Of a DNA stretch of 64,000 nt, positions 1 through 64,000 are shown one piece after another. The stretch's first letter is position 1. Each line of letters opens with the position of its first letter. The notes beneath the pieces were generated by a model. The model did no database searches and was not told the origin of the DNA. It was given only the letters and a program-made list of their open reading frames with translations. The DNA is from Flavobacterium sp. JAD_PAG50586_2 (GTDB lineage Bacteria; Bacteroidota; Bacteroidia; Flavobacteriales; Flavobacteriaceae): NCBI GenBank assembly GCA_023213215.1, contig CP096136.1, forward strand, positions 1,302,001-1,366,000, read 5' to 3'. A program made the translations under genes and the position numbers.

Positions 1-349
1 AATGCCTTTCGGCCACTTTATCTAGAGTGTCCTGATATTGCTCGTCGGAGATTTCGGTCAGGGCGCATTTTATGTTGGGTGCTGAAATGTGGCGTTGCCT
101 AAGTTCGTTAACGATACGGATCTTACCCCAGGATTTTATGCGGTGTTTACCACGGGCGAAGGCACGGGCGAAGCGTTCTTCGTTGAGGAAATCATTTTGG
201 ATGAGATGGACCACTACGTCATCGACTTCGGGTTTTGTCATTCCCAGTTGTTTTAGTTTATCGACGACCTCTAAATGACAACGTTCCTGGTAAGAACAAT
301 AGTATTCTAATTTGAGCCGGGCTTCACTGAGGGTTAGTTTTTCGTTCAT
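1..349 (-). CDS. recX: RecX-family regulatory protein (3' end outside window)
   Basis: RecX proteins bind RecA filaments in the cytoplasm and restrain recombination. A reverse-strand frame opens at the ATG at 349-347 with MNEKLTLSEARLKLEYYC and stays open to the window edge, about 116 codons. It shows the RecX three-helix repeat pattern, with NDFLNEERFARAFARGK at about residues 52-68, which matches the family's F-L-(D/N)-E-x-R-F-A signature. The C-terminal part is missing because the window begins inside the gene. The call rests on family motifs and the small basic helical character. Other small helical DNA-repair regulators are possible but less likely. Confidence 0.85.
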   Translation of the reverse strand, partial: MNEKLTLSEARLKLEYYCSYQERCHLEVVDKLKQLGMTKPEVDDVVVHLIQNDFLNEERFARAFARGKHRIKSWGKIRIVNELRQRHISAPNIKCALTEISDEQYQDTLDKVAERH

Positions 350-686
350 TATGGATGGCAGATGCTGACCAAACAAAGTTAGGGAATAACATGGATAGTT
401 GGATATGATTGTATTTTTTAGGATTAAACCGATGAAAAACAAGATGTTGAAACCCTGACAGATTTTAAAAACGTAACTAAGGCTAGTTGTTGTAACTTTT
501 ATTAATAATAAAGAAACATTAAAAACACAATTAGTTAATATTTATAAAGCAAAACCGTTGTGATTTAGTAATTTAGATGTAGTTTTGTAAGCCCATTTTT
601 CTACCTGTTACATCTTGGCCTTTTTTTTGCGCAAAAAATAGGCTGTATTACTATGAAAATTAATAAGATAACATAATTCATTTTAA
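350..686. other. Intergenic region between recX and the large T9SS gene
   Basis: There is no convincing gene in this 337-base AT-rich stretch between two divergent genes. It holds a good Bacteroidota promoter for the rightward gene (listed separately). At 623-638 there is a perfect 16-base palindrome, six T, GCGC, six A, in the predicted 5' leader, which could fold as a small hairpin. I see no promoter of similar quality for recX. Confidence 0.6.
558..587 (+). promoter_or_regulatory. Bacteroidota-type promoter for the T9SS surface protein
   Basis: TTG at 558-560, a 19-base spacer, then TAGTTTTG at 580-587, matching the Bacteroidota -33/-7 consensus TTG-N19-TAnnTTTG. Transcription would start roughly 90 bases before the ATG at 687, leaving a leader that carries the 623-638 palindrome. 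Confidence 0.6.
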
Positions 687-3600
687 ATGAAAATCAGAAT
701 ACTTTTTATTGCGTTGTTGTTTAGTGCTTTTTCGTGGGGGCAGGTAAATATTGCTGCGTTTGGCACCAACTATACTCAAGATTTCAATACGCTGACAACA
801 AGTGCACCCCCTATAACCTGGACTGATAATTCCACTTTGCCGGGTTGGTATGCAAGAACTGATGCTACCTCTCCTATCGGAACTAATTATGGCGCGAATA
901 ATGGATCGGTTAACACTGGAGGATTGTATTCTTTCGGAACTACAGCCGCTGCTGACAGGGCTTTAGGGATGGCTTCATCTAACACATTCACTGGTCCCAC
1001 ACCTGGAGTTAACAAAGGATATTACGGCTGGCGATTGAGGAACACTACCGGAGCTGCCATTACTTCTTTAACAATTACCTGGACCGGAGAACAATGGCGA
1101 GCGGATAACACGAACGCACAAACTTTAAGCTTATTTTATCAGATTGGAACAACGGTAACGAATCTAACTGGGGGAACCTGGACAAGTGCTTCTTCTGTAT
1201 TTACTACTCCCAATAATACTACAATACTGCAGATAGATGGTAACGTTGGAGGTAACAGATCTGTAGGAATCTCTACCACAATTTCTATAAGTCTCGCTGC
1301 AGGCGATGAAATCATGCTGCGTTGGGAAGATTTAAATGATGCTGGTAATGATCATGGTTTAGGTATTGATGATGTTACTGTTGTTGCAAATGGTTTATAC
1401 ACGGCAGTTGATAACGGTGACTGGAATACGCCAGCCACTTGGGATAAGAATGCGGTTCCTCCTGCCAGTGCCAATGTATTGATACCGTCTCCTTATACCG
1501 TTTATTTGAATGGTACTACCAGTACTACAACGCGTAATACCGGAACAACCACTACAGTGGATGTGGGCGGAACTTTATCTACTGCTAATGTGGGAGTTGC
1601 CAATACCAATTCTTATGTAAATAACGGTACAACAACCATTAACGGAACCTTCAGGCTTGAAGGAAACAGTACAGCATCAGGCAATAATTTTGTTTATGGC
1701 GCTACGACCGGAACTTTGAATTTTAGCAATACTGCTGCAAAAACAGTTGTTAATACAGACGTATTTTGGCCAGCTGGCGTTGGGTTTAGGCCTTATAATG
1801 TGAACGTCCTTAATGGAGGCATCAATATGAGCAGTGGTGGTACTGCCGCTCCGAGAACTGTGAACGGTACATTTTCAACAGCTAACAAAGGCGCAACAAC
1901 AGGAGTAACCACAGTGGCAGCTTCTGTCCTTACCCTCAACGGCACAATACGTATCGATGCAAATGGGCAGTTCGCTACAGCAGCTTCGGCTCCTATTTAT
2001 GGATCATCTTCTACTTTGATTTATAATTCCGGAGGAACTTTTTTACGCTTTCGTGAATGGGATGCTGCGGGTGCAGGAACGATTGGCACAACTCAAGGCT
2101 ATCCTAATAATGTGCAGATAAGCAATGGAACTACGCTGGATTTTAGTGGTGCTGGGATTTCCAGAGCATGCGCGGGTAATTTTACTATTGATGCTGGCTG
2201 TACTTATACTATGCCAGCTGCTACAACCGGTGATTTGATTGTTAGGGGGAACTTAATTAATAATGGGTCATTATTCCTTTCAAATATAGGTACAACAGGG
2301 GGCATTTAAAACTAGCAGGTAATTTTACCAATGGTGTTAATGGAGCATTTACAGGATACAGCCGAGGAGTGTATTTCTCAAAAGCAGGGACTCAGACCAT
2401 TCAGAATCTCTCCGTAACACCTTTGACATTCCCTTCTGTATTAACCACAGGAACAGGAACCACCGTTCAGTTATTAAGTGATTTGACCATTGCTGCTCCG
2501 ACAGGAACTACAGGAAGTGTTGCTCTTAATTTTGGCAATGTCGCCGATATTTTTGACATCAACGGAAGAACATTAACTATAGGATCAACTGTAGCTAATA
2601 CCATTGCAGGTACCGGAACTATTAAAGGAAGTACAACATCTAACCTGACTTTATTGGGAACGGGAAGCATTGGGACTTTAAGCTTTACTACAGGTTTTCA
2701 GAATTTAGGAACTTTCACGATGAACAGAACTGCTTCGGCGGTTGGTTGCGTTATGGGCTCACCTTTGACTATCAATACCAACTTGGTATTAACGAGTGGC
2801 CATGTTGATTTGGGAGCCACTACAATGACGTTGGCGAATGGTGTAAATCCTACAGGTTCGGCTAACAGTCACGTGATTGCGGATGTTTCCGCTGGGGGAA
2901 TTTTGAATAAAGTGGTTACTGCTACAGGAACAAATTATGTTTTCCCAGTTGGAAATGGTGGTGCCGAATATGCACCTGCGACCGTAAACTATACGGCAGG
3001 AACCTTTGCGACTGCCACTTTAGGAATGGCTGTCGAAAATCCACCTTTAGGTCATCCAAACTGGTCTACTGCGTCTTCTTACATAAGACGATATTGGTCA
3101 TTAACGTCATCAGGGATTACAGCTCCAACCTATAATTTTTCTGCTACCTATCCTGCTTCGGATGTAATTGGAACTATTACTGCGGATTTCAAATCCAACC
3201 AATGGGACGGTACTGACTGGACTAATGGAGGAACCGTAATTACCTCAGGAACTATTTCAAAAACAGGATGTACCCTTAATACGGGAACCAACCATATATC
3301 GGCAGCCATCCGCGACCAGGAAATTGAGGTTAAGAGTGGCGTGGCCGGAATTACGATTCCAAACGGAACTACCACTACTGCAGCCTTTGGTAATGCAGCT
3401 TATAATACTGTAAATATTGGCGGTAATTTAGCCCATACCTTTTCCATTTACAATCGGGGAAGCGTAGGATTGAATTTAACCAATACGCCAATAGTTGAAA
3501 TCCTACCCGGAAATCCAACGGGAACAGAAATAGATTTTGCAGTAACTATACAGCCATCAGTGGCTACAGTTGGTGCTGAGTCAAGCCTTACTTTTCAGAT

Positions 3601-6600
3601 AACGTTCACTCCAACTTTTGCGGGCTACAGATCGGCAACGGTAAGAATATACAATAACGACGCAGATGAAAACCCTTATACATTTATTATTGACGGGAAT
3701 GGGAATTGTGCAGTCGCGGCTACCAATACCATCACGCCTACTTCAGGACCTGTTGGAACAGAAGTGACTATTACGGCAACATCAGGAACATTAACAGGGG
3801 CTTCGGCATCTTTTAATGCTTTATCTGCTACGGTTACACCAATAGACGCTACTCATATGATTGCAACTGTTCCATCAGGAGCAGTTTCGGGAACTTTAAT
3901 AACTACCAGCGCGCAAGGTTGTCACGCATCGAATGTTTTTACGGTAATAGATAATGTTTCGACTTCATGTGAGGGAGGGACGACGGTTGGAGGATTATTC
4001 ATTAGTGAAGTTACTGACTCCAATGCGGGGCAACTTTCTTATGTTGAAATCTATAACGGCACGGGAAGTAATATTCCTAGTTTAGCCAATTATTCACTTA
4101 AGGTGGCTAATAATGGAGCGGCCTATTCCTTTACCCTGGCATTGAGTGGCTCTTTGGCAAATGGTGCTTCCCACGTGGTTGCTTTAGGAAATGACAGCTT
4201 TTGCGGAACTCCTGGAGCTAACGGTTCTTATGCCGCACAGACTAATGCATCGGGTTCCATAAATTTTGCAACTAACGCACATGACCATATCGGATTATTT
4301 AACTCTGCTGTCAGCGCTACAGTGCCTATTGACAGTTGGGGGACTTTTGGAAGCAATAATTGGGCACCGGCCTCAATAAGCACAGAGGGAGCGTCTTTCA
4401 GAAGAAAAAATACGGTAACAGTCCCAAACACTACTTATTCGAATTCTGATTGGAATATTGTAGATTTTCTCGGTACTGGAGCCGGTAGTTGTTCTAACAA
4501 TGATTATTCAAACATAGGTACGTTTAATTTCATGGCAGGACCTCCACCTACTGTAACTACGCTTACCTATACTGCAACCTGTAAAGCTACAACTTTGACT
4601 GTAACGGGAGTACAAGGGTTTGCCGGAGGTTTGGGATTACAATTTAAATGGTATGCTATTGCCAATGGTTCGAACATTTGGAACTTAATTGCGGACGGCG
4701 GAATTTACTCGGGTGCCAGTACCAACACGCTATCTATTTCTGATATCTCCACTATAGTGGATTACCAATTTTATTGTGAAGTTTGGGAAAACACGAATAC
4801 TTGTTATAAGGCGAGTAATGCTGTTAAGATAATACCTTCTTTAAGCACAACATGGACCGCTGGTGGCTGGAGCAATGGGATCCCTACAATAAATAAGGCT
4901 GCGATAATTAACAGCAATTACGACACTAATAATTCGGCTTCGTTTCCATTCCCAGTGAGTTTTGATGCCTGTAGCCTAACCGTTAACAGCCCGGCAGTAG
5001 TGACTATCAAAGCGAACGATTACATTAATATTAAAAATGACCTTACTGTAAGTGCGGGAGGAACACTGAATATTGAAAACAACGCTTCCTTAGTTATGGT
5101 AGAAGAAAATGGTATTGTAACCAATAGCGGAACGACTAATATTAAAAGAACCACAACGCCTTATGAGCGCTTTGATTATATTTACTGGTCATCACCGGTT
5201 GCAGCTGCCAATGCCAATATCGGTTCTACCTTTACAGGATGGAGAACTGATTATAGTTTTGAGTTTAATACGGCCAATTTCTATGATTCGAGAACCATCA
5301 ACAGTGCGGGAACGGTAACATCAGTTACTGCAGATAGTTTCGATGATGTAGCTCCATTTGCCTGGCAAAACTATAGTGGCAATATGACGAGTGGTAAAGG
5401 GTATGCTATTATGGCTCCTACTTCGGTTGCCTTTACTCCTTCGGCACCACCGGTTACTGTTACTTTCTCAGGAAGGGTCAACAACGGTATAATTCCATTA
5501 GCATTGGTTCAAACCGCCAATACAGATGCGGGTTTTGTAGGTGTCAATAACCCGAATGATGATTACAACTTTGTTGGAAATCCGTATCCATCGGCATTAT
5601 TTGCTGATAAATTTATTCAGGACAATGGTTTAAATATATCGGGAACATTATATTTCTGGACACATGTGCTTAATATTTCCAATAGCAATCCGGGACCAAG
5701 TGCTTATAATTTCATTTCAGACGATTATGCGTTATACAACATGACCGGAGGAACGCGAGCCAGTTTAACAACACCGGCAAGTGCTATTCCTTCAGGTTAC
5801 ATTGGATCGGGGCAGGGCTTTTTGTGGAAGCACAGAGCACTAATAATTTGTTATTTAACAATACGATGCGAAGCAAAACGTATGCAAATACTCAATTTTT
5901 CAAAACCTCAGTGGATGGAATTGAAGAGAAAGACAGATTATGGCTTAATCTTATGAATGCAGATGGAATGTTTGGCCAACAACTCATAGGGTATTTTGAC
6001 GAAACCACTTTAGGGTTTGACTGGGCTTATGATGGAAGGGTAAATCAATCCAATAATTATGTCAGCTTTTATTCTATAGCCGGTAATGAAAAATACAAAA
6101 TTCAGGCAAGACCTTCTTTTGACCCTTCGGATATTGTTCCGTTAGGGTATTTTAGCGCAGTTACTGGGGAATTTACTATCGGGATTGATAAGAAAGAAGG
6201 AATTTTCAATCTGGAAGAAACACCGATTTATGTGGAAGATAAGGAGATGAATATTATCCATAACCTAAAAGAATCCCCTTATACCTTCACCACAAACTAC
6301 GGAAGATTCGAAAACCGATTTGTGTTACGATATACCGATGCCGCTTTAGGCAATCCTGATTTTGAGACATTGGACAGCAGTGTATCTGTAGCCTCCAATC
6401 ATGGGGAGTTGCTTATTAAGTCGCATATCGAAAACATTGAGGATGTTATTGTTTATGACATTTTGGGCAGGCAATTATTTGAAAGCAAAAATATCGCTAA
6501 TAATAACTTCACGGCATCCAATATTTCTAACAGTAAGCAAACCCTGATTGTGAAAATCAAATTGGCCAATGGATTTACGGTTTCCCGAAAAATCATCTTA

Positions 6601-6603
6601 TAG
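687..6603 (+). CDS. Giant secreted surface protein with T9SS C-terminal domain (two frameshifts)
   Basis: Probable cell-surface or secreted adhesin-like protein of about 1970 residues once two shifts are repaired. It starts with a signal peptide (MKIRILFIALLFSAFSWGQ). Long Thr/Gly/Asn-rich beta repeats follow. A choice-of-anchor D-like Ig domain lies around residues 905-1008, an IPT/TIG-like domain near 1017-1088 (PTSGPVGTEVTITA) and a lamin-tail-like domain near 1100-1210 (GGLFISEVTDSNAGQLSYVE). The end, with VIVYDILGRQLFES, is a type IX secretion sorting domain. The frame breaks at a five-G run near 2299-2303 (four G restores it) and at a five-T run near 5819-5823 (six T restores GQGFFVEAQS). 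Either the gene is a pseudogene or, more likely, the sequence has homopolymer errors. No catalytic motif is visible. Confidence 0.8.
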
Positions 6604-6622
6604 AAACAAAAAACAAAGTATA

Positions 6623-6663
6623 AAAAAGAGCGGTCCCGTATAAGTAACGAGACCGCTTTTTTT
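6623..6663. terminator. Bidirectional intrinsic terminator
   Basis: Stem AGCGGTC (6629-6635) pairs with GACCGCT (6651-6657). It is flanked by an A run on the left and a T run on the right, so it can stop both the T9SS gene from the left and bioB from the right. Confidence 0.85.
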
Positions 6664-6677
6664 ATGATGGTAAATTT

Positions 6678-7763
6678 TTATTTCCCTTTGCCTGATGCTT
6701 CTAAATTTCTTTCGATGGTATGGCCTGGACGTGTCCATTTTGGTTTTTCACCTAAAGACTGGAACTGCGAATCTGCTGCTTCTACAGTTTTAGGCTGCAT
6801 TATCTTTATGAATGGTTTTTGCGCCACTAATCCAAGTGTTTCAAACATTTTCATGTCTTCGTTGACATCCGGGTTTGGCGTAGTTAATAATTTATCTCCT
6901 GCGAAAATTGAATTTGCTCCGGCAAAGAAACACATAGCCTGTCCTTCTCTCGACATTTCAGTCCTTCCGGCAGATAGACGCACCTGTGTTTCCGGCATAA
7001 CGATTCGGGTAGTGGCTACCATTCGGATCATTTCCCAAATTTCTACAGGTTTCTCATTTTCCAATGGAGTTCCTTCCACAGCTACTAATGCATTGATTGG
7101 TACGGATTCCGGTTGTGGATTTAAGGTTGAAAGGGCAACCAGCATTCCGGCTCTGTCTTCGATGCTTTCTCCCATTCCGATAATTCCACCACTACAAACG
7201 GTTACGTTAGTTTTGCGGACATTCTCGATGGTTTCCAAACGGTCTTCAAAACTCCTTGTAGAAATTACATCTTTATAATAATCTTCAGAGGTATCTAAAT
7301 TGTGGTTGTAGGCATATAGACCTGCTTCCGCTAATCTTTGTGCCTGGTTTTCGGTTATCATTCCTAATGTACAGCAGACTTCCATATCCAGTTTGTTGAT
7401 GGTACGCACCATTTCAAGTACCTGATCAAACTCCTCACCGTCTTTTACATTTCTCCAGGCTGCACCCATGCAAACCCTTGACGAGCCATTTGATTTTGCT
7501 CTTAAAGCCTGAGCCTTTACCTGGCTAACCGTCATTAAATCATTTCCCTGAATATCGGTATGGTAACGGGCTGCTTGTGGACAATAGCCACAATCTTCTG
7601 GGCAACCTCCGGTCTTGATGGATAATAAAGTGGATACCTGAACTACATTTGGATCGTGTTGTTCTCTATGGATTGTAGCTGCTTCGTAAAGCAAATCCAT
7701 CATAGGTTTATTGTATATTGCGATGATTTCTTCCTTGGTCCAATTGTGTTTAGTAATGCTCAT
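6678..7763 (-). CDS. bioB: Biotin synthase
   Basis: Radical-SAM enzyme that inserts sulfur into dethiobiotin, the last step of biotin synthesis. The cluster-binding motif CPEDCGYC has cysteines at residues 54, 58 and 61 of the chosen start. Further family blocks follow, such as GSSRVCMGAAWRN, YNHNLDTSEDYYKD and GGIIGMGES. Length (about 361 residues) is normal. I chose the ATG at 7763 (MSITKHNW) because a -7 box at 7785-7792 overlaps the upstream candidate starts, so transcription should begin near 7778. The gene stands alone here; other bio genes are not in the window. Function is very secure. Confidence 0.96.
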   Translation of the reverse strand: MSITKHNWTKEEIIAIYNKPMMDLLYEAATIHREQHDPNVVQVSTLLSIKTGGCPEDCGYCPQAARYHTDIQGNDLMTVSQVKAQALRAKSNGSSRVCMGAAWRNVKDGEEFDQVLEMVRTINKLDMEVCCTLGMITENQAQRLAEAGLYAYNHNLDTSEDYYKDVISTRSFEDRLETIENVRKTNVTVCSGGIIGMGESIEDRAGMLVALSTLNPQPESVPINALVAVEGTPLENEKPVEIWEMIRMVATTRIVMPETQVRLSAGRTEMSREGQAMCFFAGANSIFAGDKLLTTPNPDVNEDMKMFETLGLVAQKPFIKIMQPKTVEAADSQFQSLGEKPKWTRPGHTIERNLEASGKGK

Positions 7764-7784
7764 AAGTGCCATTTTAGATTGCAT

Positions 7785-7815
7785 CAAAAGTAACTAAATT
7801 GTATTTAAGTTACAA
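7785..7815 (-). promoter_or_regulatory. Promoter of bioB
   Basis: On the minus strand TTG (complement of 7813-7815), a 20-base spacer and TACTTTTG (complement of 7785-7792) match the Bacteroidota promoter. It fixes the translation start downstream of 7785. Confidence 0.6.
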
Positions 7816-7895
7816 TTTTGTGACCGATTATGAACAAATAAAAAAGCCCCAGTATTTTGGAGCTTTATATCTTGTCGTAATAACACTGAAATATC

Positions 7896-8333
7896 CTATT
7901 CAGGAGCCATTCTTCTTCTCCAATATTGTACCGAAACAAAAACAACAATTAGTGCGGAAGCAATTCCTTCAAATAATATTCCGATGCAGTATTGATTGGC
8001 GCTTGGTTTTCCACCAAATAGTAAATCCTGTGAAAGATTGTTAACATATTCGTCACCTCCTCTTATATGGATATAGGCAACCAAACCAATAATAGCAAGG
8101 AAAACCCCGAGAAAAGCTGTTGCTCCGGCGGAAAATAAGTTATAGGCATAATCTGTTTTTCCGTGTGTAACATTATAGTTAAGGGTTCTCGTAACTCCGT
8201 ACCAGACAAATAGCACATTCAGCATCCTTAACCATAGAATGTCTGATAAATTAAGTAAATCGATGAGTAAAAAGTAAGCAGATATTCCGGCAAATATTAT
8301 AATTGCATTGACGACTTCTTTTGGCAGTTTCAT
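7896..8333 (-). CDS. Four-helix membrane protein, unknown function
   Basis: A 145-residue integral membrane protein with about four hydrophobic segments: residues 8-28 (AIIIFAGISAYFLLIDLL), 33-50, 70-90 (AGATAFLGVFLAIIGLVAY) and 115-135 (GILFEGIASALIVVFVSV). It ends in a basic cytoplasmic tail, YWRRRMAPE. I do not recognise a named family and see no catalytic motif. It lies between bioB and ribF on the same strand, but with gaps of over 100 bases on both sides, so it is probably its own transcription unit. A short C-rich hairpin near 7840-7865 may end it. Real gene likely; role unknown. Confidence 0.75.
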   Translation of the reverse strand: MKLPKEVVNAIIIFAGISAYFLLIDLLNLSDILWLRMLNVLFVWYGVTRTLNYNVTHGKTDYAYNLFSAGATAFLGVFLAIIGLVAYIHIRGGDEYVNNLSQDLLFGGKPSANQYCIGILFEGIASALIVVFVSVQYWRRRMAPE

Positions 8334-8456
8334 AATGGTTTTTTTAGCTAGTTAAACACTTTTTCATAAAGTTAAGAAAAAAATATAATTGAACAAGAAA
8401 ACCTTTAACAGAAAAACACTAAAATAGTATAAAGATGTAACGATTGAATGCGAATT

Positions 8457-9386
8457 CTATAAATGGCTTATAAATTCCTGTGCCGCAGCCTTATCAATGC
8501 CTAATTGTTTTTTCAAAGCATCAATCGATTCAAACTTTTGTTCTGAACGCATCCTTTTGAGCAATGAAACCGTGATTTTCTGATCGTACAAATCCTGATT
8601 GAAATCAAAGAAATTAATTTCTATGGTTTGTGTGGTGCCATCGACAGTTGGGCGAGTACCGATGTTCATCATTCCGTAAATGAGTTTGCCATCGATGATG
8701 CTTTTGGCAATGTAAACTCCGTTTTGTGGAATAAGTTTGTAATTTTCGTCGATTTTGATGTTTGCCGTAGGATAACCGATTGTCCTTCCTAGCTGTTTCC
8801 CTTTTGAAACGATTCCGGTTAATGAATAATCATATCCTAGATAATCTGCAGCCAATTCTACATTACCTTCTAAGAGCGCATTCCTGATTTTGGTGGAACT
8901 GATAGAAACTTCATTAATTTGCTCGACTGAAATTTGCTCTACGTCAAAACCATAAATTTCTCCAAAAGTGATTAAGTCATCAATATTAGCCGTTCGGTTT
9001 CTTCCAAAACGGTGGTCGTGGCCAATGACAATCTTTTTGACTTTAAAGATTCCGACTAAAACTTCCTTTACGAATTCTTCCGCGGTCAAGCGTGAGAATT
9101 CTTTGTCAAAAGGATGAATGACCAAATTGTCGACACCTAAATTATCCAACAAACCGATTTTTTCATTCAGCGTGTTCAATTGCTTCATCTCGGTATCTTC
9201 CTGAAGGACCATTCTTGGATGTGGGAAAAAGGTAAGTACAAGGCTTTCGCAATTTGAGTTGGCTGCGTTGTTCGTAATTTGTTCGAGTATTTTCTGATGC
9301 CCAAGATGAACACCATCAAAAGTACCAATAGTAACAACGGTTTGTTTATCGGATGAAAACGATTTTATGGATTGGAATATCTTCAA
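8457..9386 (-). CDS. ribF: Bifunctional riboflavin kinase / FAD synthetase
   Basis: Converts riboflavin to FMN and FMN to FAD in the cytoplasm. The N-terminal nucleotidyltransferase half has VVTIGTFDGVHLGHQKIL and the later HDHRFGRNR block. The C-terminal flavokinase half has GRTIGYPTANI and YIAKSIIDGKLIYGMMNIGTRPT-type sequence. The longest frame would start at 9467, but a well-formed promoter lies at 9411-9439, inside that extension. I therefore place the start at the TTG at 9386-9384 (reads as MKIFQSIKSF), which gives about 309 residues, the usual length. Upstream and downstream genes are unrelated. Confidence 0.94.
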   Translation of the reverse strand: MKIFQSIKSFSSDKQTVVTIGTFDGVHLGHQKILEQITNNAANSNCESLVLTFFPHPRMVLQEDTEMKQLNTLNEKIGLLDNLGVDNLVIHPFDKEFSRLTAEEFVKEVLVGIFKVKKIVIGHDHRFGRNRTANIDDLITFGEIYGFDVEQISVEQINEVSISSTKIRNALLEGNVELAADYLGYDYSLTGIVSKGKQLGRTIGYPTANIKIDENYKLIPQNGVYIAKSIIDGKLIYGMMNIGTRPTVDGTTQTIEINFFDFNQDLYDQKITVSLLKRMRSEQKFESIDALKKQLGIDKAAAQEFISHL

Positions 9387-9701
9387 AAATGTAGGTAAAT
9401 ATATTATAGGCAAAAATATGTTATAGAAATTAAAAACAACACATTTCGGCCTCAAATTATAAACCAATAAACCAAAATATATTTAACCAGTTGCTTTTAT
9501 TGTTACCGCCAATCGGAAAGTTATCTAAAATTCTAACTCTTTAATTTATTAACTTAATAAATTAAACATCCTTTAAATAAAGGGAATTAAAGCTCATTAG
9601 TAAAGCTATTGAGTGAAGTCATTGTTATTTTTAAGTTATATAATTTGCAGTTTCTTCAAACATAACTATCTTTACCTACTATTTTTTAATCAACAAATGC
9701 C
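9387..9701. other. Divergent intergenic region, ribF / metalloprotease
   Basis: AT-rich stretch of about 315 bases with the ribF promoter at its left end. No gene. For the rightward metalloprotease I see only a partial -7-like TATAATTTG near 9640-9650, without a confident -33 partner. Confidence 0.4.
9411..9439 (-). promoter_or_regulatory. Promoter of ribF
   Basis: Minus strand: TTG (complement of 9437-9439), an 18-base spacer, TATTTTTG (complement of 9411-9418). It decides in favour of the TTG start at 9386 for ribF over the ATG at 9467. Confidence 0.6.
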
Positions 9702-12022
9702 ATGAAAAAAACATTACTTCTTATTGTGATCTTATTCTCAATAGGACAAACATTTGCTCAAAACGCACTATGGAGCACAAAAAAGCTTCAGATATCACTG
9801 ATCTGAAAAGAGAAAGAGAAGAAGGTGCTTGCGAGGGTGAAATGTATTTTAGCTTAAATTTAAATGCATTTCGACAAACACTTATTAACGCCCAGGACAA
9901 ATTCTCTAATACTCCGGGAGTTCAGATAACACTTCCTAATTTAAATGGAGAATTGGAAACCTTTTTGGTTTGGGAAAACTCCAATTTTGATCCTGAATTG
10001 CAACTTCGTTTTCCACAAATAAGAGCTTATGTAGGTAAAGGAATTGAAGATAAACATGCTACCGTAAACCTAAGTATTTCCCCAAAAGGAATCCAAACGA
10101 TGGTCTTTAGGGCAGACAATGGAACAGAATTTCTTGAGGCTTATGACAAACAGGCTACGGCTTATGTATTGTTTAATTCAAAAAACAGGATTAATGGGAA
10201 ATTACCCTTTAACTGTAGTACGGATGATGTAGCGTTAGCTGATGATGTTTCAGATAAATTCGAAAACACCACTTTAGCCGATAATGCCCGATACAAAACT
10301 TTTAGGTTAGCAATATCCTGTACAGCTGAATATGCAAACTTCTTTGGTGCTTCGAGCAGTGCTGAAGTAGCTTTAGTTTTGGCGGCAATGAATAATACCA
10401 TGACCCGTGTTAACGGTGTAATGGAAAGAGACTTAGCCGTTCACTTAAATATCATTCCTGAAAATGATCAGGTAATCTTTTACGATTCTAGTTCTGATCC
10501 TTATTCTTCGACTGTAATAATAGGTGGCGAGGAATTCGCTCCTGATACTTGGAATGATGAACTTGCCAGTACATTGCAATCAACCTTGGGAAATGCTGCC
10601 TTTGACATTGGCCATTTATTTGGTGCTTCAGGTGGTGGTGGAAATGCGGGTTGCATTGGATGTGTATGCAGTAATGATGTAGATGAATACAAAGGTAGTG
10701 CCTATACCTCACCAAGCAATGGTGTTCCTGCCGGAGATACTTTCGATATCGATTTTGTGGTGCATGAAATGGGACACCAATTAGGTGCCAGCCATACTTT
10801 TACTTATAATTTTGAAGGATCAGGAGTACAGACAGAACCTGGTAGCGGGACTACAATTATGGCTTATGCAGGTGTCGCTTTTAGCAATTCAGGAACAAGC
10901 TTTAACGTTCAAAATAATTCTGATGCTTTATTTAGCTACAAAAGCATCAATCAGATTCAGGTTAATCTGAATACCTCTTCTACGAATTGTGCTGTTACAA
11001 CCCCTTTAGGAGGTATTAATGCTACACCAACAGTAGCAAGTGGAGGAAATTTTACCATTCCAATAAGTACTCCATTCGTTCTAACGGGTAGTGGTTCAGA
11101 CGCTGATGCTACAGACTCGCTAACCTATATTTGGGAACAGAATGATGTAGGAACAGCGGCTACGACTCAGGCAAACAGCAGGGTTTTTGGCACCAAAACT
11201 GCAGGGCCGATTTTCCGAACCTTTACCCCAACCGCTGCTCCAATAAGATATTTTCCTCAATTGCTTAAGACATTATCAGGAACAATAGTAATTCCATCAA
11301 GTACCAATGCCAACTGGGAATCGTGTTCGAGTATAGCCAAGACTACCCGCTTTGTTATTACAGCTAGAGATAATCATCCAGGCATGGGTCAAACCAAAAC
11401 AGCTTCCTCAACCGTTAATGTGGTTGCTACTGCCGGGCCTTTTGCTGTAACATCACAAACGACTACCGGAATTTCATACACAGGTGGTTCAACGCAAACC
11501 ATTACGTGGAATGTTTTAGGCACAGACCTTTTAGCCGGTGCTTCAACCGTAGATATTTTACTTGCTACTAACGTAAATGGAAATAACACCACCTTTAGTA
11601 CAGTGCTGGCTACCGGAGTTCCAAATAATGGTTCTGCAACCGTGGTTATTCCTAATTTACCAACAACCTCTACAACCTGTAGATTCATGGTAAAAGCTTC
11701 CGCCAACATTTTCTTTGCTTTGAATAGTAGAAACTTTACCATTCAGGCCAATCTTGGGACAGAGGATTTTGGATTTAATGATTTTACTCTTTATCCTAAT
11801 CCAAACAAAGGAAGCTTTAACATTCAATTCGATTCTACTACCGGAAATGACATACAAGTTGACGTTTTCGATATGAGAGGTAGAAAAATATTTGGAAACC
11901 AATATTCCAATCAGGCTACATTTAACGAAAACATACAATTGAACGGTACACAATCAGGTGTATATTTGGTTTCCGTTTCGGATGGCAATAAAAAAGTAGT
12001 AAAACGCTTAATTATTGAATAG
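9702..12022 (+). CDS. Secreted reprolysin-like zinc metalloprotease with T9SS domain (one frameshift)
   Basis: Extracellular M12B/reprolysin-like endopeptidase exported by Sec and then type IX secretion. The signal peptide MKKTLLLIVILFSIGQTFAQ starts at the ATG at 9702. The frame breaks at a six-A run near 9779-9784; a seventh A joins it to the long frame beginning ASDITDLKRE. A propeptide-like region follows. The catalytic site VHEMGHQLGASH (HExxHxxGxxH) lies near residue 350, followed by a Met in GTTIMAYAG as the Met-turn. Ig-like repeats come next, and the end (YPNPNKGSFNIQF with VDVFDMRGRKIFG) is a type A sorting domain. It is followed by a terminator and by a second protease gene. The shift is probably a sequence error. 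Confidence 0.88.
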
Positions 12023-12043
12023 GCATTTGACTATTAAATAGTT

Positions 12044-12080
12044 AAAAGAGGTAAATCTTTAAAGATTTACCTCTTTTTTT
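12044..12080 (+). terminator. Intrinsic terminator after the reprolysin-like gene
   Basis: A long perfect stem, AAAGAGGTAAATCTTT against AAAGATTTACCTCTTT, followed by further T residues up to 12080. Confidence 0.85.
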
Positions 12081-12109
12081 GTTAAAAATTAGTTTATGTA
12101 GTACATTTG
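12078..12109 (+). promoter_or_regulatory. Promoter of the M43 protease gene
   Basis: TTTG at 12078-12081, a 20-base spacer and TACATTTG at 12102-12109. Transcription would start about 30 bases before the ATG at 12148. The -33 element overlaps the T tail of the preceding terminator. Confidence 0.5.
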
Positions 12110-12147
12110 ACTACTTTTGACAACTCAAAAAATAAAACCCCATTAGA

Positions 12148-13470
12148 ATGAAATTAAAATTATTATTGGCATTACTTGTTTTCCAGGTTGGCTTTGCGCA
12201 AAATAGAACCTGTGGTTCCAATCAATTGATGCAAACAATTATGGATAACCCTACTAAAAGAGCTGCGTATTTAGAGCAACAGGCTAAGTTTGAAATTGAG
12301 ATGCAAAAATTAGAATCTAATACGCAAAGAAATGTCAATAATGCCATTAGAATTCCAGTCGCAGTTCATTATCCAACAGGAGGTTCTCTATCAGCAACGG
12401 TAAAAACTTGTCTTCGCCGATTAGCACAAAGACAAGTTGCCATATTGAATGCCGATTATAACGGAACCAATACCGACATTTCCAACTGGGCCTCGGTTAG
12501 TGATAACTATCCCGAAACAACGACAGGAAGCTTGAATGTGGTTTTTGAAATAGCCACCCAAAACCATCCTGACGGAACAGGTTTAGTCAATGGCGACTTA
12601 GCGGTTACTTTTGGAACGGATTTTATTGGTTCGGGCGTAATAAATTGTCAGGACGGCTGCAATGAAGATTTAACATGGAGTGGCTATATGAATATAGTAG
12701 TAACTAATATTGCTAATAACATATTAGGTTTCTCACCTCTTGGAGGTTCTCCCGCCGCTGGTAGAACCGTTGTTATAGACAATAATGCTTTTGGCGCAAC
12801 ACTCACCGGAAGTCCAACTTCATGTACGGGTTATGTTCCTGGAGTTCCTTATAATAAAGGAAGAACATTAACTCACGAATTAGGACATTTTTTTAATTTA
12901 GCCCACACTTTTTCCGGTTGTAACGAACCAAATTGTGCTGTATATACTCCATCTAATCCTCGGGGAGATGGTGTTTGTGATACCCCGATTACCGATCAAC
13001 CTCGTTATGATTGTAATGCTGCTGATAATCCGCCTGATCCGGCAGTTTCAGGTCAAGCCATAAGTACTTGTGGTTTTCTGCAATTAACTATGAATTATAT
13101 GGATTATGTGCAAGATGCGTGTATGTATATGTTCACTGCTGGTCAAGCTGCCAGAATGCAAGCTTGGTATAATACAATTTCCAGCCAATTTACAACTACG
13201 GCTTTAGCCAAAGAGGAATTTTTACAAAATCAATTTACGCTTTATCCTAACCCAAGTAAAGGTAGTTTTACGATTGAATTTAAAGAATTAACAAATAATT
13301 ATTCCGTTGAAGTATTTGATGTAACCGGCAAAACCATTTATGAGAATAACTTTGATCAATCGGCTAATTTGACTCAGGTTATTGCCTTAGACAAACCGGC
13401 TAGCGGTGTTTATTTTGTAAATATCCAAAGTGATAAAGGACTTGTGACTAAAAAACTAGTTATTCAATAA
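12148..13470 (+). CDS. Secreted M43 (cytophagalysin/pappalysin-type) metalloprotease with T9SS domain
   Basis: Extracellular zinc endopeptidase. Signal peptide MKLKLLLALLVFQVGFAQ, then a propeptide of about 90 residues. The M43 catalytic motif is LTHELGHFFNLAHTFSGC near residue 247 (HExxHxxxxxH), followed by the cysteine-rich GDGVCDTP segment and the Met-turn region MNYMDYVQDACMYMFT. The last 75 residues (FTLYPNPSKGSFTIEF ... VTGKTIYENN ... KKLVIQ) form a type A T9SS sorting domain. At 440 residues it is complete, with no frameshift. It follows another T9SS protease with its own terminator and promoter, so the pair is clustered but separately transcribed. Confidence 0.92.
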   Translation: MKLKLLLALLVFQVGFAQNRTCGSNQLMQTIMDNPTKRAAYLEQQAKFEIEMQKLESNTQRNVNNAIRIPVAVHYPTGGSLSATVKTCLRRLAQRQVAILNADYNGTNTDISNWASVSDNYPETTTGSLNVVFEIATQNHPDGTGLVNGDLAVTFGTDFIGSGVINCQDGCNEDLTWSGYMNIVVTNIANNILGFSPLGGSPAAGRTVVIDNNAFGATLTGSPTSCTGYVPGVPYNKGRTLTHELGHFFNLAHTFSGCNEPNCAVYTPSNPRGDGVCDTPITDQPRYDCNAADNPPDPAVSGQAISTCGFLQLTMNYMDYVQDACMYMFTAGQAARMQAWYNTISSQFTTTALAKEEFLQNQFTLYPNPSKGSFTIEFKELTNNYSVEVFDVTGKTIYENNFDQSANLTQVIALDKPASGVYFVNIQSDKGLVTKKLVIQ

Positions 13471-13483
13471 GGTTCATTTCAGA

Positions 13484-13519
13484 TAAAAAAGCCTCTCAAC
13501 AATGTCGAGAGGCTTTTTT
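13484..13519. terminator. Bidirectional terminator between the M43 protease and pth
   Basis: AAAAAAGCCTCTC pairs with GAGAGGCTTTTTT around a short loop. A and T runs on both sides allow termination from both convergent genes. Confidence 0.85.
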
Positions 13520-14141
13520 ATTTTCCGTTGTAACTGTTCATCGTTTCGTTCAATCCTGCCAAAGCAAAAGACTCGACAATTTCCCTTGCGACTTTATATC
13601 TTTCGGTAAGCTTTGCTTTCTCCTCTTCATTCCATTCGCCCAACACATAATCTACTTGTTGTCCTTTCTTAAATTCGTCACTAATTCCAAAACGAAATCG
13701 CGGATATTCTGAAGTATTTAAAATAAGCTGGATATTTTTCAATCCGTTATGCCCACCATCAGTTCCTTTTCCTTTGATACGGATAGTTCCAAAAGCCAGA
13801 TTCAAATCATCTGTTATTACCAGGACATTTTCTTTAGCGATATTTTCCTTATCCATCCAGTATTTAACTGCTTTGCCGCTAAGGTTCATATAGGTATTAG
13901 GCTTCAATAAAATTAATTTCCGCCCTTTCACAGAATATTGAGCCACTGCTCCAAGCTTTACAGTTTCAAATGATACGCCTGCATTATCTGCGACATAATC
14001 GACTATTTTGAAACCAATATTATGGCGGGTATTTACATATTCGGCACCAATGTTTCCAAGGCCTACGATTAGGTATTTCTTCATGGGTTCTGAGTTTTCA
14101 GAGATATTGTTTCTATTAAACAGATTCTTAATCCAATTCAT
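13518..14141 (-). CDS. pth: Peptidyl-tRNA hydrolase
   Basis: Releases tRNA from peptidyl-tRNAs that drop off ribosomes. The core begins [20 protein letters not shown], with the conserved Asn and the catalytic His in NTRHNIGF. Later blocks are [23 protein letters not shown] and [12 protein letters not shown], all standard for Pth. The frame extends to 14207. I chose the ATG at 14141 (MNWIKNLF), because many flavobacterial Pth proteins carry such a short charged extension; the ATG at 14084 (MKKYLIV) is the minimal alternative. It lies just downstream of rplY on the same strand, a usual pairing. Confidence 0.95.
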
Positions 14142-14204
14142 TTGGCAAAAGTAAGCGAATTTGAAAATTTGAAAATGAGATAATTTGAAAATTTTAGTTT
14201 TCGA

Positions 14205-14238
14205 CATAAAAAAAGCACCAGTAAACTGATGCTTTTTG
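14205..14238 (-). terminator. Probable terminator after rplY
   Basis: AGCACCAGT and ACTGATGCT form a nine-pair stem with one imperfect pair around a two-base loop. An A run at 14208-14214 becomes a T tail for the leftward transcript. Confidence 0.6.
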
Positions 14239-14258
14239 GTATTGGAAAAATAAATGGA

Positions 14259-14863
14259 TTATTTTTTCTTTTTGCTGCTCCTTTTTCTGCTTTTGCAGCT
14301 TCCTGAGCCGCTTTCATAGCAGCACGTGAAATCTTCACTTGCGCTACAACAGTGTTGTCCGGGTGCATTAATTTGAAGTTATCTGCAGGTAACTTAGTTA
14401 CATACAATTTGTTCCCCATCTGCAATTCAGAAATGTTTGCTTCCACAAAATCAGGTAGATTTTTTGGCAAAGCTTTCACTTTTAATCTTCTTTGGTTCAG
14501 GTTCAAAACACCTCCTAAAAGTACACCTGGAGAAGTTCCGGTTACTTTTACAGGTACTTCCATAATGATTTCCTTGTTTTCATCCAATTGAAAGAAGTCA
14601 ATATGGTTGATTCTGTCTGAAACTGGGTGAAACTGAATGTCCTGCAAAACTGCATTGGTAGTTTTTCCATCCAAATCTATCACAACTGTGTGCGCGTTTG
14701 GAGTGTAAACCAAGCTTTTGAATGCTTTTTCTTCTGCTGCAAAATGTATTGGTTGTTTTCCTCCGTAAATAACGCAAGGAACCATTCCAGCATTACGTAC
14801 CGCCTTAGTCGCAACTTTGCCTACGCTTTCTCTTTGTGATCCTTTAATCGTAATCGATTTCAT
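14259..14863 (-). CDS. rplY: Ribosomal protein bL25 (Ctc form), frameshifted at its last codons
   Basis: Binds 5S rRNA in the large ribosomal subunit. [20 protein letters not shown] is the usual start. The L25 domain runs to about residue 95 and is followed by the Ctc (TL5) beta domain, with [16 protein letters not shown]. The frame as read continues far past the normal end. Adding one A in the Lys-rich tail (complement near 14262-14277) gives a short lysine tail and a stop at 14261-14259, the expected length of about 201 residues. Another homopolymer shift is therefore likely. prs lies upstream on the same strand, the common prs-rplY-pth order. Confidence 0.93.
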
Positions 14864-14901
14864 TGTAAAAAATATATAATTAATAATAAAAATTCTCTTT
14901 T

Positions 14902-14936
14902 GGGCGTGTCCCTTCGGGCCGGGCTTTCCGCATTAT
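14902..14936. repeat. GC-rich dispersed-type repeat between prs and rplY
   Basis: GGGCGTGTCCCTTCGGGCCGGG-type sequence stands out sharply from the AT-rich surroundings. It contains the self-complementary parts CCCTTCGGG and CCCGG. It resembles short intergenic repeats of flavobacterial genomes, though no second copy is in the window. Confidence 0.4.
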
Positions 14937-15013
14937 CTTTTTTTCAAAAAGGATACTCGCTCCAATCCCTCACGCAATTTCTTGCTTCTTTACTCTTGTT
15001 TCTTGCTTCTGAA

Positions 15014-15955
15014 TTACATCAAAAACTTTCCGCTGATCGAGTTGTTGTGCTGCACCATATTCATTACTTCTGCAAAAAGAGGGGCACAACTTACCACTTT
15101 TATCTTTTTGGATTCTTTCTTTAACGGAATAGAATCGGTAACAATCAATTCCAATAATTTGGAATTCTCTATTTTTTCATAAGCTTCTCCCGAAAGGATG
15201 GCGTGTGTGCAAATTGCCCTTACGCTCAAAGCTCCTTTTTCCATCATCAGATCTGCTGCTTTCGCTAATGTTCCTCCGGTATCAATCATATCATCAACCA
15301 AAATCACATTCCTTCCTTTCACTTCACCAATCAGTTCCATCGTATCAATCACATTGGCTGCTTTTCTTTGCTTGTAACAGATTACAACATCTGATTCCAG
15401 GAACTTAGAATACGCATAAGCTCTTTTTGAACCTCCCATATCCGGAGAAGCGATAGTTAAATTGTCTAACTGAAGACTCTTAACATACGGCAAAAAGATA
15501 GTCGATGCAAACAAATGGTCGACCGGCATTTCAAAGAATCCCTGAATCTGATCGGCATGTAAATCCATCGTCATGATTCGGGTTGCTCCTGCAGTTTCTA
15601 ATAGTTTTGCTATTAGCTTTGCTCCAATCGGAACCCTTGGTTTGTCTTTTCTGTCCTGTCTTGCGTAACCAAAATACGGAATTACGGGAGTAATGTGCCT
15701 GGCCGATGCTCTTTTGGCAGCATCAATCATTAACAAAAGTTCCATTAAATTGTCGGCACTCGGAAATGTAGAGCAGACAATAAAAACGCGCAAACCTCTT
15801 ATTGATTCTTCAAAAGAAGGTTGAAATTCACCATCACTAAATTTTGAGAACGTAACTTTACCCAGCTGAACACCATAGTTTTCGGCTATTTGTTCGGCTA
15901 GATAGACGCTTTGTGAACAAGCAAAAATCTTTGCTTCCGGTTCTTGTTGCGACAT
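15014..15955 (-). CDS. prs: Ribose-phosphate pyrophosphokinase (PRPP synthetase)
   Basis: Makes PRPP from ribose 5-phosphate and ATP for nucleotide, His and Trp synthesis. The 313-residue protein shows FSDGEFQPSFEESIRG, the ATP-binding YFGYARQDRKDKPRVPIGAK, the metal-binding TMDLHADQIQGFF and the PRPP loop VILVDDMIDTGGT. These motifs are complete and the length is standard. The start (MSQQEPEAKIFACSQS) is the only good ATG before the conserved N-terminus. It probably heads a unit with rplY and pth. Confidence 0.97.
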   Translation of the reverse strand: MSQQEPEAKIFACSQSVYLAEQIAENYGVQLGKVTFSKFSDGEFQPSFEESIRGLRVFIVCSTFPSADNLMELLLMIDAAKRASARHITPVIPYFGYARQDRKDKPRVPIGAKLIAKLLETAGATRIMTMDLHADQIQGFFEMPVDHLFASTIFLPYVKSLQLDNLTIASPDMGGSKRAYAYSKFLESDVVICYKQRKAANVIDTMELIGEVKGRNVILVDDMIDTGGTLAKAADLMMEKGALSVRAICTHAILSGEAYEKIENSKLLELIVTDSIPLKKESKKIKVVSCAPLFAEVMNMVQHNNSISGKFLM

Positions 15956-16329
15956 TATAATTTTGTTGTTTTTATCCGTTTCGTTCCTTGCGGAAGTGTC
16001 TCGAATGTAGTTAGTTAGTTGTTGTTCGTTTTACCGAGGTGCAAATTTAGAAATTAAATCTAACTCTGAAAGGATATTTTAGAGTATTTTTTTTAGAAAA
16101 TGATATTTTATTTTTTACATTTGCACCGTGTTTAAAAACAAGCAGTCTATTTGACCCTTGTTTTTCGCGATAAGCCAACTGTTGTTGGTTTTGTCTAATC
16201 AAGTCAAATGACCATAACTTTATTGATTTTTTATAAATTAAACAAGGAAAAGTCATTTGTAAAGAGCCCGGATGGCACTTCTTTAATTAATTTTTTCTAA
16301 AAATTAAACTGAAACCATTCAAGGTAAAC
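15956..16329. other. Intergenic region upstream of prs and tRNA-Leu
   Basis: About 370 AT-rich bases without a convincing gene. A TACATTTG -7-like box sits at 16116-16123 without a good -33 element. An 11-base copy of the tRNA-Leu 5' end (GCCCGGATGGC) occurs at 16266-16276, 64 bases before the real tRNA. Confidence 0.4.
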
Positions 16330-16409
16330 GCCCGGATGGCGGAATTGGTAGACGCGCTGGTCTCAAACACCTGTGGGCAACCGTGCGGGTTCAAGTCCCG
16401 CTCCGGGTA
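16330..16409 (+). tRNA. tRNA-Leu (anticodon CAA)
   Basis: Acceptor GCCCGGA pairs with TCCGGGT (one G-U), discriminator A. D-arm block GGCGGAATTGGTAGACGC, anticodon loop CTCAAAC giving CAA, a class II variable arm (GTGGGCAACCGTGC) and T-arm GCGGGTTCAAGTCCCGC are all present. CCA is not encoded. Confidence 0.95.
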
Positions 16410-16410
16410 C

Positions 16411-16442
16411 AAAAGCTCTTTCTTTCGAAAGAGCTTTTTTTA
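16411..16442 (+). terminator. Terminator after tRNA-Leu
   Basis: AAAAGCTCTTTC pairs with GAAAGAGCTTTT and runs into more T residues. Confidence 0.85.
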
Positions 16443-16588
16443 TTTTCAGGCTTCATCTTCTCTCATTTTATCTACATTAGAACAGAGGCAGTGCAGAACT
16501 GCATCTGATATTGGTCTCATTCATTTAAAAAATTAATATCGGATTTCAATCCGAGATAATTAATAATTTAGGAATTTACTTTGTTAGC

Positions 16589-16810
16589 ATGAAGAGGACA
16601 AATCGTAAAATAGTTGATTTCATTAATAAAGAATGGATTAGCCAGGCTAAGTCCTTAAATTCTTTTGCGGTTGAGCATAGTTTAGACGAAAAAACAGTAC
16701 GCCGTATAAAAAACGACCCCAATTATATGATAAGCTTAGAGACTATTAACAAAATATGTGAAGCCAAAAACATAAAGCTTTCTGAATTCTATAAGTTAAT
16801 AGGACTTTAA
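16589..16810 (+). CDS. Small XRE-like helix-turn-helix protein
   Basis: A 73-residue, probably DNA-binding, single-domain protein. The segment from about residue 22 (SLNSFAVEHSLDEKTVRRIK) is followed by SLETINKICEAKNIKLSEFY, which fits the helix arrangement of Cro/XRE domains, ending just after helix five. It starts 17 bases after TACTTTG, a possible -7 element. No partner gene is evident; a DUF3892 gene follows about 90 bases later on the same strand. Likely a local regulator; target unknown. Confidence 0.7.
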   Translation: MKRTNRKIVDFINKEWISQAKSLNSFAVEHSLDEKTVRRIKNDPNYMISLETINKICEAKNIKLSEFYKLIGL

Positions 16811-16901
16811 ATGTGAAGATTTAAGAATTGAACACTGAAAAAAATAGAACAATTTATACTCTTTTACCATCAGAGTAAACTCAAATTAAAATAAACTGGG
16901 T

Positions 16902-17211
16902 ATGGCAAAATACAGAATTTCTGGAGTATGGAAAGATAACAAGAATGACGTTACCGCTTATGCTATTCACCAAATATTTGAGGGCATTACCGGCAGGGCA
17001 GAAAAAAAGCAAGGAACAGGTGATATCTCTTTTAGAGACACCAGGCGCAACTGCCACAACCTGGATATGGAATTACTCAACAGCTAAATGGAATGTAGGC
17101 GAAAACATTACACTTGCACAGGACTCAAATGGAAAATTTCTTCGCTCTAACAAAGACAACAAATTAACCAATGACCTAGGCCATCTGATTAATTTGCAGT
17201 GGGTTTTATAA
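16902..17211 (+). CDS. DUF3892-family small protein (one frameshift)
   Basis: Small protein of unknown function, about 100 residues. The start MAKYRISGVWKDNKNDVTAY and the downstream WNYSTAKWNVGENITL and FLRSNKDNKLTNDLGHL fit DUF3892. As read, the frame breaks in the seven-A run near 17001-17009. Removing one A (or adding two) joins AEKSKEQVISLLETPGA. This is the one place where an extra rather than a missing base is the simpler explanation. Function of the family is not established. Confidence 0.65.
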
Positions 17212-17231
17212 AATCCCCGAAAGCAACCTAG

Positions 17232-18581
17232 TTAAAACCCAAGAATCAATCTTGCAATTCCGAAATAAATGATAATTCCGAAAACGTCGTTAGTAGTGGT
17301 AATGAACGGTCCGGTTGCGATGGCGGGATCAATTTTATTTTTGTGAAGGAATAACGGAACGAGGGTTCCAAGCATAGCGGCAAAAAGGATTACCACTATC
17401 ATTGAGATGGAAATGGCTATTCCTACATGGTATTGTTGGTACACAACCGAGTGAAAAATCAATAAAAAGACAGAAATCACGGTTCCCGAAATCATGGCTA
17501 CAAAAAGTTCTTTTTTAAAGTAGTTGCTACTGAATTCCTTTAGTGAACCGTTAGCCAATCCCTGTACCACAATAGCTGAAGCCTGAACACCAATATTTCC
17601 TGCAGTTGCAGAAAGCAAAGGCACAAAAATAATAAGGGTTTTGTATTTGTCAAAAGCGGACTCGTTTCCTTTTAAGACAAAAGACGCTATGATTTCGATC
17701 GCCATTCCTATTAAAAGCCATGGCAGACGTCCTTTTATCATTTCGAAAACGCTGTCGCCAACTTCTACGTCCTGCGTGATACCTGCTGCCATTTGGTAAT
17801 CCTTATCGGCTTCTTCCTTGATTACGTCTACGATATCATCAATGGTAACGCGGCCTACCAATCTTCCCATTTCGTCTACGACCGGAATGGCTTCGAGGTC
17901 ATACTTTTGCATGATACGGGCCACTTCTGTATTGGGAGTATCTACTTTTACGTAATCTACTTTTTTGATGTAGACTTCGCTGATTGGTGTTTTGGTTGAA
18001 GTCGTCAATAAATCCTTTAGGGACAATCTTCCTTTCAGCCTGTTTTCATCGTCAACCACATAAATAGAATGGACTCTGGTAACGTGTTCGGCCTGGATTC
18101 GCATTTCCTTTACGCAGGTAAGTACGTTCCAGTTTTCGTTGACCTTCACCATTTCCTTCCCCATCAAACCTCCGGCAGTGTCTTCGTTGTACCGCAGCAA
18201 ATCGACAATGTCTTTCGCGTGCTCAACGTCTTCCAGCTCTGAGATTACTTCTTCTTTTTTACTTTGCGAAAGTTCGGCAATAATGTCGGCAGCGTCATCA
18301 GTATCTAATTCATCTAGTTCTTCCGCAATTTCTTTAGCAGAAAGACCCTGAAGAATTTTTTCACGGACATCATCCTCTAATTCCATTAGGATTTCAGCCG
18401 TAATTTCGCTGTCTAAAATCTTGAAGATATAGATAGCGTTATCAATATTCAGTTCATCAAAGATCTCGGCAATATCGGCATGGTGCATATCATTCAATAA
18501 AACTTCCAGTTCCTGGTCATTCCTTTGATCGATAAGCTGCTCGATTTGCTCTAAGAGTTCTTTGCTGATTTTAAACTGCAT
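17232..18581 (-). CDS. mgtE: Magnesium transporter MgtE
   Basis: Inner-membrane Mg2+ channel. The N-terminal domain (residues 1-125) is acidic and superhelical ([14 protein letters not shown]). Two CBS domains follow at about 130-250 ([22 protein letters not shown] and [20 protein letters not shown]). Five membrane helices follow from about 285 to the end, with [15 protein letters not shown] and the pore region [18 protein letters not shown]. The 449-residue length is normal. Its ATG overlaps the 3' end of rsmA by 11 bases, so the two are translationally coupled. Confidence 0.96.
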
Positions 18582-19348
18582 TGGCTTCTATTTTTTGGGT
18601 AAGTTCAATGAATTGTTCTACCGTAAGTTGCTCCGGACGGAGGTCAAAGATAGTGTCTTCTTTTAAATTATCCGAAAGGTTAAAGGATTTTAAGCTATTC
18701 CTTAAGGTCTTGCGGCGCTGTTGGAATCCGGTTTTTACTACCGAAAAGAATAATTTCTCATTGCAGGGCAACGTAAAATTTTCCTTTCTACGCAGGCGTA
18801 AAACACCCGAATTTACTTTTGGCGGTGGATTGAAAACAGTTGGTGGAACCGTAAATAAATATTCCGCTTCATAAAACGCCTGGACCAAAACTGATAATAT
18901 TCCGTAGGCTTTAGTTCCTTTTTTTCACAGATCCTTTCGGCAACTTCTTTTTGGAACATTCCTGAAAATTCGGGAACCTGGTGGCGTAATTCCAAACATT
19001 TGAAAACTATCTGAGACGAAATATTATAGGGAAATTGCCAATGATGGCAAAAGGCTTCCCTTCAAAAACTTCGTTGATGTTGTATTTCAGAACGTCTTTT
19101 GAAATGATCTTTCCGTGCAGTTGTGGATAATGTGCATTCAGGTATTCTACCGAATCGGTATCAATTTCGATGACATAGGTAGTGGTTGGTTTATCCAAAA
19201 GATACTTGGTCAACACCCCCATTCCGGGACCGATTTCCAACGTAATGTCGTACCCTTCAAAATTTAAGGTGTCGGCTATATTTTTGGCAATGGATTCATC
19301 TGTTAAGAAATGCTGCCCGAGATGTTTTTTGGCTCTTACGTCGTTCAT
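18571..19348 (-). CDS. rsmA: 16S rRNA dimethyladenosine transferase (two frameshifts)
   Basis: RsmA (KsgA) dimethylates two adjacent adenines near the 3' end of 16S rRNA during 30S maturation. The N-terminus [19 protein letters not shown] and the SAM motif [15 protein letters not shown] are standard. The catalytic GNFPYN reads GNFPII because one base is missing near 19027-19032. A second shift in a seven-T run (18919-18925) interrupts [18 protein letters not shown]. After both repairs a normal C-terminal part follows ([17 protein letters not shown]) and ends inside mgtE. An essential-type housekeeping gene with two simple indels argues for sequence errors. Confidence 0.93.
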
Positions 19349-19392
19349 GTAGTCATTGTTTGTCTTTCCGCGAAGGACGGAAGTAAGTGAAA

Positions 19393-19704
19393 TTAATGTT
19401 CCGAAATCAGCTCCAATTCCGTTCTAAAAGCCAGCATTTTGTCGCCAAATAAGCGATTGCCTTCTTCCCTTAATCTTGGTGCGTCTTCATCGTAATAGCG
19501 TTGTAAGGTTTCTTTGGAATCAGTAAAATACTGGATTGAATAGGTTGTTCCTCCCATTTCTTCTTCGATTAAAACCTTTACCATTCGGGCAGATGAAAAT
19601 TTCCCGGTGGCCAATACATCGTTGATGTGTTTTTCCTGCATCCATTGCATCCATTGGTCGTGCACGCTTTCGTGGATGTTTATTGTTACGTTGTATAAAA
19701 TCAT
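19393..19704 (-). CDS. DUF4286 family protein
   Basis: A 103-residue soluble protein starting [19 protein letters not shown] and containing [16 protein letters not shown]. This pattern, with a ferredoxin-like/dimeric alpha-beta barrel appearance, is typical of DUF4286. It sits between a TPR-protein gene and rsmA on the same strand, an arrangement recurrent in flavobacteria. The molecular role is unknown. No catalytic residues can be named from the sequence. Confidence 0.85.
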
Positions 19705-19712
19705 GATTGTAT

Positions 19713-19742
19713 AATTTAGCCCTTCGACTGCGCTCAGGGTGA
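19713..19742. repeat. Dispersed-type palindromic repeat
   Basis: GCCCTTCGACTGCGCTCAGGG has self-complementary ends (CCCT/AGGG, TGCGC). It resembles short dispersed repeats of Bacteroidota genomes. No other copy in this window. Confidence 0.35.
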
Positions 19743-19749
19743 CAAATAG

Positions 19750-21527
19750 TTATAGATTAGTGTCGCCTCTGAGTTTTCGGTATTTGTTCCTTGAATCTAC
19801 ATAGAAGATACTGTCCTGATGTTTGAAAATCATTTCCTCATAAAGCGGTTTGGCTTTTTCCGAATCCTTGAGTTGGATATTGTAAATTTCTGCCGAATAA
19901 TAAAGCGCTTCGTCTATGTAAATAGTTTCTTTGTGTTTGTTGATTATTTCATCATAAATGGCCAGTGCTTTGATAAAATCGCCCTGTTTTTCATAGATTC
20001 TCCCGATTCGCAATAACGTGACTGCTTCAATATCTTCGCCTTTGTGGTCTTTTAAGATGAGTTCAAATTGTGATAATGCGGCAGCCTTTTTATTCTGGTA
20101 CAGTAAAAAATCAGCCTTTGCGAATTTCTTAAGCGCCACCTGAAGGGAATCTTCGACTGTGTTATCACTGATCAGCAAAAACAGATCCAAAGCATCATTG
20201 GCGATCAATTGTGATGAAGCCGATTTCAGGACTTTCAACTGGTGTGATGCCCATTCGAAATCGGTTTTGAAATAACTGGTTTTGGCTGTTTTTAAACTGG
20301 CTTCCTGCCCCACGACATCACCACCCATATCTTCATCTATCTGCGAATAATAAATTAATGCCTGATTGAATTTTTCTTCAAACAAAAGGATATCCGCGAG
20401 TTCCATTTTGGCTTCTGCCAGTTGGTAACGGTTAATAGGCATTTCCATGGCGCTTTTTAAGATGGTCTTTGCCTTTTCCGGATTATTTAGGTGGAAAGCT
20501 TCAAAATCAGCCTGTAGTTTCAATAGTGAAAGTGTGTATGGGCTTACGCCAAATTCCTTTATCAACGCTTCTAGTTGGATTGTAATGGCAGGATAATCCT
20601 TCTCTGTGGCATGATCGATTTTCATTTGGATCAAATAGGAATTTGCTTCGATCAGCAGCTCTAAATCTTTGGTGTTCTCCAATACAAAAGTCAAAATTTC
20701 CTGTGCCGAATCCTGGTCGTTATCCTCGATTGCCATTTGCCCTAAGCTGACAATATTATTAAATGATTCCGGGTTTCTTTTATAAATCGCTTTTTGCTGA
20801 ATGAATGCCTTGCCGTATTCTTTTTGTTGGATAAAAAGCCAGCTCAGGAAATCGTTCCAGAAAACATCCTGTGTCTTTTGAGCCTTAAGAAGCAGTGCTT
20901 TTTTAGCGTTTCATTAAAGGTAGCATCTTCCTGTTCGGTCATGAACCGCGACAGCTGATTTTGGATTACGGGTAAGTTTTGCGGATTTACAAAAGCCTCA
21001 TCGAGGAAAGTATCGATCATCTGATTAATGTTGCCCTGTTGACCGTAAAGGACTGCCATTTGAAAATTGAAGCTCAGTTTCGAATCTTTTTCAACAGCCG
21101 TTTGGTAAGCCAAAAGCGCAAAGTCGATCAGTGCTTTCCTTTCGAAAACATAGGCAATTCCGTAAACTTCATTGGCATTTTTCTTAATTCGGTCTATCGC
21201 GTGATTGTAATATTTGTTGGCCTTCTCCTGATTTTTCTGCAATTGGTAATTGTAACCCAACTCTACCAAAAGATTGCCCTGCCTGTATTTGTCTAATCGG
21301 ATTTCCAGTAATTTTTCTGCCTTTTCAAACTGCTGCAATTGTTGGTAACATTCGATTACCCGTTGAAAATAAATAGGATTCCCTTCGTTTGATTTTAATA
21401 ATTCCTCATAACTCAGTAAAGCTTTTTCAAAATCGCCACGGTCAAAATAATTGTTCGCCAACTGCTCGTTTTGGGCAAAAGCCCCAAGCGATAGAAATAA
21501 TACAATTATTAAAAGAATTCTCTTCAT
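19750..21527 (-). CDS. Exported tetratricopeptide-repeat protein (one frameshift)
   Basis: Periplasmic or outer-membrane-associated TPR protein of about 590 residues. The signal peptide MKRILLIIVLFLSLGAFAQ is followed by TPR helices throughout (ANNYFDRGDFEKALLSYEE, LLRIGRIYEKQGDFIKALAI). The frame breaks at a six-T run (20899-20904, A on the coding strand). A seventh base joins ETLKKALLLKAQKTQDVFWN. Gene order with DUF4286, rsmA and mgtE suggests one operon. The protein is probably a scaffold; no enzymatic domain is visible. Confidence 0.85.
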
Positions 21528-21628
21528 GGTGTATTTAAAAAATCAATGCACTAAAGTAACACTTTTTGTGTCCGATTAGTGCAATGATATGTTAAAAAAG
21601 AACTGCTCCCGAAAGGCAGGTTAACTTT

Positions 21629-22900
21629 TTAGTTTATAATATCAAACCCAGTGTATTTGCGCAGTACTTCGGGAATTACAATACCTTCCGGCGTTTGATA
21701 ATTTTCGAGTATTCCTGCTAAGACCCTTGGCAATGCCAGGGAACTTCCGTTTAGCGTGTGTGCCAGTTGCGTTTTTCCTTCTTTTCCTTTGAAACGCAGT
21801 TTCAGACGGTTGGCCTGAAAAGTTTCGAAATTAGAAACCGAAGATATTTCTAACCATTTGTCCTGTGCAGTTGAAAACACTTCGAAATCATAGGTCAAAG
21901 CCGAAGCAAATCCCATATCCCCACCGCAAAGACGGAGAATCCTGTAAGGTAATTTTAGTTCCTGCAGGATGGTTTTTACGTGTTCTACCATGCCATCCAA
22001 AGCTTCATACGATTTGTCCGGATGTTCGATTCGAACTATTTCTACTTTATCAAATTGGTGCAGACGGTTCAATCCACGAACGTGTGCTCCGTAAGAACCC
22101 GCTTCACGTCGGAAGCATGGTGTGTAACCTGTGCATAAAATTGGCAGTTCGCTTTCCTGCAAAATCACATCCCGGAAAATATTCGTTACCGGAACTTCCG
22201 CAGTTGGAATCAGGTACAAATCATCCGTGGCATCGTGGTACATCTGCCCTTCCTTATCAGGCAACTGTCCTGTTCCATAAGCCGAAGCTTCGTTTACCAA
22301 ATGCGGTACCTGGAATTCCTGGTAACCCGCTTCTGTATTTTTATCCAGGAAATAGGAAATTAAGGCCCGTTGTAATTTGGCTCCTTTTCCTTTGTAAACC
22401 GGGAAGCCTGCGCCTGTAATCTTTACACCTAATTCAAAGTCGATGATGTCGTATTTCTTTACCAATTCCCAATGTGGCTGTGCTCCTTCGTGTAAAACCG
22501 GAACTTCGCCTTCTTCAAAAACGTTTAGGTTTTCTTCGGGAGTTTTTCCAACCGGAACTATGTCTGCAGGAAGGTTTGGCAGTAAGTACATTTTCTCCAA
22601 AAGTTCATTCGCCAAAGTATCTGATTTTTCAGAAAGCTCTTTGCTGGTTTCCTTTAGCTGAACGGTTTTTAGTTTAAGGATTTCCGCTTTTGCTTTTTCC
22701 CCATTTTTCATTAACTCGCCAATGGCTGCCGAAAGTTTGTTGGCTTCCGCCAGATTATTATCTAAAGCAACCTGAGCGCTTCTTCGGTTTTCGTCTAACT
22801 GGATTACTTCTTCCACGAGTGTTTTCACATCCATGTTTCTTTTGGCCAAAGCCGTAATCACTTTCTCTTTATTTTCCCTGATGTAACTTATCTGTAACAT
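21629..22900 (-). CDS. serS: Seryl-tRNA synthetase
   Basis: Charges tRNA-Ser. The N-terminal coiled-coil arm (MLQISYIRENKEKVITALAK to about residue 105) is followed by the class II core. This has GTGQLPDKEGQMY, YLIPTAEVPVTNIFRD, motif 2 TPCFRREAGSYGAHVRGL and motif 3 LAHTLNGSSLALPRVLAGIL with EISSVSNFETFQANRL. The frame opens eight codons earlier (22924), but MLQIS at 22900 is the family start. About 423 residues, complete. Confidence 0.97.
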   Translation of the reverse strand: MLQISYIRENKEKVITALAKRNMDVKTLVEEVIQLDENRRSAQVALDNNLAEANKLSAAIGELMKNGEKAKAEILKLKTVQLKETSKELSEKSDTLANELLEKMYLLPNLPADIVPVGKTPEENLNVFEEGEVPVLHEGAQPHWELVKKYDIIDFELGVKITGAGFPVYKGKGAKLQRALISYFLDKNTEAGYQEFQVPHLVNEASAYGTGQLPDKEGQMYHDATDDLYLIPTAEVPVTNIFRDVILQESELPILCTGYTPCFRREAGSYGAHVRGLNRLHQFDKVEIVRIEHPDKSYEALDGMVEHVKTILQELKLPYRILRLCGGDMGFASALTYDFEVFSTAQDKWLEISSVSNFETFQANRLKLRFKGKEGKTQLAHTLNGSSLALPRVLAGILENYQTPEGIVIPEVLRKYTGFDIIN

Positions 22901-23077
22901 GACATTTTCTTTATAAGGACGCAAATTTAATGAAATGTTTGATATAACGTTTCCGATATAGAAAAACTTAGGCTTAGGGTTCGGTCGATTTTAACTGTTA
23001 TAGGGTAGTACTTTATAAAATATTTAAGATTAGTTACTGCTGATTATCATTATATTCGCAAAAATTTTGCTATTACC

Positions 23078-25002
23078 ATGAAAAAACCTACCTACTGGCA
23101 CTTTGTCTTACGATAAGTGCGGCATTTGGCCAAAACTCTAAAAGCCGCAGCCATTCGATTGCTGAAGCTGAAATGAAATCGGCAGCGCAGCTCATGAATA
23201 TCGAGGTGAATCCCAACACCGCCAATTATGATATTACTTATCATAAACTAGAATTCACAGTAAATCCGGCAGCTGCCACCAGATTTATCTCGGGAAAAGT
23301 GACCACTACCTTTACCGCCTTGTCCAATATGAACACCATCACTTTTGATTTGGCGAATGAATTGACGGTAAGTTCGGTTAAAAAAGGTGCTGCCAATCTG
23401 ACTTTCACGGAAAGTGGCAATAACGAATTGGTCATTACACTTCCGGCAACCCAAACGACCGGGACTTCGGCGACCGTTGAAATTACATATTCCGGTACAC
23501 CGCCCAATAACGGCATGGGGTCCTTTGAAAGGGACATTCATAATGGGACGCCAATCATCTGGACGCTTTCTGAGCCTTTTGGTGCCCGCGACTGGTGGCC
23601 TTGTAAACAGGACCTGAATGATAAGATTGCCAGTATTGATGTCTATATTACTGCTCCTTCCACCTATACCAGCGTTTCCAACGGCATCGAAACTACACCT
23701 CCCGTAATTTCGGGAAGCAATAAAACTACTCATTTCCACCATGGTTATCCTATTCCGGCTTACCTGATTGCTATTGCGGTAACTAATTATAGTGTGATTA
23801 CCCAAACTGCCGGGACTGCACCCAACACTTTCCCGATTATAAACTATGTTTATCCGGAAGACTTGGCTGATGCGGAGTGGCAATTGGAGCAGACACCTCT
23901 TATCATGGATTTGTTTGAAAATTTGTTTGAAACCTATCCGTTTCACGAAGAAAAATATGGCCATGCCCAGTTTAGTTGGGGAGGCGGAATGGAACACACC
24001 ACCGTTTCCTTTATGGCTAATTTTGACCGCGGATTAATTGCTCATGAATTGGGCCATCAGTGGTTTGGAGACAAGATAACCTGTGGAACCTGGAAAGACA
24101 TTTGGCTCAATGAAGGTTTTGCCACTTACCTTGCTTCTTTGGTCATTGAGAACTTTGACGGACCGGATGCCTTCATTGCCGACAAAACAAGCATGATTGA
24201 TAACATCACTTCGAATCCGGACGGAAACATATATCTAACAGATGAGCAGGCAACCAACGTGGGACGAATCTTTAGCAGCAGGCTGAGTTATGACAAAGGC
24301 GCTATGGTATTGGAAATGCTCCGTTTTAAGCTAGGCGATACTGCTTTTTTCCAAGCGGTAAGAAATTATCTGGCAGATCCTAATTTGGCTTTCAAGTATG
24401 CTGTAACTGCAGATTTTCAGGGTCATTTGGAAGCGGTTTACGGAAGCAGCCTGACGGAATTCTTTAATGACTGGGTTTACAACGAAGGGTATCCAACTTA
24501 TAGTATTATTGCCCAAAACTGGGGTAGCGGACAAGCGAAATTTATAGTGAATCAGACCCAATCGGATGCGTCGGTGCCTTATTTTGAAATGCCGGTTCCA
24601 GTTAGGATTTATGGTGCTGGTGGGCAACAGGCGGATTTAGTACTAAACAATACTTTTGACGGAGAGGAAATCCTTATGAGTGTTCCTTTTGCAGTAACTG
24701 CAGTAGAATTTGACCCTAATAAACATCTTATTTCCGCTAATTCGGATGTAACCCTGGGCAATGCGGATTTTGATTTGGCTGCCGCTATTGCCATTTACCC
24801 AAATCCGGGTTCGGATGTAGTACATATCCAAATGCCTGCAACGGCGACTTTGGAAAAGGTAATTATTTACAATAACCTTGGGCAGAAGGTAATGGAAAGC
24901 TCCGGTTTGGATTTTTCGGTGGCTTCATTAGCTACGGGAGTTCATTATGTAGACGTGCAGACTACAGCAGGGACTTTTCATAAAAAATTCATAAAAAAAT
25001 AA
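23078..25002 (+). CDS. Secreted M1-family metallopeptidase with T9SS domain (one frameshift)
   Basis: Gluzincin aminopeptidase-like enzyme sent out through type IX secretion. The signal peptide begins at the ATG at 23078. The six-A run just after it must have seven A to give MKKTYLLALCLTISAAFGQ and join the long frame. The N-terminal M1 beta domain includes GAMEN-like WGGGMEHTT. The zinc site is LIAHELGHQWFGDK with the second glutamate in LNEGFATY. The C-terminal IYPNPGSDVVHIQM ... GQKVMESS ... FHKKFIKK is a type A sorting domain. There is no ERAP-like C-terminal helical domain. The gene is otherwise intact, so the shift is probably a sequence error. Confidence 0.9.
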
Positions 25003-25026
25003 TCTTAAACAAATAATTTGTGCTAG

Positions 25027-25050
25027 AGTAAGGTGGAAACCTTACTTTTG
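25027..25050 (+). terminator. Hairpin after the M1 peptidase gene
   Basis: GTAAGGT and ACCTTAC form a seven-pair stem followed by TTTTG, a weak terminator. The same bases include a TACTTTTG box (25043-25050) that could act as the -7 element for rseP, so terminator and promoter may overlap. Confidence 0.45.
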
Positions 25051-25080
25051 TGCGTTTAAATGAAATCTTTACTATAAGAA

Positions 25081-26424
25081 ATGGAAATTGCAATCAAATT
25101 ATCTCAATTTTTATTGAGTTTATCAATACTAATTATACTTCACGAATTAGGGCATTTTATCCCTGCTAAATTATTTAAGACGCGTGTAGAAAAGTTCTAC
25201 CTGTTTTTTGATGTTAAATACTCCTTACTAAAAAAGAAAATCGGCGAAACCGAATACGGTATCGGCTGGTTGCCTTTAGGTGGTTATGTTAAGATATCGG
25301 GAATGATAGACGAAAGCATGGACACCGACCAACTGGCACAGGAACCTCAACCTTGGGAATTCCGTTCGAAACCGGCTTGGCAGCGATTGATTATCATGCT
25401 GGGTGGTGTAACCGTGAACTTTATCTTAGCGTTTATTATTTATATTGGAATGACTTTCTTTTATGGCGAGCAGTACATCGCCAATAGTGAAGTGAAGGAC
25501 GGCATTTGGATAAACAACCCTGTAGTAGCGAAAGCTGGACTTAAGACCGGAGACAAACTAGTTTCTATCGACGGTGAAAAAGTGGAGCGTTTCCACGAAT
25601 CTAACGAGAAGTTATTTTTGTCTAAGGAGATTATCGTTATCCGTGACGGTAAAGAGGAAAAAGTACATTTCCCGCAGAACTTCATCGACCAGCTGATGAA
25701 AGAAAAGAGATCTACTTTGGCAGAACTGCGTATTCCTTTCGTGATAAGCCAGGTGGAACCTGATTCCCATAATAAAGACGTTTTAAAGACAAAAGACATT
25801 GTAACGAGCTTTAACGGAAAACCGGTAACCTACGCTGATGAAGTGCTAGGTTCCTTGGATTCACTAAAAGGCAAAACCGTTCCGGTAATCCTTAAAAGAG
25901 ACGGAAAAGAAGTTGCTGCGAACCTAAAAATAAGTGACAGTGCCAAACTTGGAATCGCGTATGCCAGCAGGATTCCTTACAAAGACCTTGAAAAATTAGG
26001 CATCTATAACATCAGCAAACAGCAGTTTAGCTTCTTCGAATCTATACCTGTAGGTATCGACAGGGGTTTTGATCAGTTAGGCAGCTACTGGAAACAACTT
26101 CAAGCTATCTTCACTCCAAGTACCGGAGCTTACAAAGGCGTTGGTGGTTTTGCTGCTATCTTTAATATATTTCCAAATACCTGGAGCTGGGAAGCGTTCT
26201 GGAGCATCACTGCTTTATTGTCGATTATGCTTGGTGTGATGAATTTATTGCCGATTCCGGCCTTGGATGGTGGGCATGTGATGTTTTTATTATACGAAAT
26301 CATCAGCGGCAGAAAACCTAGCGATAAGTTCCTTGAAAAAGCCCAAATGGTTGGCTTTGTACTACTTATTGCCCTATTATTATTTGCTAATGGGAACGAT
26401 ATTTACAAGGCGATTGTTAGGTAA
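25081..26424 (+). CDS. rseP: RseP / site-2-type zinc metalloprotease
   Basis: Inner-membrane M50 protease that cuts membrane-embedded substrates such as anti-sigma factors. Zinc ligands are in HELGHF at residues 21-26 and in the distal NLLPIPALDGGH near residues 388-399. Two PDZ domains lie between them (GLKTGDKLVSIDGEKV and the later KDIVTSFNGKPVTYADEV). Hydrophobic segments at 8-22, 100-125, about 365-395 and 420-440 give the usual topology. Length 447 is normal. It stands alone after the M1 gene; tRNA-Asn follows. Confidence 0.94.
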   Translation: MEIAIKLSQFLLSLSILIILHELGHFIPAKLFKTRVEKFYLFFDVKYSLLKKKIGETEYGIGWLPLGGYVKISGMIDESMDTDQLAQEPQPWEFRSKPAWQRLIIMLGGVTVNFILAFIIYIGMTFFYGEQYIANSEVKDGIWINNPVVAKAGLKTGDKLVSIDGEKVERFHESNEKLFLSKEIIVIRDGKEEKVHFPQNFIDQLMKEKRSTLAELRIPFVISQVEPDSHNKDVLKTKDIVTSFNGKPVTYADEVLGSLDSLKGKTVPVILKRDGKEVAANLKISDSAKLGIAYASRIPYKDLEKLGIYNISKQQFSFFESIPVGIDRGFDQLGSYWKQLQAIFTPSTGAYKGVGGFAAIFNIFPNTWSWEAFWSITALLSIMLGVMNLLPIPALDGGHVMFLLYEIISGRKPSDKFLEKAQMVGFVLLIALLLFANGNDIYKAIVR

Positions 26425-26454
26425 AAATCTTTTTTAAATTTTATTGATTTTTTA

Positions 26455-26485
26455 TTTGCAAAAAATAAAATTCGCATTATATTTG
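26455..26485 (+). promoter_or_regulatory. Promoter of tRNA-Asn
   Basis: TTTG at 26455-26458, a 19-base spacer and TATATTTG at 26478-26485, an exact match to the Bacteroidota consensus, 25 bases before the tRNA. Confidence 0.75.
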
Positions 26486-26510
26486 CAACCGCTTAAAAGA
26501 CATAAGATCT

Positions 26511-26583
26511 TCCTCCTTAGCTCAGTTGGTTAGAGCATCTGACTGTTAATCAGAGGGTCCTTGGTTCGAGCCCAAGAGGGGAG
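26511..26583 (+). tRNA. tRNA-Asn (anticodon GTT), one G short in the acceptor arm
   Basis: D-arm AGCTCAGTTGGTTAGAGC, anticodon arm CTGACTGTTAATCAG giving GTT, and T-arm CTTGGTTCGAGCCCAAG are intact. The 5' acceptor strand TCCTCCT needs AGGGGGA (with a T-G pair), but the sequence has A, four G, A. One G is missing from the run at 26578-26581, so the acceptor stem cannot pair fully. This fits the homopolymer undercalls seen elsewhere. Confidence 0.93.
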
Positions 26584-26592
26584 CAGACAGAG

Positions 26593-26623
26593 AAAGCCTT
26601 TACAGAAATGTAGAGGCTTTTTT
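26593..26623 (+). terminator. Terminator after tRNA-Asn
   Basis: AAAGCCTTTACA pairs with TGTAGAGGCTTT (one mismatch) and is followed by T residues. Confidence 0.8.
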
Positions 26624-26702
26624 AATTTACTAAGGATACTTTTCTTCAACACGACCATTTAAACAACAGTCAATCTTTTTCCTGCTGTACCATAAAGAGA
26701 TT

Positions 26703-26919
26703 ATGATACGAATTGTGTATCTGCAGCTCACTATCATCTGGACTGTGGCTCACTTTGAAGCGAAAGCAATGGAGCTTAAAAAAGTCAGTAGGAAGTATCT
26801 ATGACCGAAAGACCTTTGAGGAGGTTTTGGTTAAGATGATTCAAAATCACAATAGAGATCTAGGAATTAATTGGTCAACTGTAGAATTTTACTTAAACAA
26901 GTATTGTAAACTCGATTGA
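26703..26919 (+). CDS. Small hypothetical protein, probably frameshifted
   Basis: A frame from the ATG at 26703 reads MIRIVYLQLTIIWTVAHFEA ... LKKVSRKY and then stops. A second frame continues with YDRKTFEEVLVKMIQNHNRD and LGINWSTVEFYLNKYCKLD to 26919, ahead of a clear terminator. Joining them needs one base change near 26800-26810. The second part has good amphipathic composition and looks coded; the first part is uncertain. No family recognised. It lies at the left edge of the AT-rich peptide region. Confidence 0.4.
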
Positions 26920-26926
26920 AATATTA

Positions 26927-26950
26927 TCCCTGTTTTTACAGGGAATTTTT
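26927..26950 (+). terminator. Hairpin terminator
   Basis: TCCCTG pairs with CAGGGA around a short T-rich loop, followed by TTTTT at 26946-26950. Confidence 0.6.
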
Positions 26951-27054
26951 ATTCTGACAATTATTAAACGTTGCTTTTATGTTCGCAAACACATCCCAAT
27001 ACTCTCTATGTTGTTAAATCTTAATGGAATTTTAGAATTTCAATTCCAGAAAAA

Positions 27055-27330
27055 CTAAAACAGGTTAAAGTCTATCTTAATTTTTTTATCAAGAAGCCTG
27101 AGAATTTTTAAGGAATTTTTTTCTTTCCTAATTTTTTTAAAAAAATCAACGTAATCTATTTCTAAAATTTCGAATAATAAAACCATGTGCTTTACTGATA
27201 ATTCAACTTTTCCAGATTCTATTCTAGCATAATAGCTTTGAGAAAAATCTAGCTTGGAGGCAACATATTCTTGAGAATAATTTTTGGAGAGACGATGTGC
27301 TCGAATTGAATTTATGATCCTCTGTACCAT
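27055..27330 (-). CDS. XRE-family transcriptional regulator
   Basis: A 91-residue DNA-binding protein with one XRE helix-turn-helix: IRAHRLSKNYSQEYVASKL then QSYYARIESGKVELSVKH. It ends in a helical tail with many Lys and Asp residues. The frame extends to 27381, but MVQRIINSIRAHRL at 27330 matches the usual start of such proteins. It is transcribed away from the first precursor-peptide gene, whose promoter region carries a 15-base palindrome that is repeated before the second precursor. It is thus the natural candidate regulator of the peptide cassette. A similar regulator lies at 62866-63132. Confidence 0.85.
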   Translation of the reverse strand: MVQRIINSIRAHRLSKNYSQEYVASKLDFSQSYYARIESGKVELSVKHMVLLFEILEIDYVDFFKKIRKEKNSLKILRLLDKKIKIDFNLF

Positions 27331-27409
27331 AATTAATAGTTTTAGTTTTATTATAGGTAGTGGGGAATACAATATTAACAATAAATAAAAAGAATAAAAA
27401 ATAATAATA

Positions 27410-27424
27410 GTTCTAATTTAGAAC
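27410..27424. promoter_or_regulatory. Operator palindrome, copy 1
   Basis: GTTCTAATTTAGAAC is a 15-base palindrome around a central base. It sits 10 bases before the -33 TTG of the first precursor promoter. The identical sequence lies at 29149-29163 at the same distance from the second promoter. Confidence 0.65.
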
Positions 27425-27434
27425 TTATGGGTTA

Positions 27435-27466
27435 TTGACTTATGTAAGTAAAGTTTTTAAGATTTG
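27435..27466 (+). promoter_or_regulatory. Promoter of precursor peptide 1
   Basis: TTG at 27435-27437 and TAAGATTTG ending at 27466, the -7 box having one extra base relative to TAnnTTTG. The whole block is repeated before precursor 2 at 29174-29205. It leaves an mRNA leader of about 80 bases. Confidence 0.5.
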
Positions 27467-27551
27467 TGACAGGTTGGTACTCCCCTGATTCATTGTGCAC
27501 GTGAACCATTGGGAATCCATTAAAATATTTATTATCTTAAAATCTAAAAAC

Positions 27552-27776
27552 ATGAAATTAAGTTTAGACGCACTTAAAGAAAGAGCAGAAGCTACTGCTT
27601 CAAATGATTTACTAACGGAAATATCTGGAGGACTAGATAATGCCTGTCATGACGCACCAACCGTATGGACGGTTGACTTCTCAAGCTGCGGACAATCAAA
27701 CCCTACGGGACAACAGATGTCAATGTCAGCATTTTTGGATGCAGTAGGGCAGTTTTTCATAAGAACTGGCTTATAA
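27552..27776 (+). CDS. Double-glycine precursor peptide 1
   Basis: A 74-residue secreted-peptide precursor. The leader MKLSLDALKERAEATASNDL runs on to a Gly-Gly at 26-27, the cleavage site expected for C39 peptidases. The core is about 47 residues and begins LDNACHD, with cysteines at 32 and 46 of the precursor and an aromatic, amphipathic C-terminus. The frame is open upstream to 27495. I chose the ATG at 27552 because the leader is shared almost exactly with the precursor at 29289 from that Met. The operator and promoter lie upstream, a hairpin and an aspartyl protease gene downstream. The C39 exporter at 33185 is the likely partner. Modified peptide or bacteriocin-like role is inferred. 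Confidence 0.85.
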   Translation: MKLSLDALKERAEATASNDLLTEISGGLDNACHDAPTVWTVDFSSCGQSNPTGQQMSMSAFLDAVGQFFIRTGL

Positions 27777-27786
27777 TATTAATAAT

Positions 27787-27815
27787 ATTAAGACTGTCTT
27801 TAAGGACAGTCTTAA
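27787..27815 (+). terminator. Hairpin between precursor 1 and its protease
   Basis: TTAAGACTGTC pairs with GACAGTCTTAA in a long stem without a strong T tail. It could act as a partial terminator or an mRNA-stabilising 3' end, so that peptide mRNA outnumbers protease mRNA. Confidence 0.6.
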
Positions 27816-27833
27816 TTAATAATCTATTTCAAC

Positions 27834-29021
27834 TTGTTTGGTTCATCTAAAACTGAAAAAATTATATCGCTGTTATTATTTATGGCTTTATTTGGTTCCT
27901 GTACAATATTTAGACAGAAACATGAATATTTTATAAATGAAGCGCTGGAAACAAACTTACAATTAAATGATTCTATCACAATAAATGGAATATTTGATAC
28001 CGGTTCTTCACTTTTTTGTATTGATTCATTAATAGTTAATAAACTGAAAGTCAAAAACTATTTTTTCCATAATATATCTGGCGTTGGAGTTTCATCTAAA
28101 AAAGCCATGATTGTCACTGACACATTAAAAGTTACGGTGGCAAATAATCACTATACGTCATCTATCACAACAGTTACAGACATTAAGCGGTTTGCTGGGA
28201 GAAAACTTGATGCAATATTAGGCAATATGATGTTCAGTGAAAATATGGTATTTGTAAGTTCAGAACAGAACTCCCTAGAAATTATAAAAGACAGTTCTGC
28301 AATTAATTTTTCAGAATACAAAAAATTACCGTATAAATACATTAACGGTAAATTAATAATAGACGCCAAGATTGATATTGACAATAATCTTTCATTCAAT
28401 GGGAAGTTCCTTCTTGATACGGGGTTTAATGGTCAGCTATACCTAAACAAAAATTTACAAGATAAGTTTAATATAGAAAGTAAAATAAAGAAGAAAGCCT
28501 ACTATTGCTCAACCACTAATGGTATTGGGGGTAAATCAGAGGGATTTCTATTTAGTGCAAAGTCAATTCGCTTTGCCGCATTTAAGCTGGATAAAATTGC
28601 TGCGGATTGTACAAAAGATACCACTGGAGCTTTTGCGAGAAATAAAGATTTTGATGGCATGATCGGTCATGGGATTCTGAAAAAATTTGATGTGATTTTT
28701 GATTTTAGGAATCAGGTAGTATACTTAAAACCGGGTAAAGAATTTACCAAATTATCAGCGAGACCAAAAGTAGGTTTTTCATTTGTTGACAGAACCGATT
28801 TAAACAAGGGGTTTATTGTTAATTCAATAGTTAAAGAAAGTAATGCTGAAAAAGCCGGATTGCGGCTAAACGATGAAATAGTTGTTTTTAATGGAGCCAG
28901 GGTTGAGAACGAGGGCGTTGATTTTATTAAAGAAATTAATACGCAAAAAATTGTAAAGCTCATTGTTAAACGCGGAACTGAATTTGTAAATATCACATTT
29001 AAGAAGTCTTCTCTTTACTAA
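27834..29021 (+). CDS. Lipoprotein aspartyl protease (retropepsin-like) with PDZ domain
   Basis: Probable periplasm-facing, lipid-anchored peptidase of 395 residues. The N-terminal hydrophobic stretch ends in a lipobox, LFGSC, near residues 19-23. Two catalytic-type motifs are present, FDTGSS near residue 55 and LLDTGFNG near residue 193, each with downstream hydrophobic-Gly (LDAILGN, FDGMIGHG). This is the layout of a two-lobe clan AA protease. A PDZ domain closes the protein (KGFIVNSIVKESNAEKAGL, LNDEIVVFNG). Start is a TTG at 27834; no better start is in frame after the stop at 27813. It follows precursor 1 and has a paralogue after precursor 2. It may trim the exported core or protect the cell by degrading it. 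Confidence 0.85.
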   Translation: MFGSSKTEKIISLLLFMALFGSCTIFRQKHEYFINEALETNLQLNDSITINGIFDTGSSLFCIDSLIVNKLKVKNYFFHNISGVGVSSKKAMIVTDTLKVTVANNHYTSSITTVTDIKRFAGRKLDAILGNMMFSENMVFVSSEQNSLEIIKDSSAINFSEYKKLPYKYINGKLIIDAKIDIDNNLSFNGKFLLDTGFNGQLYLNKNLQDKFNIESKIKKKAYYCSTTNGIGGKSEGFLFSAKSIRFAAFKLDKIAADCTKDTTGAFARNKDFDGMIGHGILKKFDVIFDFRNQVVYLKPGKEFTKLSARPKVGFSFVDRTDLNKGFIVNSIVKESNAEKAGLRLNDEIVVFNGARVENEGVDFIKEINTQKIVKLIVKRGTEFVNITFKKSSLY

Positions 29022-29148
29022 ATTTTATTTAACATTGATTTCTACATCAAGTTTGCTATACAAAGAAAATCCTATAGAATTATTCCATAATGTGGCAGTT
29101 TCTTCTTTATAGAGTGCGGGAGTAAAAGTTTAACAAAAAACAACAATA

Positions 29149-29163
29149 GTTCTAATTTAGAAC
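29149..29163. promoter_or_regulatory. Operator palindrome, copy 2
   Basis: GTTCTAATTTAGAAC, identical to 27410-27424 and 10 bases before the TTG of the second precursor promoter. Confidence 0.65.
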
Positions 29164-29173
29164 CAATGTGTTC

Positions 29174-29205
29174 TTGACTTATGTAAGTAAAGTTTTTAAA
29201 ATTTG
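29174..29205 (+). promoter_or_regulatory. Promoter of precursor peptide 2
   Basis: TTGACTTATGTAAGTAAAG then TAAAATTTG ending at 29205, nearly identical to the promoter of precursor 1. Confidence 0.5.
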
Positions 29206-29288
29206 TAGCATGTTGTATTCCTTGATTCATTGTGCACATGAACCATATGGAAAAAGCTAAAATATTTTATAACCTTAAAAATTTAAAC

Positions 29289-29492
29289 ATGAAATTAAGT
29301 TTAGACGCTCTTAAAGAGAGAGCAGAAGCAACAGCTTCAAATGATTTACTATCGGCAATATCTGGAGGACTAGATAATGCTTGTCATGATTCTGGATCAG
29401 GTCAAGGTATCGCTGACTATATCCATGGTGCGCAAACCTTGTCTGACACTCAAATCGTTCGCGATTTCATTAGAATAATGACAGGAAACTAA
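29289..29492 (+). CDS. Double-glycine precursor peptide 2
   Basis: A 67-residue precursor with the same leader as precursor 1; only residues 22-23 differ (SA for TE) up to residue 34. Gly-Gly is at 26-27. The core of about 40 residues again begins LDNACHD, but then diverges completely (GQGIADYIHGAQTLSDTQIV) and has a single cysteine. Conservation of the leader plus the first core residues, with a free remainder, points to one exporter and possibly one modifying enzyme handling both peptides. It is followed by a strong terminator and a second aspartyl protease. The ATG at 29289 was chosen to match precursor 1; the frame opens at 29232. Confidence 0.85.
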   Translation: MKLSLDALKERAEATASNDLLSAISGGLDNACHDSGSGQGIADYIHGAQTLSDTQIVRDFIRIMTGN

Positions 29493-29501
29493 ATTGAATA
29501 T

Positions 29502-29540
29502 AAAGCTGAGTCAGGATTATTTCTGGGCTCAGCTTTTTTA
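29502..29540 (+). terminator. Intrinsic terminator after precursor 2
   Basis: AAAGCTGAG (29502-29510) pairs with CTCAGCTTT (29528-29536), followed by T residues. Expression of the downstream protease would need read-through or another promoter. Confidence 0.8.
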
Positions 29541-29556
29541 GATAAAACACTAATTA

Positions 29557-30753
29557 ATGAAGAGTTTTTTTATAAGTATATTTTATTTCCTTTATTTTTT
29601 TACTTCCTGCAACTCATTGATAAAGAAGGATAATCAGTATGCTGCCGTAGACTATGATTATCATTTGTATTTGAATGCAGCCCTAAATGACAGCATAAAT
29701 CTTAAATTGATTTTAGATACAGGAGCGAATGGGTTTTATATAGATTCCACTTTTTGCAATAAAAATAAAATGAAGGCTAATATATCTTCTATTTATGTTA
29801 GAGGCGTTGGAGAAAAAAACAGCAGGTATCAATATTGAATAATCATTCCACCCTTAACCTTAATAATGAAATTAAGCCGTATGATAAAATCCCAATCTTG
29901 AATCTAAAAAAGATCATAGGTTCAAAAATAGATGGAATTATAGGCAATGATTTTTTCAGAGATAAAATCGTATTTATAGATTACCATAAAGAAGAAGTTA
30001 AAATATCAAATGATATTAAAAATGTTAATTTGAAGAACTTTTACGTATTCCCGTTTACTCAAGATATTACTAAAGGGGTAGTAATAAATCTGAATTTAAA
30101 AATTGACAATAAAGACTTTAAAGGGAATTACCTTGTTGATACAGGAAGCCCTCAGTTTTTAACCTTTACAAAAACAACAGCTCTTGAAAGACGTTTAGAC
30201 ACAATAAAGAGCAAGAAAAAATTTACTCCGAAAATTATGGTATTGGTGGAGCTTCTATGGGCTACGTTTTTCCTTCAAAATCATTAATGTTAAACAATGT
30301 TGAAATTACTAATCCTGTCTTCGATTTCTCTATAGATAAATCAGGCAGCTTAAGTGGAAGTGAGGATTATTTAGGGATTATTGGAAATCGTTTTCTGGAA
30401 AATTTTGTTGTAATAATTGACTATAAAAATTCTATTCTTTATTTAAAGCCTAATAATGACGGCAATAATAAGTTTGAAGATAAATATGCACAACGTTTTC
30501 TAGGCTTTTCATCAATTGACAACACATATTCATCCGAAGGATGGATTGTTTCAGGATTATTTGAAAATGAGAAAAATCAAGGATTGGAATTGGGAGATAT
30601 TATAATAAAAGTAAATAAAGTATCTACCACAAATATCCTTAGAAAGGATTTTTATAAAATGTTTAATAGAACTGTAAATGAATTAGAGATTATAAGAAAG
30701 AATCAAAGATTAAATGTAGAGTTTAGAAAAAAATGTTCTATGATGAAAATTGA
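29557..30753 (+). CDS. Second lipoprotein aspartyl protease with PDZ domain (frameshifted)
   Basis: Paralogue of the 27834 protease. The lipoprotein signal MKSFFISIFYFLYFFTSC starts at 29557. Motifs are ILDTGANG and LVDTGSPQ (the two lobes), SKIDGIIGNDFF and YLGIIGNRFLENFVV, then a short PDZ (GLELGDIIIKVNKV). The frame breaks in a seven-A run (29813-29819; eight A gives GEKKQQVSILNNHS) and a four-A run near 30233 (five A gives TPKNYGIGGASMGYVF). As read it then continues without a stop into the next protein. An eighth A in the run at 30726-30732 would instead end it ...VEFRKKMFYDEN at 30753, overlapping the next ATG by 14 bases. I favour separate genes. Role as for its paralogue. Confidence 0.75.
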
Positions 30754-31870
30754 TAATTTATGTCATTCTGCATTTGTAGACACGATAAAGATTCTCTTGT
30801 ACAAGGAAGAAAATGAAATATTCGAAAAAATAAACTTTGATGAAGACGAAATATTTTTAGACCCATTACTATTTGCTTACCTTAACAATAAAAGAGACAC
30901 TTCATTCTCGAAAGAAACACTTTTGGAAATTGTACAAGGTCATTACATTAAAGAGGAGCCTCTGCTGATTGATCATTCTTTAAATAAGGATGGAATAGCG
31001 TATATTCCAAATCTTGGATATTTTGACAAACAAGGAAACAAGTCTGAAGATATTTTTAAAATTGACAATTTTGAAATTTTAAAGACGATTCATCCTGTTC
31101 TAGAAAAATATTTTGTAGAGTTTTACAAAGGTCATATTGTAAACCAAAATCCAAGCCATAAATCTGTTTGGAAAGAAAATTATAAAGAATTACAACATTC
31201 TATCCATATTATCAAAGAGCATTTACCAGAATTCTACAAAGAATTACTATTTGCTAACAGAAAAATTTATCTGCATGATAATCCAAAGATTTTAAACTTT
31301 GCAACTGTTGAAACATTAGGGATGCTATACTTCTATGTTATAGGAAACAGTAATCTTATCTATTATATTGAAGAATTGATTCATCAGGGCTCGCATAATT
31401 TTTTGTATTACGTAGTACACAATAGAAAGGACTATTTCAAAATTGATGTTGATAATATAATAATGAGAGCCTTAACAAAGCAAGACTGGGATTACCGGAG
31501 TGTTTATGGTGCTTTTCATGGACTATATACCGTTACAAAAAGAGTAGAGTGTTTTGATATACTGCTTTCCAAAAATGTTTTCTCTGGCAAGGAAAAGCAT
31601 GAATTACTTGGACGGCTTACAGATCAATTTAGCCGATTTAGAACAGGATTAGAACTACTTAATCTTGACGAAATCTATACCGAAAAAGGAAAATTGTTCT
31701 ATAATGAACTTGATCAAAAATGTCAATCAATCCTTAGTAAATACAAAATGCTACCATCAATATTTAATCTTAGCAATCGGGATTTAGATTTTAGGTATGA
31801 AGATTTCTGCACATTAAACCCAATAACTGAATTTAACGAAAAAGACGAACAAGGAATTTTTAAATTTTAA
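30740..31870 (+). CDS. aKG/HExxH-type peptide beta-hydroxylase-like protein
   Basis: About 376 residues from the ATG at 30740 (MMKIDNLCHSAF). Two blocks recall the aKG-HExxH peptide beta-hydroxylase family. One is IYYIEELIHQGSHNFLYYVV, where HQGSH keeps the HExxH spacing but has Gln for Glu. The other is YRSVYGAFHGLYTVTKRVE, like the conserved R-P-L-x-G-x-L-H-G-x-Y-A-F segment. Such enzymes use iron and 2-oxoglutarate to hydroxylate Asp, Asn or His side chains of precursor peptides in the cytoplasm. The shared core motif LDNACHD would be a candidate substrate. As read the frame is fused to the protease upstream; see that entry. The Gln substitution leaves an inactive or metalloprotease-like protein possible. 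The family call is from memory of motifs. Confidence 0.55.
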   Translation: MMKIDNLCHSAFVDTIKILLYKEENEIFEKINFDEDEIFLDPLLFAYLNNKRDTSFSKETLLEIVQGHYIKEEPLLIDHSLNKDGIAYIPNLGYFDKQGNKSEDIFKIDNFEILKTIHPVLEKYFVEFYKGHIVNQNPSHKSVWKENYKELQHSIHIIKEHLPEFYKELLFANRKIYLHDNPKILNFATVETLGMLYFYVIGNSNLIYYIEELIHQGSHNFLYYVVHNRKDYFKIDVDNIIMRALTKQDWDYRSVYGAFHGLYTVTKRVECFDILLSKNVFSGKEKHELLGRLTDQFSRFRTGLELLNLDEIYTEKGKLFYNELDQKCQSILSKYKMLPSIFNLSNRDLDFRYEDFCTLNPITEFNEKDEQGIFKF

Positions 31871-31879
31871 TACTCAAAT

Positions 31880-33181
31880 ATGAACAAATTAATGCTTTTG
31901 CTGACTTTAGTAATTGGTCAGGCTGTATTTTCACAAAAACAACAAATAGACTATCTATTTACCAATGTAAACATTGTTACAATGAACAATGAAACTATAT
32001 TAAAAAACAAGGATGTTGCCGTTAAGGATGGGAAAATTACAGGGATCGTAAACACAAAAAAAGGTAGTTATGAGCCTTTAAAAACAATTGATTGCAAAGG
32101 AAAATATTTAACTCCAACATTGGCAGATGCACATGTTCATCTTCCAGACGATGAAAAGGAACTTGAAAAAGTATTAACTCTTGATTTAATTAATGGGGTT
32201 ACAAAAATACGCTCGATGAGAGGAGACATTAAGCATCTGGAATGGAAGAAAAAATATAATGCACCAAATAGTATATATCCAAAAATGTACCTGTCGGGTA
32301 TTCCTGTTCATAGAAGCCAGGATTTTACCAATGAACAACTTGAACAATATGTAAAAAGCTCAAAATCTGCTGGATTTGATTTCATTAAAATTTTGAGTAT
32401 TAAGAATAAAGATATTTTTACACAGCTTGATAAACTGGCTAAAGAGAACAATATTAAAATGGCAGGGCATTTTCCTAGTGACCCTAAAGGAGTAGTAATA
32501 TCGGATGAGATTATTTTCAATTCTAATCTAAATTCAATGGAGCATTTGGGAGGTTTGATAGGAGAACCGGCAAGCTTTGAAAGCAGGATAAAATCAATGA
32601 AAGAGAAAAATGTATTTTCATGTCCAACATTAAGATGGTATGAAATTGCTTATGGTGAATTTGACTTAAATCTTGTTCAAAAGCAAAGAGGCATCGAGTA
32701 CATTGACCCAAAAATAGTTGCATCATGGGTTGATAAGACAACTAAGTATAGAGAAAAAATGGGAGAAAAAGCCCTTGAAGAAGAATTGGATTTGTATGCA
32801 AAAGAAATAGATGAAAGACTTAAAGTAATAAAAAGATTGAACTCAGAAGGCATAAAACTTTTACTAAGTCCAGATAGCAGTTCGAAATTTATAGTCCCGG
32901 GCTTTGGAATGATGCAAGAAATGCAATTATATAAGAAGGCAGGATTGTCAAATTTTGATGTCTTGAAATCTGCAACTGTTAATTACGCAAATTATACTAA
33001 TGACTCATCTTTTGGGACAATTGAAACAGGAAAGAATGCTGATTTTTTAATTTTAAGTAAAAATCCTTTAGAAAATATTCAAGCATTGGAAAGTATAGAA
33101 GGAATCTTTTTCAATAATAATTATTTAAATAAAACGAAATTAGAAGAGTTAGCTAATTCTGTTTTACCATCCAAGAATTAA
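31880..33181 (+). CDS. Exported amidohydrolase-superfamily enzyme
   Basis: A 433-residue metal-dependent hydrolase with signal peptide MNKLMLLLTLVIGQAVFSQ, so it acts in the periplasm. Metal-site features of the TIM-barrel superfamily are DAHVHLPD near residue 82, the lysine region SAGFDFIKILSI, GHFPSD, NSMEHLGG and LLLSPDSSS, with the closing small beta domain (GTIETGKNADFLIL). Imidazolonepropionase-like and dipeptidase/carboxypeptidase-type members share this plan. It starts 9 bases after the hydroxylase-like gene and ends 3 bases before the exporter, so it belongs to the operon. A role in trimming or destroying exported peptide, or in self-protection, is inference. Confidence 0.85.
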   Translation: MNKLMLLLTLVIGQAVFSQKQQIDYLFTNVNIVTMNNETILKNKDVAVKDGKITGIVNTKKGSYEPLKTIDCKGKYLTPTLADAHVHLPDDEKELEKVLTLDLINGVTKIRSMRGDIKHLEWKKKYNAPNSIYPKMYLSGIPVHRSQDFTNEQLEQYVKSSKSAGFDFIKILSIKNKDIFTQLDKLAKENNIKMAGHFPSDPKGVVISDEIIFNSNLNSMEHLGGLIGEPASFESRIKSMKEKNVFSCPTLRWYEIAYGEFDLNLVQKQRGIEYIDPKIVASWVDKTTKYREKMGEKALEEELDLYAKEIDERLKVIKRLNSEGIKLLLSPDSSSKFIVPGFGMMQEMQLYKKAGLSNFDVLKSATVNYANYTNDSSFGTIETGKNADFLILSKNPLENIQALESIEGIFFNNNYLNKTKLEELANSVLPSKN

Positions 33182-33184
33182 ATA

Positions 33185-35377
33185 ATGTCAAAGAATAAGT
33201 TTCCTCATTACAGGCAGTTGGACTACAGAGATTGTGGTCCAACTTGTTTACGGATGATTGCTAAATTCTATGGTAAGACTTTCTCAAGGGAATTTCTTAG
33301 AGATAAAGCAAGCATAACTAGGTCTGGTGTTACAATGGCTGGAATTGCCGAAGCTGCTGAAGCAATTGAAATGAGGACGCTTGGAATGAGGGTTTCACTT
33401 GAGAGTTTAGTAAATGAAGCTCCTACGCCATTTATAGTTCCCTGGAGGCAAAAGCATTTTGTTGTTGTCCATAAAACATCAAAAGACAAAATATTTGTAG
33501 CAGATCCTGCTCAAGGATTGCTCACTTACTCTCATCAAGACTTCAAAACAGCTTGGACTAATACAACAGACGAAAATGGTTTTGTTCTTTTATTAGAGCC
33601 CAATACTAGCTTTTATGAATTAGAAGAGGACAAGACAAAGGCAAAAGGATTTTCCTTTTTATATCCCTATTTCCGACCTTATAAAAAATTAATTAATCAA
33701 CTCTTTATAGGGTTGCTAGTTGGTACTGCTATACAATTCATTTTGCCATTTTTAATGCAAAGCGTTGTTGACGTTGGAGTTAACAACAGGGATATTCCGT
33801 TTATCTACTTAATTTTAATTTCTCAATTTATATTAATCCTGTCGCAGACCTCTGTTAGCATCTTCAGAGAATGGATATTGATTCACATAACCAGTAGGTT
33901 TAATATAAAAATGGTTTCAGATTTTCTATATAAAATGCTCAAGCTCCCTGTAAATTATTTTGAAACCAGAAATACCGGAGAGCATTTACAGAGAATAACT
34001 GACCATACCCGTATTCAAAACTTTGTATCCTCTTCAACATTGAATATGTTGTTTTCCATGATAACATTTGTCATTTTCAATGGTATATTGGCATATTATG
34101 ATTTGACTGTTTTCTTAGTCTTTATATTATCCGCAGTTCTATATGTAGGTTGGACATTTTTCTTTTTGAAGAAAAGAGCAGAACTGGATTTTAAAAGATT
34201 TGATGAACAATCTCAAAGCCAATCGTCGTTGATTCAAATAATTAATGGCGTGAAAGAAATAAAAATCAATAATTCCCAGCGTAAGAATAGATGGAAGTGG
34301 GAGTTTAATCAGATAAGCCTTTTCAAAACATCACTAAGCACTTTGAAATTAGCACAATACCAAGCAATTGGTTCTAACTTTATTAATGAATTTAAGAATA
34401 TTGTTATTACGTTCTTATCTGCTAAAGCAGTTGTTGATGGTAACTTAACACTTGGAATGATGACATCGATACAATTTATCGTTGGTCAGTTGAATATGCC
34501 TTTGGGAAGTTTTGTCGCTTTTATACAAACGTGGCAAGATGCAAAGATAAGTTTAGAAAGATTATCACAAGTTCACACCAGAGAAGATGAAGATGTAATT
34601 TCCTCTGATAAGAGTAAAGAATTACCAAAAAACAAATCCATTATCATAAAGGATTTATCGTTTAGATATGGTGGAAAATCAACTCCTTTCGTTTTAAAAA
34701 ACATAAACTGCATTTTACCTGAAGGTAAAACAACAGCTATAGTTGGAGCTAGTGGAAGTGGAAAAACCACCCTTTTAAAATTATTATTAAAATTCTATGA
34801 ACCAACTAAAGGTGCTATTTTAATTAATGACAATGATTTAAATAGCATCAACAATGATTTTTGGAGAATGAATTGCGGTGCCGTTATGCAGGACACTTTT
34901 ATGTTTAACGACACAATAGCGGGTAATATTTCTGAATCAGAACAAAATGAAATCATCGATAGGGAAAAATTAAAAAATGCTGCATTCGTTGCTAATATTG
35001 ATGACTTTATTGAAAAATTACCAAACAAATTCAACACAGAACTAGGCACATCAGGAATGAGGTTAAGTGGAGGTCAGGAGCAACGGCTAATGATAGCAAG
35101 GGCAGTTTATAAAAATCCGTTTTACATGTTTTTTGATGAGGCAACCTCTGCCCTTGACACCAATAATGAAAAAGTCATAATGGAAAATCTGAACAACTTT
35201 ATTCATGGAAAAACTGCGGTAATAATAGCCCATAGATTAAGTACTGTCAAAAATGCTGATAACATTATTGTCCTTGAGAACGGTGAAATTGTTGAGCAAG
35301 GAAATCATATAGAACTTACTAAGTTAAAAGGCAAATATTATGAATTGGTTAAAAACCAATTAGAACTAGGAAATTAA
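33185..35377 (+). CDS. Peptidase-containing ABC exporter 1 (C39 domain)
   Basis: Inner-membrane exporter that cuts double-glycine leaders and pumps the core out (730 residues). The C39 peptidase has catalytic Cys17 (DYRDCGPTCLRM), His91 (KHFVVVH) and Asp108 (VADPA). Six membrane helices span about 160-440. The ATPase domain has Walker A GASGSGKTT, signature LSGGQEQR, Walker B MFFDEATSALD and the H-loop AHRLST. All catalytic residues are present, and there is no frameshift. It lies in line with the amidohydrolase and, one base later, the HlyD adaptor. The two LDNACHD precursors are its likely substrates. Confidence 0.95.
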   Translation: MSKNKFPHYRQLDYRDCGPTCLRMIAKFYGKTFSREFLRDKASITRSGVTMAGIAEAAEAIEMRTLGMRVSLESLVNEAPTPFIVPWRQKHFVVVHKTSKDKIFVADPAQGLLTYSHQDFKTAWTNTTDENGFVLLLEPNTSFYELEEDKTKAKGFSFLYPYFRPYKKLINQLFIGLLVGTAIQFILPFLMQSVVDVGVNNRDIPFIYLILISQFILILSQTSVSIFREWILIHITSRFNIKMVSDFLYKMLKLPVNYFETRNTGEHLQRITDHTRIQNFVSSSTLNMLFSMITFVIFNGILAYYDLTVFLVFILSAVLYVGWTFFFLKKRAELDFKRFDEQSQSQSSLIQIINGVKEIKINNSQRKNRWKWEFNQISLFKTSLSTLKLAQYQAIGSNFINEFKNIVITFLSAKAVVDGNLTLGMMTSIQFIVGQLNMPLGSFVAFIQTWQDAKISLERLSQVHTREDEDVISSDKSKELPKNKSIIIKDLSFRYGGKSTPFVLKNINCILPEGKTTAIVGASGSGKTTLLKLLLKFYEPTKGAILINDNDLNSINNDFWRMNCGAVMQDTFMFNDTIAGNISESEQNEIIDREKLKNAAFVANIDDFIEKLPNKFNTELGTSGMRLSGGQEQRLMIARAVYKNPFYMFFDEATSALDTNNEKVIMENLNNFIHGKTAVIIAHRLSTVKNADNIIVLENGEIVEQGNHIELTKLKGKYYELVKNQLELGN

Positions 35378-35378
35378 T

Positions 35379-36662
35379 ATGGAAGAAACTGATGGTTTAA
35401 AAATATATAGTGAAGAAGTTAGAGATGTACTTTCTGACCCACCAAAAGCTATTTTAAGATGGGGTAATACCATATTATTTGGTTTTATTTTGTTGCTGCT
35501 TTTAATTTCATGGTTTATAAAATATCCTGATGTAATTAACACACAAATTGTAGTTACAACCAATATCCCTCCTCAAAGATTAGTTGCTCATACTTCAGGA
35601 AAAATAGACGCAATCCTGGTTAAAGATAAAGCAATTGTTAAGAAAAACACACCGCTAGCGGTTATTGAAAATTCGGCTAATTATTCAGATGTTTTTTTAT
35701 TGAAAAGCATTATTGATTCTATCAATATTGAGAAAAGCAGTTTCCCTTTTGAAAAATTAAGTAGCGCACAATTAGGAGATATTGAAAGTAGTTTTGCAGT
35801 ATTTCAAAAAGAGTATAGCATTAGTGAACTAAATACAAAATTACAACCGTATAAAGTTGAAGGAACTGCTCAAAGTTATGAAGCTGTACAGTTAAGAGAA
35901 AGATTGAATTTACTTGAATCACAAAAAAGTATCAATCAAAATGAATTGGTGTTGCAGAAGAGTGATCTAGACCGTTATGAGACTTTATACAAAAAAGGAA
36001 TCATCGCTACTCAAGAAGTTGAAAAGCAACGTTTAGAATATCTACAGGCACAAAAAAACTATAAAAACCTACTTAGTACTGTTTCACAATTAAAGTCGTC
36101 TTTAAACGAATTAAACCGAAATAGTAAAACAACAAAAATCAACGAGAATAAGGAAAATGTAAATTTAGAGCGCAATGTTTTACAGGCTCTCTACGGACTT
36201 AAAAAAGCAATAAAAGATTGGGAGATAAATTATTTATTACGTTCCTCGATTAATGGCAAAGTTTCTTATTTACAACTTTGGGCAGAAAATCAAACTGTAA
36301 ATGCTGGAGACAATGTATTTGCAATAATACCAAGCAATGAAAATGGATACATTGGAAAAGCCAAAGCGTCAGCACAAAACTCGGGTAAAATAAAAGTTGG
36401 ACAAAAAGTAAATATCCGATTGGCAAATTATCCAGACAGGGAATTTGGAATAGTCCAGGGTACCATTAAAGCCATATCCCTAACTCCCGATAAAGAGGGT
36501 AATCTATTAATTGACGTTGCTTTACCTAGCGGACTTCAAACCTCCTATAAAAAGAAAATAACATTTCAACAGGAAATGAGCGGAACAGCAGATATTATAA
36601 CTCAGGATTTAAGATTGATAGAAAGATTGTTATATCAGTTTAGGGATATTTTCAGAAGATAA
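35379..36662 (+). CDS. HlyD-family periplasmic adaptor 1
   Basis: Membrane-fusion protein of 427 residues linking the exporter to an outer-membrane channel. One membrane helix at about 30-48 (ILFGFILLLLLISWFIK) follows a short cytoplasmic tail. A lipoyl half-motif with PPQRLVAHTSGKIDAILVKD comes next. A long coiled coil spans about 125-275, and the barrel domain near 290-400 has NGKVSYLQLWAENQTVNAGD. It is a close paralogue of the protein at 43411. The coding end and the following roughly 60 bases are identical in the two copies. No TolC-like gene is in the window. Confidence 0.93.
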   Translation: MEETDGLKIYSEEVRDVLSDPPKAILRWGNTILFGFILLLLLISWFIKYPDVINTQIVVTTNIPPQRLVAHTSGKIDAILVKDKAIVKKNTPLAVIENSANYSDVFLLKSIIDSINIEKSSFPFEKLSSAQLGDIESSFAVFQKEYSISELNTKLQPYKVEGTAQSYEAVQLRERLNLLESQKSINQNELVLQKSDLDRYETLYKKGIIATQEVEKQRLEYLQAQKNYKNLLSTVSQLKSSLNELNRNSKTTKINENKENVNLERNVLQALYGLKKAIKDWEINYLLRSSINGKVSYLQLWAENQTVNAGDNVFAIIPSNENGYIGKAKASAQNSGKIKVGQKVNIRLANYPDREFGIVQGTIKAISLTPDKEGNLLIDVALPSGLQTSYKKKITFQQEMSGTADIITQDLRLIERLLYQFRDIFRR

Positions 36663-36844
36663 ATCTTAAAATAACAAGGTTATTATCTTATTTCTGCTCA
36701 AACCCCATCAATCGATATAAAGATAATGGAACGGCTTTTAATGCTATAATCCTCAATAGGTTCATTTGGAATTCAAGATCAAATATAACTAATTATCTAA
36801 CTGTTTCGAGACCAATAAGGGTAACGTTTTATCCTTAACTGTTT
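36531..36844 (+). repeat. Direct repeat, copy 1 (3' end of HlyD gene and downstream region)
   Basis: From 36531 I find no mismatch to 44566 onward for about 188 bases, across the HlyD stop codon. One mismatch and about 50 more identical bases follow. Similarity then continues with small differences to about 36844. Elsewhere the two HlyD genes differ at many codons, so this block is unusually conserved. Confidence 0.9.
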
Positions 36845-37206
36845 AAAAAATAAACTGTTACGGTTCGAGACTCAGTCAGTAGCGGGAGCATAAAAAGAGT
36901 AACGTGAAAATGTTGCTCTTTTTTTATGCCTTATACTTTCCTATGCTCCTGATGGTTTTCAGCCTAATACCAGGATTTCCAAAGTTATATTATAATTGCC
37001 AATTTATTAAAAAAAGGCATACAATTAGGTTGCAACTTATAATTCTCTGGGTTGCATTTATCATACATAAAAACACGCTACAATGAAGCAGAAGAGTCTA
37101 TTTGCTAAATCATTTAGGGTATTTAATTTTTAAAAATGTACACAAAAAGTGTACATTTTATAAAGATGAAGTTTTTAATTTTGAAATGTCAACACAAACA
37201 AATACA
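36663..37206. other. Gene-free region between the two peptide-export cassettes
   Basis: Holds the non-coding tail of direct repeat 1 (to about 36844), a strong hairpin terminator (36888-36929) and roughly 270 AT-rich bases without a gene I trust. A 60-codon hydrophobic frame at 36904-37086 starts within the terminator and is not convincing. Confidence 0.6.
36888..36929 (+). terminator. Terminator of the first export cassette
   Basis: GCATAAAAAGAG and CTCTTTTTTTATGC close a long stem with inner AAC/GTT pairs, ending in a run of seven T. Confidence 0.75.
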
Positions 37207-38123
37207 ATGAAAAAAATAATTATACTCTTATTTTTAATCACGATAGTTATAGTTTCTTGTAAATCTCAAAATCAAAGAGAATTAGTAGGGCAACCTGTAA
37301 AACACGATGTTAATTACATCCCGTATTATTTAAAAGTTTACGAAGCGGATAGTCTGTACATAATAAAAGAATATAGTAAGAGTTATTCAATATTGGATAG
37401 TTTATTTAAAGTATATCCACCAGTGAATTTAAATATATACAATGAAGTTTTAAATTATTTGCAATTAAAAATTATTTTGAACAAGAGTGTTGATGATATT
37501 GAGCTTTTAAAGCTAATTAGTTATTACGGTTACAAAAAGGAGTTTATAGTTAATGATTCTATTCTTAAATCGTCAAAAAAATGCGCTTACTATTATCAAA
37601 ATATGATAGTCAAAGAACAATTTATATTGGTAATATTAATTTACGACTCAGAAACGAAATTAAGGAAATGAAGTCACAGGATCAGTTTTACAGAAAAAAG
37701 GATTATAAGTCTAACATAGACAAACAAAAAATTATTGATTTAAAAAATCAAAAAAGGTTAATTGAAATTTTTGATAGATATGGATATCCCAATAAAAAGA
37801 TAATTGGCGGATATAATATCGACAACGACAATGTTGATATAACTGTTATGTTATTACACACTAACGATTCTATAAGAAGGGAATATTTTATGCCCAAAGT
37901 ATTAGAATACATAAAGCATGGAGAAGCTTCACCTGAATTGTATGCAAATTTGCATGACCAGCTTTTATTATATAACGGTGAAGATCAGTATTATGGTTCT
38001 TATGAAAATAAAGTTGACATCCCAACTAACGAATTAAATAAAAGAAGAAGAAAAATAGGGATGCCAAATTATGGATACCAAAAATGGAGGCTCAATACCA
38101 TATATCCAGATCAAGAATATTAA
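37207..38123 (+). CDS. DUF6624-type lipoprotein (one frameshift)
   Basis: Probable lipid-anchored periplasmic protein of about 305 residues. The lipobox is VIVSC after MKKIIILLFLITI. The C-terminal half has the DUF6624 pattern: DRYGYPNKKIIGGYN, REYFMPKVLEYIKHGEAS, LLLYNGEDQYYGSYE and NKRRRKIGMPNYGYQKW. The frame breaks in a seven-A run near 37574-37580. An eighth A joins SSKKMRLLLSKYDSQRT. The ATG at 37207 gives the clean signal sequence. It sits directly before the four-cysteine precursor, the position where an immunity protein often lies, but that role is only inferred. Confidence 0.75.
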
Positions 38124-38227
38124 TCAATAAATTATAACTGAGTAAAAGAAAATTATTTTGGCCAAAAATAATAGGAGTAAGCCGAAAAGCCTTTAAGTGA
38201 GTAGGTGAATATTTTAATTTAAAGAAA

Positions 38228-38476
38228 ATGACAAATTTCAAAAAACTTTCGAGAGAAGAGTTAAGAAACACTTTTGGCGGAAAATCATGTAAGCTTGTAG
38301 TGCCTAATGGTAGTGGGGGTTATGATACTTTAGTGGGAAATTGTGACACTTATACTACTGTAAATTCTATACCAGTAGGTGATTTAATGCCTGGTACCAT
38401 TACTAGATCGTTTTGTAATGTTGGTAATAACGTATCGTATTCGCTTTCTTCAAATGGGGGAAACTCGAGATGCTAA
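38228..38476 (+). CDS. Double-glycine precursor peptide 3, four cysteines
   Basis: An 82-residue precursor with a ComC/bacteriocin-type leader, FKKLSREELRNTFGG, and Gly-Gly at 17-18. The core of 64 residues is rich in Gly, Ser, Asn and Thr. It carries four cysteines (21, 39, 63, 82), the last being the C-terminal residue, which fits two disulfides. The leader differs from precursors 1 and 2. It is followed by a hairpin, then by a TlpA-like thioredoxin, a VKOR-type oxidoreductase and a C39 exporter, exactly the enzymes a disulfide-bonded secreted peptide would need. Likely a bacteriocin-like peptide; activity unknown. Confidence 0.88.
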   Translation: MTNFKKLSREELRNTFGGKSCKLVVPNGSGGYDTLVGNCDTYTTVNSIPVGDLMPGTITRSFCNVGNNVSYSLSSNGGNSRC

Positions 38477-38487
38477 TCTTTTAAAAA

Positions 38488-38521
38488 TTTATGGAGAGAG
38501 GCGTATACCTCTTTCCATAAA
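38488..38521 (+). terminator. Hairpin after precursor 3
   Basis: TTTATGGAGAGAGG pairs with CCTCTTTCCATAAA (one mismatch). There is no T tail, so it is better seen as a processing or partial-termination hairpin between a highly expressed peptide gene and the downstream operon. Confidence 0.5.
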
Positions 38522-38547
38522 TTAATAAGTGTTTTAAATAAAATAAC

Positions 38548-39696
38548 ATGTTGAAAAAAATCAAATCCAGTGGAAACTGGATATTTCAAATTAAGACGAG
38601 ACAGTATCGTTATTTTCTTCTATTTGTTATAACTATAACTTTTTATTCTTGCAAAGAAGAAAATCAGATAGAGATTAATGGAAATCTATCGAATTTGCCG
38701 GATGGAATGATGTACCTGTGCCAGGATAACGGGGTAAATAAAGTCGATAGTGTAAAAACAGTTAGTGGTAAATTCAATTTTAATTACACAATAAAAAACA
38801 AAAGTCGAGAACCTGTCTATTTCTGTCTTCATCATATCGATAACGAGGGAAATTTTAAATTTATCAGTTTTCCTACATACGCAAAATACCGTGAAGGAAA
38901 GTGGTTTTCATCAATGTTCCTGTCAGATTCAATCGTTACTATCGATGGTGATTTGGTTGATGTCCAAACCATTGGAATAAAATTTGATCCAAAAACAAAA
39001 ATGGTGCACTGCCCCAACATTATAGGGGGTTATCAAACAAATGCAATGTTTCATGTGAATGGAGATTTAATGGATAATTTTAACAAAAACACCTATGGGA
39101 AAATGGTGGAATATATTAAGCAATATCCTAAATCATTTCATCTTTTATATGAGATAAACAACAACCGCAATAGCTTTTCAGCAACTCAGATTGACACTTT
39201 ACTAAATTTATTCAAGGGACCAATTATGGATAGCGACACTTTTAACAAACTAAAAGACTATAAAGATAAAAGGCTTAGCAAAAAACCTAATGTACCACTA
39301 CTATCGGATAACGAAGGCAACAGAGTAAATGTTTTGGATGCAAAATTTAAAAAACACATCGTTGTTTTCTGGGCAAGTTGGTGTGGCCCTTGCAGACAGG
39401 AAATACCCACATTGAAAGAACTATATCCACTGCACCAAAAAGACATTGAATTTGTTTCCATCTCAATTGATGAAAATGATTCTGCATGGCAAAAAGCTTT
39501 AGAAAAAGAACAAATGCCATGGAAACAACTTATATTAAAAGAAAAATCAGCAGAATATGTCAATATGGAAATTATTTTCCAGTTAAGTCCCTCTATTCCA
39601 TATGTAGCTTTAATGGATAATGACTTTAATGTTGTAAGATCCCATGTCGGGTTAATGACAGATAGAGAAATGGAAATTTTTTGGAAGATTAAATGA
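38548..39696 (+). CDS. TlpA-like thioredoxin lipoprotein with DUF4369 domain
   Basis: Membrane-anchored periplasmic thiol-disulfide protein of 382 residues. A lipobox TFYSC lies near residues 31-35. A DUF4369-type beta domain follows (IEINGNLSNLPDGMMYLCQD). The C-terminal AhpC/TSA-thioredoxin domain has the redox motif ASWCGPCRQEIPTLKELYP near residue 279 and a late cis-Pro block, SPSIPYVALM. TlpA-type proteins usually reduce or isomerise disulfides. Its stop overlaps the start of the VKOR-type gene (ATGA), so both are co-translated. Expected client here is precursor 3. Confidence 0.9.
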   Translation: MLKKIKSSGNWIFQIKTRQYRYFLLFVITITFYSCKEENQIEINGNLSNLPDGMMYLCQDNGVNKVDSVKTVSGKFNFNYTIKNKSREPVYFCLHHIDNEGNFKFISFPTYAKYREGKWFSSMFLSDSIVTIDGDLVDVQTIGIKFDPKTKMVHCPNIIGGYQTNAMFHVNGDLMDNFNKNTYGKMVEYIKQYPKSFHLLYEINNNRNSFSATQIDTLLNLFKGPIMDSDTFNKLKDYKDKRLSKKPNVPLLSDNEGNRVNVLDAKFKKHIVVFWASWCGPCRQEIPTLKELYPLHQKDIEFVSISIDENDSAWQKALEKEQMPWKQLILKEKSAEYVNMEIIFQLSPSIPYVALMDNDFNVVRSHVGLMTDREMEIFWKIK

Positions 39697-41212
39697 CTAA
39701 ATTAAAAATGGATTTATTCTATAGTAAGCTTAACATTTCCAAAGAAGAGTTTTTATTTCAATTTCAGTCTCATCCCGATTATCCTTCTGCATTAGCATTT
39801 AGCGATACTTTAGATTTTCTAAGAGTAAAAAATGACATCTATGAAGTAGAAAAGCAAAATTGGCAGGAACTACCAAATGAATTTCTAGCAGTTTATAAAG
39901 GTAATTATGCACTAGTTGAGAAACGGAATCAGTATTATTTCGTTTATACCCACGAAAAAGAAAAAGTATCGACTGAGCAATTATACGATAATACAGAAAA
40001 CATTGTAGTGCTTTTTGAATCTAATGAAGAAGGTGCAAGCAATAAGAATTTTGATTATAAATGGTTTAAGTTGTTCATTGTGTTTTCTGTTTTATTTTTT
40101 TCTATTTTAAGCGAGATACAAATTTGCTTGCATTTAATCTACTGAGTTTAGCTGGTATATTTATTTCATTAGAAATATTCAATAGTAAGTTTGGCACAGA
40201 ATCAATGATAATAAATAGCATATGTAACGGAAATGCCAACAATGATTCTAACACTGTAGATAATTGTAAAAAAATCATAGTTTCTGACAAGATCAATATT
40301 CTCGGTTTAAAGCTATCTGATTTTAGTTTGATATACTTTTTAAGCGTATTTATATTGGGCATACTTAACCCACAAAATGCATTTTTTCTTAAAATAATTT
40401 CTTATTCAACTACTATTATCATTCTTTACTCCTTGTTTATTCAAATATTCATAGAAAAAGCGTTATGCAAAGTTTGCCTGTTGACTATTTCAATACTAAT
40501 AGGTCACATGTTTATTGCAAATTTGTTACCAGATACTAATTTCAGTTTCGAATTGCTTTCCATTTCTTTATTTGTATTTGCAACAATATTTTTTAATACT
40601 AAATATATCAACGATATACTAAAACAGAAGAATGAATATTACAGTCTAAACATTAAGAACTCAAGGTTCAAAAGAGATTATTCTATTTTCAGAAAAGAGT
40701 TATTGGAAAAACATTTTGAATTTAAAAACAAAAGTGATGCCTTTTTATTTGGTGAAAAAAAGGTAAAACTAAATATTACTCTAATTACAAATCCATTTTG
40801 TGGATATTGCAAGGAAGCGCACAATATTTTAGAAAAACTTATTATTAAATACCCTCATATTTCCGCTCAGATGAGATTCAACCATTTTAAGGACGAAAAT
40901 TTAGAATCAATACTTTCAATTTTTAAAAATATTTATGACAAGGAAGGGGGACAAACTCTTCTAAAATCAATTGCTCTTTGGTATGAAATTAATGACACAG
41001 ACAAGTTTATTAAAAGACATCCCGATTACTCGACAACGACTGACATAAGTGAGATTGTACGATTAAGCGACGAAAATAGAAATTCAGGCTTAACATTTAC
41101 TCCTGTGTTTTTAATAAATAATTATCAATTTCCTAACAAATATGATAAAGAGGATATTTTCTATTTCATGGATGAAATGTTGGAAGATGAAGAATTCTTA
41201 AATGAGAAGTAA
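39693..41212 (+). CDS. C39-like / VKOR / thioredoxin fusion, membrane disulfide oxidase (one frameshift)
   Basis: About 506 residues once joined. Residues 1-110 look like a C39 peptidase domain (FLFQFQSHPDYPSALAFSDT, YKGNYALVEKRNQYYFVY) but have no cysteine, so it is not a peptidase. A VKOR domain with about five membrane helices follows, with cysteines in NSICNGNA, DNCKKI and the active ALCKVCLL. The C-terminal DsbA-like domain has NPFCGYCKEAHNIL. It would re-oxidise thioredoxin-fold partners using quinone and so form disulfides. The frame breaks at ATTTGC near 40120; a fourth T joins IQILLAFNLLSLAG. Its end overlaps the second exporter by 11 bases. Confidence 0.85.
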
Positions 41213-43402
41213 TAAAACCTTTCCGAGTTATCTACAACCCGATTCCAAAGACTGTGGTGCTACCTGCTTAAAAATTATTGCAAAGTATTATGGTAGGACA
41301 CTAAATATCCAAACATTAAGGCAATTATCTGAAACCACAAGGGATGGAAGTAGTTTGTTAAGCATATCTGATGCTGCTGAAAACATTGGATTCAAATCAC
41401 TTGGAGTTAAAATTAGCTCAAATAAACTGCTTGAAGCTCCTTTACCTTGCATATTACATTGGAATAAAAATCATTATGTTGTTCTTTATAAAATTAAGAG
41501 AGATACTTTTTATATTTCTGATCCGGGAATTGGATTAATGGAGTATTCTAAAGATGAGTTTCTAAAATTTTGGATAGGAAACAACGCAGAGGAAAAAACT
41601 GAAGAAGGAATTGCACTTTTGTTAGAACCAACTCCAAAATTCAATCAGTCTGAATTTGACAATGATAAGGCTAATTCATTTGGATTCTCTTTATTGTTTA
41701 AATACCTGATTCCTTATAAATCTTTTGTAATTCAGTTGGCTATAGGTCTTTTAGCGGGTAGTTTATTACAACTGATTTTCCCTTTTTTAACTCAAAGTAT
41801 AGTTGATGTTGGCATCCAAAATCAAAACATTCATTTCATTTATTTAATACTCTTTGCTCAGCTATTTTTGTTTTTTGGAAGAACAGCTCTGAACTCATTA
41901 GAAGTTGGATTCTACTAAACTTGTCAACCCGGATTAATATTTCCCTGATTTCAGATTTCTTTATCAAATTAATGAATTTACCCATTTCATTTTTTGATGT
42001 GAGAATGACCGGAGATATCATGCAACGTATCAACGATCACCACCGAATTGAAAGAATACTGACTACATCTTCTTTGAGCGTATTGTTTTCTGTTATTAAT
42101 ATGATTGTTATGGGAGGAGTCCTGGCTTATTACAATCTTAAAATATTTGCAGTATTCTTTATTGGAAGTATACTCTATTTTGTCTGGGTTACTTTATTTT
42201 TAAAAAGACGGAAAGAACTTGATTATAAACGTTTTTCAGAGGTCTCCCAAGAACAAAGTAAGGTAATCGAACTTATTAATGGAATGCAGGAAATTAAACT
42301 CCATAATGCCGAGAAACAAAAACGCTGGGGTTGGGAATATATCCAGGCAAGATTATTCAGGGTTTCAATGAAAGGACTGGTTTTAGAGCAAACACAAACA
42401 ATCGGTTCTAATTTTATCAATGAATTAAAAAACATCATTATTATATTTCTCTCTGCCAAACTTGTAATTGATGGTCAGATAACTCTTGGTATGATGATGG
42501 CGATTAGTAGTATCGTAGGGAGTTTAAATGCTCCTGTTTCCCAACTAATTGATTTTATCAGGGAAGCACAGGATGCCAAAATATCATTGGCGAGATTATC
42601 CGAAATCCATGAAAAAGAAGATGAGACCCAGCAGGAACAAACCCAAACCCACGAAATACCAGAAAATAGTGATATTGTAATTAAAGATTTATCGTTTAGG
42701 TACGTTGGTTCTGATGCTATGGTTTTGGAAGGCTTAAACCTTACCATTCCTGCTAATAAAGTAACAGCTGTTGTGGGAACCAGTGGAAGCGGCAAAACAA
42801 CATTAATGAAACTGCTTTTAAAGTTTTATGACCCTATTAATGGCGAAGTTAAAATCGGTAAAACGCCTCTAAAAAACATTGCTCAAAAATCTTGGCGTAA
42901 TCACATTGGTTCTGTGATGCAGGAAGGGTACATTTTTAGCGATACTATTGCCAGTAATATAGCCATTGGAGTAGATAACATTGATAAACAGCGGCTGGTT
43001 TATGCTTCGGATGTTGCCAATATTAAAGAGTTTATACAAGACTATCCACTAAGCTACAACACCAAAATCGGAATGGAAGGAGTTGGAATGAGTACGGGAC
43101 AAAAACAGCGATTACTAATCGCAAGAGCGGTTTATAAAAATCCCGAAATGTTATTCTTTGATGAAGCTACTTCTGCCCTAGACGCAAACAATGAAAGAGA
43201 AATTATGGAAAAGCTTGATGTTTTCTTTAAAAATAAAACTGTTGTTGTAATTGCACATAGATTGAGCACAGTTATGAACGCAGACCAAATTGTAGTTTTA
43301 GAAAAAGGGAAAATTGTGGAAGTTGGAAATCATAAGGAACTCGTTGATTTAAAAGGCAGTTATTTTAAGTTGGTCAAAAATCAATTACAATTAGGCAGTT
43401 AA
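41202..43402 (+). CDS. Peptidase-containing ABC exporter 2 (C39 domain, one frameshift)
   Basis: Paralogue of the 33185 exporter, about 733 residues after repair. The C39 triad is Cys18 (SKDCGATCLKI), His91 (NKNHYVVLY) and Asp107 (ISDPG). Membrane helices follow. The ATPase has Walker A GTSGSGKTT, Walker B LFFDEATSALD and H-loop AHRLST. The signature reads MSTGQKQR where the first exporter has LSGGQEQR. The frame breaks at 41891-41894. One extra T gives ALNFIRSWILLNLSTR, aligning with the first exporter. The second frame starts within three bases of the false stop. Likely substrate is precursor 3. Confidence 0.92.
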
Positions 43403-43410
43403 TCAATAAT

Positions 43411-44697
43411 ATGGAAAATCAAGATACCTCTTTTGAATTAAGAAGTGAGGAAGTACAGGAAATACTTACCCGCGTTCCACATCGATTGATACGATGGGGT
43501 TCATCAGTTATTTTTGGTATTCTACTCATCCTTTTCTTTGTTTCATGGCTCGTTAAGTATCCTGATATAGTTTCCTCTCAAATTGTAATTACAAGCAATT
43601 TACCACCTCAAAAATTAGTCGCCGTTACCTCTGGAAAAATAGAAGTAATTCTCGTAAAAGATAAAGAGGCGATTTTTAAAGATACACCATTAGCAGTAAT
43701 AGAAAACACAGCTAATTATAAAGACGTTTTTCTACTAAAAAGTATAGTTGATACTATCAATATAGATAATTGTAGCTTTCCTTTTGAAAAATTAAGCAGT
43801 GCTCAACTAGGAGATATAGAAAGTAGTTTTGCAGTATTTCAAAAAGAATATAGCGTATCAGAATTGAATACAAAACTGCAACCTTTTAAAGTGGATGGAA
43901 CAGCTCAAAGTTATGAAGCTATTCAATTAAGGGAGCGATTAAGTTTATTGGAATCACAAAAGAGTATCAATCAAAATGAACTAGAACTGCAAAAAAATGA
44001 TTTAGACCGCTATGAAACTCTGTATAAAAAAGGAATCATAGCTACTCAAGAAGTTGAAAAACAGCGTTTGCAATACTTACAGGCACAAAAGAACTATAAA
44101 AACTTACTAAGTACCATTTCGCAATTAAAATCCTCTTTAAACGAATTAAATCGAAACAGTAAAACAACGAAAATCAACGAAAATAAAGAGGATGTAAATT
44201 TGGAGCGTAATGTAATACAAGCTTTCTATGGATTAAAAAAGGCTATAAAAGATTGGGAATTAAATTATGTTCTCCGATCTTCAATAGATGGGAAAGTATC
44301 CTATTTACAACTTTGGGCGGAAAATCAAACCGTAAGTGCTGGCGAAAATGTTTTTGCTATAATACCAACCAATGAAAATGGTTACATCGGCAAAGCCAAA
44401 GCACCGGCACAAAACTCAGGTAAAATAAAAACTGGTCAAAAAGTAAATATCCGATTGACCAATTATCCTGATAGGGAATTTGGGATAGTCAATGGTACAA
44501 TCAAGGCCATATCCCTGACTCCAGATAAAGATGGTAACCTATTAATCGATATTGCATTACCTGATGGACTTCAAACCTCCTATAAAAAGAAAATAACATT
44601 TCAACAGGAAATGAGCGGAACAGCAGATATTATAACTCAGGATTTAAGATTGATAGAAAGATTGTTATATCAGTTTAGGGATATTTTCAGAAGATAA
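43411..44697 (+). CDS. HlyD-family periplasmic adaptor 2
   Basis: A 428-residue membrane-fusion protein, very similar to the one at 35379 along its whole length (coiled coil with ELNTKLQPFKVDGTAQSYEA; barrel with GKVSYLQLWAENQTVSAGE). One membrane helix lies near residues 31-48. It starts 8 bases after exporter 2. The final 130 bases of coding sequence are identical to adaptor 1, unlike the rest, which suggests recent exchange between the copies. Confidence 0.93.
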   Translation: MENQDTSFELRSEEVQEILTRVPHRLIRWGSSVIFGILLILFFVSWLVKYPDIVSSQIVITSNLPPQKLVAVTSGKIEVILVKDKEAIFKDTPLAVIENTANYKDVFLLKSIVDTINIDNCSFPFEKLSSAQLGDIESSFAVFQKEYSVSELNTKLQPFKVDGTAQSYEAIQLRERLSLLESQKSINQNELELQKNDLDRYETLYKKGIIATQEVEKQRLQYLQAQKNYKNLLSTISQLKSSLNELNRNSKTTKINENKEDVNLERNVIQAFYGLKKAIKDWELNYVLRSSIDGKVSYLQLWAENQTVSAGENVFAIIPTNENGYIGKAKAPAQNSGKIKTGQKVNIRLTNYPDREFGIVNGTIKAISLTPDKDGNLLIDIALPDGLQTSYKKKITFQQEMSGTADIITQDLRLIERLLYQFRDIFRR

Positions 44698-44879
44698 ATC
44701 TTAAAATAACAAGGTTATTATCTTATTTCTGCTCAAACCCCATCAATCGATATAGAGATAATGGAACGGCTTTTAATGCTATAATCCTCAATAGGTTCAT
44801 TTGGATTCAAAATTCAAATAACTAATTATCTAACTGTTTCGAGACTATGAAGGGTAACGTTTTATCCTTAACTGTTTAA
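44566..44879 (+). repeat. Direct repeat, copy 2 (3' end of second HlyD gene and downstream region)
   Basis: Partner of 36531-36844, in the same orientation and 8,035 bases apart, covering the HlyD 3' end, its stop codon and about 180 bases beyond. Confidence 0.9.
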
Positions 44880-44902
44880 CCTCTATCTCTATATTTACCA
44901 AC

Positions 44903-44927
44903 AAAACCCCAGCTCCAGCTGGGGTTT
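44903..44927 (+). terminator. Terminator of the second export cassette
   Basis: AAACCCCAGCT pairs perfectly with AGCTGGGGTTT around a two-base loop. The T tail is short. Confidence 0.65.
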
Positions 44928-44968
44928 CCATTTAAAACAATCTCTTCCCAACCCAACTCCCCCAAAAA

Positions 44969-45073
44969 ATTTTAACATTTCTGTGTGCAAACCACATAAA
45001 AAAATAAAAATTGCCACAAAAAGTGTGGCAAACTTTTTGATGCAGAGTGTTTTGCACACACAAATGTTAAAAT
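44969..45073. promoter_or_regulatory. Large nested inverted repeat in front of the HTH gene
   Basis: Outer arms 44969-44991 and 45051-45073 are complementary at 22 of 23 positions (ATTTTAACATTT then TGTGTGCAAA). Between them an inner perfect hairpin has TTGCCACA (45011-45018) and TGTGGCAA (45024-45031). The right arm ends 7 bases before the ATG at 45080, so a folded transcript would bury the ribosome-binding region. It could equally be a pair of operator sites. Confidence 0.7.
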
Positions 45074-45079
45074 CTAAAC

Positions 45080-45652
45080 ATGAGAAGAAGAACACCTACA
45101 ATCGCAGCCTTGTTAGGGATTACACAGCGTGAAATGTCATTATTACTGCGGGTAACCCGCGCCCAGTGGTCGATGTACGAATTGGGGAAGCGCAACCTGC
45201 CACTTAAGACCAAACAGCTTTTAGCCGAGATGTTGGTCTTTTTAAGAGTTGAGAACAAGGGTCCTAAAGTAGTACAGCATCTAATAGAACAGCAGGAATT
45301 GAAGAAAAAATGCCTGGAGAAACTGCTTAGGGAGAACGAATACCAACTGTATGTTATAGGTAAAAAGATAGCTCCCATTGAGAGTAAATACAACAGTAAC
45401 TTAGTAGCCATAGGAGTTGTAGAATATCTTACAACCAATCCACCTACTACAGAAGCACTAGACGGTGAGCTTCTTAGTATCATATCAGGGAGGGCCGAAA
45501 GAACGATAAGGAAATCTGGTTTAGCAGATCTTACGGTGCTCAAAATGAAAGAAGAACTACTTCAGCAGGAAAAATTGTTACTCGGTTCTGCACTCAATAA
45601 AGTCACCCGAACCCTACAGGAATTAAGGGACGGACAACTTTCTTACAGTTAA
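45080..45652 (+). CDS. HTH-containing protein of unknown function
   Basis: 190 residues. Residues 5-45 (TPTIAALLGITQREMSLLLR then RAQWSMYELGKRNLPLKT) resemble an XRE-type helix-turn-helix. The rest is strongly helical and charged, with coiled-coil character (EQQELKKKCLEKLLRENEYQ). It probably binds DNA, perhaps its own upstream inverted repeat. A second small helical protein follows about 110 bases later on the same strand. No named family recognised. Confidence 0.7.
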   Translation: MRRRTPTIAALLGITQREMSLLLRVTRAQWSMYELGKRNLPLKTKQLLAEMLVFLRVENKGPKVVQHLIEQQELKKKCLEKLLRENEYQLYVIGKKIAPIESKYNSNLVAIGVVEYLTTNPPTTEALDGELLSIISGRAERTIRKSGLADLTVLKMKEELLQQEKLLLGSALNKVTRTLQELRDGQLSYS

Positions 45653-45763
45653 ACACATCATAATTAGACTGTTAAATATTTCATAATTATTCACGTTTTG
45701 AGAATTTTTGGCATTGCATTTGTCTTTTGGCAAGGCATTATAAACCATTAAATTTTTTTAATT

Positions 45764-46180
45764 ATGATTTATTCAGTTGAAAATTTAACACAGACACTGG
45801 ATTGTGATGTGTTATTAGCTCTTGCACAACAGGAGAAAGGAAATCTGGATTTCCAAAGACTTTCAGAATCAAGGCAGACAAACCGATATGGGATTACATC
45901 GGTAGAACTTGAACTCAGTATTCAGGAGACAATCGCAGACATTGCTGCTGAAGAGTCAGCCATCGCATCTCTTCCGGATGGCAATAGAAAAGATGAACGT
46001 ATCTTTAATAAAAAACAGTTGGAATTCAAGTTGGTGTCGTTGCAACACCGTAAGAAAAGCTACGGTGTAATAGCCTTACTCGAACAGGAAATGGAACTGG
46101 GAAGAGTGCTAAAGGAAATTGAAGAAGTAGATGCCTTCATTGCCGCTGTTTCCGCAAGAAGAGAAGAACTTGCCGCTTAG
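45764..46180 (+). CDS. Small helical hypothetical protein
   Basis: 138 residues, predicted to be nearly all alpha-helix with coiled-coil stretches (ELSIQETIADIAAEESAIAS, EMELGRVLKEIEEVDAFIAA). No membrane segment or catalytic motif. It follows the HTH gene and ends before a clear terminator, so the two may be a unit. A similar pairing of an HTH gene with a lysine-rich partner occurs at 62866-63886. Function unknown. Confidence 0.65.
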   Translation: MIYSVENLTQTLDCDVLLALAQQEKGNLDFQRLSESRQTNRYGITSVELELSIQETIADIAAEESAIASLPDGNRKDERIFNKKQLEFKLVSLQHRKKSYGVIALLEQEMELGRVLKEIEEVDAFIAAVSARREELAA

Positions 46181-46199
46181 CTTAAAGTGGTCTAATGTT

Positions 46200-46231
46200 G
46201 TGAAAGCCGTCCTATTGGGTGGCTTTTTTTA
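46200..46231 (+). terminator. Terminator after the helical protein gene
   Basis: AAAGCC and GGCTTT close a stem with inner CC/GG pairs, followed by seven T. Confidence 0.65.
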
Positions 46232-46421
46232 TGGGTTATAGTGGCATCTCATATTATCATGACAATATTCGCATTAAACTAACCTATGCACCTTCATCCT
46301 ACAACATTACCCAAAAATACTGTAAAATAATCTATTGCCTATTGTTTACCTTTAATGTACAATCTTGAGCCACCTGACTTATCAAAATAAACTGTTATGG
46401 TATTCAAAGACAATTAAAAAC

Positions 46422-46937
46422 ATGAAACAAATTATACTAGTATTGGCGTTAGCTACTTTATCCTTAGGCTATGGCCAAAAGAAAAAATATAAGCAAGTTA
46501 CTCCGACAACCAAAGCGATGAAATCTCCTGTGAATATCATAAGCATTAAGATAGAAAAAACCAAAGACGAGGTATTTAAATTTGCCTCCAATCCCGAGAA
46601 CTTTCCGCAATGGTTAGCTTTTGTAAAGTCTATTACCAAAATCTCTGGAGATTCCTGGAAAGCCGAAACGATCATGGGACCTGTTGTTATTGATTTCTTT
46701 CCTGAAAATAAGCTGGGCGTTATCGATCACAATGTAACGCTTCCTGATAAAAGCGTAGTGCACAATTCGCTAAGGGTTATAGAAAATGGCGCCGGAAGTA
46801 AAGTGGTTTTTGTTTTGTTTGAAATGCCAGGCAAAACGGAGGACGACTATAAAAAGGATGCGGATGCGGTGAGAGCAGATCTTAATAAGCTGAAGCAGGT
46901 TATCGAATCTGATGTGGCAAAAATTGCGTCTGAATGA
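46422..46937 (+). CDS. Exported SRPBCC/START-like protein
   Basis: 171 residues with signal peptide MKQIILVLALATLSLGYGQ. The mature part has a START/Bet v1-like pattern: PVNIISIKIEKTKDEVFKFA, NPENFPQWLAFVKSI, GPVVIDFFPENKLGVIDHNV. Such folds bind hydrophobic ligands, but the ligand cannot be told. The frame opens at 46365; the ATG at 46422 gives the proper signal peptide. Its stop overlaps the start of the DoxX-like gene (ATGA), so the two are co-translated. Confidence 0.75.
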   Translation: MKQIILVLALATLSLGYGQKKKYKQVTPTTKAMKSPVNIISIKIEKTKDEVFKFASNPENFPQWLAFVKSITKISGDSWKAETIMGPVVIDFFPENKLGVIDHNVTLPDKSVVHNSLRVIENGAGSKVVFVLFEMPGKTEDDYKKDADAVRADLNKLKQVIESDVAKIASE

Positions 46938-47539
46938 AGGTGCTGGCTTTTATCAGGGAACAGATTGAGAAGAGAAGCATTGCTATCTTACGATTCTCTA
47001 CGGGCTTAATCTATATTTGGTTTGGCGTGCTGAAATTTTTTCCCAAAACCAGTCCGGCAGAGACTATTGTTTCAGAAACCCTTTATTTTATCTCATTTGG
47101 AGTATTAGAGGGACGAGTGCCCGTGTTGGTATTAGGCGTACTTGAAATTAGTATTGGGGTAGCCTTTTTATTGAAAAGATTAAAATATGCCGTACCCTTA
47201 ATGTACTTTCAGATGCTGGGAACTGTGCTCCCGCTATTTATGTTTATTGAGAAAACCTGGGAATTATTTCCTTTAATACCAAGCTTATTAGGGCAGTACA
47301 TTATAAAGAACCTTGTTTTTATAGCGGCCGCAATCATATTAGGCGCAGAAGCAGGAGGCGCAAAACTTATCATTGATCCTGTTGTGGCAAAGCGGGCTCG
47401 TGCCACGGAAAAAAGAAGGAAACTGCAAAAGAACCTGAAATGTAATGGAATGTTCATTATATATGACAAATATGATTTCTATGGTTTTAAAAAGACTTAC
47501 CTTTCAAAGGATTTCTGTACGCTGTTCAATCCCCATTGA
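46934..47539 (+). CDS. DoxX-like membrane protein
   Basis: Four-helix inner-membrane protein: FSTGLIYIWFGVLKFFPKTS near residues 21-40, VPVLVLGVLEISIGVAFLL near 62-80, then two more helices to about residue 140. This is a DoxX-type arrangement of unknown substrate, often tied to respiration or oxidative stress. The normal protein would end after the basic tail EKRRKLQKNLK. As read, it runs 30 residues further. One more A at 47438-47440 would place a stop at 47443-47445, so the tail may be another homopolymer artefact. Coupled to the SRPBCC gene. Confidence 0.75.
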   Translation: MKVLAFIREQIEKRSIAILRFSTGLIYIWFGVLKFFPKTSPAETIVSETLYFISFGVLEGRVPVLVLGVLEISIGVAFLLKRLKYAVPLMYFQMLGTVLPLFMFIEKTWELFPLIPSLLGQYIIKNLVFIAAAIILGAEAGGAKLIIDPVVAKRARATEKRRKLQKNLKCNGMFIIYDKYDFYGFKKTYLSKDFCTLFNPH

Positions 47540-47752
47540 ATGAATCAGAATTTATATTTTCAAAGCCTTAAATAGACTTCCTTCACTATTTAAATAAGCG
47601 CTGAACCCAGTCCCGACTGAAAATCGCGACAAAATACTGTTGCATTCCTTTCTTATTCGGAACAGGAATATAGCCATGAACACCTGGACATAAATTGACT
47701 AAAACGTCATTACTGAAGTAGAAATAGATTTAAAATTAGTACATACCGCATT

Positions 47753-50700
47753 ATGAAAGTGCCAAACTATATCATCGCTATTGGAGCATCCGCAGGAGGT
47801 TTAGAAGAGATTACTACCTTTTTTGAGCATACCCCGCTCGATGGCGCAGCCTACGTAATTGTACAGCATCTTTCAAGTGTTTTCAAAAGCCGTATGGTCG
47901 AACTATTGGCCAAACACAGCCAGCTCGCGATTAAGGAAGCCGAACAGGGAATGCCACTTTGTACCAATGTCGTTTACCTTATCCCGAACAATAAGTTCAT
48001 GATCATTAAGGATAATAAGTTATGCTTAACGGATAAAAGCAAAATGCAGGGACCACACCTTACGATAAATACCTTCTTCAATTCGCTGGCCGCCTACAAT
48101 GGCAAAAAGGCAATCGGGATTATCCTTTCGGGAATGGGTTCTGACGGAAGCGAAGGCATCAAGGCTATAAAAGGAGCGGGTGGGATGACTATTGCCCGAA
48201 ATCCCGAAACCACGCAATTCAGCAGCATGCCCGCACATGCCATTGCGACGGACATGGTTGATTATATACTGGAACCCGAATTTATGCCAAAAGCAATTGA
48301 GGCCTACATCAATCATAATGAAAGCATGGAGGGCTCTAATAAGGATGAAGAAAAAGGGATGGCGCAGATTATTGAATACCTGCGGGAAAAACTCCCCTTT
48401 GACTTTTCTGATTACAAAATGACCACCATCCTTCGCAGGACCAAAAGAAGGGCGGTCACCTTAAATATTTACGCTTTGGATAAATACCTTGAAGTACTCA
48501 AAGAATCTCCAGAAGAGTTAAAGGCATTAGCCAAGGATTTCCTCATTAGTGTAACTTCGTTTTTCAGGGATACGGAAGCTTATGAAGAGCTTAAGAAAAA
48601 TGTAATCCCACAGATATTGGATAGCCTTGCACCGAATGACGAAATTAAGATTTGGGTAGCCGGTTGTGCCACAGGAGAAGAAGCTTATTCGATCGCGATT
48701 TTACTGAAAGAACAACTAACCGGAAAATTTAAGGACCGGATCGTAAAAATATTCGCTACCGATATTGATGCGGCTGCGTTAATTTCGGCCGGAAAGGGAA
48801 TCTATTCCGAAGACAGGATGCAGAATGTAAGCGAATCCCGTTTAAAAAACTATTTTGATAAAAAAGGAAATGATTTCATCGTTAGGCCGGAGATACGCAA
48901 AATGCTGATTTTCGCCCAACACGACCTTGTCAAAAATCCTCCTTATTGCAATATGCACCTGATAAGCTGCCGCAACGTACTGATTTATATGGCTCCGATC
49001 CTTCAGAAAAAAGTATATGCCATGTTACTTTTTGGTCTAAAAACCAATGGCTACCTGTTTCTGGGTTCTAGCGAAAATCCTTTAACCATCATTGATAGCC
49101 TAGAAACTGTAGATAAAAAATGGCGCATCTATAAAAGCCTTAAAAACAAACGCAAAGCCACTTTTGAAACGTTTGCCTTGCCGGAAATGCTGGATGTACG
49201 CCGTCATAGTTCCATTAGTAAGGAGGATACCGTGAAACACCTGAATAATTCAATGACAGAGAATGTCAACGCTGTTTTAGCAGATGCCATGGGTTATCTG
49301 GCTATTTGTGTGGATCAGGAAAACACCGTTGTAAAATCGTATGGGAACACCTCTAAATACCTGATTCAGCAAAATTTCAATACCAATTTGGTCGAACTAC
49401 TGCCTAAACCACTTGCTGTTGCCTATAATACCTTGAGCAAGGAAGTCTTAAAGACTGAACTTACGGCAAATGTAAAAGGCATACGCGTTAAGCAAAACGA
49501 CACCATTATGGAAGTTAACCTTTCTGTGAGCCCGTTATTGCTGGATGGCGGACACAAAGGCCTTATTGCGGTTTTTAATGATGATACCTCTCTTCACCTG
49601 AACAAAGAGGAATATCCGTTATTTAATGAAAAGGAATACCACAGCAAGTACACGGAAACCTTAGAGGACGAATTGAAACAGGTAAAGTCGGAGTTGCTTT
49701 CGGCCTACGACAAATTAGATGCATCCAATGAAAATATGCAGTCCTTTAATGAGGAATTGATTTCGGCCAATGAGGAAATGCAGAGTACCAATGAAGAAAT
49801 GCAGTCCGTTAATGAAGAACTGCATACCATCAATGCCGATTACCAGTTAAAGAACAAAGAGCTTTTGGAAACCAACGATGACCTAAATAATTACTTCAGG
49901 AGCAATATCAACGGACAGTTGTTTATCGATAACGAAATGAAACTGATGAAGTTTTCTCCCGGAGCTGTAAAGCACATCAACCTATTGGATACCGATATCG
50001 GAAGGCCCATTAACCACATTTCAACCAACATTAAATTCGATACCATCATTGCAGATACCAAGCTCGTACTCGAAAAAGGTGTAGTCATCACTAAGGAAAT
50101 AGAAGCCGAAAATGGCAAATGGTACCAGGTCATGATTATGCCCTATCTGCAGGCAAGCCATCGCAATAATGGCGCCATTATTAGCTTCAATGATATTACA
50201 GAACTTAAACAAATGGAGTCCGAATTAAAAACGAAAAACCAAAGCCTGACCCGTATTAATGCAGATTTAGATCATTTTATACACGCAGCTTCGCACGATC
50301 TTTTGGCACCGTTGGGCCATATTGAAGGCAGCATTGCCCTAATGAACGAAGAAGTACTGGAAACCGATGTAACGCTTCAGGGATACCTGATGGTCATCAA
50401 CAATTCGATTAAAACGTTTCGTTCGCTCATTACCGATATTGCTATTATCGCCAAGGTGGAAGACGATATGATTGCCACTGAAGCCGTTAACCTAAATGAA
50501 ATCATTGATAATATTGAGTGGAGTCTGACGGACAAAATCAAGGCTTCGGATACCAAAATTATAAGGAACTTTGACTTACACGACATCCAGTTTTCCAAGA
50601 AGAACCTTAGGAGTATCCTTTATAATATGATTTGTAATGCGATAAAATTCCGCAACAGCGAACCGCCCGAAATTACCATTACCTCCTATAGCGAAGGTGA

Positions 50701-50932
50701 ATGCTGCCTCCTTATCATAGAAGACAACGGAAAAGGAATACCGGCCAAAGGAATAGACAAAATATTTGATATGTACGGAAGGCTCAACCAGGATATTGAA
50801 GGAAGCGGTATTGGGCTGTACCTGGCCAAAAAGATAATAAATGCCGCCGGTGGAAGTATACGGGTAGAAAGCATACCCAATAAAGGGACAAAGTTTATCA
50901 TCGATTTGGGCAGCAAGTGCATGGATATATAA
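47753..50932 (+). CDS. CheB-CheR-PAS-histidine kinase fusion protein
   Basis: A 1059-residue cytoplasmic multidomain sensor. A CheB methylesterase domain spans about 1-185, with Ser13 in AIGASAGGLEE and SGMGSDGSEG. A CheR methyltransferase follows at about 200-460, with the SAM motif WVAGCATGEEAYSIAI and NVLIYM. A coiled coil with repeated NEEMQS units lies near 640-700. A PAS domain is at about 715-820. HisKA has FIHAASHDLLAPLGHIEGS near 844 and HATPase has EDNGKGIPAKGI and GSGIGLYLAKKII. There is no receiver domain and no chemotaxis gene nearby, so output goes to an unlinked regulator. A second histidine kinase follows 42 bases later. Confidence 0.93.
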   Translation: MKVPNYIIAIGASAGGLEEITTFFEHTPLDGAAYVIVQHLSSVFKSRMVELLAKHSQLAIKEAEQGMPLCTNVVYLIPNNKFMIIKDNKLCLTDKSKMQGPHLTINTFFNSLAAYNGKKAIGIILSGMGSDGSEGIKAIKGAGGMTIARNPETTQFSSMPAHAIATDMVDYILEPEFMPKAIEAYINHNESMEGSNKDEEKGMAQIIEYLREKLPFDFSDYKMTTILRRTKRRAVTLNIYALDKYLEVLKESPEELKALAKDFLISVTSFFRDTEAYEELKKNVIPQILDSLAPNDEIKIWVAGCATGEEAYSIAILLKEQLTGKFKDRIVKIFATDIDAAALISAGKGIYSEDRMQNVSESRLKNYFDKKGNDFIVRPEIRKMLIFAQHDLVKNPPYCNMHLISCRNVLIYMAPILQKKVYAMLLFGLKTNGYLFLGSSENPLTIIDSLETVDKKWRIYKSLKNKRKATFETFALPEMLDVRRHSSISKEDTVKHLNNSMTENVNAVLADAMGYLAICVDQENTVVKSYGNTSKYLIQQNFNTNLVELLPKPLAVAYNTLSKEVLKTELTANVKGIRVKQNDTIMEVNLSVSPLLLDGGHKGLIAVFNDDTSLHLNKEEYPLFNEKEYHSKYTETLEDELKQVKSELLSAYDKLDASNENMQSFNEELISANEEMQSTNEEMQSVNEELHTINADYQLKNKELLETNDDLNNYFRSNINGQLFIDNEMKLMKFSPGAVKHINLLDTDIGRPINHISTNIKFDTIIADTKLVLEKGVVITKEIEAENGKWYQVMIMPYLQASHRNNGAIISFNDITELKQMESELKTKNQSLTRINADLDHFIHAASHDLLAPLGHIEGSIALMNEEVLETDVTLQGYLMVINNSIKTFRSLITDIAIIAKVEDDMIATEAVNLNEIIDNIEWSLTDKIKASDTKIIRNFDLHDIQFSKKNLRSILYNMICNAIKFRNSEPPEITITSYSEGECCLLIIEDNGKGIPAKGIDKIFDMYGRLNQDIEGSGIGLYLAKKIINAAGGSIRVESIPNKGTKFIIDLGSKCMDI

Positions 50933-50974
50933 ACGGGGCAGCATTTTTTTACATTAATCCATTATAACACGAAT

Positions 50975-53004
50975 ATGTTTAGCATACAACAAAGTACACT
51001 TTCCAAAAGAGGCGGAATGGGCGAAATCATCAGTACGAGTGACTGGAGCGCTTCTCCTGTGGGTATTATTGATATCTGGCCTTTGGGCCTACGTTCGACC
51101 TTGGGAATCATGCTGAATTCTAAATTTCCCATGTTCCTGTTTTGGGGCGAGGAATTAACCTGCTTTTATAATGATGCCTGTCATTTGAGTTTAGGCATTG
51201 ATGAGAAACACAGCGAAATCCTTGGGAAATCGGGTGCCGGATTACTACCGGAAGTATGGCAAACCATATTACCCATCATACAGGAACTAAAAGTGAGCGG
51301 AGAGCCTTCCTGGCATGAAGACCAATGGTTTCCAATACTCAGGAAGGGCAAAAAAGAGAACACCTACCTGACATCCAGTTATACTCCGATTAATGACGAG
51401 CTGGGAAAACTGGAAGGTATCTTAATTACCATGAATGACGTAACGGATAAGGTAGAATCCCGGAAAAAACTGGAAGATGCTGAAGAACGGACAAGATTAG
51501 CCACTGAAATTGCACAGATGGGCACTTGGGATCTCGACCTACAGACCCATAGCATGATTCACTCTGAAAGCTTAGCTGCTATCTTTGGGCATGAAAAAAA
51601 CATAAAGCTGAGCTACCAGCAAATCATGGAACAATTCGATTATGACGACTTGGTTAACATTGTTGACAAAGCGTTCGAACTGGCTATGAAGACCGGAATC
51701 TATAAATATGAGGCACGTATCAATAAGCCTAACGGCGACATTGGCTGGATAAGGTCACACGGAAAAATATTCTTTGATGCCAATGATGAGCCCTTAAAAA
51801 TAGTGGGAACCCTTATAGAAATTACAGAAGAGGTCAACCGAAGGGAAATCCTGATGAAGAATGAAGCAAAATTCAGGCTGCTGGCCGATTCCATGCCTCA
51901 GCTTATCTGGACCGCCGATGCAGTGGGAAACCTTAATTACTATAATCTTTCCGTATTTACCTATACCGGCAGAACCACACTTTCAATGAAAATTGGAGAC
52001 TGGATAACCTTGGTGCATCCGGAAGAAAGGGAAGCGTATGAAAGCAAATGGGAAACCGCTATGGCAACGGGCGAAAACTTTACATTTGAACACCGCTTAC
52101 TTTGTCATGACGGGCTGTACAGATGGCAGCTCAGCCACGCCATTGCCCAAAAGGATGCCTTGGAAAACATTCAAATGTGGGTAGGGACAAGCACTGACAT
52201 TCAAAGACAGAAAACGTTCACGGAAGAATTGGAAAAACAGGTTCAGGAGCGAACGGTTGAACTGGAAATAAACAATGTAAATTTGGTAAAGATGAACATT
52301 GAGCTGCAGTCCTTTGTTTATGTTTCTAGCCATGACCTGCAGGAACCTTTAAGAAAGATACAGACGTTCATCAGCAGGCTGACCGATACCGAAGAAATTT
52401 CGCTTTCAGATATTGCCCGCGAATATTTCCTGAGGATAAATGTGGCCGCCAAAAGGATGCAATCCCTAATACAAGATCTTTTGGAGTATTCGCGGACCAA
52501 CTTAACCGATAAGGTATTTGTATTAAAGAATCTTCAGGAACTGGCCGAAGAGGTAAAAGAAGATTATAGCGAACGTATTTTGGAAACCAAGGCCATTATT
52601 ACGATAAATATTGTGTGTGAGACTAAGGTTATTCCTTTTCAGTTTAGGCAGCTTTTGAATAATCTGATAGGAAATGCACTAAAGTTTACGAAAGCGGGCA
52701 GAATACCACATATAGAAATAAATGGGAATTATATTAAAGGGAAAGCATCAAAGAGTTGGGTGCTGACCCTAATGTAACCTACAGCCAAATAACCATTGTT
52801 GATAATGGCATTGGCTTCAGCATGGAATACAAACAGAAAATCTTTGAAGTCTTCCAGCGTTTGCATGGCAACGTCGAATATTCAGGAACAGGAATTGGAC
52901 TGGCGATTGTAAAGAAAATTGTGGAGAACCATAAAGGTATTATCACAGCATCAGCAACCGTTGATGAAGGTGCCGTATTTACTGTTTATATTCCGGAGCT
53001 ATAA
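50975..53004 (+). CDS. Multi-PAS sensor histidine kinase (one frameshift)
   Basis: About 677 residues after repair, without membrane segments. An N-terminal PAS-like domain (SDWSASPVGIIDIWPLGLRS) is followed by two further PAS/PAC units (IGWIRSHGKIFFDANDEPLK; FRLLADSMPQLIWTADAVGN). HisKA has the phosphoacceptor in FVYVSSHDLQEPLRKIQTF near residue 451. HATPase has NALKFTKAG, VDNGIGF and GTGIGLAIVKKIVENHKG. The frame breaks near 52756; one extra A gives GKASKELGADPNVTYSQ. The gene is tandem with the CheB-CheR kinase and lacks a receiver domain. Confidence 0.9.
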
Positions 53005-53025
53005 AAACCCTGATAAATATCATTA

Positions 53026-53306
53026 GTGATCTCGCCAAGAATCGAACTTGGATCTAAAGTTTAGATTTGATATTAAGAGGAATTTGATATTAAGAGGAGA
53101 ATGTCATCAGACATTCGGTTTTACCTGTGGGCTTCAGGTATAAATCACTTTATAATATAAATTTGTGATCTCGCCAAGAATCGAACTTGGATCTAAAGTT
53201 TAGATTTGATATTAAGAGGAGGAAGCCCTGTGGGCTTCAGGTATCAATCACTTTATGATATAAATTTGTGATCTCGCCAAGAATCGAACTTGGATCTAAA
53301 GTTTAG
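53026..53306. repeat. Repeated 3'-half copies of tRNA-Arg
   Basis: A 39-base block equal to the tRNA-Arg 3' half up to the anticodon region occurs at 53026-53064, 53165-53203 and, within the real tRNA, 53268-53306. The first two are followed by ATTTGATATTAAGAGGA instead of the tRNA 5' half. The last two are preceded by a shared leader (CTGTGGGCTTCAGGTAT, then AATCACTTTAT). The array looks like repeated capture of the tRNA 3' end. Confidence 0.85.
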
Positions 53307-53340
53307 GAAACTTCTATTCTATCCGTTGAACTACGAGACC
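53269..53340 (-). tRNA. tRNA-Arg (anticodon CCT)
   Basis: On the minus strand GGTCTCG pairs with CGAGATC, discriminator A. D-arm is GTTCAACGGATAGAAT, anticodon arm AAGTTTCCTAAACTT gives CCT, and T-arm CCAAGTTCGATTCTTGG is intact. CCA is not encoded. Confidence 0.93.
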
Positions 53341-53405
53341 TTTTTAACTACAAAAATAAAAAACCGATACAGAGTACCGGTGCAGTGCAAATATATAAAA
53401 TTTCT

Positions 53406-53436
53406 AAAGCCTGATACTATGCATCAGGCTTTTTGA
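53406..53436 (+). terminator. Hairpin terminator
   Basis: AAAGCCTGAT pairs perfectly with ATCAGGCTTT and continues into T residues. It lies between tRNA-Arg and the small minus-strand gene. Confidence 0.65.
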
Positions 53437-53456
53437 TTGGTTTTTTTGACGAAAAT

Positions 53457-53663
53457 TTAAGAAGCCGGCAGATAATAAACCAGTTCATTCAACTGCTGCT
53501 GTATATCCATATTCCGTTCTGCATAAAGTTGTTTTTTCAGACTGATTAGGATTTGCTCTTTTCTTTCCTTGTCAAGGTTGTTCAGCCTTCTTTTTAGTAA
53601 GTCCAATGTTGGGAATTTATACGGTGTCGATTTAAGACGGTAAATAATGTAATCTGAATCCAT
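53457..53663 (-). CDS. Small hypothetical protein
   Basis: 68 residues beginning MDSDYIIYRLKSTPYKFPTL, highly charged and helical (LLKRRLNNLDKERKEQILIS), with no cysteine, signal peptide or membrane segment. No family recognised. Amino-acid composition and a good ATG argue for a real gene, but it has no informative neighbours. Confidence 0.55.
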   Translation of the reverse strand: MDSDYIIYRLKSTPYKFPTLDLLKRRLNNLDKERKEQILISLKKQLYAERNMDIQQQLNELVYYLPAS

Positions 53664-53864
53664 GGCGCTATATTTTAGTGTTAATTTAAATGGTTTAAAA
53701 TTGTACAGCTAAATTAGCGGGATGAAACTTCGTTCTGTTATATTATTTCTGTGCTGACTTATAAGATTAGGTAGATCACCTACAGAAATCCTTCCGTTGG
53801 AAAAGGCGCAGGAAAACTGCTCCGATCGAGAAGATTGTTAGAAGTAAAAAACTATAAATAACAA

Positions 53865-53892
53865 AAAACCCGATACTCTCATATCGGGTTTA
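53865..53892. terminator. Terminator of the T9SS protein gene
   Basis: AAACCCGATA and TATCGGGTTT form a perfect ten-pair stem. An A run at 53863-53868 supplies the T tail for the leftward transcript. Confidence 0.8.
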
Positions 53893-53908
53893 AAGACTAA
53901 TTAAAAAA

Positions 53909-54856
53909 CTACTTCTTGATAAACTTATTCCTAAAGGTTTTATCATTGGCCTTTAGTACCAATAAGTATGTTCCTGCGGCTATATCACTTACATCGATTG
54001 GGGATTCCAATGTAAAATTGTTTAGCTGCTTTATTACCTTTCCGTTCATATCTACAATGGTGAAGTCACCTTTGTCGATGGTTGATATCCTTCCAATGTT
54101 TAGGAATTGGGTGGTTGGATTTGGGTAAACCCCTATGTTTAATCCGTTTTGTGGATTATCTGTTCCTAAGCTGCAAAATGAAAAGTCACCGAAATTTAGT
54201 TTAACAAACCCAAATTCGCCCAAAAACTCGCACTGGTCAGGGCAATAAGTAGTACAGGCATAAAAACCATAATAGCCATCTGTGGTTGCGGTGTAGGTTA
54301 ATCCGTTTACTCCTGCTATGATGCAACCATCGTCAGGAAGCGGCGGAAGTTCAGAAGGCAGGCATTTAAACCACGTGTGGTGGCCATAGATAGTGAAACC
54401 ATTTTCCAACACCACCCTGGCACCGGCACAGACATTGAATTCGTCGAAGTTGATTTGTTCAAAGGTATCGGGTTCAAAGGTAGAGATCATAAAGGGCAAA
54501 CCGTAGGCGTATCCGTCAATCAACTGTATCGGACTGTCTTCTGTACATCCGGCTAAAGTGGCGGCCACCTTAAATTCATATAGGAAGTCACTGGCTCCAT
54601 TGGTGGCATAGGATTGGCTTGTGGCTCCATCAACTGCAATCCACGGATTCGGATTCGGTGCTTCCCAATGCCATTCCCTTCTATACCACTGATAGGAATC
54701 ATAGGATTGGGTGCTTAGGGTAATGATGTCATCTTCGCTGCACGCCAATCGATTCCCCGTAATGGTTGGATTAAAATCGCATTGCGCAGTGGCAGCGAAA
54801 GCACTCATGAAGAATGCTATCATCGTAAGTAATTTAATCGTGTAATGGTTTTTCAT
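53909..54856 (-). CDS. Secreted protein with T9SS type A sorting domain
   Basis: 315 residues. The signal peptide MKNHYTIKLLTMIAFFMSAF is followed by a cysteine-containing Ig/PKD-like part (CSEDDIITLSTQSYDSYQWY). The C-terminus, VYPNPTTQFLNIGRI ... VDMNGKVIKQLNNF ... FRNKFIKK, is a clear sorting domain. The frame opens at 54922; the ATG at 54856 begins the signal peptide. No enzymatic motif; likely a small surface or secreted binding protein. It is convergent with nothing and has its own terminator. Confidence 0.88.
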   Translation of the reverse strand: MKNHYTIKLLTMIAFFMSAFAATAQCDFNPTITGNRLACSEDDIITLSTQSYDSYQWYRREWHWEAPNPNPWIAVDGATSQSYATNGASDFLYEFKVAATLAGCTEDSPIQLIDGYAYGLPFMISTFEPDTFEQINFDEFNVCAGARVVLENGFTIYGHHTWFKCLPSELPPLPDDGCIIAGVNGLTYTATTDGYYGFYACTTYCPDQCEFLGEFGFVKLNFGDFSFCSLGTDNPQNGLNIGVYPNPTTQFLNIGRISTIDKGDFTIVDMNGKVIKQLNNFTLESPIDVSDIAAGTYLLVLKANDKTFRNKFIKK

Positions 54857-54954
54857 AATAGTTAGATTTTTTACCAAATTTAAGCCATAACCGAGATTGA
54901 ACCCCAATTTAAAGCGTGACAAAGCGTGACAGCTATTGTGACAAAACAGGACTT

Positions 54955-56582
54955 TTACAGCGACGTTAGGTAGTCGTAGAGGTTGACATCCTTGGGCAGT
55001 TCCATTTTAGAGATGACCCTTTCCTTCCTCTTTCGGCACGACTCCTGCGTAATGTTGAGCATCGAGGCAATTTCCTTAGTGCTTAAGTTCATATAGATAT
55101 AGGAAATGTACCGAATGTCGTTTATGGTTAATGTAGGGTGCTTTGCCTTTAACGAATCGAGGAAACCCTGGTTCGTTTCCTCAAAGTGGGTGATGAAACT
55201 ATTCCATTCGTTGTCTTTCTTCAGTTGGCTTTTTAACGATTGGATGTGGGTTACCAGCGTAGTGTCTTTAGAAACCTGCTGCAGGTTGGATAACTCCGAT
55301 AAAAGTTCCTCAATGATCTGATTCCTGCCAGATAGGTATAACGCTTTCGCGGATAGTTTACGGTTCTTTAATTCGACTTCGTTCTTTAATTTCTCCTGTT
55401 CCAAAACAAGTACGAGCGATTCGCTTTTTTCCTTTTCCAGGGCCAGGGCTAAAATCTGTTCGTTGCGTTCGGCAATCAGTTTCTTTTGCTTTAGTTTTTG
55501 GGATAGGTTCCAGATGGTCCACAAGGCTAAAAGGATTGCAACAATGATAAATCCGAGTATCGTGTAAAAGGTTTTCCTTTCGTTAACCAGTTTGGCTTCA
55601 TTAAGCATCGATTGGTTCTTGTAGTTCTGCAACTCAAATTTTATCTTGCTGTTTTCATACAGTTTGCCGTTTTTGATTTCGGTAAGCTTCATCGTAGCAT
55701 TGAACAATGAATCCTTGTATTGCAGTGCCAAACCATAGTCCTGCTTCCTGACGCTGATTTCCGAAAGCAATTCAAACAGTTTGATCTTTACCTCCAGATT
55801 GGGTTTTTTGGCAAGGATCTTATTAACGTAGACCGTGGCTTCTTGCGGTTGATTTTCCTTTAGGTAGCTTTTCGCAATAAGCGTTAACAGATCGATATCA
55901 ATATGGTAGAAATCGAGATTTTTGGTCGTAACCAATAAATGCTGCGCAGCTTCCCGGGCTTCTTTTGGTTTACCCTGCTGCAAATTGCCATTGGCCAGGC
56001 CAATCTTTACAAGGACAATAAACGGCGAATCTTTAGGTAATAACAGTAAGGCTTCGTTATAGTATTCATCAGCCAGTTTAGGTTTGCCCATGTCTGCAGC
56101 AAGGTTTCCTAAATTCATGGCATATAAACCCGTTTTGATAGGCTCGTTGTTTTCTTTGGCAATGGCATACGCCCTTTTAAAATAATCGATAGCTTGGCTG
56201 TATTTCTTCTCTTCCGAATAAAGGATGGCAATGTTGTTCAACACGATCATTTCATCCTTTGGCGTAAGTTTTTTATGGCCAGTGTGTAGGCTTCGAGGTA
56301 ATAATTGAGTGCCTCGCCATATTCGAGGAGCTTGTAATAATTGGCTCCGATATTGTTCAGTGCCAAAAACTCCTGATAGTCCCAATCATTGTTTTTGGCC
56401 ACGGCACGAGCCTTTGTAAGCAGTTCTATCGAATGCGTGAATTGATTTTTGTTCAATGCCTCTACACCAGATTTGATTAGCTTATCGCAGTCTTCTTTCT
56501 TAACCGACTGAGCAGAGGCGCTATTGATTCCCACGAATAGAAAAAAGAGAAACAAAACCCGATTTAACTGATAGCTGGACAT
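54955..56582 (-). CDS. TPR sensor with LuxR-type HTH (one frameshift)
   Basis: About 540 residues. A signal peptide (MSSYQLNRVLFLFFLFVGIN) precedes TPR repeats to about residue 330 (SIELLTKARAVAKNNDWDYQ, AIDYFKRAYAIAKEN). One membrane helix follows (FYTILGFIIVAILLALWTI), then a coiled coil and a C-terminal LuxR-like DNA-binding domain (LSTKEIASMLNITQESCRKR). This layout, with TPR outside and HTH in the cytoplasm, is frequent in Bacteroidota. The frame breaks in a six-T run near 56266-56271 (A on the coding strand). A seventh A joins TLAIKKLTPKDEM. Target genes unknown. Confidence 0.87.
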
Positions 56583-56889
56583 TTTTGAATTGATAATTAT
56601 GTTCAAATATAATTATAAAAGATTGATTTAACATTAAGGAGAGGACTGTCGGTGGCGGTAAGGCATTTCTATATAAGTTTAATAACAGAATGCCTGCAGG
56701 ATATTCCTGCCTTACTATAATTAGCAGAAAGATTTTCTTCCTCTCTACCCGATTCTAAGGCCAAAAAAATCAGATAAAATTGGCTTACAATCTAAAAAAA
56801 TACTATATTCGTACTACCGTCAACACGTTGCCCTACGTACGACACCCAACCTACAAAAAATAAAGTTTGAACCCAGCATTACTTTTTTT
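56583..56889. other. Intergenic region with one candidate promoter
   Basis: About 300 bases without a gene. TTG at 56780-56782, 21 bases and TATATTCG at 56804-56811 form a fair promoter for the small gene at 56890. An imperfect inverted repeat around 56660-56720 (GGTAAGGCATT and AATGCCTGC/GCCTTACT parts) is the only other structure. Confidence 0.4.
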
Positions 56890-57087
56890 ATGGAAGATCA
56901 GTCAAGACTATCCGCCAATAGGCGCAGGAGCATGCAGCTGTTTATATTAAACAGCCTTATAACAGAAATAAAGAAGGGCAAGAAAATCGACTTCACCCAG
57001 ATCCCATCAGAAATACTGGAACTGCTCCGAGAAGAAACAACCAAAAACCAGGAACTAAAACTAGCCCTGGAATCACGGAATAACTAA
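56890..57087 (+). CDS. Small hypothetical charged protein
   Basis: 65 residues, MEDQSRLSANRRRSMQLFIL then EIKKGKKIDFTQIPSEILEL, helical and rich in Lys, Arg and Glu. It has a candidate promoter upstream and a perfect-looking terminator about 15 bases after the stop, which supports a real transcription unit. Family not recognised. Confidence 0.6.
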   Translation: MEDQSRLSANRRRSMQLFILNSLITEIKKGKKIDFTQIPSEILELLREETTKNQELKLALESRNN

Positions 57088-57099
57088 CCCGAAAGAAAC

Positions 57100-57133
57100 A
57101 AAAGCCCGATACGAAAGTATTGGGCTTTTTTAT
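57100..57133 (+). terminator. Terminator of the small gene
   Basis: AAAGCCCGATAC pairs with GTATTGGGCTTT (one G-T pair) and continues into T residues. Confidence 0.8.
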
Positions 57134-57180
57134 CTAAACTAACGACACATAGTCATACTATCAGCAAGTGTAAGAAAGTA

Positions 57181-57215
57181 TTCCCCTCTTGAGGGGTGGC
57201 CGAAGGCCGGGGTGG
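57181..57215. repeat. Dispersed palindromic repeat, copy 1
   Basis: TTCCCCTCTTGAGGGGTGGC followed by CGAAGGCCGGGGTGG, with inner palindromes CCCCTCTTGAGGGG and GGCCGAAGGCC. The same 35 bases recur at 58171-58205 in the same direction. Confidence 0.85.
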
Positions 57216-57246
57216 AATCACCGTATCCTATGTTATCTGTATTTAT

Positions 57247-57822
57247 TCAAACCTTATCCAACCCCCTCCGCTTACTAATCCCTATCTCCTTAAAATAAGT
57301 CGGAGTCAAACCCGTAATCTTCTTAAACTGTGAAGACAAATGTGCGGCACTGCTGTACTCCAGGGTGAAAGCGATTTCAGATAAGGTAAGCTGGTCATAA
57401 ATCAACAATTCCTTTGCCTTTTCTATACGCTGTTCTATAAAATAATTCTCAATCGTCCGCCCTTCAACAGCCGAAAACAGGCTGCTTAGGTAAGTGTATT
57501 CATGGTGAACCTTATCTGATATATATTGGGAAAGTTTTACTTTTCGTTCAGCATCCGCTACTTCATTCCTTGCCCTTTTAATGACCAGCTGCTTTATCCT
57601 TTCAATAAGGCTGCCCGCGTGGTTATCAATCATTTCAAAGCCTATGTTGTAAAGGCTGGTTTTGAGGTAAGCCTTTTTCTCATCACTAAGCGGTCCAGGC
57701 AGGTGGATTTCCCCGAAAGTAACCTTATTAAAAGCTATCCCTCCCGTTGCCAATATAGCCTCAACCGCCATCACGCAGCGTTGGCAGACCATGTTTTTGA
57801 CTACTACTATTGTTGCATCCAT
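57247..57822 (-). CDS. AraC-type regulator with N-terminal HMA-like domain
   Basis: 191 residues. Residues 1-70 resemble a heavy-metal-associated domain with the metal-binding pair Cys13/Cys16 (VVVKNMVCQRCVMAVEAIL). Residues 95-191 form an AraC DNA-binding domain with two helix-turn-helix units (LTLSEIAFTLEYSSAAHLSS and FKKITGLTPTYFKEIG). A direct copper- or zinc-type sensor that binds DNA is the natural reading. The neighbouring gene at 57907 encodes a cysteine-rich, metallothionein-like protein on the same strand upstream, so the pair forms a small metal-response locus. Confidence 0.85.
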   Translation of the reverse strand: MDATIVVVKNMVCQRCVMAVEAILATGGIAFNKVTFGEIHLPGPLSDEKKAYLKTSLYNIGFEMIDNHAGSLIERIKQLVIKRARNEVADAERKVKLSQYISDKVHHEYTYLSSLFSAVEGRTIENYFIEQRIEKAKELLIYDQLTLSEIAFTLEYSSAAHLSSQFKKITGLTPTYFKEIGISKRRGLDKV

Positions 57823-57856
57823 AGTGTAAAGTTAGGAAAAAATCGATACCAATAAA

Positions 57857-57886
57857 ATAAGCCGCTCATAGGCTGAACGGCTTATA
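57857..57886 (-). terminator. Hairpin after the metallothionein-like gene
   Basis: ATAAGCCG (57857-57864) pairs with CGGCTTAT (57878-57885), between the small cysteine-rich gene and the AraC gene. The leftward T tail is weak. Confidence 0.5.
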
Positions 57887-57906
57887 TCCTTTTAAAAAAC
57901 GATAGC

Positions 57907-58029
57907 TTATTTACCGGTACCACAAGTACAGTTCGGACCGCAGTTGCAGTCAACACAAGTACAGTTTGGGTTACCACATGAGCTGTTTTTTACTCTCGGT
58001 GCACAGTTGCACAATGATGGTGTTTTCAT
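57907..58029 (-). CDS. Metallothionein-like 40-residue cysteine-rich protein
   Basis: A very short gene reading MKTPSLCNCAPRVKNSSCGN and then CTCVDCNCGPNCTCGTGK. It has nine cysteines in 40 residues (7, 9, 18, 23, 25, 28, 30, 34, 36), mostly as C-x-C, the pattern of metallothioneins and other metal-thiolate cluster proteins. The ATG at 58029 and stop at 57907 bound it cleanly, and the frame is open without indels. It likely buffers copper, zinc or cadmium in the cytoplasm. It lies just upstream of the HMA-AraC regulator, and both lie between two copies of the dispersed repeat. Confidence 0.8.
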   Translation of the reverse strand: MKTPSLCNCAPRVKNSSCGNPNCTCVDCNCGPNCTCGTGK

Positions 58030-58170
58030 AATGATATGATTTATATGTTATTGATAAGGCAAAGATAGAACGCCAATACCCCCAGCATACTGCATAACTT
58101 TGGGTTAGGCTTATATAATTTTGGGGTTGATAAGAGTGGCCTGCTCTTTTAGATTATAGGTCTAAGCAAT

Positions 58171-58205
58171 TCCCCTCTTGAGGGGTGGCCGAAGGCCGGG
58201 GTGGG
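58171..58205. repeat. Dispersed palindromic repeat, copy 2
   Basis: Same 35 bases as 57181-57215, same orientation, on the other side of the metal locus and at the edge of the candidate defence operon. Confidence 0.85.
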
Positions 58206-58448
58206 ATTACTGAAGCCTGGTGTTTCTCTATAATGCTCTTTGGGTATTATTGGATTAAACACGAAGGATTTGTGCAATAGGTAAGAAAATAACAACCTTT
58301 CATAATCATTTAAATTAGTTCGCTTATTGCGAATTTTTTAATGCAAAACATTGAAAATAAACTAATAAAAATAACTGTGTCCTAATTTTATTTTTATCTT
58401 CGTGTTGCCCTTTATTGAAATTAATACTACAAAATTTTTGAAAGTCAT

Positions 58449-58470
58449 TACCAAATAGATATTATTGGTA
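58449..58470. promoter_or_regulatory. Candidate operator before the defence operon
   Basis: TACCAA and TTGGTA are exact complements with a 10-base spacer, one turn of DNA between centres plus arms, ending 33 bases before the ATG at 58504. Confidence 0.35.
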
Positions 58471-58503
58471 AAGTCTATAATATTAATTTTAGAGGAATAA
58501 TAT

Positions 58504-59178
58504 ATGCCTGAATATAAGATTTCAGTAAACCAATTGGCAAGCTTTTCAATAAGTTCAGATAACAAAAAGAGAAGCATTGTTAAGCAACAAAAGAATCCAC
58601 CTAAAGTTTTAATTGCCAGATATGGACTTGCTAAAGCACGTATTAGAAAGGCTATTGCAAACTATGGAAATATTCAACCCATCTTAGATGGAATTCAAGA
58701 ACTAAAAAACAAAAACCCCGAAACACCATTGGCTATCGTTGACAAAGCTGTTTCTATTGAAGCTTTGGAGCGATTTATCAAAATGAAATTGCCATCATTT
58801 CTACAAGATAATATCTATGAGATTTTAAAAAAACCTAAAATAAACTCCTTTATAGTTTCAGAAGTTGAAATTATAGTATCAGCAGATTTAATTATCAAAG
58901 TTTTTATAGATGGGCAGGCATTTTTAGGAGGTGTAAAAATACATATTGCCAAAGGGAACGTTTTTGATAGAGAACAAGCTAAGTATGTATCTACTTGTTT
59001 GTATCAATATCTAGACTTGATGTTTGAAAATACAGGTATTGTTGTACTGCCTGAATTATGTTTGTCTGTTGATGTCTTTGCTGAAACATTTTTCACAGCA
59101 CCAACAGAAATTGAGAAGACGCTTGAGGACATTGAAACTATGTGTATTGAAATTAAAAGGATATGGCCTAATGTTTAA
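58504..59178 (+). CDS. Hypothetical protein, first gene of the sce7726/sce7725/RES cluster
   Basis: 224 residues of soluble alpha/beta character. The N-terminal 40 residues are basic (NKKRSIVKQQKNPPKVLIAR) and could contact nucleic acid. The middle (SFIVSEVEIIVSADLIIKVF) and end (EIEKTLEDIETMCIEIKRIW) show no motif that I recognise. It begins the run of four same-strand genes, 53 bases before sce7726, so it is probably co-regulated. A regulator, antitoxin or sensor role would fit the context, but nothing in the sequence decides between these. Confidence 0.7.
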   Translation: MPEYKISVNQLASFSISSDNKKRSIVKQQKNPPKVLIARYGLAKARIRKAIANYGNIQPILDGIQELKNKNPETPLAIVDKAVSIEALERFIKMKLPSFLQDNIYEILKKPKINSFIVSEVEIIVSADLIIKVFIDGQAFLGGVKIHIAKGNVFDREQAKYVSTCLYQYLDLMFENTGIVVLPELCLSVDVFAETFFTAPTEIEKTLEDIETMCIEIKRIWPNV

Positions 59179-59231
59179 TTGCTACCATTTTTAAACAATT
59201 CAATCAATTTTGTACTTTTACAAAAAAAATT

Positions 59232-60092
59232 ATGCAAATAAAAAAATCTTATGACATCAACGAGTTGAGAGATTATTCATCGCTTTTTTCGAGAAGCGAA
59301 GTGAATTGTTGGTTAAAATTGGATTTTACATCAATAAATTTAAAGATAGCCCGATACCAAACAGGGGCAAAAAAACATCAAAATTATTTGGATTATTTAA
59401 AGCATATATATAAGATATTGGAACGTTATTATCCAAACGAATATATCTACAAAAATGAGTTTTTAAATAAATGGCTATTAAAGGAAATTGGCACAACAAA
59501 ATCTAAGGTTTTTAACGAATTTCGTATAGGAAAAGCTGTTGCTGACTTGGTTATGTTTAATGGCAATTCAAAAGTATTTGAAATTAAATCCCTACTTGAT
59601 AAAGAATCTCGCCTTAGCAATCAACTTATCGAATATAAAAAAATATTTAATGAAGTGTATATAATTGTTCCTGATGTGAAGTTAAAAAAATATCTAAGTT
59701 TCGATAATACAATTGGTATCATCACATATAACAATGAATTAAAACAATTTTTATTAATAAGATCCGCAAAAAAAAATAATGAGATTGATGTTAATTCACT
59801 CATGAATGTTTTTCACACAAAAGAGTATATTAAACTTGTTCAGGATTATTACGGTTTAATCCCTTCTTATACAGATTTTAATAAATTTGAAGTCTGCAAA
59901 AATTTAATCTTAAAAATACCTGTTGAATACGTCAATGAGTTTTTCATTCAGACAATGAAAAAGAGGAAAATCAATAATGCTTTTTCGTTTAAAAGCACAA
60001 ATGAGTTTAATCAGGTTTGTTTATCCTTAAATTTGAATGATAAACAAAAAGAAAAATTATTTATTAATCTGAAGTCAGCAATAACAGCATAA
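59232..60092 (+). CDS. sce7726 family protein (nuclease-like)
   Basis: 286 residues. The central block NEFRIGKAVADLVMFN and SKVFEIKS gives Asp105, Glu117 and Lys119, the spacing of a PD-(D/E)xK nuclease core (D-x(n)-ExK). The pairing with a downstream sce7725 gene is what defines the family pair in other genomes. No biochemical role is established that I know of. It starts 53 bases after the previous stop and its own stop is one base from the start of sce7725. AT content is higher than in the core genes, consistent with an acquired island. Confidence 0.75.
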   Translation: MQIKKSYDINELRDYSSLFSRSEVNCWLKLDFTSINLKIARYQTGAKKHQNYLDYLKHIYKILERYYPNEYIYKNEFLNKWLLKEIGTTKSKVFNEFRIGKAVADLVMFNGNSKVFEIKSLLDKESRLSNQLIEYKKIFNEVYIIVPDVKLKKYLSFDNTIGIITYNNELKQFLLIRSAKKNNEIDVNSLMNVFHTKEYIKLVQDYYGLIPSYTDFNKFEVCKNLILKIPVEYVNEFFIQTMKKRKINNAFSFKSTNEFNQVCLSLNLNDKQKEKLFINLKSAITA

Positions 60093-60093
60093 T

Positions 60094-61038
60094 ATGTATT
60101 ATCCGTATTTAAGAGCTAGACAATTTGAACTAATTTCTCTTAGAGAGTTAGTTTCAGAAAATGTTATTCAAAATCATGTAGTCCCGGTTTTAGAACCAGT
60201 GCGAGAGGTCTTTAACAATTTAAATCTTGCAGACAAAATTTTCAAAGAAAAAGGTTTTACCGCTTATTTAATAATGAATCCTTTAGTAGGTGATTTACCC
60301 GGAGACTCACAAATTTTTTTGCAATATTTAAATAATTTAGAAGGAAGTAGATTTCTTCCTGCTTTCCATTACTCTCAAAATGCTAATTATATTCGACAGA
60401 GTGTTCAAGAATATAATTTAACTAACTGCATGCTTGTTTGCTATGATAATTTTATTGAAGAAAATGCTTTTCGTGAATTATGTGAAGAGGAGTTCATAAC
60501 TCATATAATGCTTTATGAACCCCATAAATATAGGTCGCTAGACCGATACTTAAAACAGCTTGGGAAACAATATATTCGATTAGACGATGTTTTCGAAAGA
60601 CAAATAAAAAATGCTGATTTTTTAGAAATCCCTGCTCACAAATTTTCAGAAGAACATTTATTTTACATCAATGAAGACTACCAAGGGTTTGCTGATTTTA
60701 CAGTTCTTCCTAGTGAATATATAGATGGTGGCAGTACACCTCGGGCAGTTGTTATTCATCTTACTTATTTAAACGAACAGGAAGAAGATCAAATCTGGAT
60801 AAGGCATTTTACTTCAAATACTAATGACTCTATCGTAAACGTTCAAGGAAAGTTTGCAGAAGCTGCTGAAAAAGCAGTTCGCTTTTTTGAAGAAAATGGT
60901 TTGACAAACTCAGCTATTGAAGAACTGAGAAGCTACTTTCTTGAAGGTAAATATCCTGGTCTAGGAATAGTAAAGAAGATTTCGATAAAAAACCATTTAA
61001 GTGTGGTTTGTAATTATTTAGAAAGTCAAGATGCCTAA
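60094..61038 (+). CDS. sce7725 family protein
   Basis: 314 residues beginning MYYPYLRARQFELISLRELV, with PVLEPVREVFNNLN. This resembles sce7725 and the related phage beta-protein family. The second half contains AVVIHLTYLNEQEEDQIWIR and a helical C-terminus. It follows sce7726 by one base and overlaps the next gene by 8 bases, so translation is coupled through the three genes. Function is unknown. Because the family is related to a phage-protein family and sits by a nuclease-like and a RES protein, a defence role is plausible. Confidence 0.75.
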   Translation: MYYPYLRARQFELISLRELVSENVIQNHVVPVLEPVREVFNNLNLADKIFKEKGFTAYLIMNPLVGDLPGDSQIFLQYLNNLEGSRFLPAFHYSQNANYIRQSVQEYNLTNCMLVCYDNFIEENAFRELCEEEFITHIMLYEPHKYRSLDRYLKQLGKQYIRLDDVFERQIKNADFLEIPAHKFSEEHLFYINEDYQGFADFTVLPSEYIDGGSTPRAVVIHLTYLNEQEEDQIWIRHFTSNTNDSIVNVQGKFAEAAEKAVRFFEENGLTNSAIEELRSYFLEGKYPGLGIVKKISIKNHLSVVCNYLESQDA

Positions 61039-62038
61039 CGTTTGCAAAGATTGTTTCTCAGACAAAGAATTAAAGGGTTTTATAAATTCTCAATCGATTA
61101 AAGGTAACTGTGATTTTTGTGAAAATAAGGATATTGAAATTTTAGAAATTTCAGAGTTATTCGATTTTTTCAAAGAGCTTTTAGATAATTTCAAAAAAGT
61201 AGAAGAGGGAGATAGTTTAAAATCAAAAATCCAAGGAAATTGGAGTTTATTTGCAACTCTTGATTCTGCAACCAAAATTTTAAACTTTATCATCGACAAA
61301 ATTGACACAGAGTTAGCTAGTTCTGACGATATTGTAGAGTTTAATGATGATATTCTTGAGAATATAAATTATTGGGATATTCTGAAAGAGCAATTAATTT
61401 GGGAAACCAGATATTTGACAGATATTAATCACATTACTGAGTTAGGTTGGGATGGCTTTTTTAATACTCAAATAATTTTAAATAAAACAACGGACCTATA
61501 CAGGGCTCGATTGCACAACGTAAGTTCTGACACTGCATATCAGTCACATGAAATGTTTTGTCCACCAAAACATATTTCAACAGCCGGAAGAGCAAACCCA
61601 TCAGGAATTCCATATTTATATCTTAGCGACAATTCGGAAACTATACTTTATGAGATAAGAGCCTCATATCTTGATGAAGTTTCAATTGGAACGTTTAGGC
61701 TTAATGAAGGTTATAATAATATATTCATTGCTGACTTCACAGAAAACCCTACCATTTTTCATCCATCAAAAGTCAATGATAAAATTAAATCAACCCTTTT
61801 GAAGCAGAAAATAAGTGCTGATTTATCTAAACCGATGAGACGATATGATTCTGAATTAGATTACATCCCTACTCAATTTATATGTGAATTCATTAAAGTA
61901 TATACAGGTGTCCATGGGATAAAGTTTAGAAGTTCATTACATAGAACAGGTAATAACATTGTAATTTTTGACCAAAATTTAATGCAATGTACCTCGATAC
62001 AAAAAGTGAAAGTTAAGAAAGTAGTGATCACTACTTGA
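61031..62038 (+). CDS. RES-domain protein with zinc-ribbon/HEPN-like N-terminus
   Basis: 335 residues. A zinc ribbon (Cys5, Cys8, Cys27, Cys30) opens a helical HEPN/RES-type N-terminal region to about residue 150. The RES domain follows: TTDLYRARLHN, then PPKHISTAGRANPSGIPYLY with SETILYEIR, and LDYIPTQFICEFIK with GIKFRSSLHRTGNNIVIF near the end. RES toxins degrade NAD+ and stop growth; here the toxin would be the effector of an abortive defence. No typical small Xre antitoxin precedes it, so control must come from the sce7725/sce7726 partners or the first gene. The start overlaps sce7725. Confidence 0.85.
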   Translation: MPNVCKDCFSDKELKGFINSQSIKGNCDFCENKDIEILEISELFDFFKELLDNFKKVEEGDSLKSKIQGNWSLFATLDSATKILNFIIDKIDTELASSDDIVEFNDDILENINYWDILKEQLIWETRYLTDINHITELGWDGFFNTQIILNKTTDLYRARLHNVSSDTAYQSHEMFCPPKHISTAGRANPSGIPYLYLSDNSETILYEIRASYLDEVSIGTFRLNEGYNNIFIADFTENPTIFHPSKVNDKIKSTLLKQKISADLSKPMRRYDSELDYIPTQFICEFIKVYTGVHGIKFRSSLHRTGNNIVIFDQNLMQCTSIQKVKVKKVVITT

Positions 62039-62313
62039 CCTTACTTCTGTAAGAACCACTACCCAATAAATTCCCCGCTGTCGCGGCGAATCCCTTCGCG
62101 TGGTCTCCCAATCCAAACCAAACCCCTAAACTTCCCCACATTTTTTCACGAATACTATAAAATAGCCTGACAATACAGGGCTCTCATTATAAATCATCAC
62201 ATCTTAACCTCCAAATTCGATTTCAAATACACCCCCTTCAACCTCACCTTTTTCTTAACTCCGTCCTTTTGGTCCGGTAGATTTAAAATCTTCGACTTGA
62301 AAACTTTTAGATG

Positions 62314-62591
62314 TTACTTTCGCCAGGTACGATTTATCCCTGCAGAAATTCTTTTTGCTAAATTATTTTCTGTGTATGCCCAAAAGTTTAAATATTTTCC
62401 ATCCGGATAAATATATTGATACACCATAGTAGTTTTATTTTTGATAACCTTTAAATGCAGGTCATCAAACTTCAACGATTCATCGAAAAAGATAAAGATC
62501 GAATCTTCCTCCTTACTTCTATCTAAAGATTGAGCCGAAGATGTAAAGGAAAAAATCAAAAAAAGAAAGAAATAAACTTTGCATCTTTCAT
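62314..62591 (-). CDS. Small exported hypothetical protein (one frameshift)
   Basis: About 92 residues. The ATG at 62591 opens MKDAKFISFFFLIFSFTSSA if one A is added to the seven-A run near 62560-62566; as read that frame stops and the rest begins at 62559. The mature part (KEEDSIFIFFDESLKFDDLH, TTMVYQYIYPDGKYLNFW) has no known motif. It may be a secreted or periplasmic protein. Convergent with the RES gene; no terminator of quality between them. Confidence 0.55.
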
Positions 62592-62865
62592 AATCTATCG
62601 GTTTAGGATTGCGACCATGTTATAAAGATATAGATTTTAATTTTTCAAAAAAGTACACTTTTACTATACTTTTTATTCAAATAAAAGTTTATAAGTTTCA
62701 CACCTCGCTCTCCCTTGCGGGGTTTTTTTCCACTATGCATCAAACGCATAAACTTCCTACAAATTTTTTTGCCACATAAAAAAAATATGCAATCTTGTGA
62801 CATCCCTAATCTACATATCCAATAACCCGCAGTATCCCAAAAATGCTGCATAAAACTATAGATGA

Positions 62866-63132
62866 ATGGTAGAATTAGCACTACAGCACATCAAGTCAAA
62901 AAGGCTCAGTAAAAACTACACTCAGGAATACCTGGCCAAAAGGCTCAGCATAACACAAACCCAATACAGCCGCATCGAGTCCGGAAAATCATCCGTCAGC
63001 CTCAACACATTAATTGCAATCATAAAAGTATTGGATATGGAAGAAATAGAATTCCTGTCAGAGTTAATAGAATCCTATAAAATAAACAATGCCCACACTT
63101 CAGGAAACACACACTCAAAATTAAATAACTGA
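62866..63132 (+). CDS. XRE-family transcriptional regulator
   Basis: 88 residues with a clear XRE domain: IKSKRLSKNYTQEYLAKRLS then TQYSRIESGKSSVSLNTL. It is visibly similar to the regulator at 27055-27330 (RLSKNYSQEYVASKL there). It starts at the ATG at 62866 and is followed 25 bases later by an unknown gene on the same strand, probably as an operon. Possibly regulates that partner. Upstream is an AT-rich stretch with a T-tailed hairpin near 62703-62728. Confidence 0.85.
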   Translation: MVELALQHIKSKRLSKNYTQEYLAKRLSITQTQYSRIESGKSSVSLNTLIAIIKVLDMEEIEFLSELIESYKINNAHTSGNTHSKLNN

Positions 63133-63157
63133 TTATATAACATTTAAATTTATCATT

Positions 63158-63886
63158 ATGGCTTCAACTTCAGAAGTAGGACATGCAAAAAACATTGCAA
63201 ACCTCAATTTACTAAACACACACATCGCCGCACTAGGGGGCATCTATCAACCTAGTAACAACTTACTCGAACTGTCTAATTTACAAGAAGTGTACAACAG
63301 TGCTTATATAGAACAGCAGGCAGTCAATACTAATTTAGCTCCTTATACCATAGCCGTTGACGATAGGGAAGCGATCTTTTCCCCTCTTAGCCGCCAGCTT
63401 ACAAAGCTTCGCAAAGCGTACAAGTCAACAAAAGATGTAAAGCAGCCTCAAATGGAGGACTTCATGACGATAGTCCGAAAACTAAAAGGAAAAAAGAAAT
63501 ACCAAAAACCTGCCGAATCAACAGATAGTGCTGCTGATGAAATAAATCATTCCGTTTCACAGCTAAGCTATGACCAGCGCACAAATAATATGGACCCGCT
63601 AATTTCACTATTAGAGAATACACCCAACTACAACCCAAATGAAGAGGAATATAAAATTCCAACATGGACGAACAGAAAAGCACTGATGCTTAGGACAACG
63701 CAGAGAGTAGCAGATACGTTCATTCCCCTCAACAAAGCACGCGGCAGAAGGAATACAATAGTATACAATCGCGAAGACAACCTCGTAGACCTCGCTAACG
63801 CAGCAAAAGATTACCTCTTCAGTATCCTGGATGTAGATTCCGTAGACTACAAAGCCATTGCAAGGATAAAATTCAAAAAAAGATAA
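63158..63886 (+). CDS. Hypothetical protein paired with XRE regulator
   Basis: 242 residues, soluble, with many Lys, Asn and Thr. Blocks such as SPLSRQLTKLRKAYKSTKDV and KLKGKKKYQKPAES are strongly basic. The C-terminal part (TQRVADTFIPLNKARGRRNT, DNLVDLANAAKDYLFSILDV) is helical. It has no signal peptide or membrane segment, and I do not recognise the family. Basic, helical character suits nucleic-acid binding. It follows the XRE gene by 25 bases and ends at a strong terminator. Confidence 0.65.
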   Translation: MASTSEVGHAKNIANLNLLNTHIAALGGIYQPSNNLLELSNLQEVYNSAYIEQQAVNTNLAPYTIAVDDREAIFSPLSRQLTKLRKAYKSTKDVKQPQMEDFMTIVRKLKGKKKYQKPAESTDSAADEINHSVSQLSYDQRTNNMDPLISLLENTPNYNPNEEEYKIPTWTNRKALMLRTTQRVADTFIPLNKARGRRNTIVYNREDNLVDLANAAKDYLFSILDVDSVDYKAIARIKFKKR

Positions 63887-63894
63887 TTCCTTTT

Positions 63895-63924
63895 AAGAGA
63901 TGCGATACCGCATCTCTTTTTTTA
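63895..63924 (+). terminator. Terminator of the XRE/hypothetical operon
   Basis: AAGAGATGCG pairs perfectly with CGCATCTCTT around a four-base loop, followed by T residues. Confidence 0.85.
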
Positions 63925-63930
63925 TAGATA

Positions 63931-64000
63931 AAAGGAACAAGCTTTGGCAGAAAGGAACAAGCTTTGGCAGAAAGGAACAAGACCTTGGCGCGAGGGAACA
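63931..64000. repeat. Tandem 20-base repeat running off the window
   Basis: AAAGGAACAAGCTTTGGCAG occurs exactly at 63931-63950 and 63951-63970. A degenerate third unit is at 63971-63990 and a fourth begins (CGAGGGAACA) at the window end. Confidence 0.85.

Follow-up and report, generated by a model that had tools for sequence, protein, structure and literature searches.

A Flavobacterium gene cluster with two Cys-His precursors, an HQxxH enzyme of oxygenase-like fold and exchangeable partner genes: a candidate peptide system

The aKG-HExxH RiPP enzymes (ChlB/ChlH, PflC, PosC and PesO; TIGR04267 / IPR026337) have two motif histidines and a precursor encoded alongside. In the excerpts of the literature consulted, they occur in radical-SAM, MNIO or NHLP settings, and known members hydroxylate His, Asp, Phe, Gln or Pro (excerpts of PMC13060819). 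Double-glycine peptides and bacteriocins exported through C39 proteins combine a GG leader, a C39 ABC transporter, an HlyD adaptor and a small core, and in bacteriocin loci of the SilX type a gene for a CPBP (CAAX) protease lies beside the precursor. The locus reported here resembles each of these and is distinct from each. Its HQxxH enzyme has the common fold by model, the two histidines and the adjoining precursor, but HQxxH replaces HExxH in nearly all members of its family, and it is paired with a double-glycine leader, C39 and HlyD. Unlike the known double-glycine peptides, the cluster encodes an enzyme of oxygenase fold, and an invariant Cys-His opens the core. Unlike in SilX-type loci, the place of the CPBP gene next to the precursor can also be taken by an aspartyl protease, a metallopeptidase-like gene or an alpha/beta hydrolase together with ThiF, or it can be empty. 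Among the open-licence papers matched on aspartyl proteases with double-glycine RiPPs, HExxH RiPPs, CPBP or retropepsin immunity, and Flavobacterium GG, C39 or HExxH systems, the system was described in no title or opening of an abstract, and the plasmid records searched gave no match.

The cluster lies in a stretch of 64,000 nucleotides (the window) from Flavobacterium sp. JAD_PAG50586_2. The cassette coordinates of the first-pass annotation were right, and the unit extends further, to 36662. The gene order was read directly as follows.

27055..27381, minus strand: divergent helix-turn-helix regulator (HTH_3; PF01381 45.6 bits, cut-off 23)
27410..27424, no strand: candidate operator 5' of precursor 1, palindrome GTTCTAATTTAGAAC
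27435..27463, plus strand: promoter-like site of cassette 1, TTGACT-N17-TAA(G/A)AT, a consensus match, conserved with cassette 2
27552..27776, plus strand: precursor peptide 1, 74 aa; leader ending in ISGG, followed by LDNACHD and a tail of 40 residues
27787..27816, plus strand: hairpin after precursor 1 (-16.4 kcal/mol, z -6.75)
27834..29021, plus strand: partner protease 1, of aspartyl type, with a PDZ domain and two DTG motifs (PF13650 36.1 bits, PF00595 29.1 bits)
29149..29163, no strand: second, identical copy of palindrome GTTCTAATTTAGAAC, 5' of precursor 2
29174..29202, plus strand: promoter-like site of cassette 2, TTGACT-N17-TAA(G/A)AT, conserved with cassette 1
29289..29492, plus strand: precursor peptide 2, 67 aa; leader and LDNACHD as in precursor 1, tail different
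29502..29536, plus strand: hairpin after precursor 2 (-18.8 kcal/mol, z -4.46)
29557..30739, plus strand: partner protease 2, its reading frame broken in the assembly into three pieces (29557-29838, 29835-30287, 30257 onward)
30740..31870, plus strand: HQxxH enzyme sharing its fold with the aKG-HExxH oxygenase domain of ChlB; the frame stays open upstream, which leaves the start codon uncertain
31880..33181, plus strand: amidohydrolase, probably exported as judged by eye (PF01979 47.4 bits)
33185..35377, plus strand: C39 peptidase-containing ABC exporter (PF03412 110.3 bits; PF00005 and PF00664 also matched)
35379..36662, plus strand: HlyD-type adaptor (PF13437 50.6 bits)

Both precursors carry MKLSLDALKERAEATASNDLL..ISGGLDNACHD and were 86% identical across residues 1-37, so that the leader and LDNACHD proposed earlier as common to the pair were borne out; the leader of each small precursor ends in GG. 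A precursor was found in 18 congeneric genomes, and the protein database held 444 homologs. Cys-His was kept in 120 of 120 homologs among the best 120 of the 444, a count that leans toward Cys-His because the search profile itself contains it. A count anchored on the enzyme was independent of the precursor profile, though its own pattern demands Cys-His. The tails were highly variable across homologs. The reading of the cluster as a peptide system with a common leader, common machinery and diversified cores, as the first-pass annotation had suggested, is supported, and the system is larger than the window alone could show.

The HQxxH enzyme was found in 20 of 398 congeneric genomes, with 259 homologs in the protein database, and it co-occurs with the precursor. 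Its model has a ChlB-type fold, which upholds at the fold level an earlier guess that the protein is hydroxylase-like. Across the 105 rows of one alignment (A4), both motif histidines were kept without exception; in a second (A3), the first was present in 19 of 20 rows (Lys in one copy from L071) and the second in 20 of 20. Glu at the second motif position was seen in only 1/20 (A3) and 1/105 (A4) rows, the rest, the window's protein included, having Gln; the enzyme is therefore described as a fold relative and not filed as an aKG-HExxH member. At E <=0.1, TIGR04267 matched 4 of 20 members but not the window's enzyme, and all members for which a score was given fell below the NCBIfam cut-off, the best at 8.9e-6 and 25.8 bits versus a cut-off of 40. 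The family profile gave no match at E <=1 among solved-structure sequences, and a single-sequence search with the L081 protein yielded no more than a brief match to WD40 repeats. The amidohydrolase, the C39 exporter and HlyD, all named in the earlier account, were present by domain match. Relatives of the amidohydrolase by sequence among solved structures include a possible prolidase (2p9b) and the bottromycin amidohydrolase (6i5s).

In protease 1, Asp_protease_2 (PF13650) scored 36.1 bits against a cut-off of 24.3, and PDZ was likewise above its cut-off; the protein was 57% identical to P0002. The nearest PDB entry to its model, of modest confidence (pLDDT 74), was 9iy9, a putative endopeptidase of Bacteroides fragilis that shares the two DTG half-sites; unlike 9iy9, protease 1 sits in a peptide cluster, directly 3' of a precursor. 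A hydrophobic N-terminus followed by Cys was seen in all four rows of alignment A6, the lipobox being judged by eye, and protease 1 is plausibly exported and lipid-anchored. Both half-site Asp and Gly residues were invariant in the same four rows, the second half-site of L067 reading DLG. Two frame changes interrupt protease 2, the last piece of which continues in frame into the hydroxylase-like protein. Identity to protease 1 was 37, 28 and 33% for the three pieces, and the Asp_protease_2 match of each piece, like the PDZ match, fell below cut-off. Five frame changes were detected between 29.5 and 43.4 kb among genes with relatives in the compared loci. Since all five run in the same direction, they are likely assembly errors. 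Of the two-DTG/PDZ lipoprotein protease first described for each precursor, the domains and DTG motifs stood for protease 1, protease 2 is no single open frame, and the lipid anchor is plausible by eye.

The first-pass annotation had also taken the DTG/PDZ protease as the defining partner of each precursor. Among the 18 congeneric precursor genomes, an aspartyl protease adjoined the precursor in three (the window, L067 and L068) and was not found there in 14; in the remaining one (G450), the neighbourhood was cut by a contig end. Homologous leaders mostly lie without a neighbouring aspartyl protease, which counts against the pairing, and the protease was rejected as a hallmark. The conserved element of the system is Cys-His together with the HQxxH enzyme, not the aspartyl protease. 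That the cluster-linked aspartyl proteases form one clade was rejected as well; the tree does not resolve them from relatives outside such clusters. The high scores of the three cluster-linked proteases in the profile search were not taken as evidence, as the profile was built from those genes.

Partner genes are exchanged among relatives. We counted genes of at least 150 aa in the slot of 18 related loci in which precursor and enzyme were both resolved. Left out were L039 (although its precursor and enzyme are close), L069 with L159 (split contigs), L075, L081, L101, L102 (with L083, one of two contigs of a single genome) and L164, and, for another gene order, L077, L098, L099 and L100. A CPBP membrane protease gene adjoined the precursor in 5/18 loci, and the slot was empty in 8/18; an alpha/beta hydrolase with ThiF or a metallopeptidase-like protein occupied it elsewhere. 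In L070 and L096, which have ThiF plus the alpha/beta hydrolase, the precursors share a CDNI end. Related clusters with other genes or none in the protease position suggest a large, customisable peptide family. The tails of CPBP-linked loci were more hydrophobic than those of loci with an empty slot (p 0.005), a weak signal from which we draw no conclusion, because the rows lack independence, L073 and L074 being near copies, and the tails vary in length.

As a whole, the best explanation is that Cys-His peptides are oxidised, exported through C39 and then met by a partner protease matched to their tails, for which we put the probability at about 0.5. If the cluster makes peptides, as we infer, the HQxxH enzyme common to both precursors would likely oxidise the invariant Cys-His, presumably using iron and alpha-ketoglutarate; His hydroxylation is our first guess, because ChlH hydroxylates His. 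The double-glycine leader is predicted to be cut at GG by the common C39 transporter, with export through HlyD. The exported peptide would likely be met in the cell envelope by the partner protease matched to the variable tail of its precursor, and this protease would most likely protect the producer rather than trim the peptide. Several findings weigh against the explanation. Gln replaces Glu in nearly all HQxxH members and their scores fall short of the NCBIfam threshold, the cluster-linked aspartyl proteases form no resolved clade and have relatives in most congeneric genomes, protease 2 is broken in the assembly, and one enzyme locus, L075, gave neither a recognisable Cys-His precursor nor a match to C39 or HlyD.

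Protection is not the only role that the slot allows. The strongest competing account, to which we give about one chance in three, is that the aspartyl protease is dedicated to maturation: once C39 has taken off the leader, it would trim, in the periplasm, the core exported from its own precursor, the CPBP, metallopeptidase-like and hydrolase genes doing likewise for other tails. Every filled slot has at least one protease- or hydrolase-like gene, and ThiF with the alpha/beta hydrolase in L070 and L096 resembles tailoring of the common CDNI end; since the ThiF homolog resembles a tailoring enzyme, the slot need not mean protection. Moreover, SilX, a CAAX protease, has been suggested to process a peptide rather than protect, and its deletion brought no sensitivity to angicin (excerpts of PMC9298176), so that a CAAX protease encoded in a bacteriocin locus need not confer immunity. 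However, the eight loci without a slot gene have a leader and Cys-His alike, and an intact CPBP frame outlives the production genes in L101. Under protection, the same eight loci would have to be protected from elsewhere. It is less likely that the peptides are signals, which partner proteases would clear or activate. In L038 and L068, response-regulator genes immediately precede the precursor (PF00072 above cut-off), L067 and L083 have matches under the cut-off in the same position, and HTH_3 regulators were found in the window and L037; nevertheless, the tails are highly variable, and no receptor-like gene was noticed to recur.

Still less probable is that the aspartyl proteases are generic envelope proteins placed in the cluster by chance, with no tie to the peptides. 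Their relatives were found in 295 of 398 congeneric genomes, the cluster-linked ones form no resolved clade, and in a single-sequence search with protease 1 the best match outside its own genome was a gene outside such clusters in G130 (136.9 bits), just above G078 (131.8 bits). Yet in three genomes the protease gene lies directly between the Cys-His precursor and the enzyme, and the window's two diverged copies each follow a precursor. That the HQxxH protein is instead a peptidase removing the leader or cleaving the core is the most doubtful of these alternatives. The protein has the two-His motif of zincin-like folds, and PflC in the related family performs proteolysis without a leader (excerpts of PMC12636437).

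Tentatively, "Cys-His peptides" may form an undescribed exported class of Bacteroidota with a constant leader, an oxidised Cys-His and a hypervariable tail, in which a tail with its own partner is swapped as a cassette into a fixed modification and export unit. Lipid-anchored retropepsin-like proteases, one of at least four partner types, would then confer immunity specific to one peptide by degrading it after export. The peptide natural products of the Flavobacteriales/Bacteroidia group have been little charted. If the proposal is right, the rule of leader-GG-...-Cys-His beside an enzyme of HQxxH oxygenase fold would lead to hundreds of peptide products that lack annotation, most of them in Flavobacteriales, with at least one case in another Bacteroidia family. 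The constant site with interchangeable tails is a natural library for probing the role of the HQxxH enzyme, and the exchangeable proteases pose the question of whether an envelope aspartyl protease can be a peptide-specific immunity protein.

The control elements first noticed on either side of the precursors also held. The palindromes were identical, and GTTCTAATTTAGAAC has no third site in the 3.8 Mb genome with <=1 mismatch allowed. The divergent HTH_3 regulator is a candidate reader of the palindrome, and the two copies are likely its operators. The regions upstream of the two precursors aligned well, in agreement with the near-identical promoters proposed, although such sites were no commoner than in shuffled sequence. 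A hairpin lies 3' of each precursor, as claimed, and the two hairpins would allow more precursor to be made than protease.

The peptide system in the window is real and more general than the first-pass annotation stated, and its constant element differs from the aspartyl protease that had been seen there as the defining partner of each precursor. As modelled, the system would be oxygenase-fold and RiPP-like, with a GG leader and C39 export, akin to a known kind. The exchange of the partner gene, with its putative function, is the novel feature. The features considered are the following.

27055-27381, divergent: HTH_3 regulator, adjoining the first palindrome copy
27410-27424 and 29149-29163: palindrome GTTCTAATTTAGAAC, upstream of precursors 1 and 2
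27552-27776: precursor 1, leader and core start (ISGG, then LDNACHD)
27834-29021: protease 1, intact DTG aspartyl protease with a PDZ domain
29289-29492: precursor 2, leader and core start (ISGG, then LDNACHD)
30740-31870: HQxxH enzyme

As had been claimed, the two precursors share the leader and LDNACHD (86% identity over the first 37 residues), and their tails differ beyond this stretch. The identical palindrome at each precursor was confirmed, the two copies being the sole sites in the 3.8-Mb genome at up to one mismatch, and so was the hairpin after each (z -6.75 for precursor 1 and -4.46 for precursor 2). Protease 2 is followed by the enzyme, proposed as hydroxylase-like, the amidohydrolase, the C39 ABC exporter and the HlyD adaptor, in that order. 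A DTG aspartyl-protease gene does lie downstream of each precursor; however, the second is broken into pieces in three frames, the last of which continues in frame into the enzyme gene. Compared with relatives, 29557-43402 carries five frame changes: two lie in protease 2, and the others affect the gene at 37.1-38.1 kb, the genes at 39.7-41.2 kb and the C39 transporter of the second cluster. Since all share one direction and the completeness score of the genome is 94.56%, versus about 99% for many relatives, an assembly error is likely behind them, the split of protease 2 included. An rsmA-like ORF (19007-19348) likewise looks short by eye.

The partner slot, between the Cys-His precursor and the enzyme, was surveyed for genes of at least 150 aa in 18 related loci of other genomes (L numbers) with both ends resolved. 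It was empty in eight (L064, L066, L071, L072, L076, L078, L079, L080). The occupant was a CPBP (CAAX-type membrane protease) in L037, L038 and L097 (PF02517 above cut-off) and in L073 and L074 (below), an alpha/beta hydrolase with a ThiF protein in L070 and L096 (all matches above cut-off), a Peptidase_MA-like protein in L083 (match below cut-off), and an aspartyl protease in L067 and L068. The expectation that a DTG/PDZ protease always follows the leader thus failed (2/18); the pairing holds in the window's lineage but has several alternatives. Aspartyl-protease relatives occurred in 295 of 398 congeneric genomes (E <=1e-12, irrespective of PDZ); the top scores of this profile search were the profile's own members and hence uninformative, and the best match of protease 1 as single query beyond its own genome was a non-cluster gene. 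Genome G156 (L155) holds a further relative at the end of a contig, next to TPR and HlyD genes. In the database protein P0122 (637 aa), a CPBP protease is fused in frame with the HQxxH enzyme.

A small ORF with leader, GG and Cys-His within 12 residues was found on the enzyme's strand in 24/29 enzyme loci, and on the opposite strand in 0/29. Of the five misses, the L069 contig begins inside the enzyme gene (L159 carries a precursor of the same genome), L102 is a contig piece of L083's genome, L101 is decayed, L081 has a SACH peptide without GG, and in L075 this search found no precursor near the enzyme gene. Among the 398 congeneric genomes, the precursor profile matched 18 and the enzyme 20, with both in 17, an overlap whose test ignores kinship. 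G343 carried a lone precursor, and G088, G158 and G378 the enzyme without a profile match; divergent Cys-His peptides were nonetheless present in G088 (L077) and G158 (L081). Cys-His lies four residues after GG in 120/120 precursors among the matches listed (444 database matches), a count biased by the Cys-His in the search profile itself. In L081 the peptide near the enzyme has kept its Cys-His although it lacks GG, and the stretch gave no match to C39 or HlyD. Cys-His therefore seems tied to the enzyme and not to the exporter, which would make it the leading candidate for the site of modification.

L071 (8628-11045) carries tandem enzyme copies, one with Lys replacing the first motif His, and two precursors with near-identical cores. 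A GACH subtype occurs in L077, L098, L099 and L100; three of these loci carry several precursors, and the neighbouring genes of the subtype resemble, by eye, methyltransferases and sugar or aldo/keto enzymes. L160 holds a lone precursor-like ORF (7416-7565, ending ...WCHFWDGIRQYI) in a stretch lacking the enzyme gene; its neighbour genes also flank clusters L073 and L074 by eye, so the three likely mark the same chromosomal site.

The divergence of protease 1 from the pieces of protease 2 (only 28-37% alike), set against 86% likeness over the first 37 precursor residues, speaks for a partner task linked to the tail and not to the leader. C39 would remove the leader. CDNI is the precursor end in both loci with the alpha/beta hydrolase and ThiF set (L070:2513-4637, L096:9256-11340), which again would tie partner to tail; the two ThiF proteins share 56% identity, so this link may reflect a set inherited as a whole from a common ancestor. 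C-terminal modification is possible in these two loci.

The partner may protect the producer or trim the peptide. In L101 (7338-9124), a CPBP frame is intact beside broken HlyD and enzyme remnants, as would be expected, in this one case, of an orphan immunity gene; no precursor was found there. Against protection stand the slots empty in 8/18 loci, the resemblance of ThiF to a tailoring enzyme, and the case of SilX, a CAAX protease whose deletion did not lead to angicin sensitivity (PMC9298176). On balance, protection would rank slightly above trimming.

In the order sample (n=395), the enzyme was found in seven genomes: the window's own, three congeners and three further ones. In the class sample (n=247) it was found in four, again counting the window's own. 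Among the class-sample matches, L165 showed no such precursor, C39 or HlyD context, L166 is a 3.4-kb contig too short to judge, and L164, from another family, again combines GGLMADCH, the enzyme, C39 and HlyD, all within 16.5 kb.

Directly downstream of the Cys-His cluster lies a second peptide-export cluster (38228-44697, names by eye), which opens with the following feature.

38228-38476: small TFGG-leader, Cys-containing precursor-like ORF

The rest comprises a TlpA-like lipoprotein, a VKOR/thioredoxin-like protein, a C39 ABC transporter whose gene is interrupted by a frame change, and HlyD. Response-regulator genes lie just upstream of the precursor in L038 (8140-8850) and L068 (11010-11654), with PF00072 above cut-off, and in L067 (5534-6205) and L083 (5588-6244), below it. 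In L064, L096 and L159, a second, unrelated GG-leader peptide, divergent and accompanied by a long LanB-like gene (by eye), adjoins the Cys-His cluster.
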